This document shows, piece by piece, positions 1 to 64,000 of a stretch of DNA of 64,000 bases. The first letter of the stretch is position 1. The number at the start of each line of letters is the position of its first letter. A program made the translations under genes and the position numbers. The notes under the pieces were generated by a model, which saw only the letters and a list, made by a program, of their open reading frames with translations, was not told the DNA's origin and did no database searches. Source of the DNA: Apostichopus japonicus (lineage: Eukaryota; Echinodermata; Holothuroidea; Aspidochirotida; Stichopodidae); contig NC_092568.1 in the NCBI RefSeq assembly GCF_037975245.1, positions 40,416,631 to 40,480,630 on the forward strand. The letters run 5' to 3'.

Positions 1-450
1 CTTAGCTAGATTTCTCGTTGACTTAGTGTGGTGTTAGGCTACCATGTGGAAGAAATTATTATTTATTCATTCGTTTATTTCATAGAAGGAAAGGCTGACA
101 AGGAATTTTACGAGATGTTTATGGATTATAGACGGGATAACTAAAAAATAGTAATCGCAAGTGGCTTTTTACTAATCGTTTATTCCAAATGCGATCAAAT
201 TGCGCGAATCGCGCAATGTCGCGGCTAATGCGAACCCTGGGCCTGCATAATAGATAGTAGTAGTAGTAACAACTGTTTAAGAGCTAAATTGGATATTTAT
301 ATGGTTTGATCCAATAGACGTGCACGAGCAAGCATAAGCAGCGGCGGCAGTGCGATGTTAGTAGTAATGCTAATTATAATTAAATAATTTATTTATTAAC
401 AAGTTAATGAAAGAAACAAAAGCAAATACAAATTATTGAGGAAGGTTTTA
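1..450. other. No gene seen; intergenic
   Basis: AT-rich sequence with short TAG and ATT runs and no frame I would call coding. It may be the interior of the decayed transposon whose terminus lies at 545-650. Confidence 0.4.
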
Positions 451-544
451 TACCTTATCTTACACCTTCGTATTTGAACATGAAAACATTGTCAGTAGAG
501 AATATAATGCATTTATTACAGCATCCAATATGTAATTTCTTGAA

Positions 545-650
545 AATCGTGATACACGAGGGTAAACAAATTTTCCCGGGTACCCGGATACCCGACGGGT
601 AACGGCCCTCGGGTACCCGGTTCCCGATTTTTGGACCCGTGTAAACACTA
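545..650 (-). mobile_element. Terminus of a hAT-like DNA transposon
   Basis: Read on the minus strand from 650, the sequence starts TAGTGTTTACACGGGTCC and runs into repeated GGGTACCCGG blocks. Ends of the form 'YAGTGTTTACACGGGTCC' followed by GGGTACCCG repeats are familiar from hAT-type elements (remembered, not searched). The interior would lie to the left. The opposite end was not found, so the copy is truncated or runs out of the window. Confidence 0.5.
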
Positions 651-719
651 ATATATATATGTATATATATTTATATAATACTAATATATATACGTGAGAT
701 ATATATTCACATTTATATA

Positions 720-1030
720 CACATATATGCATGGGTCATTTTTTTGGCCCCCTCTTAAAGCCCCAAGGTCCCCCTGTTGCTTCCTGGCTACGTGCCGGCC
801 TTATATACCCCTCCCCAGGTTTGATCCCACTTTCAGAACCCAAATCCCGCCCCTGCCCCTTAACATATTTTGCATAAACTAGGGAGGGGGATGTGTTAAG
901 GCCATATCAACCAGTGTGGGCACTTTGAAATTGTAACAGGGTACTTTTGCATGTGCGAAAAAAATGTGGGGGCATGCCCCCCCCCCCCGCCCCACCGTTC
1001 CGCCACCCTGTGTTTAGGAGTTTATGTTAA
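720..1030. mobile_element. Decayed transposon debris upstream of the large frame
   Basis: C-rich text such as 'atcccgcccctgcccc' (about 843-858) and 'catgcccccccccc' (about 973-986) followed by 'gttccgccaccctg' resembles eroded ends of dispersed invertebrate repeats. No complete element could be outlined. The stretch ends in the polypyrimidine tract and AG (1056-1057) that may be the 3' splice site of the following gene. Confidence 0.35.
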
Positions 1031-4000
1031 ATGTTCCTTAATTTCATTTTTTTACAGGTACTTCAGGAATTGCATGAATCCAAAATACGAATCGACCTTT
1101 CGATACACAGCAAGAGAAAATGTGGTTCACTAGCAATGAAAGGAGGTGCCTCGAAAGACTGCAAGAAGAAAAAGACAAAGAATCCTAAAAGGAATCATAA
1201 AAAGAAGAGGATTCTTAAGAAAGTGGATTACAACGATGTTCGATCGGCAATAAGGAAGGTCATGAAGGAGACAAACAATTCTGACCCCCCGTTCGATAGA
1301 TCGTTTTGGATGAGAGTTGCTGATTTACTCTCTTGGCCTGCATACAAATATACCAATTCAGTACACAGGCTGTTTACTATATGGTCAGAAAACCGAGGTA
1401 ATGTGCAAAGTGTTCTTTCCAGAGAAGATGACAAAGAACACGTGGGCGGTGTCTCATATTATGATGACGAGGCCCACGAAGACGAAGGTCATATCGAAAA
1501 CGATAAAAGTATGCAAAAGATGTCAAAAAGACTCAAAATTGCAAAGCGATTCTCAGACAATTGGGTTTCAGAAGAGTTATTTTGCCTATGTAAAAGAGTT
1601 TACAACAGTTCGATGCAGTATATCGAGTGCCAAAAGTGTAAGCGCTGGTATCATTACAAGTGCGTTGGCATTCCTACAGATGTTGTAAATGACGAGGAAA
1701 TTCACTATGTTTGTGGAATAGATGACTGCAATGATAACGTCAAAGAATTCTGGTGTTATGGAAAGTCAGCCAAAGTCCCACAAAATAACACATTACGTAA
1801 AACGAAATGTTACAACAGAGAAATCAATGATGAACCCACTGATGTAGATAAAGCCTACAACAAAAACACCGAGACAGATAATGATTCATCGGAGTGTTTA
1901 CCGGAACCTGATTTTATATATCACACCGTTGACGATTTTAATAATGTTTCAAACAAGTCTGGTAAAGTGGTTACAATTAATATAGAAGAGCATAATGATG
2001 GATTATTGTTTCCGCCAAATCAGGAGAAGACACACCCCAATGAAGATTCGGTGTTGTATTCGGCAACCAGGATACACCATTTGATCGATTCAGCGGCAGA
2101 AAATGACCAAGACGACAATTGTTCCTCGTGTACCTTAAGTAACAACCACTCTGCTTACTTCAAACACTGTCCGTCTGAACATGGAAACGAGTTCGATATA
2201 AACGACTCAGACAATGCGATGAACTCATCACCCAAGAATAATCACACAAGTTGCCATGACGACAAGCGGCATAGTCCGCATTCATTAGGCAATGAAGACA
2301 ATACATCTTCATCTTACAAACCTAAATGTGAAACTGGTGGCTATACCATGCCCTCATCGCCCGAATATATAGACGATGCTGTATCTAATGCCGATTATGC
2401 ATCTTCTGTGTTTTCAAATATAGAAGACTATGACCACGAGTCAGATGGAATCAATGCAGCTACTTTAAAGTCTCTTTCGTCGGTCGCTGGAGCAAAAACA
2501 GAAAACGACAGTTGTGACTTCGTTCGTTGTCTGCCGAAATGTGTGAATTTCTCGTTCCCAAGAGAAGAATGGCATAGACTGAAAGAAACACAAAACGGGA
2601 GATGTTTTGGTAGAGGGGAATGGCAAAAGTCTGTTCTGGAAATAATTAAAAAATCCAACCCATTTTGTTCATTCAAGTTCAGCAGCCACCGGGTTAGTAT
2701 GGCAACATTTCGTAAAAGACGTCAACCGGCGTTCTCGACGACAGCCACTTGCCAGTTTGATGATTGCAATTGCGCCTTAAAATTTGTGGTATTCAAGGGA
2801 CTGGATGGAAAATTAACCTATTCCGGCAAAGTCCAACACGCCAAAGATGATATCAAAGCTCGATTTATTCGACGGGCTGAAAGAAAAGACTTATACCACA
2901 AATTTTCGATGGGTTCGTTAAAACCGATGAAAATGCAGATAAGTAAGTTATCAAGCTTGCAAGGAGCTATTTACGAATCTGGAAATAGGGACGGTATTGG
3001 AGAGACACACCATGTTTTACAAAAAATCTCCAGCGAATCCCGATCACATGACCGGATGGATTCGGAGGAATTAAAGAGCCTGCTCGGCTTAATGAAGAAA
3101 CAAAAAGAAGAAATAAATAAGGACACATCTATTCGAGGATATATACAGCACATATCTGTCACGCCACTGTATATCATTTGCTTTACTGAGGGTGGACTGA
3201 GAGCATGGCATGATATTTGTAATAATAATGTAGTCTTCTGGGATGCCACTGGTAGCTGTATACAGTCTACCTTGACAAATAAAAGACTCTTATATTACGA
3301 ATTATCAGTGAGGAATATTGTATCTGGACAGACGACCCTACCTGTAACTATTTTAATAAGTGACGACCACTCATTACCTACAATTATAAATTGGTTAATG
3401 GTATTCAGACACCATGAGAAGAAAACATTTGGGCATAACAGAATGAGTGTCCCAAAACAAATTAATAGTGACAGAGCTTGGGTGTTTCTACTAGCTTCGC
3501 TGTTCGTATTTAATGGCGAAAACATCGACCGATTCTACGCTAGGGCGTGGAAAATCGTAACCGGCCAAGCTGATCAAGAAGATCTTAACAAGACCATTCC
3601 TCACGCATGCACCAGTCACCTAATGAATAACGGTAAAAGAATTGTTAAGAAGCACTTTACGAAGTATTATAGACTAGGCATGTATATGATCAGTATTCTT
3701 CTTAATAGTTCGACTTTGCCATATTTTTCATCTGCATTGAAGGACATTATCATTATATTATTATCACCGTTTGTTACAAAGAGTTTGAAATCTGCCATGA
3801 ACGCCCTCGAAATCAGAATGAAAAATCTAGGCAGAGAATCTGAACAATTTGATACGGAACACAATTTAGAAGAACGACTGGAAAATGAAGACACGTCTTT
3901 TCAAAATTCTGAAGAGGAATACATGTCGAGACGAGGGTCACCTTTTACTAGTCATTATAAGTCGATAATTAACGAAGCGGAGAAAATTATTGAATCAGAG

Positions 4001-7000
4001 GAGACCGGAAAATCCAAAGAAGGACGGGAAAGAAATAGACATAGATCGATTAGCTTCTTCAATCAAATTGTTCATACTTTGCTACCATCATCTCCCTTTT
4101 GGTCGGGACTACTGCTCGGAGATCTTACACGACACTGCACTGCAGATACAAATAAACGTCTGAAACATATACAGCCCACAACAGCATCCCGTACAATAGG
4201 AATATCAGAAGAACGTATGGGGGTTTTAAAACATAACCAATTGTCGGGTAAGCGATATAACCGCCTGGATGAATTTTTGACTGTCTACACACAAGATATA
4301 GTTGGACTCGAGAGGAAATTTCGTGACACTCTCATTCTAAACAGACGACGAACAAAGCCCAAAAATCTAATCACTATAAAGGAAGAGTGGGCAAAGAAAA
4401 CCCCCAGAAATATCAAGTCACCATTTCAAAGGCCAAGTGAGCAAGGTTTATTCATGGAGACAACCGTAACTCAAAACTTCGTAGCAACCGACGAGACACC
4501 AAACATACGACAAAAGACAAACACTGTAGATCGTCAAAAATGGGAAGCAACACCTGTTAATCAGGAACCACTAAAAGCCGTTACCAAGAAATGTGTCATT
4601 CCGTCAAAAAATCCTCTGCAATCTATTTCAGGGAGGGTACATACACAAACCAAACCTCCAAACAAACGAAAGTCTACATCAAGGCAATATAAATCTAGAG
4701 GTGTTCCTATACGAGATAAGAGAAACATTTTGAAGGTTAATTTCACTAAAATGGAGAACGCCAACAATAACTGCTGGTTCAATTCAACGATGCAATGCTT
4801 GGCAAGGTGTGTCCCATTTCAAGATTTCGTAACTACATTGCCCACCAACTTTGAAGACATTCTCTCACTTTTGCAGAGAAGGATTATCAATATATCGAAA
4901 CACATCATCAATAAAACACCAAATCTTACATCTCAGAAACTTGCTGGTGTTCTCAACCTCTGTAGCCGGTTTGTTGGTTTAAGCTTTAATACACAGTGTG
5001 ACCCACTAGAATTTATTACAAGAGCAATTGTACCAATGTTCCGAGCATGTGGACATAATCCAATACAGATAACATTAAGAAACAAATTTACATGTCAGAC
5101 CTGCGACACGCCCATTGTCAGCAGTGATTGTTTGTCAAACGTTTATCTTAATATGGATATATGGGATAAAAATATCACATCTATATCATCACGTCTGAAA
5201 CGACACTTTGAAGATGAGGTCATTGAAGGAATGATCTGTCATAGTGATCATTGCAACGGCTCCGAGAGATTATTTACCAATTGTAAGAGTGTTATCTCTT
5301 TACCGAGATTGTTGGTGGTGGTCCTCACACGGTACGACCAATACGGACAGAATGTGAAAATTTCCCATCCAGTTCCAATCGACGAAGAGCTTAATCTGAC
5401 ATCTGAAAGTACCAAATCTGCGCATTATAGATTACAATCGGTAATTCAGCACGCCGGACATTCAACTGTAGCTGGCCATTTTACAGCAGTGTGCAGATGT
5501 GACGATAACTCTTTTATTGTCGTCGACGACACCAGAGGGTATTCATGGAGTAAAGACTTTACAGAAAAAAATGCGTACATTTTGTTTTACTCTAGAGAAA
5601 CCGAGGAGCAGATCATAGCACCAAATAATCCTTCTGATGATTCCAAACCAGATCACAATGAAGAAAGTTTAACTCAAAGTTCTTCATTTCCAGAAACAAA
5701 ACTTGAATCAAGCCCTCGAAGCGAACCAACTCATCAGCATCTAACATTTCACAAACCACCGATTTCTTCAGAGGAATCCAAACGTGAACAAGCTTACAAA
5801 TCAATGAAGTCTGAAATACTTGATAAATTTGGAGAACGTGCGTTATGTACTATAGCTAGAACGAGTAATTGTCATTCCTGTAAAGTTCATGTTGGTTGTA
5901 TTCAAAAGGTTAAATGTGTATTTACCTTCACAAGTGTAAAGAAATGCTCAAATGAAAATAGGTCCTTAATTGATATGACAAATGAAGTTGATCATTTGTG
6001 TAACGAGAATAGGTTGGTAAGTTGCTCTTGCACAAAATCAAATTGTGCAAGTAAAGTTATGTTAACGCCAGAAATAATCCTAGTAGAAAACCAATCAGTC
6101 AGGCAGGAGTGTTTTCCGAAGTTATTGGCCCTTGTGGAGAGTTCACCGGTAACCCATCAGTTTAGCCGAACTAGATTTTATAAGGCTGTATATCTAATAT
6201 ACTTAGGTGATTGCTATGATACTGAAAGGGTTAACATTTCTAAAAGTAAAGAAATAATTACCAACTCACCTTCGGTTATTGTGTTTAAGAAGTATGGAGA
6301 TACACCTCTGACATATGATGTTGATTGTGTACATGTTCAAAGGGTAAAATATTCTCCACTTTTATATTTGGTGTCACAGTGTACTAAGCCTAATTTTACT
6401 TTATCGAATTGTTGGCAATCTAATCTGACTCTTGGAACAGATGACTGGATTATTGAGGGTGTTACAGTTACTGCATATGATAGACAGAGACTCGTGAACG
6501 GTGAATGGTTAACCGATTCAATCATTGAAGCATATATTCGAGGTGTTTTACCGTTAAAATCAAGAAATATTGCATTTTGTTCTAGTCATGTTGGAATCAT
6601 AATGCGACAGCATTTGGACATCACGCAAGAGGCACTGGTCAGAGAGGCATCGTTAACAGGCCTCAAGAAATGTAATTGGTTCATCGGAGTTGACATGGTA
6701 TTTATTCCAAACAACTGTCAGGGAATTCATTGGAATATGTTTATTTTGCATCCTAATAAAAAACAAGTTGACGTTCTAGATTCCCTGAACAGCTTTGAAA
6801 GACATATGGAAAAGAGGGTAAAAGATTTACTTTTGGTAGCGTCACTGCACTTCTTTTCAGCGTTCAGAAAAGAAATGGATTTTAATGATTGGCAAATTTC
6901 ATTCGTATCTTGCCCACAACAATCCGACGGGCAAAATTGCGGAGTGTTTCTCTTATATTTTGCTACATGCGTAGCTAATGGAGAGCCAATACAGGCACTT

Positions 7001-7084
7001 GATGAAGAATCTGTAAATAAATATCGGTGTTTCATTCTGCAGGAACTGTCTGCAAGACGTCTGGGCAAATATAAAGGAATATAA
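1031..7084 (+). CDS. PHD finger / MULE-like transposase / USP / Ulp1 multidomain protein
   Basis: An intronless 2017-codon frame, typical of a transposon-encoded protein. Order seen: (1) Lys/Arg-rich tail, residues 42-66, a likely nuclear signal; (2) PHD-type zinc finger, about 185-237, with C185-x-C187, a CxxC pair, WYHYKC and further Cys; (3) acidic Ser/Asn-rich linker to about 490; (4) Cys-containing basic module, about 500-620, perhaps FLYWCH/GCM-like; (5) RNase H-like DDE core in the MULE style, D738 in FWDATGS, D814 in NSDRAW, then H858-x-C860-xx-H863, with a candidate acidic pair E1060/E1061; (6) USP domain with Cys box C1248 in NNNCWFNSTMQCL, two finger Cys pairs (about 1355-1409) and His box H1483 followed by VVDD; (7) second Cys-rich region, about 1600-1720; (8) Ulp1/C48 protease with H1900, D1917, Q1964, C1970. 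All protease catalytic residues are present. The first codons probably belong to an intron: TTTTTTTACAG ends at 1057 in phase 0. The first good internal Met is residue 36 (1136). No terminal inverted repeats were recognised. A domesticated gene is the alternative. Confidence 0.85.
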   Translation: MFLNFIFLQVLQELHESKIRIDLSIHSKRKCGSLAMKGGASKDCKKKKTKNPKRNHKKKRILKKVDYNDVRSAIRKVMKETNNSDPPFDRSFWMRVADLLSWPAYKYTNSVHRLFTIWSENRGNVQSVLSREDDKEHVGGVSYYDDEAHEDEGHIENDKSMQKMSKRLKIAKRFSDNWVSEELFCLCKRVYNSSMQYIECQKCKRWYHYKCVGIPTDVVNDEEIHYVCGIDDCNDNVKEFWCYGKSAKVPQNNTLRKTKCYNREINDEPTDVDKAYNKNTETDNDSSECLPEPDFIYHTVDDFNNVSNKSGKVVTINIEEHNDGLLFPPNQEKTHPNEDSVLYSATRIHHLIDSAAENDQDDNCSSCTLSNNHSAYFKHCPSEHGNEFDINDSDNAMNSSPKNNHTSCHDDKRHSPHSLGNEDNTSSSYKPKCETGGYTMPSSPEYIDDAVSNADYASSVFSNIEDYDHESDGINAATLKSLSSVAGAKTENDSCDFVRCLPKCVNFSFPREEWHRLKETQNGRCFGRGEWQKSVLEIIKKSNPFCSFKFSSHRVSMATFRKRRQPAFSTTATCQFDDCNCALKFVVFKGLDGKLTYSGKVQHAKDDIKARFIRRAERKDLYHKFSMGSLKPMKMQISKLSSLQGAIYESGNRDGIGETHHVLQKISSESRSHDRMDSEELKSLLGLMKKQKEEINKDTSIRGYIQHISVTPLYIICFTEGGLRAWHDICNNNVVFWDATGSCIQSTLTNKRLLYYELSVRNIVSGQTTLPVTILISDDHSLPTIINWLMVFRHHEKKTFGHNRMSVPKQINSDRAWVFLLASLFVFNGENIDRFYARAWKIVTGQADQEDLNKTIPHACTSHLMNNGKRIVKKHFTKYYRLGMYMISILLNSSTLPYFSSALKDIIIILLSPFVTKSLKSAMNALEIRMKNLGRESEQFDTEHNLEERLENEDTSFQNSEEEYMSRRGSPFTSHYKSIINEAEKIIESEETGKSKEGRERNRHRSISFFNQIVHTLLPSSPFWSGLLLGDLTRHCTADTNKRLKHIQPTTASRTIGISEERMGVLKHNQLSGKRYNRLDEFLTVYTQDIVGLERKFRDTLILNRRRTKPKNLITIKEEWAKKTPRNIKSPFQRPSEQGLFMETTVTQNFVATDETPNIRQKTNTVDRQKWEATPVNQEPLKAVTKKCVIPSKNPLQSISGRVHTQTKPPNKRKSTSRQYKSRGVPIRDKRNILKVNFTKMENANNNCWFNSTMQCLARCVPFQDFVTTLPTNFEDILSLLQRRIINISKHIINKTPNLTSQKLAGVLNLCSRFVGLSFNTQCDPLEFITRAIVPMFRACGHNPIQITLRNKFTCQTCDTPIVSSDCLSNVYLNMDIWDKNITSISSRLKRHFEDEVIEGMICHSDHCNGSERLFTNCKSVISLPRLLVVVLTRYDQYGQNVKISHPVPIDEELNLTSESTKSAHYRLQSVIQHAGHSTVAGHFTAVCRCDDNSFIVVDDTRGYSWSKDFTEKNAYILFYSRETEEQIIAPNNPSDDSKPDHNEESLTQSSSFPETKLESSPRSEPTHQHLTFHKPPISSEESKREQAYKSMKSEILDKFGERALCTIARTSNCHSCKVHVGCIQKVKCVFTFTSVKKCSNENRSLIDMTNEVDHLCNENRLVSCSCTKSNCASKVMLTPEIILVENQSVRQECFPKLLALVESSPVTHQFSRTRFYKAVYLIYLGDCYDTERVNISKSKEIITNSPSVIVFKKYGDTPLTYDVDCVHVQRVKYSPLLYLVSQCTKPNFTLSNCWQSNLTLGTDDWIIEGVTVTAYDRQRLVNGEWLTDSIIEAYIRGVLPLKSRNIAFCSSHVGIIMRQHLDITQEALVREASLTGLKKCNWFIGVDMVFIPNNCQGIHWNMFILHPNKKQVDVLDSLNSFERHMEKRVKDLLLVASLHFFSAFRKEMDFNDWQISFVSCPQQSDGQNCGVFLLYFATCVANGEPIQALDEESVNKYRCFILQELSARRLGKYKGI
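1047..1057 (+). promoter_or_regulatory. Probable 3' splice acceptor at the head of the large frame
   Basis: A pyrimidine tract ending TTTTTTTACAG sits 17 nt after the first ATG of the frame, so that ATG is probably intronic. Cleavage after 1057 keeps the frame open in phase 0. The true start is then in an upstream exon or at Met36 (1136). A second AG (TTCAG, ending 1065) is a weaker alternative. Confidence 0.5.
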
Positions 7085-8470
7085 TTTATTTTTACTATGA
7101 AGACATGGTGATATACGGAAGTAACGAAACAATAATAATTACCACTGGATCACAAGAATTTTATAATCAATATCAACTGAAGTATTGCAGTTTCTATTCT
7201 ATTAGAGTAACAACAAAATCACTTATTTACAACGTGATTACAAACCATGAGGATTGTTAATAATCTACTAATCTATTAATAATCTTTAAAGTGTTATTTT
7301 CTGAAATTTGACAGGTCGTTGACAGTGATTACAAATCAGAGAGGTTACTGTGACTTCATATGCCTAAATAATTTCACGAAATGACATAGGCATGTATTCA
7401 GAAATGTATTTAATCTTCTAACGGTCTCATCGGTAGAAACATATGATGACGGCTTACTTTTTATATATTTAGAAGTTGATTTATCTTTAACGGTATAGCT
7501 CATAGGGGTAAAGGGTTGTAGCAATCATTATTAACCCCACCCAGGAGCGTGTTCATTATTTGTGCAGAGGCGCCTGAAACCGGCGCGTAGGGAGCCAGGG
7601 GCGGGGAACTGAAGTTGTATTGCAATGTTTATACGTTTAGGGTCTAAGGGAAGGAGGTTACTCCTCCGCTTTGAGAATTTATTTATATATCTGACTGCCA
7701 CAAAGGGCAAAATATGGCGCCCAGAATTATGTTAGAAAAAGTTTCGTAGGAAGATATTGTGACCGGGTGGCTGGACTCTTTTTAGAAATTTCACGTTTTG
7801 TGACCATCGTCCGGGGTAGGGTATTAGAGGCAGCAGTGGTGCCATGATTTCCCCGACTGAGGTGGCTAAGGTCCCTGATATATGGGGGGGGGGCTAAGGT
7901 ACCCCACAATTCGGGCTTTTCTGCTCCTCCTCCCCCTTCATATTGTTGGTGATTTAGAAATATTGTAAACGAAAACGTTATACAGCATACCATACTTCTA
8001 TATTTAACCGCCAAACCAGGGTAGTGTTATTGACACATTTTTAAAGCAATCGCTTCATTATCGAAACATTTTGTAATTTATCACAATTTTTCTTACAAAA
8101 GACCAGGTTGATTAATAAGTTCATATGTCTTATTATATCTCGTTTTATTTATTTCTTTGTGATTCTGTCGGAAGAAGCTGTAATGGTTAAATCAATTTAA
8201 AGAACCCTAATAAAAGAAGCAATATAAAACAGAAAATAAGGTTATATTATTTTCAATAGGAGACTTCATAGGAGACTTCCTTTCCCATTGTATATAAATG
8301 AAGATAAAAGAAAGAAACAAATAAAAACTAAAGAGAGGTATATTCATGAAAGTATACTCTACGTTTTTTTACATGGGCGGTCAGGCGCACGTTCATTATT
8401 CTTGATGTTATAATCTTTATATATTTCTTTTTCCCATAGACCTAAAATATAACTATTGTTGGCGTGTAAC
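7085..8470. other. No gene seen downstream of the large frame
   Basis: AT-rich, with no convincing frame. AATAAA occurs at about 8209, too far from the stop at 7084 to be confident. Two short similar phrases, 'gcgtgttcattatt' (about 7547) and 'gcacgttcattatt' (about 8386), are the only internal echoes noticed. Terminal repeats of the preceding element may lie here but could not be paired with anything upstream. Confidence 0.4.
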
Positions 8471-8479
8471 GCTCACACC

Positions 8480-9780
8480 CTTTTAGATTTCATAGTCTTG
8501 CCGACATGTAGGGAAATTTGTCTCTCCAGATAAACCACCACCCCTTCAACAACTTTATACACACGCACACCCCTTCCCCCGAGGCAAAGAGGCCTCTGAA
8601 AATTACGTATAATTACCTCGCAGGCCACAGCTTCGGGGTTCTGCCTGCCAATTTTATACGTACCGTTACTATTAAAATTTCTTTGCTTAAAAAATTTCAG
8701 AATTTGTGTTTTAATTACACCGCTGACCCCTCTTTCTGGGCCTCTGATGTCCATTAAGACACATTACCCCCGGGATAGCGAAAGAGGGTACAAAAGTTGA
8801 CGGCCGCTACTTGAAAACCGCTCATTGTATGCCGTTGCAACGATTATTTGTTTGCCAAACAGGCTTCTCAAAATCACATTTAAATTAATTACTCTGAGTC
8901 TAATTTCTGGGCCCTCTGGCTCCCGCTACAACATCGTGCCTCCGGGTTAACGGAAGAGGGGTATAGACTAAATAGAGGGTGTCCCCTTCTACTCCAAAAA
9001 CCCTCATAGGATACCTTGACAATGAAGTATTGTTTGCTAAAAGAGCCTCTAAATATCGAATTTAGTCGACCCGCTGGGCCCACTTATCTGGGCCCTCTGA
9101 CGCCTACTAAGATAATTTGCTCTCGGGGTAGCGGAAGAAGTGCAGTGGCTGAGGACCCTTCTACTTCGCATGTTATACCTACCTACCTATGTTATACGTA
9201 CCTTTACTGTTTAGATTTGTTTGCCAAAAAAAGAATATTAAATTCGCATATAATAACCCCACTTGGACCTTGGGCCCTCTTACGCCCGTTGCGACAATTT
9301 TAGCGGAAGAGGGTAGTAAACAGTAATCCTCCTTAAAACTTGAAAGCACCATGTTATCGCGTTACAATGTTTATGGCTTTTTCAAAAAAATTGTCTTTAA
9401 ATAGCATTTATAAACCCCGATATCCCACATGCCGGGTCTGCTGCGCCCGCCACAACAATACGCCACGGGCAGCTGAAAATGTTCATTAGCCTAGAGAGTG
9501 ACCCCTCTCTATTCGAAGACACCATGCGTTCCCATGTTATTGCGTTATAATATTGCTTTGCAAAAAGTATATCGAAATCGCATTTAATTACTCAGCTGGG
9601 CTCACTCTCTGGGATACCAGAAGAGGGGAAGTTCAAAGTGTCCCCTCTATCCGAATCCTCCCCTTTCCCCCATGTTATCACGTTACAATATTTCTATGTT
9701 TGTCAAAAAGGGGTCTCAAAATTGCATTCGATAAACCTGCTGAACTGTGGCCTCTACAATTTCAATTCTGGCACTTATAA
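8480..9780 (+). repeat. Decayed tandem repeat, period about 175 bp, 7-8 copies
   Basis: The block TCTGGGCCCTCTGACGCC and variants recurs near 8735, 8906, 9087, 9269, 9433, 9606 and 9748 (spacing about 142-183). Each copy is preceded by a TTTGCCAAAAA/TCTCAAAATTGCATTT-like phrase and followed by a CGGGGTAGCGGAAGAGGGG-like phrase. Copies are strongly diverged, so the array is old. It has no coding content. Confidence 0.75.
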
Positions 9781-9784
9781 ACTA

Positions 9785-11090
9785 CCGTAGTCTTTTATGA
9801 TTGCATATTGTGCGCTGCTACTGCTTATTGTCCGTAGCTATTGTCCGCTACTATTGGTTGCCACTATTGTCCGCCAGCTTCAACTCGATCTGAGTTACCT
9901 CTCGGCGCATATGTGGTGAGTTAATGTCCTTGTGGATGTTTCACCTTCTCACAGAAGAATATATTTCTTCCATGCATCCTGACAGATAATCGTAATTCTT
10001 GTCTACTCTAACCTAACTTAAGCCTATCCTTACCACTACATAAGTTCCTACAGTATACTTAGCAACTTAGCCTAACTCAGTGTTAGTGTTAGCCGTAGCC
10101 TGTTACAGAATATAAGTTAACATTAGGCTAGCCATACCTTGTCATTGTGAATTAATTCTCAGAAACCGATTCTCATTTTGTATTTTTGTGTCACTATCAG
10201 GAAAGTCACACTGATCAGCGTTCATTTGACAAGACTGAGGGCTGAACCACAGGGCTGCCACATCCATCAAATTACTGGGCCAAATTTATTCAGAGGCCAT
10301 CGTTTCGAGTCGACAATAGTGTTCGTGTTGGATTAGACTTGCCGCGGTTGGACACAGTGTGAGCATATAACGGCACTATTTCTGTTACTGCGCACAGCGA
10401 TGCACAAGGCTTCCTTTGTACGTATAACTGCTGGGTATGGGTGATAACATTACTACGTAACGCGTTCCAGGAAAAAATGGTAGAGGCCGCTATTTCACAA
10501 AACATGTTGGGGTATCGGTAAGAAACGTGTCTACTACCGAGCAATTGAAGTTTCAAACATTTTGTTAGATCACTGTTTTTGTAGGGTTTCTACGTTATTG
10601 TGTTGTATTTATTCACGTATTGTTATGCTCACTTACTATTGTACACTGCGAGTGGGGGCTTAGATTATGTGTGAGAGGGCCAAACCCTTTGTTTATGACA
10701 CAATATAGGTTACACATACCTGTAACGAATTCAAATTAAAGATGCATGGAGAGGGGGTGATGGACAAACTTTGACCAAAGACCGTTGTGGGAGGGGTCTA
10801 ATGGGAAGGGAGACGATCACTCCCTTTTGAAAATTTTGTCTAGGTAAGGGTTCTTAGATGAAACTTAATGCTATGAGTCCCATCACGTTTGCCAGTTTAT
10901 ATACGACTATGCGTGTCATGTGTAAATATGTTTTTATAATTGTTTTTGTTGTTCAGCGCCATTGAGTGTTTTTACAGTAATGTGCGCTTTACCAAGTGTT
11001 ACCACCTTAACCTTAATTTAACCTTATGTTTTGCCGGATGCCCGTTTCCGGTTCCCTCAGTGTCCCTCTTCTCCACCTGCCGGAGTGCCG
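9785..11090. other. No gene seen; intergenic
   Basis: Contains a small cluster of 'attgtccgcta'-like words (about 9825-9880) but no convincing frame or element. Confidence 0.4.
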
Positions 11091-11244
11091 GTCACACTGA
11101 TCAGTGGCGGAGCTATAGGGTATTGGTCAGGGAGGGCGAGAATGTTCTGTAGGGACGCTTTCGACACTATCTAAGCGGAGCGCCACCATAGGTTGGCGCA
11201 GAGCGTACAGAATTTTTTTGAGTAATGAATGATACTCCCTAGAT

Positions 11245-11803
11245 GGGACAAACTATAACGAATGACAGCGAATGACCGAATGACAATTGACTCCACACAG
11301 GGTTAACTATCATTTGCAAATGACAGCGAATGACAACGAAGGACAGTGTTGAGTGGAGATAAAATGATTAACGGAGTGGAGTTACTTGGTTTTCTGCGCA
11401 AAAATGATTTGAGGAAAATCGCATGTTACGTGGTTGCAGGGTTTTGCTGTAATTTACGGATAGAAACCACAGGGAAAGTTTTTGTGTGAGAATGCGCTTG
11501 AGTGCTGTGCTTTTTACCTCTGTAGATTTATATAGAAAGATAACTGAAGCCGTTTCAAGATTATTGTATTGTTAGTTTCTAACAATTAATATCGGAAAAA
11601 TGACGATAAATTTACTTTTTAAACTTAGACTTACAATTTGGCTTAATATAAGGTACGTTTTTATCTTGTCTGTACTTTACTAGATCTAGATACCCACGAA
11701 GTCTGAACTGTCATTCGTTTTAGTCAACGCAATTTTTTAGTGTGTACAACATATTGTCATTCTTTATGTGTTACGCAATTGTCATTCGTTTTAGTAACAC
11801 CCC
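11245..11803 (+). mobile_element. MITE with GGG...AAAACGAATGACA termini
   Basis: Starts GGGACAAACTATAACGAATG and ends with the inverse form, CATTCGTTTTAGTAACACCC. The subterminal regions are built from repeated GAATGACA words in both orientations. About 560 bp and non-coding. Related copies lie at 19321-20640, mostly in the other orientation. Confidence 0.65.
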
Positions 11804-11989
11804 CCGAGATCGCCGGAAATGACCTTTCCAGGCCTTGCTAATTTGCAGATAAACGAAGAATAAATAGTAGTCTGGGAGCCTGTCCCATATGATTTCACCG
11901 CATTTAGCCCAGAAGGTTTGACCCCTAAAAGTTACTAAGACCATCTAGGCCATTCACAAAAAAAAATGTCAGCTCAACCCCAGTGGTCG

Positions 11990-13079
11990 GGTTCGGACCC
12001 CAGACCCCCTGAAAAAGACCCCCCCCCCGGACGGGTTAATTTCACCCCATCTAGCCCATGGACCAAACTTTGTCAGAAGGAAGTAGTATGGCTGTACATT
12101 AAAAAAAGGCAAAACTGACAAAATTCCTGGTCGGGAAGAGGTTGTCAGACCCCCACTAAGTCACCCGCAGTCGGGTTGATTTCACCCCATCTAGCCCATG
12201 GACCAAACTTTGGCAAAAGGAAGTAGCATGGCAGTATGTTACAAAAATGGCAAAAACTGACAAAATTGTTGGTCGGGAAGGTGTTGTCAGACCCCCACAA
12301 AGTTTACCCTGACCCACCCCCCCCCCCAAAAAAAAGGCGGGTTGATTTTACCCCATCTAGCCCATGGACCAAACTTTGTCAGAAGGAAGTAGTATGGCTG
12401 TACATTACAAGAAAGGCAAAACTGACAAAATTCCTGGTCGGGAAGGGGTTGTCAGACCCCAACTAAGTCACCCCCAGTCGGGTTGATTTCACCCATCTAG
12501 CCCATGGACCAAACATTGGCAAAAGGAAGTAGCATGGCAGTATGTTACAAAAATGGAAAAAACTGACAAAATTGTTGGTCGGGAAGGTGTTGTCAGACCC
12601 CCACAAAGTTTACCCTGACCCACCCCCCCCCCAAAAAAAAAGCGGGTTGATTTTACCCCATCTAGCCCATGGACCAAACTTTGTAAGAAGGAAGTAGTAT
12701 GGCTGTACATTACAAGAAAGGCAAAACTGACAAAATTCCTGGTCGGGAAGGGGTTGTCAGACCCCCCACTATATTCACCCCCAGTCGGGTTGATTTCACC
12801 CCATCTAGCCCATGGACCAAACTTTTGCAAAACAAAACTTTGTCAAAAGGTAGTAGTATGGATGTACATTACAAAAAGTGTAAAACTGACAAAATTCCTG
12901 TTCGGGACCCCCCACTAAGTCACCCCCCAGTCGGGTTGATTTCACCCCATCTAGCCCATGGACCAAACTTTGTCAAAAGGAAGTAGTATAGATGTACATT
13001 ACAAAAAGTGTAAAACTGGCAAAATTCCCAGTCAGGAAGGTGTTGTCAGACCCCCACAAATATCACCCTTACCCAACTA
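11990..13079 (+). repeat. Tandem array A, left arm: alternating ~140 and ~167 bp units
   Basis: The core CCCCATCTAGCCCATGGACC recurs at about 12045, 12184, 12351, 12491, 12656, 12799 and 12945. The spacing alternates between about 140 and 167 bp over the first five copies, giving a dimeric higher-order unit of about 306 bp. The longer unit carries a C-run followed by an A-run. Frames here are by-products of the repeat. Confidence 0.8.
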
Positions 13080-13369
13080 GACCGGCAGCCCAGTGCACTT
13101 TGATCAAACGAACGAGGTACCAATATCTGAGTATTGGAACATTTGTGGAAAAACCCAGTATATCCAAAAGTGGATGTCTGCCGTGGTCGCTCTGCTGCAT
13201 GTGGCCCCTGGGGCCGGTTAAAGGGGGCCCAAAAATGCATCTGATCAAACGAATGAGGTACCACTTGAAACCAATGTCAACTTAATGCATGAATGCCACA
13301 TAGTACTGAATGGCCCATGCCAGACAAATTTTCTGCTGCAAAGGGCCCGCCAGACGCCCAAGAAGGTCC

Positions 13370-14240
13370 CCTAAAAATGCATCTGATCAAACGAACGAGG
13401 TACCACTTGAAACCAATGTCAACTTAATGCATGAATGCCACAAAGTACTGAATGGCCCATGCCAGACAAATTTTCTGCTGCTAAGGGCCCGCCAGACGCC
13501 CCCAAATATGGCCCAAATGCCCATTACCGTAGCATTGACCCAGATTAAATATGCAAGGTACCACTCAAAACCGGTTTGGAATGTTCGGGTTGATCTTACA
13601 GACTATGGAAATCCTCATGCCAGACAAATTTTCTGCTACAAAGGCCCGCCAGACGCCCCAAAAGGGCCCATAAAAATGCATCTGATCAAACGAACGAGGT
13701 ACCACTTGAAACCAATGTCAAATTAATGCATGAATGCCACAAAGTACTGAATGGCCCATGCCAGACAAATTTTCTACTGCTAAGGGCCCGCCAGACGCCC
13801 CCAAATATGGCCCAAATGCCCATTAGCGTAGCATTGACCCAGATTAAATATGCAAGGTACCACTCAAAACCGGTTTGGAATGTTCGGGTTGATCTTACAG
13901 ACTATGGAAATCATCATGCCAGACAAATTTTCTGCTACAAAGGGCCCGCCAGACGCCCAAGAAGGGCCCATAAAAAAATGCATCTCATCAAACGAACGAG
14001 GTACCACTTGAAACCAATGTCAACTTAATGCGTGAATGCCACAAAGTACTGAATGGCCCATGCCAGACAAATTTTCTGCTGCTAAGGACCCGCCAGACGC
14101 TCCCAAATATGGCCCAAATGCCCGTTAGCGTAGCATTGACCCAGATTGCAAGGTACCACTCAAAATCGGTTTGGAATGTTCGGGTTGATCTTACAGACTA
14201 TGGAAATCATCATGCCAGACAAATTTTCTGCTACAAACGG
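13370..14240 (+). repeat. 300-bp tandem units in the left arm of element B
   Basis: The block ATGCATCTGATCAAACGAAC recurs near 13375, 13676 and 13978 (about 300 bp). Each unit is two related halves of about 150 bp, both containing CATGCCAGACAAATTTTCTG. Because 300 is a multiple of three, frames stay open across units, which explains the ORF-like appearance of 13310-14291. Confidence 0.8.
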
Positions 14241-15420
14241 GCTAACAGACACACTAAAAAAGGCCCCCAAATGGGCCATGATCAATCATAGTTGGTACCA
14301 CACAAAACCAATATTAAATGCAAAGGTACTTTCCACAGAGTAAAGAACTGCCAATGCAAGACAAATTTTCTTCTGCATAGGTCCCACCAGATAGAAAGTA
14401 TAGGTGGCCCAATGCGGCCCTATATGGGCCTAATGAATTGTATATCGGTGCAGACTATATGAGCCTTGTGACATGACATTTGTAGCATTCCACAGAGTAA
14501 AGAAATGCCAATACAATACAAATTTTCTTCTGCAAAGTGCCCACCACATGTAAAAAAAAATATGCAGTTTAAATAGTTAAGATACCACAAGAAACCAATC
14601 TATAACAATCAAGAACATCCTGAATTATTCAAATTCCTTCCCGCTACATAGGCCAATGGAATAATGAGATTAGTATACTAGTAGGTGTATCAATTACTGA
14701 ACATTTCATTGAGCAAAACAAAAATGACGCGAACTCAGTCTTTGAGGGAGATCCTGACAGTTATAATGCATTCTCAAATCCATTCTTGTTCCTTTTATCT
14801 ATTCTTTTTCCTTTTATCCAGTCAGTACTTTGCATCGTGAGCAGTGTTCAACTTGACAGTTACTTTGTTTCGCTGGAAACACTGGAGCAGATTAAAATCA
14901 GTTTATGTATTGTAAATAAGAAACCCAAAATCATTTTGTATCTTAAAACACTGTGTTTACGTTAGCATTGTAAATCTACAAAGTTTAAAATCTTGAGAAA
15001 GAACGCTTAAGTGTCATCTTAAGACATACATGTAGTCGAACAAAAGAGATTGTTTTGTTTCTTAAGCTCAGACAAAGAAACAATTATCAAACAGTGGTGA
15101 AAATGCTTTATAACGTGTACTTAACGATAAAGGTTTGGGTTGAAACTGTCCAATATGGTTTTTAAAAGATACATAATTGAAGCATAGAAATGTATATGTA
15201 CCTTTTATGCTAGGTACACTCTTTAAAGGACTTAAAATGCTAAGATTGAACAAACAAATACTGATATCACCACGTATGACTCCATTCCCTGATACAAAAT
15301 ATAAAATGAGTAATTGGCGTATATTACTCCATCTTGGTCTTTTAGAACTTCCATCATTACACTAATTCAATTCGAATAGCTTGTAACAAGTCCAACAAAT
15401 AGATGTGGCATCCATTTTTC
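14240..15420. other. Spacer of element B, no gene seen
   Basis: To about 14560 there are two further decayed units ('gacaaattttcttctgca'). Beyond that the sequence is AT-rich and unique, with no convincing frame. Confidence 0.5.
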
Positions 15421-16041
15421 AGTTCGTTTGATCAAATGCATTTTTATGGGCCATTTTGGGGCGTCTGGCGGGCCCTTTGTAGCAGAAAATTTGTCTGGCA
15501 TGATGATTTCCATAGTCTGTAAGATCAACCCGAACATTCCAAACCGGTTTTGAGTGGTACCTTGCATATTTAATCTGGGTCAATGCTACGCTAATGGGCA
15601 TTTGGGGTCATATTTGGGGGCGTCTGGCGGGCCCTTAGCAGCAGAAAATTTGTCTGGCATGGGCCATTCAGTACTTTGTGGCATTCATGCATTAAGTTGA
15701 CATTGGTTTCAAGTGGTACCTCGTTCGTTTGATGAGATGCATTTTTTTATGGGCCCTTCTTGGGCGTCTGGCGGGCCCTTTGCAGCAGAAAATTTGTCTG
15801 GCATGGGCCATTCAGTACTATGTGGCATTCATGCATTAAGTTGACATTGGTTTCAAGTGGTACCTCGTTCGTTTGATCAGATGCATTTTTGGGCCCCCTT
15901 TAACCGGCCCCAGGGGCCACATGCAGCAGAGCGACCACGGCAGACATCCACTTTTGGATATACTGGGTTTTTCCACAAATGTTCCAATACTCAGATATTG
16001 GTACCTCGTTCGTTTGATCAAAGTGCACTGGGCTGCCGGTC
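15420..16041 (-). repeat. Right inverted arm of element B
   Basis: Inverse of 13080-14240 but with fewer 300-bp units. It includes the single-copy head (15885-16041 matching about 13080-13235) with very few differences, so the element is fairly young. Confidence 0.8.
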
Positions 16042-16200
16042 TAAACCCCCAAAAGGCGCGTTGATTTCACCCCTTCTAGCCCATAGACCAAATTTTGTCA
16101 AAAGAAGGTAGTATGTCTGTACATTAAAAAAGGAATATCTGACAAAATTGCTGTTCAGAAGGGGTTGTCAGACCCCTACAAAGAGCCCATACCCAGTGTC
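16042..16200 (+). repeat. Displaced continuation of array A
   Basis: One direct-orientation A unit (GTTGATTTCACCCC then TAGCCCATAGACCAAA) immediately right of element B. It completes the unit interrupted at 13079. Confidence 0.75.
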
Positions 16201-18256
16201 TTTTACCCATGAACTGAGATGATAAACACATAATTATTACAAAAATAAATAATTAGTGATCATATTTATGAGAGGAGATATTCTATGTAATTCAAAAGAG
16301 CCTTCAACGTCCATTATGGCTTGCCTTTCTTAATTGCTTCATCTTTTTTTGGTGACAAGCGACCTAAAGTTGCTAGGCAAGGAAGTGACGGAAACACAAT
16401 GATGCTCCTGTTTAAAACATTTTGATTTTATTTAACTGTATAGCACCTAAGTAAAAATTATGGGTAGGCAGATTTAAGCAGTTAAATGGAAGGGCATATC
16501 CCAAAAATATTGTGAGTAATACCTAAAGGCAGCAGATATTTTTTGTTTTCCTGCCCTTTCATTTTTCTATAATACTCATGACTCCTTCTAAAATTTCATG
16601 TTAAATTTTGATAGTAATTTTTGTTTGTTTTGGCAGAAGATTGTTTGTTTTATTCATGTAAAACAAAAGACCTGCTATAGTTAATGACCTGCAACCCAGT
16701 TATCTGCTTGGTCCCATAATATATATATGGTGTTACAGCAGAGGTGGAACAAAAAACATATTGGGGACCCTTTGGCATATTAGATATCGTTAATAGGAAC
16801 ATCCTTCTAATTTCTGAAGCCTTTTCAAATAGTTATAGATATGCCAGGTATATAATTGGTAGATCAAAGAAGTTATTTGGGGGGGGGGGGGGGCTTGACC
16901 ACTCAATTATATTATTGAAGCTGCCCCTCCCCTGCTTCAGCTGTTTTTGTGTTACGAATGCATACTTTCCTTGTGCAATTGTTTTCATTTCATTTTGGGC
17001 GTTTAAATATATATATGTATCCTATGGGTTAGATTTCTATAGTAGCTCCCATTGTACTATTGCAACCAATAATTAAGTACTCATATTGTTTCTTTTTAAA
17101 CCTACAATTGGTAACATGCCAGTATAAAGATTATTTGGTTGAAATCAAGGAATATTTACAAAATCTGGGAGTTTAATTTGATTTACATCAGGTGAAAAGG
17201 CAGTATTTCCCACCCCCCCCCCCAAAGAGAGCATATTTCAACTATTTGATCTGTATTTAGTGTCGGATTTAGGGGATGTTGTGGCGGGTGTACCCTTCCC
17301 CTTTCAGACCACCCAAAAAAAGTTGTGTTCCAGACAAGAATGCTGGAAAATAAGTGCATTATTCAAATCGTGCAGATACTACTTGTCTGGAAATCAGATA
17401 TTTGGATTTCCCTCTATTTTTATATCTAATAAATTTCACATTTCGAACCCAAATTTGGCAAATCAATCGTGATCGGGGCTTCATAACGGCGGTTTATCTG
17501 TCGAAAATCCTGTAACTGGTAAGCTTTACCTTAGCAATTTGTTTTCAAATCACACTTTACTTAGAATATTTGCAGAAGAGGTGGATTGATAAGATGGACA
17601 CAACAGAATTATGCAAGTGACGTGATGGTGAACAATGACAAAGACGTACTGTATCATATATCAACAAGACAATATAGACTTTTAAGAATAACCATTTGCA
17701 TTTTAAAACCTTTAAAGCGCATTGTGCCCAATAACAGAAGGGCCTTAAAACTGAGTGAGGGCACATTCTCCATGTTTGTTCAAATGCAATGTTTGGTGGG
17801 GTTCTAGCTGTAACTGTTTCCTCTTTTGTGGATGGTATTTCCTAAATTAAATTACCCGTTCTTGTTATTATAGTTTTCCATAACTGTTTGTCATATTGAT
17901 GACACAAGTGTGGTAATTGGCAGTCCAAACATTCATGTTGAACAAGCAAACTTATTTTACCAACATGAGTGGGGCTGGTCCTGTTGAAAGCATGTTGTTA
18001 TTTTCTACATTTGTCATGCAAAGGAATCTGCTTTACAAGTGTAAAAACTTTTCATATATAACATTTGTTCCTGGTTCTACATGTATCCATTTCTTGCTTT
18101 TACGGTATATATATGTTACACAAATACATAAGTGGCCCATGTGACCAGAATGGGCACATCTTTGCTTTCAGACCATTTGGTAAGTTTTTCCATGTTTTAT
18201 AATACTTTTGAATACTTTTTTTTTAAACAAAATTCTGGTCTATGATTAGATTGCAT
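16200..18256. other. Unique interior of element A, no gene seen
   Basis: About 2 kb of AT-rich sequence between the inverted arms of A, with a long G-run at about 16869-16884. The small frames here (for example 16744-17076) show no family resemblance and are broken by low-complexity tracts. Confidence 0.45.
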
Positions 18257-19026
18257 GAATTGAATTGGCTGGGTGGGGGCACCTTGTGGGGGGGTCTGAC
18301 AACCCCTTCCCGACCAGCATTTTTGTAAGATTTTCCTTTATTTTAATGTACAGACATACTACTTCCTTTCGGCAAAGTTAAGTCTGTGGGCTAGATAGGG
18401 TGAAATTTACCCGCCTTTTGGGGTTGGGTGAGGGTGACATTTGTAGGGGTCTGACAACACCTTCCCGACTGGGAATTTTGCCAGTTTTACACTTTTTGTA
18501 ATGTACATCCATACTACGTCCTTTTGACAAAGTTTGGTCCATGGGCTATAGATGGGGTGAAATCAACCCGACTGGGGAGGACTTAGTGGGGGGGGGGTCT
18601 GACAACCCCTTCCCGACCAGAAATTTTGTCAGTTTTACACTTTTTGTTATGTACATCCATACTACTACCTTTTGACAAAGTTTGATTATGCCAAAGTTTG
18701 GTCCATGGGCTAGATGGGGTGAAATCAACCCGCTTGGGGTGACTTAGTGGGGGGTCTGACAACCTCTTCCCGACCAGTAATTTTTTTCAGTTTTGCCTTT
18801 TTTTTTAATGTACAGCCATACTACTTCCTTCTGACAAAGTTTGGTCCATGGGCTAGATGTGGTGAAATTAAGCCGTCCGGGGGGTCTTTTTTAGGGGGTC
18901 TGGGGTCCGAACCCAACCACTGGGGTTGAGCTGACATTTTTTTTTTTGTGAATGACCTAGATGGTCTAAGGAACTTACCGTCAAACCTTCTGGGCTAAAT
19001 GGGGTGAAATCATACGGGACAGGCTC
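18256..19026 (-). repeat. Right inverted arm of element A
   Basis: Reverse-orientation copies of the A unit. The phrase GGTCCATGGGCTAGATGGGG recurs at about 18537, 18700 and 18843, with a more diverged copy at about 18385. The arm ends in the inverse of the left terminus. It has about four units, fewer than the left arm. Confidence 0.8.
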
Positions 19027-19320
19027 TTGGCCTAAAGGTGCCATCGCCATTTTGTCAGAAAATTACACCAAAAAATATGACAAATGTCAATAGGTAGATG
19101 CATATGAGAGCGCAATAAAAAAGGCAATAGTCCCGAATAAGTAAAAAGTGTTAAAAAGCTGAAAAGGGCGCCAGCAGTCCATTTGAGTCCGTCAGGGGGT
19201 GGGGGGGGGAGATCCGCCCCTGACTGTATGGACGCTCCGCCACTGACACTGGTGCTAGAACATGTAAGTGGCAATCGCCTTCAAATACCGAATGTATCAT
19301 GTATGTGGACACTGAAAAAC

Positions 19321-20640
19321 GGGTGTTACTATAAAACGAATCACAATTGCGTTACACATAACGAATGACAATATGTTGTACACACTAAAAATTGCGTTGA
19401 CTAAAACGAATGACAGTAATGACAGCACGGACATTTGCTTCAACCGGATATCACAGTTCAGACTTCGTGGGTATCTAGATCTAGTAAAGTACGGAAAAGA
19501 TAAAAACGCACCTTATAGTATAAGCGAAATTGTAAGTCTGATTTTAAAAAGTAAATTTAACGTCATTTTCCGATATTAATTGTTAGAAACTACCAACACT
19601 AGTTATCTTCAGTTATCTTACTACATAAATCTACAGAGGTAAAAAGCACAGCACTCAAGGGGTGTTACTAAAACTAATGACAATTGCATGCGTTACACGC
19701 GAATGACAATATGTTGTACACACTAAAAAAATGCGGTAACTAAAACGAATGACAGTAATTACAGCACAGACATTTGCTTCAACCGGATATCACTGTTCAA
19801 ACTTCGTGGGTATCTAGATCTAGTATAGTACGGACAAGATAAAACGCACCTTATAGCAAGCGAAATTGTAAGTCTGATTTTAAAAAGTAAATTTAACGTC
19901 ATTTTACCGATATTAATTGTTAGAAACTAACAATACTATATAATCTTGAAAAGGCTTCAGTTATCTTTCTATATAAATCTACAGAGGTAAAACGCACAGC
20001 ACTCAAGCGCAATCTCACACAAAAACTTTCCCTGTGGTTTCTATCCGTAAATTACAGCAAAACCCTGCAACCACGTAACATGCGATTTTCCTCAAATTAT
20101 TTTTGCGCAGAAAACCAATAACCGCATTTACTCCACTCCGTTATTCATTCTATCTCTTCTCGCCACCGTCCTTCGTTGTCATTTGCTGTCATTCGCAAAT
20201 GATAATTTACCCTGTACAAAGTCAATTGTCATTCGGTCATTCGCTGTCATTCGTTTTAGTTTGTTAAATAAGTTTGATTAGCTTCTCATTTGGAGGGACT
20301 GTTAACGGCAGCTTTAACCTTAACCTTAACCTTGTCCCCACTAAAGCGCATTCTCACACAAAAACTTTGCCTGTGGTTTTCTATCCGTAAATTACAGCAA
20401 ACCCTACAACCACGCATGCAACATGCGATTTTCCTCAAATCATTTTTGCGCAGAAAACCAATAACTCCACTCCGTTAATCATTCTATCTCGAGTAATGAT
20501 TTTCTTAAAACATGGTTTTTCAGGGGACAAACTAAAACGAATGACAGCGAATGACCGAATGACAATTGACTCCACTCAACACTGTCCTTCGTTGTCATTC
20601 GTTGTCATTCGCTGTCATTCGCAAGTGATAATTAACCCTG
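19321..20640 (-). mobile_element. Cluster of AACGAATGACA-type MITE copies
   Basis: A truncated copy starts GGGTGTTACTATAAAACGAA (19321). A near-complete copy starts GGGTGTTACTAAAACTAATG (about 19661) and runs to about 20262. A third partial copy runs from about 20345 into a direct-orientation terminus, GGGACAAACTAAAACGAATG (about 20523). The internal text is the inverse of 11245-11803. The cluster lies outside the hAT-like element that holds the left copy, so these are separate insertions or local duplications. Confidence 0.7.
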
Positions 20641-20649
20641 TGTGGAGAT

Positions 20650-21232
20650 AGGAATACACTAGAGAGTTCCCACTAGCTTTATTTTGCACAAAAGAAGCCT
20701 GCATCAATAAACAACCTTTTTCCGAGGGATCACACGGACTTTTTTTTTTGTCTTCAAAGATTTGTTTACATTCATAAATCGGTCGTTTTTTACCTTTTGA
20801 CCCCTTTTTTCAAAAAAAAAAAAAAAATCGTGGGACCATTGAAACTAACCCTTACCAATACAACTAGCTAAGACATACAAGGACTGAAATCAGGAGCCTC
20901 AAATGCATATTTGGAGAGATGGCTCTGTATTTGAGGTAAATATGTCAAAAATGACGTTTTTAGGTCTAAGTTAGGGCCAAAACACGGTCAGACTTCCGAA
21001 AATATTCCTCCCGAATGTCACCATAAAGAGAAGAAGTTGAGCTCTCCAGAAGCGCCACACTGAAACGCATCAGACCGTATCGCTATATACGGCTCTGGAA
21101 ACAATCTAGCAATTCAACTCGAGCATTTTTATGGTATCGAATTTCGTCAACCACATTTGAAACGTTTCGCGCGTTAAGCGCGCGTGGGCACGCTATCAAT
21201 ACTCACGTAATCACTAATCGAACAAATACATC
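20650..21232. other. Upstream region of the piggyBac gene
   Basis: About 0.58 kb with A- and T-runs and no frame. The promoter must be here or further left. No TATA box was called, and no piggyBac-type TTAA-flanked terminus could be paired with the downstream side. Confidence 0.4.
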
Positions 21233-24200
21233 ATGGCTAAATATCAAGACGCGTTAGACATTCTTTTTATGGACAATTTGACCATCCAGCCGTTGGAGGA
21301 TGACGACATCGCTGAAGCTGAAGATTATTCTGACGGTGACATCAGCGATGTCGACATGGCAGATCTTCCTGAAGAGGGTCTGGTCGACGACCCTGCCGCC
21401 AGGTCCTCTTTGTTGCTCAGTGATCCTGATATGGTAAGCCACACAGTGTATGCATGTATGTATTGTTTGTATAGTCAAGGCTTCATAATTGACTCACCCC
21501 CGTAATTGACGCATCTTCAATTATTACTTGCAGTGGTTCAGCAGGCCACCAAAACCTCTTGCAGTCAAGCAGAATTACATATTTCATGATTTTGAATCCA
21601 TTTCAGCCATTTGCTGACCAAATTGTGGTATTTTTTAAGCTTTAACACCCTCCCCCAGTTTTGCACGTTTTTTGGGCATTTGGAAATCCTAAAAATAACC
21701 AACATTACCTCACTGTGGTAACACTCCTCTATGGGACCTGACCTGTCTGTGCTTACTGTAGGGGCTCAGAGCTTAGCAATCAGCATCTAAAGTCAATGGT
21801 TGCATACTACGGCCTACACTACAGTTAGCTTCTCGACAGGTCAGACATTTTGTGGTCAAATTCTGCTCAATTGTACGGTGCATAAGCACAGAACCTTAAA
21901 TATATTGAGATCATAACATTTCTGAGGAACTAAACATAAGAAAAACAAAGTGGCTATTCTTACGACTAGTCTTAACAATAATTCTCTTTTGTGCATGCGC
22001 AGTTGCTATAACGTGGCTATTTTTACGACTATGAGTACTATTTTTACGACAGGAGTAACAATAATTTCCGGTTAAGGTTAGGGTTAGGATTGGATTTAGG
22101 GGTTAGAGTTAGGGTTAGGGTTACCCCTACTACATGCGCAGTTGCTTTATTTACTTTGAATTTGCAAGAATTCGCAGATGTCATAAGAATAGTTTATAAC
22201 TAATTGTTACGAATAGTCGTAAGAATAGCCACGGCCTAAGAAAAACACATACAGTTGAGTGATTTGGATTTTTGCTTGATAGACATCGTTGATCAAATCC
22301 TTAAGTGCGTCAATTATGAGCCCACCATGCTACATGTACTGTACTGTAGTAGTACAATAGGCCTATACTGTATGTCTCATCAAAACGCAGGACTGTACCA
22401 TTGTATTGCATGTCGGTCAACTAGTTTGGGGGGTAATTGATAAAGATAAATAAACTTGAAAACATTAGGATCATCAAGTTTATTGGGTTGGCGCCCTGTT
22501 GCAACTAAAAAGAAAAGGGTATATATTTGGTGTTTCAGTCCACCCCAATGCATAATAGCAAAAACCAGTGCTACAGTATACAGGCTGTTCACCTCCATAG
22601 GCCATATGGACTCTTCCAAATTCATGGCAAAAAATTGCAATTTTATAGAAAAGGGATGTCCAAACCACAAAGAACTCATCCCCACCCCTTGTAATGTATA
22701 GTAAATATATGTGTGTTGTAGCTTACCCTTTTTGTACCTTTTTTATGGTTGCAGAATATCACTGTAGAAGAGGAAGACCTGCCCATTCCAACACCTCCCC
22801 CCGTAGCAGTTGTTGGCACTGCTGGTGAGCAACAACCACCACCCCCAAAGAGACGCCGGGGTCGACCACCGAAGACCCCGGTACCAGCAGTGCCCCCACC
22901 ACCACCACCACAGAGGCCTGCAACTCCTCCACCTGTTCTAGATGCCACTTCTCGTGCCGAGTTCAAAAGACGTTGCGAAGCACGCAAGGCAGCCCTTGGG
23001 GGCTACAACAAGAAGCTCAGCCCCCAAGAGGCCCACAAGAAGTGGACCTTACTTGTGGAGGACAATGAAGACAGGAGCAACTGCTGCGGGGACTGGCTCT
23101 GGGAAGACTTCACAGAAGATGTGGTACGTTTTGAAGACTGCCTATTAATGGGAATGTTTTTTGTTTTTGTTTTTTCTCTACAGGGTTTCCTCGACTCATC
23201 AAGATCTGAGGACCTCACCGAAGACTGGAAGATACATATAAATTAATTTTCCTTTCTACAGAGTTAGCTCAAATGAACAAGATGTAGTGAATAATTATGG
23301 AATAAATTTCTCTTTTTTTATTTCAAGGATTACAGTGAATCAATCAGATGCTGGATAACTATGGAAGAATTGTCCAATTTGTTTCTTGACAGGGTTACCT
23401 CGAATCAACAGATCTGAATATTTTCCTTCCTTCAAGTAGCAATATCTCAACCAGGAATTGCAATTTCCCGTCAAAAGTGACTAGTAATGACCAATTATAT
23501 TCATGACATGTTATTTCTTGCAGCAGCAATTATTCATATAATATCAAAACTTATTTTGACACATTTTTTTTCTCTTTCCCCCCCTTACAGCCTTTCATCA
23601 ATGAGAACGTCGACTTTGCGTTTGAGACACAAGGTCTTTCACAAACAGCAAAAGGGGCAAATTCAGAGATAGATTTTTTGACACTGTTTCTCACTGAACC
23701 AGTCTTGAAAAATTTAGTCGACCAGACTAATCTTTATGCCTCCCAAGAGGGGGTCAACAGAGTTGGCGGTGATGGGAAGTATATTCCTGTCACCAGAGAA
23801 TCTCTTATGGCATTCATCGGGTTGACTATTGCCATGGGTCTCGCATGCAAGAGCAGCATTGCTGAATACTGGTCTACTGATCAGGTACTAGAAACTCCAT
23901 GGTATGGTCAAGTAATGTCTCGTTCTCTCTATCAACAGCATCGACGTTATTTGCAAGTTGCAGATAACAAGATGGGAGAAAAGACTGCTGATGGAAGGTT
24001 CTGTGACAAGTTGTACGAGGTCCGTCCCTTACTTGATTCCTTGGTCCAGTCCTTTCAGAAGCACTACAGTCCAGGTAGGGAGTTGAGTATCGATGAGATG
24101 ATGATTGGTACCAAGTGTCGTCTCAGCTTTCTTCAGTGTATGAAGGACAAACCAACGAAGTGGGGGCTGAAGGTGTGGACTTTGTGTGATGCCAAGGTTC

Positions 24201-25066
24201 ACTACTGTTTGAATTTTGATCTGCACACAGGCGGCAAAGGGGAAAAAGGTTTGAACTTCCGTGTTGTGAATGAGTTGATGCGTCCGTACTTAGGGAGAGG
24301 TCATCGACTCTACACAGATAACTTTTATACGTCCCCTGAGCTATTGGCGCATCTACTCAGTCACAACACATTGGCTGTGGGGACGGTTCGAGAGAATCAG
24401 AAACACATGCCAGTGCGAGCAAAGTCTTCACAGACTAAGGTCGAGGTAGGTCACTCCGTTTTCCTCAAGAGCCATAAGATGACGGCCTGTAGATGGATGG
24501 ACAAAGAAGATGTGTTTTGTCTGTCGACAGTGCATGGTAATTCTCTCACCGAGGTCACCCGCCCCATAAGGAAAGGTAGTGCAGGTGAAACAGAAGTAGT
24601 TCAGAAGCCCACCATAATTTGTGACTACAATGCGCACATGGGCAGAGTTGATGTCTTCGATCAACTGCTGTCTTACCATCCAATTGTTCGAAGATATAAA
24701 CGTTGGTGGCTCAAGCCCTTCTGGCGAGCAATTGACATAGCAATTTTGAATGCATTTGCATTGTGGAAATTGAAACACACACAGCAGAGCTCAGCAACTC
24801 TACACAAAAGATTTCGCTTAGCTCTCGCAGAGCAGCTGTGTGTTCCACTCCTTCAGGCAGATGTCCCCCTAAGACAATTGGCTGTTCATCGATTGTCAAA
24901 CAAGCACTGTAAGCGCATCACAAAATTTGAAACCCGCAAACAGTGTAGTGTGTGTAAGGACCCCCATAAAAGAATCAAAACAGGCTGTCTTACATGTGGA
25001 GAAGACATTAGACTTCATCTCACTGAGCCAGAGTGCTTTTACAGGTACCATTATCAATATGATTAG
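21233..25066 (+). CDS. piggyBac-family transposase (PGBD-like), three exons
   Basis: DDE transposase of the piggyBac family (cut and paste at TTAA) or a domesticated relative. Exons: 21233-21433, 22755-23123, 23591-25066, all joined in phase 0 with GT-AG introns, giving 681 aa. The start ATG has A at -3 and G at +4. Residues 1-67 are strongly acidic. Exon 2 encodes a Pro-rich stretch with an AT-hook (KRRRGRPPK, about 99-107). The catalytic Asp triad is intact: D358 in SIDEMM, D433 in LYTDNFYTS, D544 in GRVDVFDQ, with spacing close to the classical enzyme. The C-terminus is the Cys-rich zinc domain (CxxC, CxxC, CFYRYH). No frameshift or stop is seen, so the protein may be functional. Exon 4-equivalent sequence starts in-frame well upstream of the first Met-like codon, supporting the splice model. 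Terminal repeats were not found, so mobile element versus domesticated gene is open. Confidence 0.9.
21937..22247. mobile_element. MITE with 19-bp TIR and 11-bp target duplication
   Basis: Perfect inverted ends GTGGCTATTCTTACGACTA (21950) and TAGTCGTAAGAATAGCCAC (to 22232), flanked by TAAGAAAAACA at 21937-21947 and 22237-22247. The 289-bp body holds two TATTTTTACGAC words and a TTAGGG-rich core. An 11-bp duplication suggests the Mutator-like group (8-11 bp), but that is inference. It lies in intron 1 of the piggyBac gene. Confidence 0.85.
22073..22125 (+). repeat. Degenerate TTAGGG (telomere-like) repeats inside the MITE
   Basis: GGTTAAGGTTAGGGTTAGG followed by variants and TTAGGGTTAGGGTTAC. 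This is the common animal telomere motif. Here it is part of the MITE body rather than a fusion point. Confidence 0.7.
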
Positions 25067-26025
25067 AATGTACGCTATCCCCCTAGTCTTTTCTCCACAA
25101 GACCGTTAGAATCATGTTTCAAATTTTTACAACTCAGAATTGCTATGCCAATCGTTTATCAAATTATGTCCAAATTTCCAAAGTTACCTCCAAAAAAAAA
25201 TACCTAATATCAAAATGAGTTTTTCACCTCCACACCACGATGAGAGAATTATTGTGTTGCTGTTTATTTTTCACTCACATTTCTTTGTTTGTCTGTCTAT
25301 AGGTTCTTATGCTGGTAATACAGAACCTGTGTTATAGTTTGAAATTTGAACGTTAACCTTCACTCTCTTCTTCTGCAGGAAATGCTTCTAACAAAAAAGG
25401 GGCTTAGATGCATGACCTGTCGGTTTTGTTGCGATATTCTTCTCCCTGCATGGGTTGTTGATTACTTGGCAGTATCGTGGTTTTTCTTGTTCTGATTAGT
25501 AGGTCAGTGTTCACACCTGTACATGGTGTCGACCTCGAGTGTTCAAAAAACATGACAGATTCTCTCCTCATATTTTTTTTTTTTTTACATTTTTTTTCTT
25601 GGGAGACAAAGGTTAGTTTGTTGCTTCTTGCAGTTTGTGAAATTCCTTGGGGCCATCTTCTGTGATGTCTGGATAGTCAAATTGCCTCAACTTTTTTTTT
25701 TATACATTGTATTTCATAATATTCTTTCTAGTACTTTTTTATGGGAGGGGTGAGGGAACAGGGATGGGGGACATGGCTGCAAATAGGATTGAATATGATT
25801 GAAAATTTCACAGCTATGTATTTTTTTTTTTTTTTGCGTATGGCAGAGTGCCACTTCTGAAGTGAGAAGAAGATTTGGGGGTGGGGGAGGGAGTTCATAG
25901 TACTAAAGAGGGGTAACTTTCGTTGAAAATTTTCCTTCTTTACTTTTGTAACCTTGATTGGGACTAGTGGTTATACATTTATTTACAATAAGCATATACT
26001 TTCACATTACATAGATGTTGCTATG
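25067..26025. other. Downstream region of the piggyBac gene
   Basis: T-rich, no complete gene. An acceptor-like TTCTTCTGCAG ends at 25378 and is followed by a short frame containing Cys-x-x-Cys (about 25379-25495). It might be an alternative 3' exon, but the zinc domain is already complete upstream. Confidence 0.35.
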
Positions 26026-26125
26026 GGGAGGGATTCATGTGGGGGAGGGAGGGATTCATGTGGGGGAGGGGGAGGGAGGGGGAGGGGCAGTATAAGGGGG
26101 AGGGGCAGTATAAGGGGGAGGGGTT
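26026..26125 (+). repeat. G-rich purine tract with short tandem units
   Basis: Repeats of GGGATTCATGTGGGGGAG, then three of GGGGGAGGGGCAGTATAA. Many G-runs of four or five make quadruplex formation plausible. Confidence 0.7.
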
Positions 26126-26279
26126 GGCAACCTGGTAGTAGTTATGATTGAGGGGAGGGTAATGAACTGGTTTTGGAAGTTTGAATAAGAAATTTCAAAA
26201 GTCAAAGCAATTTGTGTATCTTTTTTGTGTATTGTTTGTACAAGTTTATAATTATGCGCATACAAAGTAGCCTTTTATT

Positions 26280-29200
26280 AGACCCTTGTTCCAGTTACAG
26301 CAAAAACTGAGGTGCCAGATATGATGTGGATGAACAACAGCCTCTACTTATCACTCCAGAAGAGCCCTTGACCAGCTTGGAGACCATAACTTTGATATAA
26401 ACACTAAATTGGGTAGCCTGTAAAATATTATAATTTATTCGCAAATGAAAATTTAACAAAACGTCATAAAATCAGTCATATCCCTCACATTTGAACATCA
26501 AATTATATTTCACGTGTAAAATAACATGTCTTGAACTCATCAAACTATCAAAAGTCCAGCAGATTTCATCAAAATAATTTCAAATGGGCAAAGGAAAGTA
26601 CTGTGTATGAATAATGACCTCATTTGCATATTTGCATATCTAATTAGCTAAATTAAAAAAAAAAAAAAAATAGAAACCTCATTTCAATACCTATCTGTCA
26701 AGACTTGGGTCCCTATTGACAAAAATGACCAAATTTTGAGTAATTACAATGTTTAAATATTATTCCCCAGGGACCTATGATATGACCTTGAACTTGGTTG
26801 TTAAGGCTCTTCGCTAAATAGAGGAGGGACACTAATCAGCACACACACAGTGATCGTTCCCCAGTTTGGGACAACAAAATGGAAGCCCATATTTACAAGC
26901 ATGAGCAGAAGTCAAGTTACAACCATACTTGAATGCAGCAAAAATATCAGTTTAAATAAGATGGTCATATCTTCGCAATAAAATATGTTATCTGCTGTTG
27001 TAAGTAGTAATTACTTACAATGCTGAACTTTTTGTGGACACAATTCCTTTAATGTATGTAGCGAATGCATTCTGTGTGGATTTACTTTACCAAATTCAGC
27101 ATGGTTTGCATTCTCCGGACCCAACCGATCTCTATCTGCTTAAAGAAAGTACATGTTTCCTTCTTGACTGAAATTGTGCAATTAGCTGACCATGCTGTAT
27201 TATTAGTCCTAGCTACTAGTCCCCAGAACACATTAATATAGTTCTATAACTCTGGTTTCTAGTCTTTTATGCCCTGCTAGGCTGAGGTACGCAATAGTTC
27301 CTGTGGGGTGCCAGTTTGCTTCAATTTACTGAAAGCTATGTCGACAGTTTGGTTCAACACCGTCCTGGCAGAGGGATTTAGTTTTGCCACCACATGCATC
27401 AATTTAATTGTTTTGTAACATTAGTCTACACCGTTATTGTTATGTACCCCGCAACCGAAACGACCTTTTTGCTACCCAGTCAAATGTGGACAATTAAATT
27501 AAAAATGGGGATGGGACGGGTGGGTTGAATTTGTTAATTAATTAATGTAACTTACACATGACGAAACCGGCCATTGCTCCAATATTCATGAAATTAAAAT
27601 CATTTATCCATAGAGGGTTGTTATATTTCTACAGTACCAAATAATTGCAGTTTGATGGATTAAAGTTCTCCGTAAAGAATGATTCAGCGATATCATTTTT
27701 AATAACCCATAGTAAAGATGCTGAAGAACGTCTGTACAGATCCACCTTCCCCAAACTTAAAGGTCTGCTGTAGATAGACCCCAACTAGAGCACGCTATCA
27801 TAGAACAGTTTCTTCAGATTACGTAATCGACCTGCCTTGGTCGTAAAATGACCTCTTTTTACCAATTAGTCTGCAACGCCTGTCACATATTTTTTCTTGT
27901 ATGAGGGTCTTTGTGTGAATGCTGCATGATTAACTACACTGTGGACATGAACATATATACACCGTAGAGTGTTTACACAAAGAGCCTAATGGTGTTAAGA
28001 AGCTATGCAGGCTACAGTATATGTAGAGCCAGAGGTCGATTGACGACCGTGGCAGGTCGAATCCGTAATCACAAAACTTTCCTATAGCTATAGCGTGCTA
28101 TAATTGGAGCCAATAAAGCAGATCTATAAGGCCTTTGACATCCCGTAAGGAAGGCTTATCCATATAGGACCCTGGGATACATTCCAGAGCCTGGCAATTG
28201 TTGTTACCCTATCACTATTTTTGCGGTCCAAAGAGAAACAAGAACTATATCTAAAGTTCTGAAGCTTACAGGGGCCGCCCTTTTCTCTGCGGCCACAGAC
28301 AATGCAATATAGTAATTATATAAGCAGGTTGCCACTGTTGTTTTATATTTCAAAGCAGTGCACAGATATGTATAGTCACCGCAGCTGTCGGTCTCGAATT
28401 CGATCAACATCCCTCTTGAAAATATGGTGAATAGAATGAATGTACGACCCTGGTTATATGACATTAAAGTTTTGTCACAATTTTTGCATTTCATAAATAA
28501 AAACTTGGTTCACCAATGAAGGGGCTCGATCGATCGATCCCCATTTGTTGTTCTCTCCGCCTCCCCAACCCCAATTATCAAATTACAAGCTTCATCTGTT
28601 ACTGCGTGATGGTTGGCCCAGGGAGCTGCTGGATGGCTTTCCACTCGGAAAAGAATAGCAGGTTTATGTACAGTAGGCTGTGATATTTATACTTTTTAAG
28701 ACAAGTCACCCAGGAAAGAACTTGGGCACGAAAACCAAACTACCGAACGACTGATCCGCTCTCAACCCCAGTTCCCTTGCATCGGGATCGTGACTGTGTG
28801 ATCATCGTTGGCTGTGATCATCGTCGGCTGTGTCAGTGATATTTGTTATTTTAAATGTCCCGCTGCTTACTGAGTGATACAAGATTGGTTCCAGGGGTCG
28901 GACATTATACAATGCAAAGCAACTTAGTCCTATTGTTAAGCATTGAGCGAGTAATACTTGGATGTGCTTAGCCTACAATTAAGCACATGTTGCACCTGGT
29001 GTATTTTGCTAAGGAAATAACTTCCACACTGAGAGGCTTTAACCATTGAGTAATAAATGCGTGGGACAAAAAATTACCAGATAATCTATATCAGCCAGTG
29101 CAGTGCCATGACTGTGATTGAATGAGAGGCCTAACGTCAGGCTGACGTGATAGGCTAAGATTAGCGAACTCAGCCTAGTGTCAATGCACATATTATTTGT

Positions 29201-29390
29201 ATCACTGTGGTAGTTCAGTAAGGGCAAATTCAGTAATAGTTTCAACAGAGATAACCCACATTAGCAAGGTCAAATGGACTTCGACAGATCAGTTCAAATT
29301 TTGCAAACTTACTTGGAAGATAATTTTACGTAGGCTCTAGCAAACAAATCATTCTTCCCTAGGCCTAGACTTGCTGACTGAAATTTAGAG
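26280..29390. other. Intergenic, upstream of seipin
   Basis: About 3.1 kb without a convincing frame. The seipin 5' UTR and promoter presumably lie near its right end. No CpG-rich block or TATA box was recognised. Confidence 0.4.
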
Positions 29391-29393
29391 CTG

Positions 29394-32300
29394 ATGAGTA
29401 TGGCTGACACAAGTACAACACAAAGGGTATTAGCTTCCATATTTACTGCTGTAGCAGTTATTTCAATACAATTATGGCTATCGATTTTTGGATACTTCAC
29501 ATTTTACTACGTTTATATGCCAGTAGAGAAGTTTGAACAACCTGTGTTTCTGGAATACAGGTAAGATATTGTAAGAAGAAACTAATTGCAAGTTTTTTTT
29601 TTAGCCTTGGTGGTTATTGATGGCTCAGGCTATTTGCATTGCCTAACTGTTATTGGAATCTAAAAGCTGTTAAACCAGGGGTAGCCTTGGCCTTATGTTG
29701 CAACTTTGTAAGGATTTGACTCCAGATTCTTCATAATTTGTTTCATCTTTTTGTCATAGTTTGTTAGATTTTCTCAAATGATTGAGAATCCAGAATTTTA
29801 CAGTGTACTTTTGGAAGTCTTAGAAAGTGTGACATTAAAGGCATTGAAGACTCTCCCCAAACCGCGTGCCACACTCTGAAAAAGTTAACTTTCCGTTGCT
29901 TGCAAATGACGTTTTCTTGTCGCTACAAGATGCAGACAGTAATGAAACGTGATACCTTGCTATCTTTTATCTAGACCTGAGATGTCCACGCTGCTATGTA
30001 CACTGTGTTGTGGGTATTGACCGTAGCTGTATGTATGGACTGTACACTAGTGTCTAATTACCGACGGTAGCAAGCTGTGTGTGTATTTTCTGGGGTTGAT
30101 GGTGGTGTCTAACACTTCTGTTACACCTCATTGGAAACTAGGTCAGATTACCGGCATGAGACGTTTCTTTGTGCGCGACTCTTCACACCCTTTAGAAAGA
30201 AAATATAACATAAAAGTGTTGATATTCATTGACCGATATGAATAATGAGTGTCATATGAAAGCCACATTATACATTCCATTATAAATGTTACCAGAGATG
30301 GGAAGTGATGGAAAGTGATTTGAACTTGTTTTAGTAGGACTAGGTGTATCCCATAGCTATCAACCCAGAATTCCATATTTCAGTTGTATGGTTTGCCTCA
30401 TGGATTAATGTGTGTCCAATTTTGTTAACCAAAATGAAAGTCTTGCAAGAAAAGAAATTTCATCTGTTTCTGTAGCATTTATTTCCTAGAAGGTGTGCTT
30501 AGGACTGGTTTTAGTACTGTACATCTTCTGAATGGGAATATTGCAATGCTAAATTTGATTACTGGGCTTTTGATAGAACTCAGAAAATTTGTTGGTGCAT
30601 CATGTGCAATGACTAACTTAAGAGTACAAATTATTCCCTCTTGCAGATCTACCTTTGATTGGCTTCCAAGAGCACATATTATTTTTCATTCCAGCATTCT
30701 ACCTTTGAATTGCTTTTGAGAGAACATATTATTTTTCATTCCAACAGCTCATGTAAACAGTTTACTGGTGTGGAGAGTTGTCCCTTCCCTGGTAGTAACA
30801 TTACTCTGAGGACAGATTACAGCCAGAACAGGGTAATCAATTTGCTTACATGATGTAGACTCGACTTGCTTTAAATAAAATTATGCCGTAAATTACTGGT
30901 TTACCGTATGACAGCTGAGTCATTGTCGAACTATAGCTTTGGCTCAGATGAACCATGTGCTTTCACTGATTCATTAGATCTAGAGCCCAAGGTATAGATC
31001 AGCAATGACTCAACTTTACTACAACGATCTCATTAAGTCACCAGTTTACCTGGGAAATCAACCATTTGGGGGGGGGGGGGGGGAAGAAAACCTCTAAATG
31101 TCTTAAAATACCCAACAGAAGTGTAAATTTTGGCAGCAAAAGTGCCATTTTTCAGAGGAGAGAGAGGAAAGGTTCATTGGCATCATCATCATCCTCACAA
31201 GTTGCTCACAAGTTTTGCAAATTAAGTCAAGTTGAATTTGGTGTGGGTATCAATTTCACACCCTTCTCTGTAAATCTGGCATATTCAGGTTACAGAGAGT
31301 TTAACTTTGGATATTAGATGCCTGGTTTATTGTACTGTTACTTTAACAGTTGATTCGATAATATATCTACTATATGTAGCTCTTAATAAAATTAACATCC
31401 TATTTATGGCTGCATATAATCATTTAACTTATCAATATTAATACAACACGCAGGGGGTCTGTAATATCGATACCTTTCACTTTGTTTCAGGTTCTTATGA
31501 GAGGTCAAAGATATGATGTTGTGTTAGAGATGGATCTGCCTCAGTCCCTAGTCAACCAAAAACAAGGTACAGTAAGCTCCAGCCGTGAGATTTTTCTAAC
31601 ATTTTAAAAGAATAGTCCAGAGGAAATATTATTTTTGGCTGATGAAAGGTGAACACATGCCAAGCATCCTGGTGAAATTTGTAGTTTGCAATCAATTCCA
31701 CTGTTCCCCAAGTTGATTAGGTGTTTCGTTGACAAAGTCAGAAAAAGATTCAAATTGCATCCAGGTGAAAACAGTTTATACTGCGGTATATCACCAAATC
31801 CTACATATGTCAAGACTAATAATGATTTGTAATTATTTTGTTAATGGTCATTACCGCATTGACAATGTGTAGCACTCTGTAAACCAGGATAGAAAATAAA
31901 ACTGAAGAGCGTCAGAGAAGAATGTGGAAAGGTTAAAACGTTATTCGCTCTTTCTTCATATTTAGGTGTATTCATGGTCGAACTAAGCTTGTATTCAAAG
32001 CATGGAGAAGTCACCTCAAGAGCATCTCGACCTGTAAGTAATAACAGCTGCTACTTAAGGCAGAATATGCTTTTTGGCAGCCAGATTATAAATTGAGTAA
32101 TTGCAGATTGAACTGTAACAATGTAATAATTAAACTACTAAGAGGGATAGTGAATTGAACATGTACAGGAATATATCATACAGAGTTGAAGAACTACAGT
32201 AGTCACATGTATCCACCCCTCCCCCTTGCAACCCCCACTCTCTTAACAGCTTGCTCTGTTACAGTTTTTGGGCCAGGGTACATTGATGTCATCCATGGGC

Positions 32301-35300
32301 TACACCAAAAACTGCTTTTCTTTCATTTTGAAATGATTACCTGACTTTGGGAAAGTAATTTAACTTTGTGACAAGAGTTAGGTTTGTAGGGCATACGGTA
32401 GTCAAGTGAGTTTATCAAACTTTAAAAAAGTATATTCAATTTGGAGAGGCATTTAAAATGAAACCAATGGAAAATGATAGTTTCATGTGTTGTCCATGTA
32501 TGGCATCACAAAGTATAGCACAATGTACACTTATAAATATGAATTCATTTTTAGTTTTGTATTTCATTAATTAAAAAATGTTTTAAAGATGGGACTTGGA
32601 ACAATGTGTTGCTGTCTACCTGCTCTTTTTAATGTTAATGGCGTAGGTCAGTGTTAGATTTAAATTTTCTTGCACGACGGGCCAAAAATTTCAAGCACTC
32701 TATCACAAAACTTTTCAAGTAGTCTATCACAGAAACTAAAATTCAACACAGGGCAAGGCTTAGGGCGATACAAAGACGGAAAAGAATATGACCAGAAGGA
32801 ATCGATCCAATTTGCCACTAAAAAATTCATTTAAGAAGGTCGTTAGTTCTATGAAAGATGCACAGTTTTTTTCTTTCTGGTTTCATCTCCTGACTCGGAT
32901 TGCGTATATCTCATATCTGACAATACTTCAGTGTGCTCTGGCGTATTTATGCAAGCTGCTAAGATGTAACATGTCATGTACTCAAACATCCTGCTTCTTT
33001 ACAGATGATGCTGAAGTACAGATCTAGTTTACTGAGGATATTTGAGACTCTCCTTTATTCACCTCTCTTTCTCTTTGGGTACCGAGACGAGACTCAACAC
33101 TTGATTGTTCCGTTAATGGAAGACTATGTAGATCATCCGGTATGGCCGCTGACATAGCTCATTGATTTGGTTTTCTTGCAATTCATACATTCAAATGTTA
33201 ATGCATGTTACATTTAGGGTGGCCAGCATTAGGCTAGACTGTCCAGATAATCTGGTATGACTGCTGAAGCCCTCATTTCATTTATTTGGTTTTCTTGCAA
33301 TTAATACATTCAAATATTGAAGCATGTTACATTTAGGGTGGCCAGAAGTCCAGCATTGGGCTTGACAGTCTGGATGCATCTATGCCTGCCAGTTCTAAAA
33401 AGAAGTAGGGATATGCAGACAACTGGTATATACACAAGTAGGGATATGCATACAACTGGTATACACTAGTAGGGATATGCAGACAACTGGTATATACACA
33501 AGCAGGGATATGCAGACAACTGGTATACACTAGTAGGGATATGCAGACAACTGGTATATACACAAGCAGGGATATGCAGACAACTGGTATATAAACAAGT
33601 AGGGATATGCAGACAACTGGTATACACTAGTAGGGATATGCAGACAACTGGTATATACACAAGCAGGGATATGCAGACAACTGGTATATACACAAGTAGG
33701 GATATGTAGACACTGGTATATACACAAGTAGGGATATGTAGACACTGGTATATACACAAGTAGGGATATGCAGACAACTGGTATATACACAAGTAGGGAT
33801 ATGTAGACACTGGTATATACACAAGTAGGGATATGCAGACAACTGGTATACACTAGTAGGGATATGCAGACAACTGGTATATACACAAGCAGGGATATGC
33901 AGACAACTGGTATACACTAGTAGGGATATGCAGACAACTGGTATATACACAAGTAGGGATATGCAGACAACTGGTATATACACAAGTAGGGATATGTAGA
34001 CACTGGTATATACACAAGTAGGGATATGCAGACAACTGGTATACACTAGTAGGGATATGCAGACAACTGGTATATACACAAGCAGGGATATGCAGACAAC
34101 TGGTATACACTAGTAGGGATATGCAGACAACTGGTATACACAAGTAGGGATATGCAGACAACTGGTATACACAAGTAGGGATATGCAGACAACTGGTATT
34201 AAGGGTGTGACCGTTTAAACGGTTAACCGTTTAACTGGCCGCAAATGCACTATCCGTTTAGAAAATCACAAACCGTATAAACGGAAAATTAAAAAAAAAA
34301 TTCGAATCCATTTTAAACATGAAAATTATTTTAAAATATGTAAAGTACGGAGTAATGTACTGCAAACTATCAATAAAAAACAGAAAAACGATGTTTTAGG
34401 CATGAATAATGTGTTCAATATAATTTTATTAGTAGGCCAGTAGTCATGAACTCATGATAGTGTTGTCAATTCGTTTTCTCAGTTTATATTTGCGACATAT
34501 ATCACCTGTACATGTACATCGATCAATGGCATGGTGAAATCCCGTGTGAAAGTATGTTGACCCCAAAAGACGCAAATGGTCATTCTAGAAAGTACCGTAA
34601 TAGCATTAACAACACAAGGCCAGTTTGCTCTCTCGGGTCCGCACTTGTACCGCCTTTTTTTCACACATGGTATTATACTGTGCATGCATTGCGGGCGATA
34701 TTAGCTTTTTACCGTCACGATAAATAGTTTAAAAATTATCGCGATATTTCGATAATTACGATAATTTTTCCCCTAGCGGAGAATTAGCGTAAATGTAGAG
34801 CTTTGAGTGGACGGAGAAAGAGAGATATATGGAGGGGACATTCAAAGAGAATATCTGAAAAACCTTACAATATTTTCCACGAATGTTGATGCTTAGATAA
34901 GTGCTTCCTCACAATCAACGAGCCCAAAAAACTGGTATACACAAGTAGGGATATGCAGAAAACTGGTAGGGATGTGTAGAAATATACCTGCAAGTGTTGC
35001 TCTTCTCTGTGACCCTATAGTTAAATATGGGGTCAGAGCAATGATTTTCTGATAAATCAATAAAGTGATAAATAAACTGAAGGTAAGGTATCAGGTTACA
35101 AAGTGAATATTTTTTAATTTATATAGAGACTTTCACTGGGAAATGAAGGATTTCATCCAATCACAGTGTTTGATGATTGCTACATGTAATTCAGCCAAAA
35201 TATTATGAATGTAGACATTAAAGTGTACCATGAAAGTGTACTATGGTTTCAGAAGATTTAGTTTTAGCTGGGACTAGAAAAGAAAACACTAGTTCAGGCT

Positions 35301-38300
35301 TCGAATTTCATAATTTTCAGCCACTTGATTAACAAATGCAAGTGCTTAAAAGCTCTACTGAATAAAGTCAAGTTCAAATTGGCCATTTCCTTGAATTTCA
35401 ACACACATTGTTTACCGAACAGGCGGTTGAGAGCAGCCCAATTAATATTTGCCGATAATATGCAGTAATGCAGGGCTTATTTCAGGAATCATAGCGATTC
35501 TTTGACATATGATTGTCAACTGACTTACAACTGGTTTATGTACTAAACGTCTACTGGCAGAACATTTATCTACGGGCAAATCCAGTGGCATTAAGCCAGT
35601 AAATATAGCCCGACTTTCTAAGGCCCAAAGTTTACAGTAGCCTTGCTTGGTTGTGAAAGTGATCAGGAATCTAGTACTAAAATAAATATTTCTGAAATGA
35701 TTTTGATATCAAGTTCAGCCTATAAGTTACAATTGTGTTAATGTCTTGATAGCAGGACATCTTGAGGTGATGTAACCATACAGTGTACTGCTTGGCGTGT
35801 AGATAATATCTCTTAGTACTGATGCAACAGTTCCCAATGCTGCAAGTTTAAACCTAAATCAAGTTAGTTTGATCTTCCATGGAAATCTTGTAAGTGGGTC
35901 TGTACATGTACATTGGACAATTATGGGAAAATTAGTAACTAACAATTGAAAGCATTTGCAATGTGTTTTTGTAACAGTAGTGTTTGCTTCTTTTAGTCTG
36001 TATATGGTTTTACCTCATCCTGCTATGTTTCTCTCTCTCTTTAGAATAAACCTGTCTATGGGGCTTACGTCGAGGTCAGAGCTAGACAAATTGAAATCTA
36101 TTCTGCCAAATTTCTCATAAGAGCACAGTTCTCAGGGTTGAGGTAATAGTTTTAGTATTCATTTCCAGTTTGTGTTTTGTTCAAGTTTGGTATGCAAAAT
36201 TAATGATTTTTAATCATTTCATTGTCTTTTGTTGTTTTGTGTGGGGAAAGTTGAAGGAATACTAGCAATTTCGTTTTTACTCTCTTTTCTTCATTGATGT
36301 AGTGAAATACTTGTGCTTTGTGTCATTGTCATTTGTGGCATAAACATACTTATTTAATGTTACCACTGTTGTGTGTGCCTTCCAATCATCCTTCTCAACA
36401 CTAAGTGAATACTACTATTATAATTTGGCATTCTTTCTCCTTTTTTGACCTACTGCTCCCCAAAGGCGTATAAATCAGGTTACCCTAGGAAGAGTAATTC
36501 ACTTACTTGTCAAAAGGGAATTAAAGTCATTGCCCACTGGATGTACAAGCCCCTATGTATATATACTAAACCATTCAGCACTATAGTAGTGACATTCCCA
36601 GAGCTCCCAACTGACCCGCAATTCGTGGGTCGGACCCGCATTCTAACACCCAAACCCGCTGACCCGCGCAAGCATCCGAAAAACCCGCATTGTAATTGTC
36701 AAGTATACATAAAAAAAATTGCATCAAATTTTGACTTAGCAAACATCATTTCTCTAGCATTTAGCATAATAGAGTATAAAACCTCCTTTACAGCATCATT
36801 TGAACCTCAAATTAGCCTATATTTCTTTTCATTGGGGCGAGCAGCAAACATTTTCATGCCACGGGAAAGAATGAATTATCACCTACTATTCAATTTATTG
36901 ATGTTACACACAAAAAAATGCATATTTCCCAGAAAATTTTGGGTGACAAAAGCCTTTCTAAGTGCCGCCATTTTACATTTAGGCATCACCAGGATTCCAA
37001 AAAAAGGGGAGGGGGACACCCCTCCCTTTATGCCTCTCCCCCAGGACGGCGAATCGTGGCATGGACCAGCATTTGCCTTCTCAAGAGTTGGGAGCTATGC
37101 ATTCCCTACCAACTATTTTGTTCTAGAAGTGATAGCAAAGGAATTATTAATTGGAGAAAGGTTTAATAGTTGTGACTTCAGGAGTGCAAGTCCTCTGTTC
37201 TTCTAATTGAATCATTGAGCAAGTGGTGTTCAACCCTTCACCATTCCTTTTCCATGAACAGAATGTCATGAAATTAGCTGGCCACTGTTGTGCATACTTA
37301 ATAGGTTAGACCTACTGTACTGTAGTTACCCATTTGGTACCCCATTTGGTAAAGAAATTTCAGTAAGGGAATATGGACTGTCTTGAGCAAGTAATAACAA
37401 AGCTGTTTAAAAGAAGGAAGCTGAACAAAATATTTTTAAAAAGATACAAATGGGCTTTGAATTTCTTGTAATAATCAGGGATGTGCCCACGCTGGGCTGC
37501 CCCGCCCCTGCAGCACTAAAAATTACCGCCCAGCACTGTCTTAAAAAATTGTGAATCCCGCCCAGCACTATTTTCATCTAAAATCCCGACATTTCTAACA
37601 TTATATTCAACATGAATTGGGCCTAGCCTATGCCAAAATCATACAGACTAATAATGCATCAGTTACGCATGCGAGAAACATTACTTCCAGCTCTCAATCG
37701 GTCCCTTGTAAAATCTCTTTGAAACAAACTAATAACTTTTACCTGGTACGTAATATATTTCACTAAAAATATTAAAAAATGTAAATTGTTAGCAAACCTA
37801 GTACTTGTGTATGTGCTTAAAAAGCTACACAAGTGCCAGCATTTGGCATCTGAGCACCTTAAAAAATACCCCAGGACAGCGATTAGTATACCTGGCACTC
37901 AGGAAATCCTGGGCACATCCCTGAATAATATATAGAGTTAAGAGAACCGTGTATGGTACGTGCTGGTGAATTAAATCATTAACAACATGAATCAATTACT
38001 GGCAGAAAGGAATTAAAAACAGTTGATGAGAAAAATTAAATACTACGACAATGTTTCAGACAGCACAGAAGTGACTAGCCAAATTGATTCTGGAGAAAGT
38101 TACACTGAATTAAGCTATGTAAAGATAAGTAATTATTATTCTTCTGATTCTTAGCCTTCATTTTCCATTCATTTTGCCCTATATATCTCTAAATATTAAT
38201 GATTTATTTGATGTTTTTACATTTTGCCTGTTCCATCTTCATCTTGGCAGGTATCTCATGTTTTACTGGCCTTTATCTTCATCTTTTCTGGGGGTCTGTT

Positions 38301-39802
38301 TCAATTTCATCATCTGGTCAGTGATAACCTTCCTCTCCTGGGATCAGATGTGGTCATATCTCTTTAAGGACACTGCTAAGGGAACAGGAGATCATTGGAA
38401 GGCCCCAGAGGATGGTGGAGGTTATCTCGACCCTTTTCAGATACCGGAGAGAGAAGAGAGGAGAGTGAGCAAGGGAGACGAGAGAAGAGGTTGGTACTAG
38501 CCTTTACGGTGTTGATAAACTTGATTAAGGTTGTATCAAATTTGGAGAACCTGTTCCAGAATGTCACTGCCACATGCAGAGGAAAGGTACCCTTCCAAAG
38601 AGCAGATGTATGAAAAGAATGCTGAACATATAAGAAAAAGAGTTTGCACAGTCTTGTTAAATCAACTGATAAGGTCTGCAACATTGCTTCTCTCGCCATC
38701 AGACACAGTTGACTAGAAAGTATTTTGTTGGTTTTGTTATCTTAAATGTGACAAAATGTGTTTAAAATCTTGAGAAATTCTGTTGCTTTTAACAGCAGAC
38801 TTGTGACACTTGTGACTTGTAACACTTATGACCCATGGGAAGGAAAACTCCATAAACCTGGGATTGAACTTAGTGAGAACCAGAATATGGTTATCACCAT
38901 AACCAACTCCCATTTGTAATGTATGTGTTCCCTCTGGGAATTTTTCTTAGATGAGGCCAAGACCTTATTCATATCTATGTTGATATAGCTTTGCACTGAT
39001 CTCACCACCAGCAAGCTTCTTGTAGGAAACTATCAACTCTTAATTAATGCCCTTCGTGGTGGTTAATGACAGGCACTCACTCAAGAGTCAAATGTATCAT
39101 TAATTGTAATCCTTGGATACTATCTTGTTCACAGGTTTGTTTTCTTTTAAAGTGGTCTTGCTTTTTCATTTAGTAATTAGTAATCTCACCATCACTATAC
39201 TTCAGGCTGCCTAGCAAATAACAAAATGAAGCCACAATGACATGCAACTCACATGTTCCATCTCTTGACTGACAGCCTTGTCAATAGAATAAGCATGCCA
39301 CGTTATTCACCAGGCAGCCACAAAAGTGAGCTGTAGTACCCTTGCTCTTTATCCAACTGCTTGGCAACACAATGTGACAAATGTTAGCAAGTTTTGGTTG
39401 TATTTCTAATATGTTTTATCATCATCCTTGGTTACAACCGTTGTGAAGGCATTCTCACTTCACTTCTGTGTTATATCTCCAGACTTACTACAAGATCTAA
39501 AATCGTCCAAGGCCGGCCAGCAGAGAACATGGGCCTCTGGTCGGATTGACATCTCGTACAGCGATGACGATTCAGATGACGACATCTTGCTCTGCACGGA
39601 TCTCTCGGGTACTAACAGAAGAAGAGACCCCGGGAAGATCTCTGAAGCTAATATTAAGAGTGGATCAAGTGACAGCTTTGAGACCATCGAGGACAGCAGA
39701 GATGATCCGGTTACCTTGGAGACAAGTGATCAGGCAAAGGGAGCAGAAGGCAATCCTCCTGGAGCCAGATTCAGACAAGGAGCAAAGTCATCCGTGGACT
39801 GA
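29394..39802 (+). CDS. BSCL2: Seipin (lipid-droplet biogenesis protein)
   Basis: ER membrane protein that oligomerises at ER-lipid droplet contacts and guides triglyceride packaging. Eight coding exons: 29394-29560, 30748-30832, 31491-31566, 31966-32033, 33005-33139, 36045-36142, 38251-38489, 39483-39802. All junctions are GT-AG with matching phases. The sum is 1188 nt, 395 aa, close to the human short form. TM1 is about residues 11-43. The lumenal domain follows, with a Cys pair (C58, C67) and the conserved N-glycosylation sequon N73-I-T75 (equivalent to human N88). Then VLMRGQRYDVVLEMDLPQS, MLKYRSSLL...LFGY and IEIYSAKFLIRAQFSGLRY match the family core. TM2 is about 211-244. The cytosolic tail is acidic and Ser-rich (YSDDDSDDD), as in other seipins. 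The second ATG (29400) has a better Kozak context than the first, so the protein may start at Met3. It converges on PIGF. Confidence 0.93.
29838..30192 (+). mobile_element. TA-flanked MITE in seipin intron 1
   Basis: About 355 bp, with inverted ends AAGGCATTGAAGACTC and GAGTC-like/CACACCCTT, flanked by TA on both sides. A second copy in opposite orientation is at 45958-46311. A TA duplication suggests a Tc1/mariner-mobilised element. No coding content. Confidence 0.8.
30648..30747 (+). repeat. Tandem duplication containing the exon 2 acceptor of seipin
   Basis: Two copies of about 53 bp read TCTACCTTTGATTGGCTT...TTTTTCATTCCAG and TCTACCTTTGAATTGCTT...TTTTTCATTCCAACAG. The second ends in the acceptor used in the model (30747). 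The first ends in a decoy AG at 30694, which would add 53 nt and shift the frame. Confidence 0.75.
33131..33370 (+). repeat. Tandem duplication spanning the exon 5 donor of seipin
   Basis: Copy 1 covers the end of exon 5 and its donor (GATCATCCG then GTATGG at 33140). Copy 2, about 115 bp downstream, keeps GATAATCTG then GTATGA (33255) and the shared TTTGGTTTTCTTGCAATT and TACATTTAGGGTGGCCAG text. The second donor is a decoy. Confidence 0.7.
33404..34199 (+). repeat. Minisatellite, 31-35 bp unit, in seipin intron 5
   Basis: About 24 copies of AGTAGGGATATGCAGACAAC followed by TGGTATACACT or TGGTATATACACA. Variants differ by AC/TATAC insertions and by TAGACACTGG in place of CAGACAACTGG. A fragment of the same array reappears at 34931-34978 after an insertion. 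Confidence 0.95.
34192..34938. mobile_element. 731-bp insertion into the minisatellite
   Basis: Minisatellite text stops at ACTGGTAT (34192-34199) and resumes at ACTGGTAT (34931-34938), an apparent 8-bp target duplication. The insert begins TAAGGGTGTGACCGTTTAAA with an AACGGTTAACCGTTT quasi-palindrome. No matching inverted right end is seen, so its class is undecided. The repeat unit itself contains ACTGGTAT, which weakens the duplication argument. Confidence 0.6.
36592..37106. mobile_element. Short hAT-like element in seipin intron 6
   Basis: Inverted ends AGAGCTCCCAACT (36600) and AGTTGGGAGCTAT (to 37098). The flanks are ACATTCCC (36592-36599) and GCATTCCC (37099-37106), 7 of 8 matching. 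It is 499 bp. It explains most of the 253-codon frame at 36445-37206, which overlaps both edges and is not a gene. Confidence 0.7.
37476..37923. mobile_element. hAT-like element with 14-bp perfect TIR in seipin intron 6
   Basis: Begins CAGGGATGTGCCCA and ends TGGGCACATCCCTG, 448 bp, non-coding. The flanks share AATAAT but an exact 8-bp duplication is not clear. Internally, CCGCCCAGCACT is repeated. Confidence 0.75.
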
Positions 39803-40549
39803 TTTGTTTTTTATTGACGAATGCTTCTTCATATGGGAGATTACAGTTGAGATTCGATGGCTGCCAAGATCAGCATCACATTAGAGGTAAAGTGTGAGGA
39901 GTTGGACCAAGAGAATTGCAATGTTTACTGAACAATAATTCTCAGGGCAAAAGTGTTCGGTATTTCGTTTTGTCAGGTGTGTTGTATGTGTGCTGTCTGT
40001 TGGTACATTGCTAATATTTCCACTGTGTCGTGACCAGGATATTTTTAAAGATAAAATCCGAAATTTGATGGTAAGAACTTGACTGAAACCTGCTTTTTGT
40101 TGTTTGGTTGTAGCTTTGTGTCAGTCTGAGATGTAATAGTTACCCATAACTGGACACCGCTTAACCTAATTCAGAGACCTATGGGGTCACAACCATCCAT
40201 GTAGCTGCTCCTAATGAAAGAGTGGCTATTAACCTGTTAACACAATATAGACCATCGAGTCTCATAAATTAATTGTAATGTTGTCTTGTTTCTTTGTTAA
40301 GCATTTAACGTTTGAGCCCATTTTCATCATGCCTTAACTAACAGTTGTATTAAGGTACCTGTTTCTTTCCTACAATGCTTGCTCTACCAGTTTCTTTCGT
40401 GTATTGCTGGAGTATGGAATCACATCATTGTATATCATAAATTTTAGTGCATACTGCATCGAATGTTATATGCTAAGTTTTGCACACTGAATTTACTCAA
40501 TACGCAAACAACTAGTCCTTGTGGGACATAGTTTTTTCAGATTGCTGGT

Positions 40550-40678
40550 AATAAAGGGCTAAAAGTATAAAAACATTCCAGAATATTTAACCATGTGAGC
40601 AACTGGGCGTAGTTGACAGATCTTGGTCCCGGAGTCTGAGTATAGTTACGGCCGAGTTTGAACCAGGTCAGGAATAAA
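40550..40678 (+). promoter_or_regulatory. Candidate polyadenylation signals for seipin
   Basis: AATAAA at 40550-40555 and 40673-40678, about 0.75-0.87 kb after the stop codon. Either would give a 3' UTR of ordinary length. Assignment is by position only. Confidence 0.35.
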
Positions 40679-41130
40679 GTGGACTTTGGTCAAGATTCAG
40701 CTGTAGTTGCTCTTAGTGGAAGAGTGAGTAGTGACCTATGAACCCAAAGTACAAATGTAATGCATTGTTTTGTACAATTTGAAAGCCCTTGTGATCAATT
40801 TAAAAGTTTTGTCCATCTGATTTTGTTGGAATTAAGTAACAAATGACATTTGCAGGTTCTTATGTTTTTTTATTAACTGCCATCAATCATATCACCAGTT
40901 TGCAACTTGTAACATGACTAAAATAGTAGAGTTATTATCCTACTTAAAATGTACTTTTCCAGCATGTTATGGCAACCTCAATTTTCTTTCTTCGTAACAT
41001 TTAAAAAAAAATATACACCAGTGTGTTCTTTATGTGCAATTGACCAAAGTTGAAGTTAACACATTCTTCAATGGATTCACAGTATTGTAAAAGCAGTGTT
41101 AGGATCACTTTAAATATTTCTTTCTTTTGT

Positions 41131-41350
41131 AGCTTTTAAGATCATATATTCTAATCAGTAGGCTCTTTTGCAGTCCATGTTGATGCTGTACAATGTTGTC
41201 ATTGAGAGTGGGTGGGATGGGAGGTTGATTGAGAGGACCTTCTGTAGCTATTAAGATCATTCATTCTGTCCAGTAGGGTCTTGTGTGGTCCATGTTGATG
41301 CTGTAATGTTTTCATTGCGAGCCAGTGGGAGTTTGATTGAGATTCAGAGG
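41131..41350 (+). repeat. Two-copy tandem duplication, about 115 bp
   Basis: TTAAGATCATATATTCTAAT...TCCATGTTGATGCTGTACAA is followed by TTAAGATCATTCATTCTGTC...TCCATGTTGATGCTGTAATG. The copies are moderately diverged. They lie between the two convergent genes. Confidence 0.75.
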
Positions 41351-44300
41351 CAAACTTTGAAAACTTGTTTCCCCTAATCTTTTCACATTCACAAATGGGT
41401 CATGCCAGTCATGGTAGATTTATCAGTTTAGTTCTTACTTTATCTAGAATGAACAGGTCAGATAAGTACTTAAATTTTATCTTATAGCAAAACATATCAT
41501 TAGAAGGTTGAAGAAAGTTTACTTGATGCTTTCCATTGATTTTAAAGTAAAAACAAAACAAACGCAAAACCAAAAAAATATAAAGAAAAATGGAAATATG
41601 TATTTCTAATTTTGCAAGTCAAGTAAAAGTTGAGGTCTCAAAGCTACGAAACATTACATATAGTATTAGGCCTAGAATTTCCTAATTTCATCAAGCTACT
41701 GTAACAAAAGCTAGCAGGAATTACAGCTCACATTTGTCACTCAACAGGTTTATGGAAGCAGTTCAATAATATTTGCTGACAATAAGCAGTAATACATGGC
41801 TTACGTTAGGCACAGAAGTCATGCTGATTCTTTCACTCACGATTTTTACCCCATGTATGAACTTGTTTTTGTTCTTAATTTGTCTACTGGCAGAAAATCT
41901 CCAGAGCCTTTTGTTTATCTACTGGCAAAACAGTAAAATCCACTTAGCAAGTACATAGCCTGAATTTCGAGGTCTGTATATGATGCTTACTGACATAACC
42001 AATATCACAGAAGGACATTGTTACATCGTGGATGGTGATGAGGGTACTCTAAAGATATCGGACACATGATGAAGTGAAAATGACTTTAATTCTCCTTATT
42101 GCTGAATGTACTGAATGTATACGTCATATCATTAATTCAAGAACTTACAGAGGGAAGGGAGTAGATACGTCATCTAATTAAATCAGGATAGATTAAAATA
42201 GGAATGACAAGTGAAATATTTCATATCCATATCGTGCTGTGTGCATGTCAGTAAATCAACAATGGAGATCTAACTGGAAAGTTATCAAATTGGAAAGCTG
42301 CATTAATATTTTACGAAAAGTGTCTTTTCAAAGTTTGATGACAGCAAATTAATCGCCCACCAAATAACAATTTTTCTAACTTTCAGATAGCTACTGGTGT
42401 TTATTTTATTACTTATCATTATCATAATTTTATATATTTTTTTATACCAGGAGGCGGTGTTGACTGAACAGTTTCTGTTTCTGATGCACTCAGTTATTTG
42501 GATGTCTACAACTGTCAACAGGAAATGAGAATATGATTTCAAATGTTTTACAATATTAATTACATGTAGACATCTCTGACATTTTTTAAGTGCAATGAAT
42601 ATATTATTATGATTGTAAGCTTTTGCAGAATTAAAAGTTAGCTTTAACATCAAAATATCTGGACTTTTCCTTTTTTTAGTGCTGTTTATAATTTTTACTT
42701 TTGTGTTGCTCAATTAGTGCTCCCTACAAAAAGTCACTTTTCAAAGAATACCAAAATAAATCCAAGTAAATGAAGAATGGAGGTCACCTCTGGGTTACTG
42801 CACCACCAAGATCGCAGGTTTGAATCCCATTTCTAGCGGTATATTTCTTTGCTATTTTCCAGAGCTCAAAAACTAGCAGAATATTAACGGTTCACACAAA
42901 TTATCAACTCCAAACATCTTAAATGGCCAAGCTAACCAGCTAATATATTTGAACAACAATAAGTCGTATGTAATGACACAAATTCTAACAAGGAATGAAT
43001 TGGAATAAATTATTTGATCAATGTCTTCTCTTTAATGATTATTCTTCTTTGGGAGTGGTAAATTAGAACTCAATTTAGATCTTTAGAAATTTTTTCCTAA
43101 ATAAAATGTATAAAGGGATATTTCAAGTGGCAAATAAATGTAACACTTATCTTGAAAAGAAAAATATTTCCCCCTATTAGCTGAAAACTTGTTTCTCGAT
43201 ACCTTGTTCATCATCTGGTTGATTGAATGTAACTTATTTTGACTGGCTAAACCCTCGATACCAGGGAGTGATATCACACAAGGTAGGGTGTGATGTCATC
43301 ACCAAAACTTGATTACCCCTTTATCATAAGCTTGTTGATTTATCCCTAAACTGTCATACCTTTGGGAGATTTGCTTGGCAGTCAGTGCTCTAAGATTGTT
43401 AAAACTTAACCAAAACACAGCTTTTCTGTAGAAACGCTTTTACCTCTACAAATGAGTAAAATATTGTGAAGCCCCCCCAAAAAATTAGCTGAATTGCCAT
43501 GCTGGCGCCACTCACTGTTGTTGCCAGATGCAAAATTAAAATATCACCAAATTGGAGCAATTCATATCTTCACCATACAAAAATGATATGAGGAATTGAG
43601 GTTGTAATTTCAACTACGGATGCAGAACATTTTCAACAGTCTTAGTTTGCAATCAACTTGTCACAGAAATATCTTTTTAAGTTTTATGTGAAAATAGACA
43701 AATTTTCAACATGGCTTGCCATTGTTCTAGATTAATAATTGTATTTTTGTATCTTAAATTAAACTCAATGTAATGAACCAAGAGAAAAATAGCAGTTTCA
43801 AGTACCACAATTTTTGTTGTTGTTGTTAATATGTTGGAGTAATATCTGGCTGATGTATAGGCCCTAGCAGGATACAACATATTCAGCCTTATGACTTATA
43901 TAATCTCAACGTATATTAGCATTTAAGAAAGGCTGACCTAATGTACAAGGGGGACACTGTGTAGGTGTGTGCTACATATACTAACTATCAGCTGTTTTCA
44001 ATATTTATAGAGCTGCACATGATATTCAGGCTCAAATAATCACTGTTGTATGTTGTTGTTGAATAAGGTTATACAAACCTTCCACTGAGAGAAGAAATAC
44101 TGTAGCAATGTCTGTCATATATGGTATCATTTCTTGTTCTGTTTCCGTGGATAATTACTGCAATTTCTTTTCTGAGTACAGAGGAGGGATTGATCAATCA
44201 GAACTGATCATTCAACAAAGGTATTTAACAAAATGGAATCATGATTTACAGAAGCTGAAACCAGTGAATGAAATCTATATTCCCACCTAAATAGTTTGAA

Positions 44301-44708
44301 ACTCAGAGCTAATTTTAGCAGACTCTTACAGTTCTTAGAAAATGGGCTATCAGAAATGTACGAGGGAAGAAAACAACATCAGTCTTTTGCCACAAAGTAA
44401 ACTGCTTAGTGGTCAACTGAAGTCCATGAGGAATTGATGGCACAACTCCAGTGCAGAGTCTATATAGATAAAGTACAAATCTAATGTAACGTTTACATCA
44501 AGTCTGAGAGAATCCACTTTTTTTAGGGTGTTTGGCCACCTGGGCACCATCACAAAAGTAGCAGAATTGTGTGATCTTTCAGAAAAAGTTCTTCAAATGC
44601 CAATGATTGAAAGCCTGACCACAAAAGAGTAGCACAGCGACAAGATGTGATCTTAGGCGCATCCCCACACAAGAACTCTTGGAAAGCAATCTATGACATC
44701 CTTCTGAA
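41350..44708. other. Intergenic between convergent genes
   Basis: About 3.3 kb, AT-rich, no convincing frame. It must contain the PIGF 3' UTR at its right end. The nearest clear minus-strand AATAAA noticed is far away (forward TTTATT at 42400), so the PIGF poly(A) site is unassigned. A short 'gcaggtttgaatccca' (about 42813) resembles a tRNA B box without the rest of a tRNA. Confidence 0.4.
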
Positions 44709-47700
44709 CTATCTGAATTGTGGCTTGTTTCCTTCAGTCATGTGATACAACAGGTGACAAATCGAGAGCAGAATGCCAGCTGTATGTCCTACTAATGCAC
44801 CAATACATACTGTAATCGGCCATTCCTGAAAGAAAGAAAAAATAAATACATACCAGTAACAGTATGTTCATGTGCGTATTGGGTCCATTGTGAAAATAAA
44901 AAGCATTTTTCAATGTAATATTAAAATTGAAGTAACTCCCCAAAATGGTTATTTTAATTTACAATTTATCTACTACAGTTCCAGAATTGCAACAGTTGGT
45001 TGGAAATTATCAAAGTTGCAAAGTGGACTCAGGTAGTAAACTGATTTTCAAAAGTGATGTGACCTTGTGACTTGTCAAGTATTTCCAGTTGTCGTGACAA
45101 CCATTGTCAGGAAAATTGATATTGAAGTGACAACTGACTGAGGAAGGTAACATGACCAGAGTTCTATTGTCTGAACTATCCAAACTTTAAGCCTCATTTT
45201 ATTTTTGTTTTTCTTCTACATATGAGTGGGTAGTAATGCAATCAATGACGATGTAAATATGTGCTCGAAAAGTTTGGCCCATTTGTAGGGATTGAGCGAA
45301 GGAAAAAGGTCAAACCAAAGTGGGAGTACGCATTTTTTTTACCTTTTTGGCTCCCCACAGCTCCTTTTGTTGCATGGTTTGACACCCCGCAAAAATTTTC
45401 CAACCTGTTTCCAACTGTTTCTTTATGATCTGTGCAGAATTGTGCTCATAATCACAAACAGGTGCATTCAATATATCAGAAAATGTTTTTTTTTCCACCT
45501 ATTGTGTGGCAATTTAAAAGCTTTATGAGGGTTCGCTACTGGGGAGCATTAATATGCCACTGCACATGTTCTTTGCCAACCAAACCAACGTTTTAGCTGT
45601 CATTTGTTTCACCCTATCTCTCCCCCTGGGTGTCACCACACTGACACCCTAATCACTACAGGCTTTACACCAATACAACTTTCCCATCAAAATGTAATTG
45701 GGATGGATATGCAGTCAGATGTATTGACCCTTCTCTTCACAACCATAAATAACGCTTTAAGCTCTCTCATATGTGACACAGTCACTATGTCAAGCACCAT
45801 TTACAATAAGTCCGTCACAGAATAACATTTCCGCAGCAGAGTGAGCCGTTTGAAGGACACTGCTAAATCAGGGATCTGTTCATTAATTGCTTCACTAACA
45901 GTAGTAGCCATGACTGTGATGAGTAATGTTGTAGGTATGTTTCTCAAAAGGGATTTAAAGGGTGTGAAGACTCGCGCACAAAGAAACGTCTTATGCCGGT
46001 AATCTGACCTAGTTTCGAATGAGGTGTAACAGAAGTGTTAGCCACCACCATCGATCCCAGAAAATACACACACCAGCTTGCTACCATCGGTAATTAGACA
46101 CTAGTGTACAGTCAATACATACAGCTACGGTCAATACCCACAACACAGTGTACAATGGACAATGGACATCTCAGGTCTAAAGATAACAAGGTGTCACGTT
46201 TCATTACTGTCTGCATTTTGTAGCGACAAGAAGTAAACTTCACTTGCAAGCAACGGAAAGTTAACTTTTTCAGAGCGCGGCACACGGTTTGGGTCGAGTC
46301 TTCAATGCCTTTAATGTGTGGAGGTCAAATCTCGCACATGAATCCAATTACTGTTTTTCACAACACCAAGCTCTGCGAATTGGCCAAAATTGTGGATATC
46401 ATTACATCACCATGATTGTATGATTATTTACTAAACAATAGTTCATAGTAATAGTTCAATGACTGTAGAGTTAGGGATTGTTTTTTTTAAATGGAATTTC
46501 ATAATGAGAATTTAAAGATTGGGGTTCTTCAAAATTCTGTACTTGAAGATAAACGTTAGTGACAAGAAAGAAAAAGTTTTTCATACCTGCCAAGGTCTCT
46601 CCCAGTCAAGGGGTATTGGAAATGCTCCTAACCAAGCACCAACATAAGAACAGACCACTATATAAAGTAAACACAACTCAGCAGCATTCTCTGGTCTAAA
46701 ATTTGAAAGAAATAATTAATGAGAAATATAGATTACGATTATTTATAGTGCACATTTAATGATAAGCAAAGCATCATACAGCTCCACAACAGACCACCAA
46801 AGTCTTTACATAGAAAATGGCAACACCTTCCCCTTATCAAAATACTAGCTAGAGTAGCCTACACCGAACAGAGATTGCAAAATTTCAACCATTCATAAAG
46901 AACCTTTTCTGTCTTCAACAATGCCACACACATTCTGAAAATTCAAATCCCATCCACTCAAAATATATCAATGATTTCATTCAATTAAGAGGGCCTGGAA
47001 AACACTTTTGAAACATTTCTCCAATTTATGGAATGACCTGTAGCTTTTCCTTTTGTCTGACTAGTGTATGCTTCCTCAAATTCACTGCAAGCAGTTATTT
47101 GTACAATGAGCTCACTAGATGACATGACAAAGTTTTATAACACTGCAGTGCTGGACCTGATACGGATAAGAGAATCTTCCTAAGTTAAACTCCTAAATGC
47201 ACAATCTGGTATCCCTCAAGAAGTCATAAAATATTCGGTACCAGAAGGTGGTTGGAAGCGACAAGACAGATGACATCCTGTAAAATAGCGTTTACGAAAC
47301 ATCTTTCAGTTCAAAAGTCGACTTACCTTCTCTCAAAGTATAATCTTGTCCAAGATTCAAAGTCTGTTCCGATGAATAAGAGGCAAGGTACTATTGATAA
47401 TGTTGTCAGCAAAAGAGAAAATAGGAATGTTTGTTCCACATTTCTATAAAAAGAAAAGAAAGGACACATTTAATAGAAATCTTCAGAGGTAAAGTGTAAA
47501 AGCGTTGGAATTCATGCTGAGACAATACAACATGTAAATCCTCTTCAAAACTCTCCCAAAACACATGTGCTACTGAATCAGACAGTGTGTGACCAATTGC
47601 AAATAAATGACAACAAGCTGATAATGGATTTTCCTCCCTCAATCCACAACACTGCATCTATACAATTGTACTCAATCATAATGGGTAATCAAAATTATTG

Positions 47701-49264
47701 AGAACCCCCTTGTTCCAACAATTACTAAAGTTTTAATGATGCAACTTTATAGCTATTACAGTCTTTCATAATGTGTGTTTCATAATATAGGTAATTTAAT
47801 CAGCCTCTACCTACTGTATTACTGATTTTGGATCAACTGCACAAAAAAAGGCAGAACTGCAATTATTATTATGATTATATATTTGACCAATTAATTTGTT
47901 ACTATAAAGTTGGAGCAACAAGGCACTTCATCAACCTTGCTGATCAACTCTCTTATCACTAGAATGACAAATCTTTTATACACATTCTCCTTTTATAATT
48001 CCAATATCAATGTAAGGCTCTTTCATTTACTGGGTGTTGAATGAGAACTTTAGAGATTCTCCGAGTCCAAATAATCAAACTATGGTCAAGCTTTAGACCT
48101 CTATCTAAAACGGGATTAGAATACATTGAATTTGATCACAATAATGGTTACAAACATACTCAAATGCTGGAGCTCCATATAATACTGTTATTACATGGAG
48201 TAAAACACAGCTGGATAGGAAGATGATAACAGCCTTCAGTAGATTGTAGATATGATCTCTAAACTTCAGTTTCTGCAAAACGAGAATTGAAAGTATTATG
48301 CAGAAGATGAAAAATAGCAGCAAATATGAACAAAAACTGAATTTTACATTTTAATAGCCATTATTAACTTTGATGAAAGCGAACAATGCTCTGATGTAAA
48401 CAAATATGGTACAAGAGCATAGTTCCTTCCTATGTGGTACGTTTCAGCTTGACAAGGCCTACAGTATAAATAAGCATCAGCATTTAGGCCCAGACGATGA
48501 TCGAGTTAATAAGTATGAGTGCCATCATTATTGAACCCCCAATAGGATAAAAATGTACCATAACAAAGCCTATTGAACCAATCAAGTAAATTGGCAAAGA
48601 GTGTCATCCTTAATGAACTGCCTATATTGAGTATTGGGGTGACTAGCTCCCACCTTGGAGTAAGTAAGCAGTTGGAGTTTAGTAAGCAGTGAAGCTTATT
48701 ATTAGCAATAATACGCTTCTTGATAATTGTAGGATGCGTCTATTCAATTGGCATGGTGTTAACTTCAAAGGTACGTTCCAGTCTAAGGCACTTTCATATT
48801 TCATCTTCGTGAATATTCACGCACAGTCACACAAAGTTATTTCTCGCAAAACTGGTATGTACCAAACAACTGAAACAAACTAACAGAGCTCAGATTACTA
48901 AATACTGTACTGATAAACTGCACCAAAAAGGTTTGGTCATAATCACATCAGAATATTTAACGATGGAAAAAAATAACGAAATGAATTACATTAAGCAAAG
49001 AAAAGAGCTCACCGTAGAATATGTGTTTGTAGAAGTCGTGAAAGAACCACAAAACAAGAAACAAACGGACTCTACCAAAGTTACGGCGACCACAGCTAAC
49101 TTTACAGCGTCCTTAGTATGAGTTACGATGTTAAATCTCCATTCTACAACTAAAAGAAGAAAATTAAGTACAAAAAGCGAAACCAGAAGCAGAATATTCA
49201 TGTACAGCAATCGCAATAATGACTGTTTTGATACTTCAAGAAGATCGCCTCGGTTGCTGGCCAT
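44709..49264 (-). CDS. PIGF: PIGF, GPI-anchor biosynthesis class F protein
   Basis: Multi-spanning ER membrane protein that partners the ethanolamine-phosphate transferases (PIGO, PIGG) of GPI-anchor synthesis. Five coding exons on the minus strand: 49264-49013, 48272-48160, 47443-47327, 46695-46587, 44825-44709. Phases are 0, 2, 2 and 0 at the successive junctions, all GT-AG. The sum is 708 nt, 235 aa (human 219). Family landmarks: HVITVLYGAPAFE in exon 2, FLFSLLLTTLSIVPCLLFIG in exon 3, and the signature GAWLGAFPIPLDWERPWQ running into EWPITVCIGALVGHTAG across the exon 4/5 junction. Several hydrophobic helices alternate with short polar loops. The chosen ATG has A at -3 and G at +4. An in-frame ATG at 49339 would add 25 residues. 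It converges on seipin, with 4.9 kb between the stop codons. Confidence 0.93.
45958..46311 (-). mobile_element. Second copy of the TA-flanked MITE, in PIGF intron 4
   Basis: Reverse-orientation copy of 29838-30192, with ends AAGGGTGTGAAGACTC and GAGTCTTCAATGCCTT flanked by TA. Divergence from the first copy is modest, with single-base changes and small indels. Confidence 0.8.
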
Positions 49265-49648
49265 GTTGACAACTTTTGAAGAAGGTAGTATCAAGGTATT
49301 AGAAAGTTCAATACCTTCGTCACCTGTGATACACGTCAAGATCGGACCGAAATATGATATATACAGCGAAACTAGCAGACAATAATCTATGTTTCGTCAT
49401 TTGCTAAGGATTCACAACCAAACAAAATAGTCTCAAAAAGGAATTCGACTTGGCATGTTTGTGTCAGATTTGACTGACCCCCAGCACGGAAAATTATGAC
49501 CCAAGATGGCTATGTCACAGTATCCTGGCACTCTTTTCAGGCACTTTCGTTGCATTTTGCTAGAACCTCTGTCAAGTTTTACTCGAAATACTAAGTAACA
49601 CGATAATCGGTGGATGAAAGACGCTTGTGGCACTGGCCACACTGTTTT
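49265..49648. other. PIGF upstream region
   Basis: Probable 5' UTR and promoter side of PIGF. A 30-codon plus-strand frame starting 49508 (MAMSQYPGTLF) has an open start but no recognised family. No divergent gene such as CRIPT, the vertebrate neighbour of PIGF, is visible. Confidence 0.35.
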
Positions 49649-49728
49649 CTAGTGGGAGAGGGGGAGGGGCAAAGTCCCCTGATTTTTCTGGGTGGTAATT
49701 AAAGCTCCCCAACCTCTAGAAATCATAT
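49649..49728 (+). repeat. Left copy of an 80-bp inverted pair
   Basis: CTAGTGGGAGAGGGGGAGGG...CTGATTTTTCTGGGTGG...CCCCAACCTCTAGAAATCAT. It is the near-exact inverse of 52686-52765. The pair could be the termini of a 3.1 kb element or two separate short insertions. Confidence 0.7.
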
Positions 49729-52685
49729 ACATCATATACATGAGTACATAAACCCCGTTGGGTGCACTGTCCTGACGCCTATGGGCCGGAGTCATAAGAC
49801 TATACAGCCCTGGGGTCTGGATGAATTACTGAGGGAAGTTATCGGTTGAATAATATGGTATAGTCTTATGTTCATAATGTACTTAAGGAAAACAAAGACT
49901 TCAAAGTAATTGCCCCCCCTCCCCCCTGGTCCGACTTGGCTTGATACGCCCGGGTAGGGGTGGAATTTAAAAAGACAGACACGGGCAGAAAATAAAAACA
50001 CATTACTTACCTTCAGAAGTATCACTTCCGCGTCACTTTTGACATTAAGACGGAGACTGGTAGTATGACTTTGTGTATTTTGGTGGTATTGTATCGGGGA
50101 TTGAGGAGCTAACATCCATTTTCCCATCAGATTATTCCCTTTCCCAATCAATTTCCTAATTAAAGTGAGCAATTTTTTCCTAATCCTCCCACTCAATTTC
50201 AGCCATTCAATTATCCAGTCTTTGAAATTACAAGCCCATAGTGGAGTATGAGTGTTGTTTGTACATTTAAATTTGAAACATATATACATGCTGATCGTGT
50301 TCACTTCCAATCTTGCTATACATACTGAATATACCTACAGCAATGAGAAAGGATCATTTCCATTGCTTTTAGCTCTCACGTGAATGGTTTATTATATCTA
50401 GTGATCGAAAAGGCAAACATGCAGGCCTACTTGTAATAGATGGAACGTGATAAGAGGCAACGTTTTCTTGAACGTGTGATTGTGTCTATAGGCCACTGAG
50501 ATGAGATATATAGAACACCAACCTACATATCTAGTTCCACTTGCATAAATAAATAGGTAACCGAAGTAATGAGAGGAGTAGTCACAACTAAATCCTTCTC
50601 TTTCTGTATTCTCTAAGGCAAAACGTTTAAGAAAAGGAGACGCAAAAAAAAGAGAAGAAGAAAGAAAGAAACGGGGATTGGTGACAAATAAACCGTCCAA
50701 GAATAGATTCTCGTCTTACGTAATTTGAATATCTGCCCTCTAAAAATATCCGAACTCAAGAAGGGGTCAAGCTAATCACTAGAGAGGATTATGGCCAAAG
50801 GATGATCACGTACGGAGGGACTTTTGTCAACACTAATCTATGATACTCAATATAAAGCTGAATGTCAGCCCACAAGAGAATAGCCGCTCATGTGTGCAGT
50901 ATCTGAAACATATTCGTACTATATAGATACTTACAATACATATCGCTTTCTGCTTTTGGCTAAGATTATTTTGTAGCGCTATATACCCATTGACGAGACT
51001 TGTGATAATTCACTTGATATAACACTGCATTGATCACATGGTCACAGCACAAGAATAAAGAGTACTTGTCTTGAAAATGGATTGCGTTGTTTGGTTTTAT
51101 TGTACGGCCTCTGTATCTAGGGGAAATTAGTTTGTCTTTAAAGTGAGAACAAAATCTTAACAAACTGCTTATCTACTGCAAAATGACTAAGGACATCTCT
51201 AAAAAAGACAGACGGACAGAGACATCTAAATTGGACAAATTAACGATGAATAGAGCTAAATTAGACAGAAAAAGTAACAAAGATCATATGCTGTGTTTAC
51301 CATATCGCGAACGATTCCATATGCTCTTACTTCAAAGAGGAATTACCGTAGTAAAGAACTTAAACCAGTTTTGAAATATTTGAGTTTTTCTTGTAATATT
51401 GCTATAGATTGACGTGAGCATGCATCCCAATGACTGAGGCTGTAAAGTGGATCTGAGACATCTCAAAATGCTAGAAGTGTCTGGTTGATGACGTACATAG
51501 TTTTATCTATAACAAGCTCTCAAACTGTGGAAGTAGCTGCATGCATGGAGTTATTGTTAATGTGTAAGAATGTCATGACACAGCATATCACGATACCGCA
51601 ATCGATGACGCAATCTGATGGCAGATTATCACTTAATAATTGAGGACCAAAATAATGTACGTGACTTTTTGTCATTGGTGAAGCTACTGTGCCATATTAT
51701 TTGTTATGCTTCTGGTATCGAATTGCATCAAGAAAGGTGCTCTGAACAGTTTGATAGTAGAAATCGATTATGGCCTGACGTCCAAATTGGCATTGTTTGT
51801 GTGAACATGCTATACCGCATACTGAATGTTTGTTTATTAAAAAGGGAATGTTGCCAAGTCACATTTGGCCATAAAATATGTTGAAAACGTTTGAAAATTT
51901 AATTAAACCAAAATTGTAATGTATTCTTAAGATCTTATCTAATCGAAAATTGGTCAGGGATAAGGTTATTTAGTTACGGTATTAAACCCGGAATGTTGCA
52001 TTATCACATATATATACTAACACGGAATATGTTGCAATGGAAAGAAGAAAGAGAAACACACTTCAATAATCTTCTGCTTTTACTCCTTTTCGGATTTGAT
52101 TATCCTTTCGCTCCTTAAATAAAGATAATTTGGAATATAAATGTTGAAAGTATATAACAGAACACGTGCATCATTGACTCCCCCGAAATGTACACGCGCG
52201 TAGATTGTTACGGAAAGTTATAACCCTAAAAATAGGTTTTAATCTTTCGTGAACAGCGACATCACAACGCTTCTGCTTGATGCAATATTACAATATCCAT
52301 AATTGATAATAGCAATCATTCGTATAATGAACCAATTATGAAAATGCAATTATGTACACGAAAACAGAAAGATTGTGAGGAAATCCAAATTGTGTGATTG
52401 TGGACGACCCTTAACTCTGAAAGCCTTGTAATCATAGAGCAAAAAACCAAAGAAGAAGAAGAAAAAAGGAAATTGTTTGAGCTATATATGTACGACTTTG
52501 TAAACACTGATAATGAATTTGGTTGGCGGATTTTATTGAAGGTCTGTAAAAATGAATCATACACTGGAATGTACTATATTCTATAGTCAAGCGGACTTCC
52601 ACATAATTATATACCTTTCCAAAGGCAGACAAAATAATATGATAAATATTATATCAAATTATATCTTCACAGGGGCGCACATACG
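49729..52685. other. No gene seen between the inverted 80-bp copies
   Basis: A 172-codon minus-strand frame (49792-50310) is the longest here. It shows no recognisable motif and has transposon-like flanks. The rest is AT-rich and uninformative. Confidence 0.4.
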
Positions 52686-52765
52686 TATGATTTCTAGAGG
52701 TTGGGGAGCTTTATTACCACCCAGAAAAATCAGGGGACTTAGCCCTCCCCCTCCTCTCCCTCTAG
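52686..52765 (-). repeat. Right copy of the 80-bp inverted pair
   Basis: ATGATTTCTAGAGGTTGGGG...CAGAAAAATCAGGGGACTT...CTCTCCCTCTAG, the inverse of 49649-49728 with a few mismatches. Confidence 0.7.
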
Positions 52766-53807
52766 CAGATATATAGTATAACAAAATTTTCTAGTGTACA
52801 ATAAATAAATATTACATGTATTGCGATACAACCTTACACAGTCGAAAATCCTTCAACATAGTTGGAAAATATAGTACCAGTTTGCATCCAAGCACCACCA
52901 TTTTACCAAAACTCTCACAAGGGACACCCCTTCCCTTAGACCCCTCCCTTGCACGACGCAACATCTTTCCCCTCCCCCATCCCCTTCCCCAGCACGGTGG
53001 TTGCGCATCTGAATCTTCTAATAGTAGTTTTTGTTTTAATGTATTATTGAAATCTCCATTTAATTACTTTAAAACTGCATGCAATGAAATATGCGTGTAT
53101 CGCTTGTGGCGCACTGCAGTATACGTGTTGGATTACATTACTCTAATTTAAATCGACACATAACTTACATAAGGCCAATACTGACTATCGTTATGCACAC
53201 ACTGATAGCCAAAGAGTTAGCTGCTAGGTCAGGTATACTGCAATATACCATTGCATCACCGACGTACCGACCAATGCTTGACCTAACGCCTGTTTTCAGC
53301 AACAATTTGTCCTTATGTTACTGAAGAATTAACATATTTAAGTCATTAAACGTGCATCAAATGGACCCGACACGTAGAGTTTTAGAATTGTACGTTTCTT
53401 TTAAAACATATAGCTAATATATCAGACTGATCAAATTGGTGATATCTTAAAAGCCTGATGTACGCTCGTTGGCGACGTCAGGGTGAAATATTCTAAGGCA
53501 ATATATCTAATAAAAATAACTGTACTGTTCGTTTAATGTTTTGATATGAAGGCAGGTTTATTGTGACAAGAATGGATGCTGCATTGTTGCTGACAGAAAG
53601 GTTAGGAGATTCCTCTTTGAGCTAAGTTGGGTAATATGCAAGTGTGTCTGGAAACCCGAGAAGGTCAAAGGCGCGCAGCATTAACAGGGCTATATACCAC
53701 TGAACATGATCGAGTTATACAGGCGGCGCAGTGTTTCAATGGTAATATGCTCTGGTTAAAGATACATTGATCATAGTCAGTCTGTATATGCCAGTGCGAT
53801 GAAGAAC
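52766..53807. other. No gene seen
   Basis: Includes a C-rich patch (52920-52995, 'cacccctt', 'cccctccc') typical of decayed repeat ends. No coding frame recognised. Confidence 0.4.
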
Positions 53808-53993
<186 letters not shown>

Positions 53994-54834
53994 AAACAAA
54001 ATATTGGAATTTTTACTATTATTTTCATTCGAAAATGGGGTTTTACCTAATTTGAATATTCGGTGGAGCGGTTGTGGTGGGATAAAATGGGTGTGGTCCT
54101 AATGGAATTGAAGCCGGGGGGGGGGGCAGTCGGTCCTTCTCCAGAAAAAAAGGTTATAATAAAAAAAAAATAGACGGAAACTAATGCAGTCTAAGGCATA
54201 AGCAGGCTATAAAATAGATCTACACGCAAGGTGATGTGCTAATAATTCTTTAGTTTGGGGTTGATAACAGGGGAGGGTTGCACAGTCCCAACTCCTCCAC
54301 GACGATTTGTTTACTATGAATGATTAGTTAACTCAATATATTAATGTTCTGATTAATTTCATCAATTAATTTTTTTACTTTGACTAATATCTGGTAGGTT
54401 TTGTGAAGATGCTCGAAACTCACAACCAAACGCCAAAAGATGATGTAAGCTATATTTATCCCACCCCAGTTGGGACAAGTTTTTCTATACTGTATACTGT
54501 CATGTACCGCTTCAGAGCACTTGTAGTGTCAGTATGAGCAGTATGGATATCATGTTTCTATCAGAAAAGGGTTAGGAATTGTTTGTACTGTCAATACGAG
54601 TGCCTTGAAGCATGATATGGGAGGACAGTTTAGAGAAATAGTAGCGTGAGGAAATTATCCCAACTGGCTTATTTATCCTGTGTTTGCTGCATGCAGGAGA
54701 CCGAAAATCTAAATTATATGAAGGCTGAAAATATTTTCCTGCTTTTCTGAGAAAATATGACAGAAAAGATTGTTCAAGTTGGTTAAGTTTTCTATGTCAA
54801 GTCACTGGTCTGGAAAATAATATAATGTGGAATA

Positions 54835-55260
54835 TATTGGATGGAAAGCCGGGCATGGGGTAGGTATGGGGTTGTCTGCTCACCTTGAAAGTAGAACTAA
54901 TTCAATCTTGACTGATTGGCTCAAAAGATAATTGCTACACTCCCCGCACCCCCCCCCCTCCCACACCCTTCCTCCCCGCCCAGATTAATTTCCGATTAAG
55001 ATATCCATTTCCCTATAACCGTGTGTTATTATTTCAGGCTCGTATAGACTTGAATGGTGCAGCACTATATATGTGGAATGTCGGGTCAGGACTCGGGGTA
55101 CGTATGGGGTGCTCTTCTCGAAAAAAAGAACTAACGCAGTCCCTATAGATTGGCTAATGAAATAAATGCTACACCTGCACCTTCAAGAGTTACCCCCTTT
55201 CCCCTAATCGTCTCCCCCGTTTGGCTTATATGCTGAATATTTTCCCCTTTTCAACTGATT
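54835..55260 (+). repeat. Diverged tandem duplication, about 235-bp step
   Basis: Two segments share GTATGGGGT, a GAACTAA..CAGTC/ATCTTGACTGATTGGCT-like phrase, 'tgctacac' and a C-rich tail (about 54840-55010 and 55075-55260). Old and degenerate. Confidence 0.5.
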
Positions 55261-56085
55261 CTTATACACTAGTCCGCTAATGATTTCATCGGTGCGTGTT
55301 GCATTCTAGCTGTGTAAGCCAAAAGTCAGCCTTCGGATTAGCTAATATACACTTGTTGAACTTGTATGCATTGTAAAGTTATATTCTGTTACTACACTAA
55401 GTTCGTAATGTGGGACTATATGTAGGCTATATTCAGCTGACTCTTGAGACAATTTTTTCTCTAGCTATAACAAGGCTTTGATACTTCCTAGTCAACTGTA
55501 AACTATTTTTTGACACAGAATGCAAAGATAATTCTTCCTAATTTAATGAAAGTTCCCGGTCTTCTTTCTTAATCTCGACTCTTTCGTTTGTAGCCGCTAG
55601 CTATATTAAGCGCCAGTTCCGTGCATAAGAGCTCCTCAAGAAATTCAACTACTTTACAAGACGACGCACGGTATATAATACCATGAAAAGATAAACTGGA
55701 AGGCGTCTTATACATTTATAAACCCTTGTGTATAATACCCCAGGTAGATTAAATTTGCACTTGTAAATGTTCCTCAGTATATTGCAAAGTCTGATTACGG
55801 GAATTGACTTACTCCGTGATACATCAGCGTATACCGTATATACACTCTCTTGGCACGTAAACGTTGCATTAGGGTGGAAAATGAAGACATAGCCTCAAGC
55901 GTTGTAGTTTGCATTGGTCTGGAATACGGAAATAAAGAATGAGAGGGGGTTTCTCAAACGCCTGAGAGCAGAAAAGTTCGAGAATGCCCCTCTGCCTTCT
56001 CAAGTAGTTCCTAGAAAGACAAAAAAAGAAAAATACCCCCGAAACCTAGTGAACTCGAGACGACAGACACTTCAAAATAGACTCA
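55260..56085. other. No gene seen; flank of the 76-bp array
   Basis: A 68-codon frame at 55914-56120 runs into the repeat and is not credible as a gene. Confidence 0.4.
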
Positions 56086-59000
56086 CACACGCACTCTGCT
56101 GTTCGTATTCAATGTTATAAGCATACAAGATAACGGAAGACTGAATATACTAACAAAACGCTACACGCAGTACTCTGTTGTTCGTATTCAATGTTATAAG
56201 CATACCAGATAACGGAAGACTGGATATACTAACAAAACACTGCACGTACTCTGCTGTCCGTATTCAATGTTATAAGCATACCAGATAACGGAAGACTGAA
56301 TATACTTACAAAACACTGCACGTACTCTGCTGTCCGTATTCAATGTTATAAGCATACCAGATAACGGAAGACGGAATATACTTACAAAACACTGCACGCA
56401 CTCTGCTGTTCGTATTCAATGTTATAAGCATACCAGATAACGGAAGACTGAATATACTAACAAAACACTGCACGTACTCTGCTGTCCGTATTCAATGTTA
56501 TAAGCATACCGGATAACGGAAGACTGAATATACTTACAAAACACTGCACGTACTCTGCTGTCCGTATTCAATGTTATAAGCATACCAGATGACGGAAGAC
56601 TGAATATATACTTACAAAACACTGCACGCACTTTGCTGTCCGTATTAAATGTTATAAGCATACCGGATGACGGAAGACTTAATATATACTTACAAAACAC
56701 TGCAGTACTCTGCTGTCCGTATTCAATGTTATAAGCATACCAGATAACGGAAGACTGAATATACTTACAAAACACTGCACGCACTCAGCTGTCTGTATTC
56801 AATGTTATAAGCATACCGGATAACGGAAGACTGAAAATACTTACAAGAAAAACTGTACGTGCTCTGCTGTCCGTATTCAATGTTATAAGCATACCAGATG
56901 ACGGAACGCTGAATATACTTACAAAACACTGCACGCACTCTGCTGTCCGTATTCAATGTTACAAGCATACCAGATGACGGAACGCTGAATATACTTACAA
57001 AACACTGCACGCACTCTGCTGTTCGTATTCAATGTTATAAGCATACCAGATAACGGAAGACTGAATATATACTTACAAAAAAAAAAAAAAAAACACGTAC
57101 TCTGCTGTCCGTATTCAATGTTATAAGCATACCAGATGACGGAAGACTGAATATATACTTACAAAACACTGCACGCACTTTGCTGTCCGTATTCAATGTT
57201 ATAAGCATACCGGATAACGGAAGACTGAAAATACAAGAAAAACTGCACGTGCTCTGCTGTCCGTATTCAATGTTATAAGCATACCAGATGACGGAACGCT
57301 GAATATATACTTACAAAACATTGCACGTACTTTGCTGTCCGTATTCAATGTTATAAGCATACCAGATGACGGAAGACTAAATATACTTACAAAAAAAGCA
57401 CGTACTCTGATGTTCGTGTTCAATGTTATAAGCATACCAGATAACGGAAGACTGAATATACTTACAAAACACTACACGCACTCTGCTGTCCGTATTCAAT
57501 GTTATAAGCATACCAGATAACGGAAGACTGAATATACTAACAAAACACTGCACGCACTCTGCTGTCCGTATTCAATGTTATAAGCATACCAGATAACGGA
57601 AGACTGAATATACTTACAAAACACTGCACGTACTCTGCTGTCCGTATTCAATGTTATAAGCATACAAGATAACGGAAGACTGAATATACTTACAAAACAC
57701 TGCACGCACTCTGCTGTCCGTATTCAATGTTACAAGCATACCAGATAACGGAAGACTGAATATACTTACAAAACACTGCACGCACTCTGCTGTTCGTATT
57801 CAATGTTATAAGCATACCAGATAACGGAAGACTGAATATATACTTACAAAAAAAAAAAAAAAACACGTACTCTGCTGTTCGTATTCAATGTTATAAGCAT
57901 ACCAGATGACGGAAGACTGAATATATACTTACAAAACACTGCACGCACTTTGCTGTCCGTATTAAATGTTATAAGCATACCGGATGACGGAAGACTGAAT
58001 ATATACTTACAAAACACTGCAGTACTCTGCTGTCCGTATTCAATGTTATAAGCATACCAGATAACGGAAGACTGAATATACTTACAAAACACTGCACGCA
58101 CTCAGCTGTCTGTATTCAATGTTATAAGCATACCGGATAACGGAAGACTGAAAATACTTACAAGAAAAACTGTACGTGCTCTGCTGTCCGTATTCAATGT
58201 TATAAGCATACCAGATGACGGAACGCTGAATATACTTACAAAACACTGCACGCACTCTGCTGTCCGTATTCAATGTTACAAGCATACCAGATGACGGAAC
58301 GCTGAATATACTTACAAAACACTGCACGCACTCTGCTGTTCGTATTCAATGTTATAAGCATACCAGATAACGGAAGACTGAATATATACTTACAAAAAAA
58401 AACAAAAAAACACGTACTCTGCTGTCCGTATTCAATGTTATAAGCATACCAGATGACGGAAGACTGAATATATACTTACAAAACACTGCACGCACTTTGC
58501 TGTCCGTATTCAATGTTATAAGCATACCGGATAACGGAAGACTGAAAATACAAGAAAAACTGCACGTGCTCTGCTGTCCGTATTCAATGTTACAAGCATA
58601 CCAGATGACGGAACGCTGAATATACTTACAAAACACTGCACGCACTCTGCTGTTCGTATTCAATGTTATAAGCATACCAGATAACGGAAGACTGAATATA
58701 CTTACAAAAAAAGCACGTACTCTGCTGTCCGTGTTCAATGTTATAAGCATACCAGATGACGGAAGACTGAATATATACTTACAAAACACTGCAGTACTCT
58801 GCTGTCCGTATTCAATGTTATAAGCATACCAGATAACGGAAGACTGAATATACTTACAAAACACTGCACGCACTCAGCTGTCTGTATTCAATGTTATAAG
58901 CATACCAGATAACGGAAGACTGAAAATACTTACAAGAAAAACTGTACGTGCTCTGCTGTCCGTATTCAATGTTATAAGCATACCGGATGACGGAACGCTG

Positions 59001-59864
59001 AATATACTTACAAAACACTGCACGCAGTCTGCTGTCCGTATTCAATGTTATAAGCATACAAGATAACGGAAGACTGAATATACTTACAAAAAAAACTGCA
59101 CGTACTCTGCTGTCCGTATTCAATGTTATAAGCATAACAGATAACGGAAGACTGAATATATACTTACAAAAAAAAAGCACGTACTCTGATGTCCGTATTC
59201 AATGTTATAAGCATACCAGATGACGGAAGACTGAATATATACTTACAAAAAACTGCAGTACTCTGCTGTCCGTATTCAATGTTATAAGCATACAAGATAA
59301 CGGAAGACTGAATATACTTACAAAACACTGCACGCAGTCTGCTGTCCGTATTCAATGTTATAAGCATACCAGATGACGGAACGCTGAATATACTTACAAA
59401 ACACTGCACGCACTCTGCTGTCCGTATTCAATGTTACAAGCATACCAGATGACCGAACGCTGAATATACTTACAAAACACTGCACGCACTCTGCTGTCCG
59501 TATTCAATTTTATAAGCATACAAGATAACGGAAGACTGAATATACTTACAAAAAAAAAAACTGCACGTACTCTTCTGTCCGTATTCAATGTTATAAGCAT
59601 ACCAGATGACGGAACGATGAATATACTTACAAAAAAAAAAACTGTACGTACTCTGATGTCCGTAGTCAATATTATGAGCATACCAGATTACGAAGGACTG
59701 AATATACTTGCAAAACACTGCACGTACTCTGCTGTCCGTGTTCAATGTTATACGCATACCATATTACGGAAAACTGAATATGCTTACAAAACACTGAACG
59801 TACTCTGATGTCCGTATTCAATGTGACAAGCATACCAGATTACAGAAGACTTAATACTTACAAA
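56086..59864 (+). repeat. Satellite-like array, 76-78 bp unit, about 48 copies
   Basis: The core TATTCAATGTTATAAGCATA, then CCAGATAACGGAAGACTGAA, then TATACTTACAAAACACTGCA and CGCACTCTGCTGTCC, repeats through 3.8 kb. Variants include GATGACGGAACGCTG, AATATATACTTAC, a poly-A expansion (A15-17) replacing ACTGC, and CAGCTGTCTG. Blocks recur at shifts of about 1317 bp and 772 bp. The right edge (59640-59864) is the most diverged. Minus-strand frames of 60-170 codons are artefacts of the repeat. Confidence 0.97.
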
Positions 59865-60798
59865 AGCATAATTCGACAAACGTATTTATTGTCTCATGAA
59901 CTTCCGATATGACAGTGTATAATATTAATGAAGACAATGCTGGTGTTGAAGTTAATATTACCATATCACCCATATGTATTTCATAAAGATTGCAGTTATA
60001 TTCCGATGCCTCTGTAAAACTATAATATATTGTAAAATTAGGCAATTTAATACCCCTTTAGGCCTCCCATGAGCGGCGTACGAAAATTGTTTACTACTGC
60101 GTGAAGATGTTTGTCGTGATGAAAACGTCAGGCTCTGATAGAAAAAAAAATCGTCTCTGTCATGAGACGGAAAATTGATGGTGCCAGGAAAGGCTAACTT
60201 GACAACTATCCAGTGATGTGTCATTGGGGCTTTTAATGGGCCTATGCTGCCATCAACTAACAGAGCAACCTTCTCAGCAGTTTGGGTACCATCAAGAGAC
60301 TACGTTTCTTCCTCCTTTACTCTGTAGAGTAAAGACCATCGGTCCGATAACCTTTAGCCGAACATCTCCCCCAGAAGGAATGACGAATGACCTACCCTCC
60401 AGAATCGATGCACAGAATACATGAATCTATCTTGGACTACGGGCTTGGTGTTAAAACATCTCGTGTTACTTCCCGAGAGGAAAAACAAATCCCGCCTCTT
60501 ATAATTTGTGGACCCTCGGCATATACCCTTTACCATGTTGTGGAAGACATGTAAACAGAATCTGACTAGGAAAAGCGGCGAAAACAAACCTCTTAAGAGT
60601 AGGTTTGTTCCTTCCTGAAATCATATTTAGTTGAGAAGTGTTTGCATCACTAATAATTGACTTTGATAGTACAACTGGCTTTAAAGAACTTCGTCAGCTA
60701 TGACGTCAGAGAGTTTGACATGCCGGAAGTAGTTGATATTGTCAATCGATGCATTGTTTAGTAAGAGAGCATGTGGCTGTCCATCTTGTAAATCACTT

Positions 60799-60800
<2 letters not shown>
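59865..60800. other. No gene seen
   Basis: Short frames on both strands, none with a recognisable motif. Confidence 0.4.

Positions 60801-60865
<65 letters not shown>
60801..60865. repeat. (TA)n microsatellite
   Basis: About 32 uninterrupted TA units. Confidence 0.97.
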
Positions 60866-60866
<1 letters not shown>

Positions 60867-62700
60867 CAGATATATATTTGAAATTCAAATGTATCCGTAT
60901 CAAGAGGAGTAGGTTTTATACGCTGACAAGAATGAGGAATATCAGGTATTTTCTTCGCATTTCTCCACCTAATTTGCATAATGATTCCTCTTGTATGCCC
61001 TTTTCATAAGGAAAAAAATCAATAATTTTTAGACATAATGATGGAGATATGAAGTACACATCCATGCACTCAAATGAATTGATTATTCTTTTCATGAGAG
61101 GGACTCTGGGTTTCTGAACAACGCATGAGTTGGCCTATATGTCGAAATGCTGAGTGATTTTTTTTTCTGAGTTTTCTCAATCCCTAAATGCGAATGTTTG
61201 AAATTAGCAGTTGGCTAAGCACCCTGCAGCAATAAAGGGGCCTAGTATAGGTAGTGCGAAGAGGACCCATTTGATGAGAGAGTGCAACGCCATCTATCAT
61301 CCATACAGCGTATGTAACAGAGATCGTTTCGTTGAACAACTTCCCCAAAATATTTAAGAAAAATCTTGCTCTTTTGGGGAAATATAGAGGAAAATTAATG
61401 TGTTGTCATGGCTATAGGGTGTAACTGTGTGTTACTATGTTTTAGTTTCCGCATTCTTTGTTATTTTCAAGTTAAATGTAAATATGTATAAACCGTATCA
61501 CTGTTATAGAAAACAGACGTTATTGTCATCATACAGAAAATCCATTAATTTCAAAGATAGGTGGCACAGTGATAACATATTACCCTTGATCGCTATACTC
61601 GTCAGTCTCATATCTGAAGGAAACATTAAACAAGTGATATAAGGTAATTCTAAGCTGTTTTTTTTTGGGGGGGGGGGGTGGTGGGACTTTGCCCATCACA
61701 AGCACTCTATATATGACAGAACAAATGTTGTTACGGGCAATAGATGATTTGTTATTGTTTACTTCTTACGTCCTTATATGTTGAATATTTATAATGTTTT
61801 ATTATATAAGTTAAAACTTCTAATTACGTGGCATGTATGTGATGAATATTCATTATGCTTACCGGGGTGTGTTAGCTATCCACCTGTTGCTTTGATATAA
61901 AACAGCTGTCGTTTCTTTACCATTTGAAACAGCTTATACGGTAGCATTGTATTGGCAAAGCAATTTTGGAAATAATTGAAAAATCATCTGTTTGCTTTGT
62001 TGAGAAGATTAATGCTCTAATGCTGGCCTACGGTGCAGACAGGTGGCCATAAGTCTGTTAACCAGAACTGTAAATCATTTTAATACTATTTTAAGCAAAT
62101 TTATGTAACCACTTCAGTCGCAGATATTCCAAATACCTATTCTTGTGTTATTTCTAAAATACGTGTAAATAATATTCTTAATTAATGAATAAGTATAATT
62201 ACCAATCTCAAATGAAGATTTCATTTACCGTTTCAACTTATGCACACATCCAAGTGTGATCGTTCGGATACACACAGGTTTACAAAATATCCAGATCACG
62301 TGAAGCATCTATATATTGCTTCCTGGAAGCCTCTGGTCGTTCTGTTGATGTTCTTTGTCACGTGATTACTCTGAGCAATTACATTATCTGCCGTTCTGAT
62401 CAATTTGGTCATCCAATCTGTCAGCGAAGGTTTAAAATAGCCTCAGCAGGGAGATAATCATTTATATGCCAAGGATAAAATGAGTAAAGTTCGACAGCGT
62501 GAGTATGACTGCAAGTGTTACACTACCATATATTTTAGAACGCTATTTTCAAATCATATTAAATGATATAGACAAACTAACGGTACATTTGGGCAACCCA
62601 ACCTCATTATCACACTAGTACACAAGTGAATGTGTTTTAATGTTATATAGTGTTGGAGAATATCGCTTATATAGTGTTACAGAGCGATCTGTATATACAT
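60866..62700. other. No gene seen
   Basis: AT-rich. A G-run (about 61665-61677) lies within 'tttttttttgggggg'. No frame longer than about 70 codons. Confidence 0.4.
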
Positions 62701-62710
62701 TTTATTTATA

Positions 62711-62755
62711 TTATGTATGTATGTATGCGTGTATGTATGTATCTATGGGCGTATG

Positions 62756-62835
<80 letters not shown>
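62711..62835. repeat. TATG-rich tract merging into (TA)n
   Basis: GTATGTATGTATG variants followed by about 38 TA units, directly left of the 45-bp inverted repeat. Confidence 0.95.
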
Positions 62836-62838
<3 letters not shown>

Positions 62839-62853
62839 GTGGTCCATACTGAT

Positions 62854-63000
62854 AATATAAAAGATAAACAAGCGAATATTTTTAACAACGAAATACTGTT
62901 GTACAATAATTGTACAATTGCCTGACGATGGAGTGGTGACCACCCCGAGATATAGCAGTATGTCGTTGTTAAAAATATTCGCTTGATTATCTTTTATGTT
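62854..63000. repeat. 45-bp inverted repeat around a hammerhead-like core
   Basis: The left arm (62854-62898) and right arm (62956-63000) are near-perfect inverses, sharing CAAGCGAATATTTTTAACAA. The 57-bp centre contains CTGACGA (62922-62928), a hairpin GTGG/CCAC, GAGA (62947-62950) and GTC (62962-62964). The order matches hammerhead ribozymes found in Penelope-like and related elements, but GAGA replaces the required GAAA and the helix II closing pair is absent. It is at best a decayed copy. Confidence 0.6.
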
Positions 63001-63005
63001 ATAAA

Positions 63006-63036
63006 CATATATATATATGCGTGTGTGTGTGTGTGT
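63006..63036. repeat. (AT)n(GT)n microsatellite
   Basis: Short TA tract followed by about eight GT units, directly right of the inverted repeat. Confidence 0.9.
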
Positions 63037-63039
63037 CTG

Positions 63040-64000
63040 TGCTTTTTTTCCCCATGGAATAGTAATGTACAACGGCAAATACTGTAGCAAATAACAAAAA
63101 TCTATACCTCTATTTAGAAAGAATGACATTAAAGGCTCTCAATTAACTTTATAAGAAATATGAGTCAATTCGTCCCCAGTATCCGGTAAATAAAAAGAAA
63201 TTAAAAATATTGGAGTTTTGCTTCCCGAACCGAATACCATGGACAATGAAAATCGAGCACAACACTTTGTCGTCAAAATGAAATGAAGCGTTCCATTTTG
63301 CAACTGCTTTTGGATTGCTCCCAAAATTTGAAAATAAATATAACAACCTTTCATCAATTTGTAAGGAGTCCCAGGCACTTTCGGCAGCAGTGGTAAGAGG
63401 AGACGGTACCCTCCAGTCAGCTGGAATGGCCGAAATAAGACCCCAGTAAAAAGTAGATGGACACGTATTTTAAACTAACTTTAAGAAGGAACGTGACATA
63501 GGGAATGAAAGAACATCTGTTACATAAATAACCCCCCTTCTCGAACATAAAGCGATAGAAAATAATATTATTGTTGACTTTGATTTAGGAGTTATTCCAA
63601 ATAATTGTCCGAACTTTTTGTCATGGACCTGAAAAGAAGCATTGTGCCAAGCGCGAACAACGTCCACAACAAAGACGTAATGTATAGGCCTGTATTGTGA
63701 ATGTCTGCATAATTGCAATTACATCTAAAAAGAAAGCTTTTACCAAAACGGGCTAGTGAACTATCAACAGACAATTTCCAGAAATCTGGCCTACTGGTGT
63801 TATTACGACGGATCCAAGTACATTTTAAACCTGCAATCTAGGAATCTAAGTGAATAACATTGAAACCCGACGCCTGGTAGGGTTTATAATAGTATGACGG
63901 TTCATTTTCTCCTGCTTATATGTCTTCTATAGATTTAAATACTCATATAAATATTACTGACATAATCCTGAGCAACAGACAGCCTGGATCACATTACAAT
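63040..64000. other. No gene seen to the window end
   Basis: Minus-strand frames of 60-82 codons overlap one another with no motif. An exon of a gene lying further right cannot be excluded. Confidence 0.4.

Follow-up and report, generated by a model that had tools for sequence, protein, structure and literature searches.

A multicopy, probably Mutator-like transposon of Apostichopus japonicus encodes a single protein with PHD, transposase, USP-type and Ulp1-type protease domains

Both SUMO and ubiquitin are required for Piwi- and KRAB-type silencing and for the repair of double-strand breaks. Ulp1 and OTU protease domains have been noted in transposons since at least 2010 and were suggested to aid transposition or repair (PMC2836005); in the literature we examined, which included few subscription journals, we found no tests of what transposon-borne proteases do. 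Ulp1-bearing Mutator-like elements (MULEs), cited from hydra, lancelet, Arabidopsis, maize, rice and melon, are cut-and-paste elements with an Ulp1 protease on the transposase, as is the element described here; compared by description, they differ in that a USP domain goes unmentioned in the accessible text (PMC2836005). Ginger1 transposases carry an Ulp1 protease (in one family also a PHD finger) or an OTU protease, and modifier proteases therefore recur in transposons, but the Ginger1 transposase is of the Gypsy-integrase type and each family has Ulp1 or OTU, never both, in the table of that paper (PMC2836005). In a figure legend of the same source, Ulp1 and PHD domains from Mutator transposases are aligned with those from Ginger1. 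The Trichomonas protein XP_001314237.1 likewise fuses a USP-type (C19) domain to a transposase (transposase_11 plus Peptidase C19), but this transposase belongs to pfam01609, and the accessible text states neither C48 nor PHD (PMC2836005). CryptonF and CryptonS also bear an Ulp1-type (C48) peptidase, in contrast beside a tyrosine recombinase instead of a DDE transposase, and USP is unmentioned in the accessible part of the report (PMC3212892). Already in print, then, are transposon-borne Ulp1 and one transposase-C19 fusion. The Helitron Helinoto is a rolling-circle element and has no DDE transposase. Its likeness to the present element lies in deubiquitinase-like domains, three of which are named for this icefish Helitron2 in the title of its report, as cited in PMC7599744. 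The combination and order of PHD, transposase, USP and C48 was not found in the literature searched (few subscription journals, no Repbase reports), in agreement with a preliminary description of this DNA, made from sequence alone, that knew of no family with this full order.

The window analysed here is a stretch of 64,000 nucleotides on contig C8. Its frame from 1031 to 7084 (plus strand, 2,017 amino acids) is the sole open reading frame of at least 150 amino acids within window positions 1-12000. The preliminary description had reported a single frame of about 6 kb with PHD, USP and C48 domains, and a Pfam scan bore this out, all three scoring above cut-off (Table 1). The PHD match lay barely above it (E 3.5e-5, 24.2 bits versus a cut-off of 24.0). 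The UCH/USP profile matched at 1e-23 with the full protein and 1.1e-25 with the domain alone, and Peptidase_C48 at 1.9e-16 and 1.3e-18, respectively. When PDB chains were searched with phmmer, the PHD finger of BPTF (3.2e-7), USP21 (3.6e-7) and, with the full protein, SENP1 (3e-12) were matched. These three profile matches, together with conservation in relatives, rule out a chance frame or spurious domains. The catalytic residues previously named for the USP (C1248, H1483) and C48 (H1900, D1917, Q1964, C1970) domains were correctly numbered and in place. A second USP-like half, suspected by eye in the linker 1523-1800, had no Pfam or PDB sequence match.

Table 1. Features of the element within the window.
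Feature	Position	Strand	Residues or detail	Basis
Transposon part within window	1..9890	+		Homology ends among C8, C12 and C20 copies; 8-bp target duplications
Putative intron end	1031-1057	+		Acceptor-like sequence, inferred
Large coding exon, PHD-transposase-USP-C48 protein	1058..7084	+		ORF and acceptor-like tract; exon start inferred
PHD finger	1583..1714	+	185-228	Pfam; best solved match BPTF
WRKY-like zinc-binding, probably DNA-binding, domain	2531..2869	+	~501-613; C574, C579, H603	
DDE transposase core	3242..4210	+	D738, D814, CxxH863, W1024, E1060; helical insertion separates second D from E	
USP (C19) deubiquitinase-type domain	4751..5590	+	1241-1520; C1248, H1483, D1499/D1500; Cys pair 1355/1358	
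Ulp1/SENP-type C48 protease domain	6503..7039	+	1825-2003; H1900, D1917, Q1964, C1970	
Right subterminal repeats	8600..9750	-	Diverged (about 71%) inverted relatives of left 171-bp satellite	
Right terminal inverted repeat region	9806..9885	-	Four TATTGTCCGC units (<=1 mismatch)	
Right copy of 8-bp target-site duplication	9891..9898	+	TGAGTTAC	Left copy precedes G000:C8:40405940

The frame is part of a mobile element that reaches far past both frame limits. The element is 19-21.5 kb long (about 20 kb), and its left part of 10,691 bp (10.7 kb) lies outside the window, with the left end at G000:C8:40405940; the part within the window is interrupted by a nested insertion that reaches to about 650. 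As the preliminary description had proposed, copies were counted and termini and target duplications sought. Three copies on three contigs (C8, C12 and C20), with protein identity of at least 99.3%, have unrelated flanks and ends in common. The target duplication is 8 bp, perfect in two of the three copies and agreeing at 7/8 bases in the third; the C20 copy, taken alone, is also compatible with 9 bp. The ends, which were defined from these three copies, consist of imperfect terminal inverted repeats of ~65 bp with GCGGACAATA units (3 and 4 at the two ends, in each copy), followed on the left by arrays of the 171-bp satellite and on the right by its diverged inverted relatives. For the C12 copy, the inverted match between both ends scored 63, whereas none of 300 shuffles exceeded 29. 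These near-identical copies with target-site duplications support the earlier view of a transposable element encoding USP-type and Ulp1-type proteases. A host gene domesticated at a fixed place would account for the long intact frame and the likely upstream intron, but the frame is not single-copy, because near-identical copies with target duplications occur at three places on three contigs and relatives are multicopy; the copies with target duplications rule out a single domesticated gene in this genome, and that reading is almost certainly wrong. Inverted repeats within the window (for example 373-402/7254-7283) were rejected as terminal repeats, being A+T-rich, and the real left end lies outside the window.

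Less firm is the superfamily. The D...D...CxxH core described previously as MULE-like stood as far as its residues are concerned (D738, D814, C860-x-x-H863, then E1060), but a MULE profile match did not: neither residues 497-1130 nor a shorter piece alone matched the Pfam MULE transposase profile up to E=10. Across five aligned families D738, D814, H863, W1024 and E1060 are invariant, and C860 is cysteine in three and glycine in two. In a weak structure model the secondary-structure elements follow the RNase H order. Its Foldseek matches to transposases and integrases are weak, with ISCth4 in first place and Hermes (hAT) among the best; WRKY domains also occur among the matches of the model. 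ISCth4 is an IS256-family transposase. FLYWCH domains are kin to WRKY domains, and an N-terminal WRKY-GCM1/FLYWCH zinc domain is present in many MULEs, though not all. IS256 is related to MULEs, and MULE and hAT transposases have a CH motif and a W between the second D and E (PMC5225508). The element displays MULE features in its 8-bp duplication (range 8-11 bp), its terminal inverted repeats and its D-D-E core with CxxH and W. The core is likely MULE-like, an assignment that, with the Pfam profile unmatched, rests on conserved residues and the weak structure model and not on profile proof.

Two described systems resemble the element in its ends. Rehavkus, a sister or member of MULEs, compares by description in having a PHD finger in the transposase protein and a mini-satellite beside the terminal repeat; in contrast its target duplication is 9 bp, not 8 bp, its satellite precedes the 3' repeat whereas the 171-bp satellite here is chiefly at the left end, and the accessible text mentions neither USP nor C48 (PMC6446971). 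In the Tm1 Mutator/Foldback elements of root-knot nematodes the ends are likewise composite, combining 13-15-bp tandem repeats with outer bases that are asymmetric, and their 8-10-bp duplications and FLYWCH zinc finger are akin to the features seen here; their transposase differs in comprising 496 amino acids, with a protease domain unmentioned in the accessible text (PMC3169594). The WRKY-like domain, the tandem-repeat composite ends and the satellite arrays of our element suit Mutator/Foldback and Rehavkus, and together with the first rank of ISCth4 they make it unlikely that the element belongs to another superfamily, be it KDZ/Zisupton, hAT or an unnamed one. Such an assignment would be in keeping with the unmatched MULE profile, with Hermes among the best Foldseek matches and with the 8-bp duplication, which is also the length expected for KDZ (Kyakuja-Dileera-Zisupton) and suits Zisupton and usual hAT elements (PMC12730594). 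Pfam scans, however, gave no match to PF18758, the transposase domain of KDZ elements, nor, for the protein and isolated pieces, to the hAT models. A profile of alignment A1 matched three PDB chains, all RNA 2'-phosphotransferase (E 2.3), and the best PHROGs match (E 0.096) was of unknown function; both were taken as chance.

Other multicopy families in the same genome contain these modules, arranged either as PHD-transposase-USP-C48 or as PHD-USP-transposase-C48. The relatives examined comprised one copy each of L035, L036 and L037, plus loci on C16, C17 and C20, and left out the lineages at C21:15.08 Mb and C17:17.1 Mb. L035 had five full-length matches at 99-100% and L036 five at 97-100%; such copy counts are lower bounds, as 24 of 260 candidates were scored in the protein search. 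An NCBIfam scan yielded nothing beyond a weak C48 match, which was in L035. All kin found come from a single animal genome. At the sensitivity used, no relatives appeared in viral contigs, phages, plasmids or bacterial and archaeal genomes; part of this search could reveal close kin only, its queries being one protein and six peptide patterns.

Comparison of the window protein with its C16 relative gave identities of 52.6-72.1% in the domains and 25.5-26.8% in the linkers. At codon positions 1/2/3 the two sequences match at 67/78/40% in the transposase, 66/79/42% in the USP and 66/77/45% in C48, showing signs of purifying selection with a constraint on the proteases similar to that on the transposase. 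The C16 relative conserves C1248, H1483 and D1499 of the USP and all four named C48 residues, and the USP Cys/His motifs and C48 motifs are retained in all five families examined. This retention, the codon-position constraint and the presence of both proteases in L035, L036 and L037 (one copy each) make it very improbable that the proteases are captured host passengers with no role in transposition, even though MULEs are known to acquire host gene fragments (PMC6446971) and the USP occupies two different positions among the families. USP similarity would also fit such capture: across the two arrangements it amounted to 35-49 bits where found, with none for one pair, and the window-L036 value of 37.4 bits is close to the scores of the window and L037 USPs against human USPs (40.8 bits, to USP21, and 39.6 bits), which came from a different program. 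Copies at C16:29.60 Mb and C17:27.31 Mb are decayed or internally deleted and were left out of the selection counts.

It is also improbable that C48, and perhaps the USP, serves to process the 2,000-residue protein itself, releasing its working parts in the manner of viral proteases, rather than to act on host ubiquitin or SUMO. The great length of the protein and its poorly conserved linkers would suit this role, as would weak matches of C48 from two related families to the adenovirus endoprotease profile (E 0.0022 and 0.0056, below the Pfam cut-off); the best solved relatives of the window C48 are instead the SUMO proteases SENP1 (E 1.1e-13) and Ulp1 (3.4e-9).

We consider it probable that this recently mobile element is a cut-and-paste DNA transposon of autonomous type and Mutator-like build, whose one large protein, the transposase, docks through its PHD finger, binds the ends through its WRKY-like domain and strips ubiquitin and SUMO with its proteases. 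The WRKY-like zinc domain would bind the GCGGACAATA repeats at both ends, and the RNase H-fold D-D-E core would cut and join DNA, generating the target duplications of 8 bp. Docking probably takes place at open chromatin, where the PHD finger would hold the complex to histone H3 tails. The two fused proteases, predicted to be active, probably take ubiquitin and SUMO off either the transposase or chromatin and repair proteins, the latter at donor or target sites. Removal of these modifiers would benefit the element by stabilising the transposase and relieving SUMO- or ubiquitin-dependent silencing or repair control, and the element could thus tamper with host silencing or repair machinery while moving.

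More tentatively, these families may form an animal transposon lineage with a fixed four-part kit of histone reader, transposase, deubiquitinase and deSUMOylase in one protein. In such a lineage the deubiquitinase would have been gained at least twice, and transposition would repeatedly have required the erasure of both ubiquitin and SUMO. Repeated gain is suggested because the USP lies after the transposase in one arrangement and before it in the other, and the resemblance between the two kinds hardly exceeds that of the window and L037 USPs to human USPs. If true, it would point to transposon-encoded counter-defence against SUMO- and ubiquitin-dependent silencing in these animals. Here both protease kinds and a chromatin reader share one transposase protein, in multicopy families that are recent and whose frames are intact and active sites conserved. 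Nature thus supplies constructs that can be assayed: point mutations within a single open frame could separate the ubiquitin from the SUMO activities, and would directly test whether removal of either is needed for cutting, integration or escape from silencing.

The protein probably starts elsewhere than at 1031. This position is doubted because a polypyrimidine tract covers it and terminates in ...tttttttacag at 1057, so that 1047-1057 looks like a splice acceptor, and because a diverged relative at C16:30.26 Mb is similar, with an acceptor-like ...ttaacag upstream. An upstream coding exon, or the ATG at 1136, is the more likely start, and the C16:30.26 Mb relative shows no similarity to the window protein before about residue 9.

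The feature in the window belongs to a mobile element. The preliminary description had proposed a genome search for copies and a search around each for termini and target duplications, and both were productive. Searching the genome of the window at the DNA level (671.6 Mb in 35 contigs; the window is C8:40416631-40480630) recovered a second, full-length copy on contig C12 and a third, insert-interrupted copy on C20, with parts of the open reading frame at 100% rounded identity. At the protein level the C12 copy is 99.5% identical to the window copy on C8, and the three pieces of the C20 copy are 100, 99.36 and 100% identical. The copies share their ends, and their flanks are unrelated to one another. 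At the borders, TGAGTTAC is repeated on both sides of the C8 copy and GATCGCGA on both sides of the C20 copy, where the ninth base matches too; the C12 copy repeats GTTTATT (7 of 8 bases). Expressed in window positions, the element starts 10,691 bp to the left of base 1 and stops at 9890.

Locations of the element copies and of neighbouring features in the window
Feature	Location	Size or unit	Remark
Element copy	C8 40405940-40426520	20,581 bp including ~1.2-kb nested insert	ends common to three compared regions
Element copy	C12 23354440-23375956	21,517 bp	ends common to three compared regions
Element copy	C20 28368557-28387839	19,283 bp	ends common to three compared regions
Foldback inverted arms	window 11248-11803/19659-20264		84%
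Foldback inverted arms	window 11876-12605/18287-19026		81%
Foldback inverted arms	window 13078-13695/15422-16043		98%
piggyBac-type transposase frame	window 23507-25063	519 aa stop to stop	DDE_Tnp_1_7, E 7.1e-79
Minisatellite	window 33403-34199	33-bp unit, ~25 copies
Minisatellite	window 56088-59865	76-bp unit, ~49 copies, 3.8 kb

The family has been mobile recently. Aligned from the ATG at 1136, the C8 and C12 frames, both open, differ at 18 of 5,949 positions. In the left non-coding part, C8 has 26 mismatches with 14 gaps over 5,630 columns against C12, and 23 with 18 over 5,628 against C20; the corresponding values for the 3' part are 21 and 2 in 2,806, and 11 and 2 in 2,808. The C20 copy changes frame near residue 1816 and holds an insert of ~880 bp inside the frame (locus L016, G000:C20:28376632-28377513) with inverted ends of 12 bp, CATATCAATTCC; by eye, no target duplication accompanies it. 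The nested insert of the C8 copy (window about -563 to 650, G000:C8:40416067-40417280; inverted ends TTAGTGTTTGCACGGGT/TTAGTGTTTACACGGGT) is missing from the matching site of the C12 and C20 copies. The right part of this insert has a 96% relative at C12:23376700-23377534, ~0.7 kb past the element copy there.

The left end starts ACTCAGTAGAAGCTAGCGGACAATAAGCGCGGACAATAGTAGCGGACAATAAC and the right end, read reversed, GATCGAGTTGAAGCTGGCGGACAATAG. The two ends differ in their outermost bases. In the C12 copy they align over ~65 bp, scoring 63 where the best of 300 shuffles reached 29. Allowing one mismatch at most, the left end has three units of GCGGACAATA spaced 13 bp apart and the right end has four, at spacings of 26, 13 and 20; each copy has one extra forward match elsewhere. 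Tandem Repeats Finder (TRF) placed a 171-bp satellite array inside the left end, roughly 3.9, 5.9 and 2.8 kb long in C8, C12 and C20 as judged from BLAST ranges, and the right subterminal region (window 8600-9750) contains diverged inverted relatives of this satellite, mostly at 70-73% identity. A ~2-kb sequence at G000:C16:45410599-45412583 carries both subterminal repeat types in inverted orientation and is probably a small internally deleted derivative.

The frame at 1031-7084 (2,017 aa) is the sole long one near the window's left end. Pfam matches to PHD (residues 185-228, just above the cut-off), UCH/USP (1241-1520) and Peptidase_C48 (1825-2003), together with PDB sequence matches to SENP1, the BPTF PHD and USP21, bore out the three domains first described, and the catalytic residue numbers given then were correct on this frame. 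The proposed MULE-like core stood in part: its D, D, H, W and E residues are kept in all five families aligned, but Pfam gave nothing for the middle of the protein, also when that part was searched by itself. By eye, the Cys-rich linker between USP and C48 (window 5840-6260, residues ~1604-1743) resembles a decayed USP finger, with a C..C pattern followed by LTPEIILVEN; it gave no profile or PDB match.

A protein search of the same genome, from which all copies and relatives are drawn, scored 24 of 260 candidates, and the families found are at least those listed here. The diverged C16 relative (C16:30257064-30262855) aligns with residues 9-241 and 497-2015 (44-54% identity); its USP contains an in-frame stop, and its frame changes at least once. 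Matches to the window transposase were 39% for family L035 (C14:1015744; also C22, C3, C8 and C4), 31% for L036 (C20:11254132; also C2, C7 and C1) and 30% for L037 (C16:44510539; also C3). DNA searches found five full-length places each for L035 (99-100% identity) and L036 (97-100%), plus fragments; by DNA, C16:5.40 Mb holds a copy of L036 (97%) in addition to those on the four contigs named above, and the C7 copy of L036 has a TGA within the matched part. At nine places the match is confined to the final 565-647 bases of the L035 query, at 91-98% (for example C8:37035403, C9:36525378 and C20:1538432), which suggests non-autonomous derivatives. With Pfam placing the other domains and alignment the transposase, the module order is PHD-transposase-USP-C48 in L035, PHD-USP-transposase-C48 in L036 and USP-transposase-C48 in L037, whose fetched piece opens, by eye, with the C-terminal half of a PHD-like finger.

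Compared with the C16 relative, the window element has a PHD of 72.1% amino-acid identity, a transposase of 60.0%, a USP of 58.6% and a C48 of 52.6%, whereas its linkers are at 25.5 and 26.8%. Agreement at third codon positions is 38-59% depending on the segment, and at second positions 77-85% in the domains. Judged from these comparisons, the USP and C48 therefore look to be under constraint about as strong as that on the transposase. The protease active-site motifs are present in five of five families. Among solved structures, the USP is nearest to USP21, USP12 and USP2, and the C48 to SENP1 and Ulp1. Across the two module orders the USPs are barely alike (window-L036 37.4 bits, window-L037 35.0, L035-L036 47.8, L035-L037 48.9, C16 relative-L036 36.6; no match between the C16 relative and L037 in the same pairwise comparison), near the similarity of the window and L037 USPs to human USPs (40.8 and 39.6 bits, from a different program). 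The window C48 had no significant blastp match to that of L036 or L037. The divergence of both domains would fit either repeated capture or fast change, the bits coming from differing programs.

Published accounts describe Ulp1 domains for Mutator, Ginger1 and Crypton elements, one Ginger1 family combining Ulp1 with PHD, an OTU domain for Ginger1 and Helitrons, and in Trichomonas a C19 domain joined to a different transposase (PMC2836005, PMC3212892); a title in the reference list of PMC7599744 names a Helitron with deubiquitinase-like domains. In its composite ends the element resembles Tm1 of the Mutator/Foldback family, whose outer motifs are asymmetric and whose tandem repeats measure 13-15 bp (PMC3169594; 13-bp spacing and differing outer bases here), and it resembles Rehavkus in having a PHD finger and a satellite by a terminal repeat, although the Rehavkus mini-satellite precedes the 3' repeat (PMC6446971) and the array of our element lies in the left end. 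Transposase, USP, C48 and PHD were not found combined in the literature consulted (PMC2836005, PMC3212892 and PMC7599744), drawn from a collection that scarcely covers subscription journals and with no Repbase report among it; within that coverage the combination differs from published protease-carrying transposons, in agreement with the initial statement that no described family has this full order.

Beyond the ends, duplications, recent spread, domain set and conserved active sites established for the element, a way of working can be proposed. D-D-E transposases of such type bind subterminal repeats, cut, and insert via a staggered cut, and the transposase here would act likewise on its own subterminal repeats. 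The BPTF PHD finger binds H3K4me3. Since the PHD of the element resembles that finger, and by eye has Tyr193, Tyr198 and Trp206 at comparable positions, it is a fair guess that it docks the protein on active chromatin. We infer that the predicted USP and C48 may strip the transposase, or silencing and repair factors near the element, of ubiquitin and SUMO; Bao and colleagues suggested that such proteases act in transposition and repair (PMC2836005).

Adjoining the element, a large foldback structure (window 11248-20264) looks like a second foldback-type element; tandem units make up part of it, and AACGAATGACAGCGAATGACCGAATGACAATTGAC lies near both outer ends.
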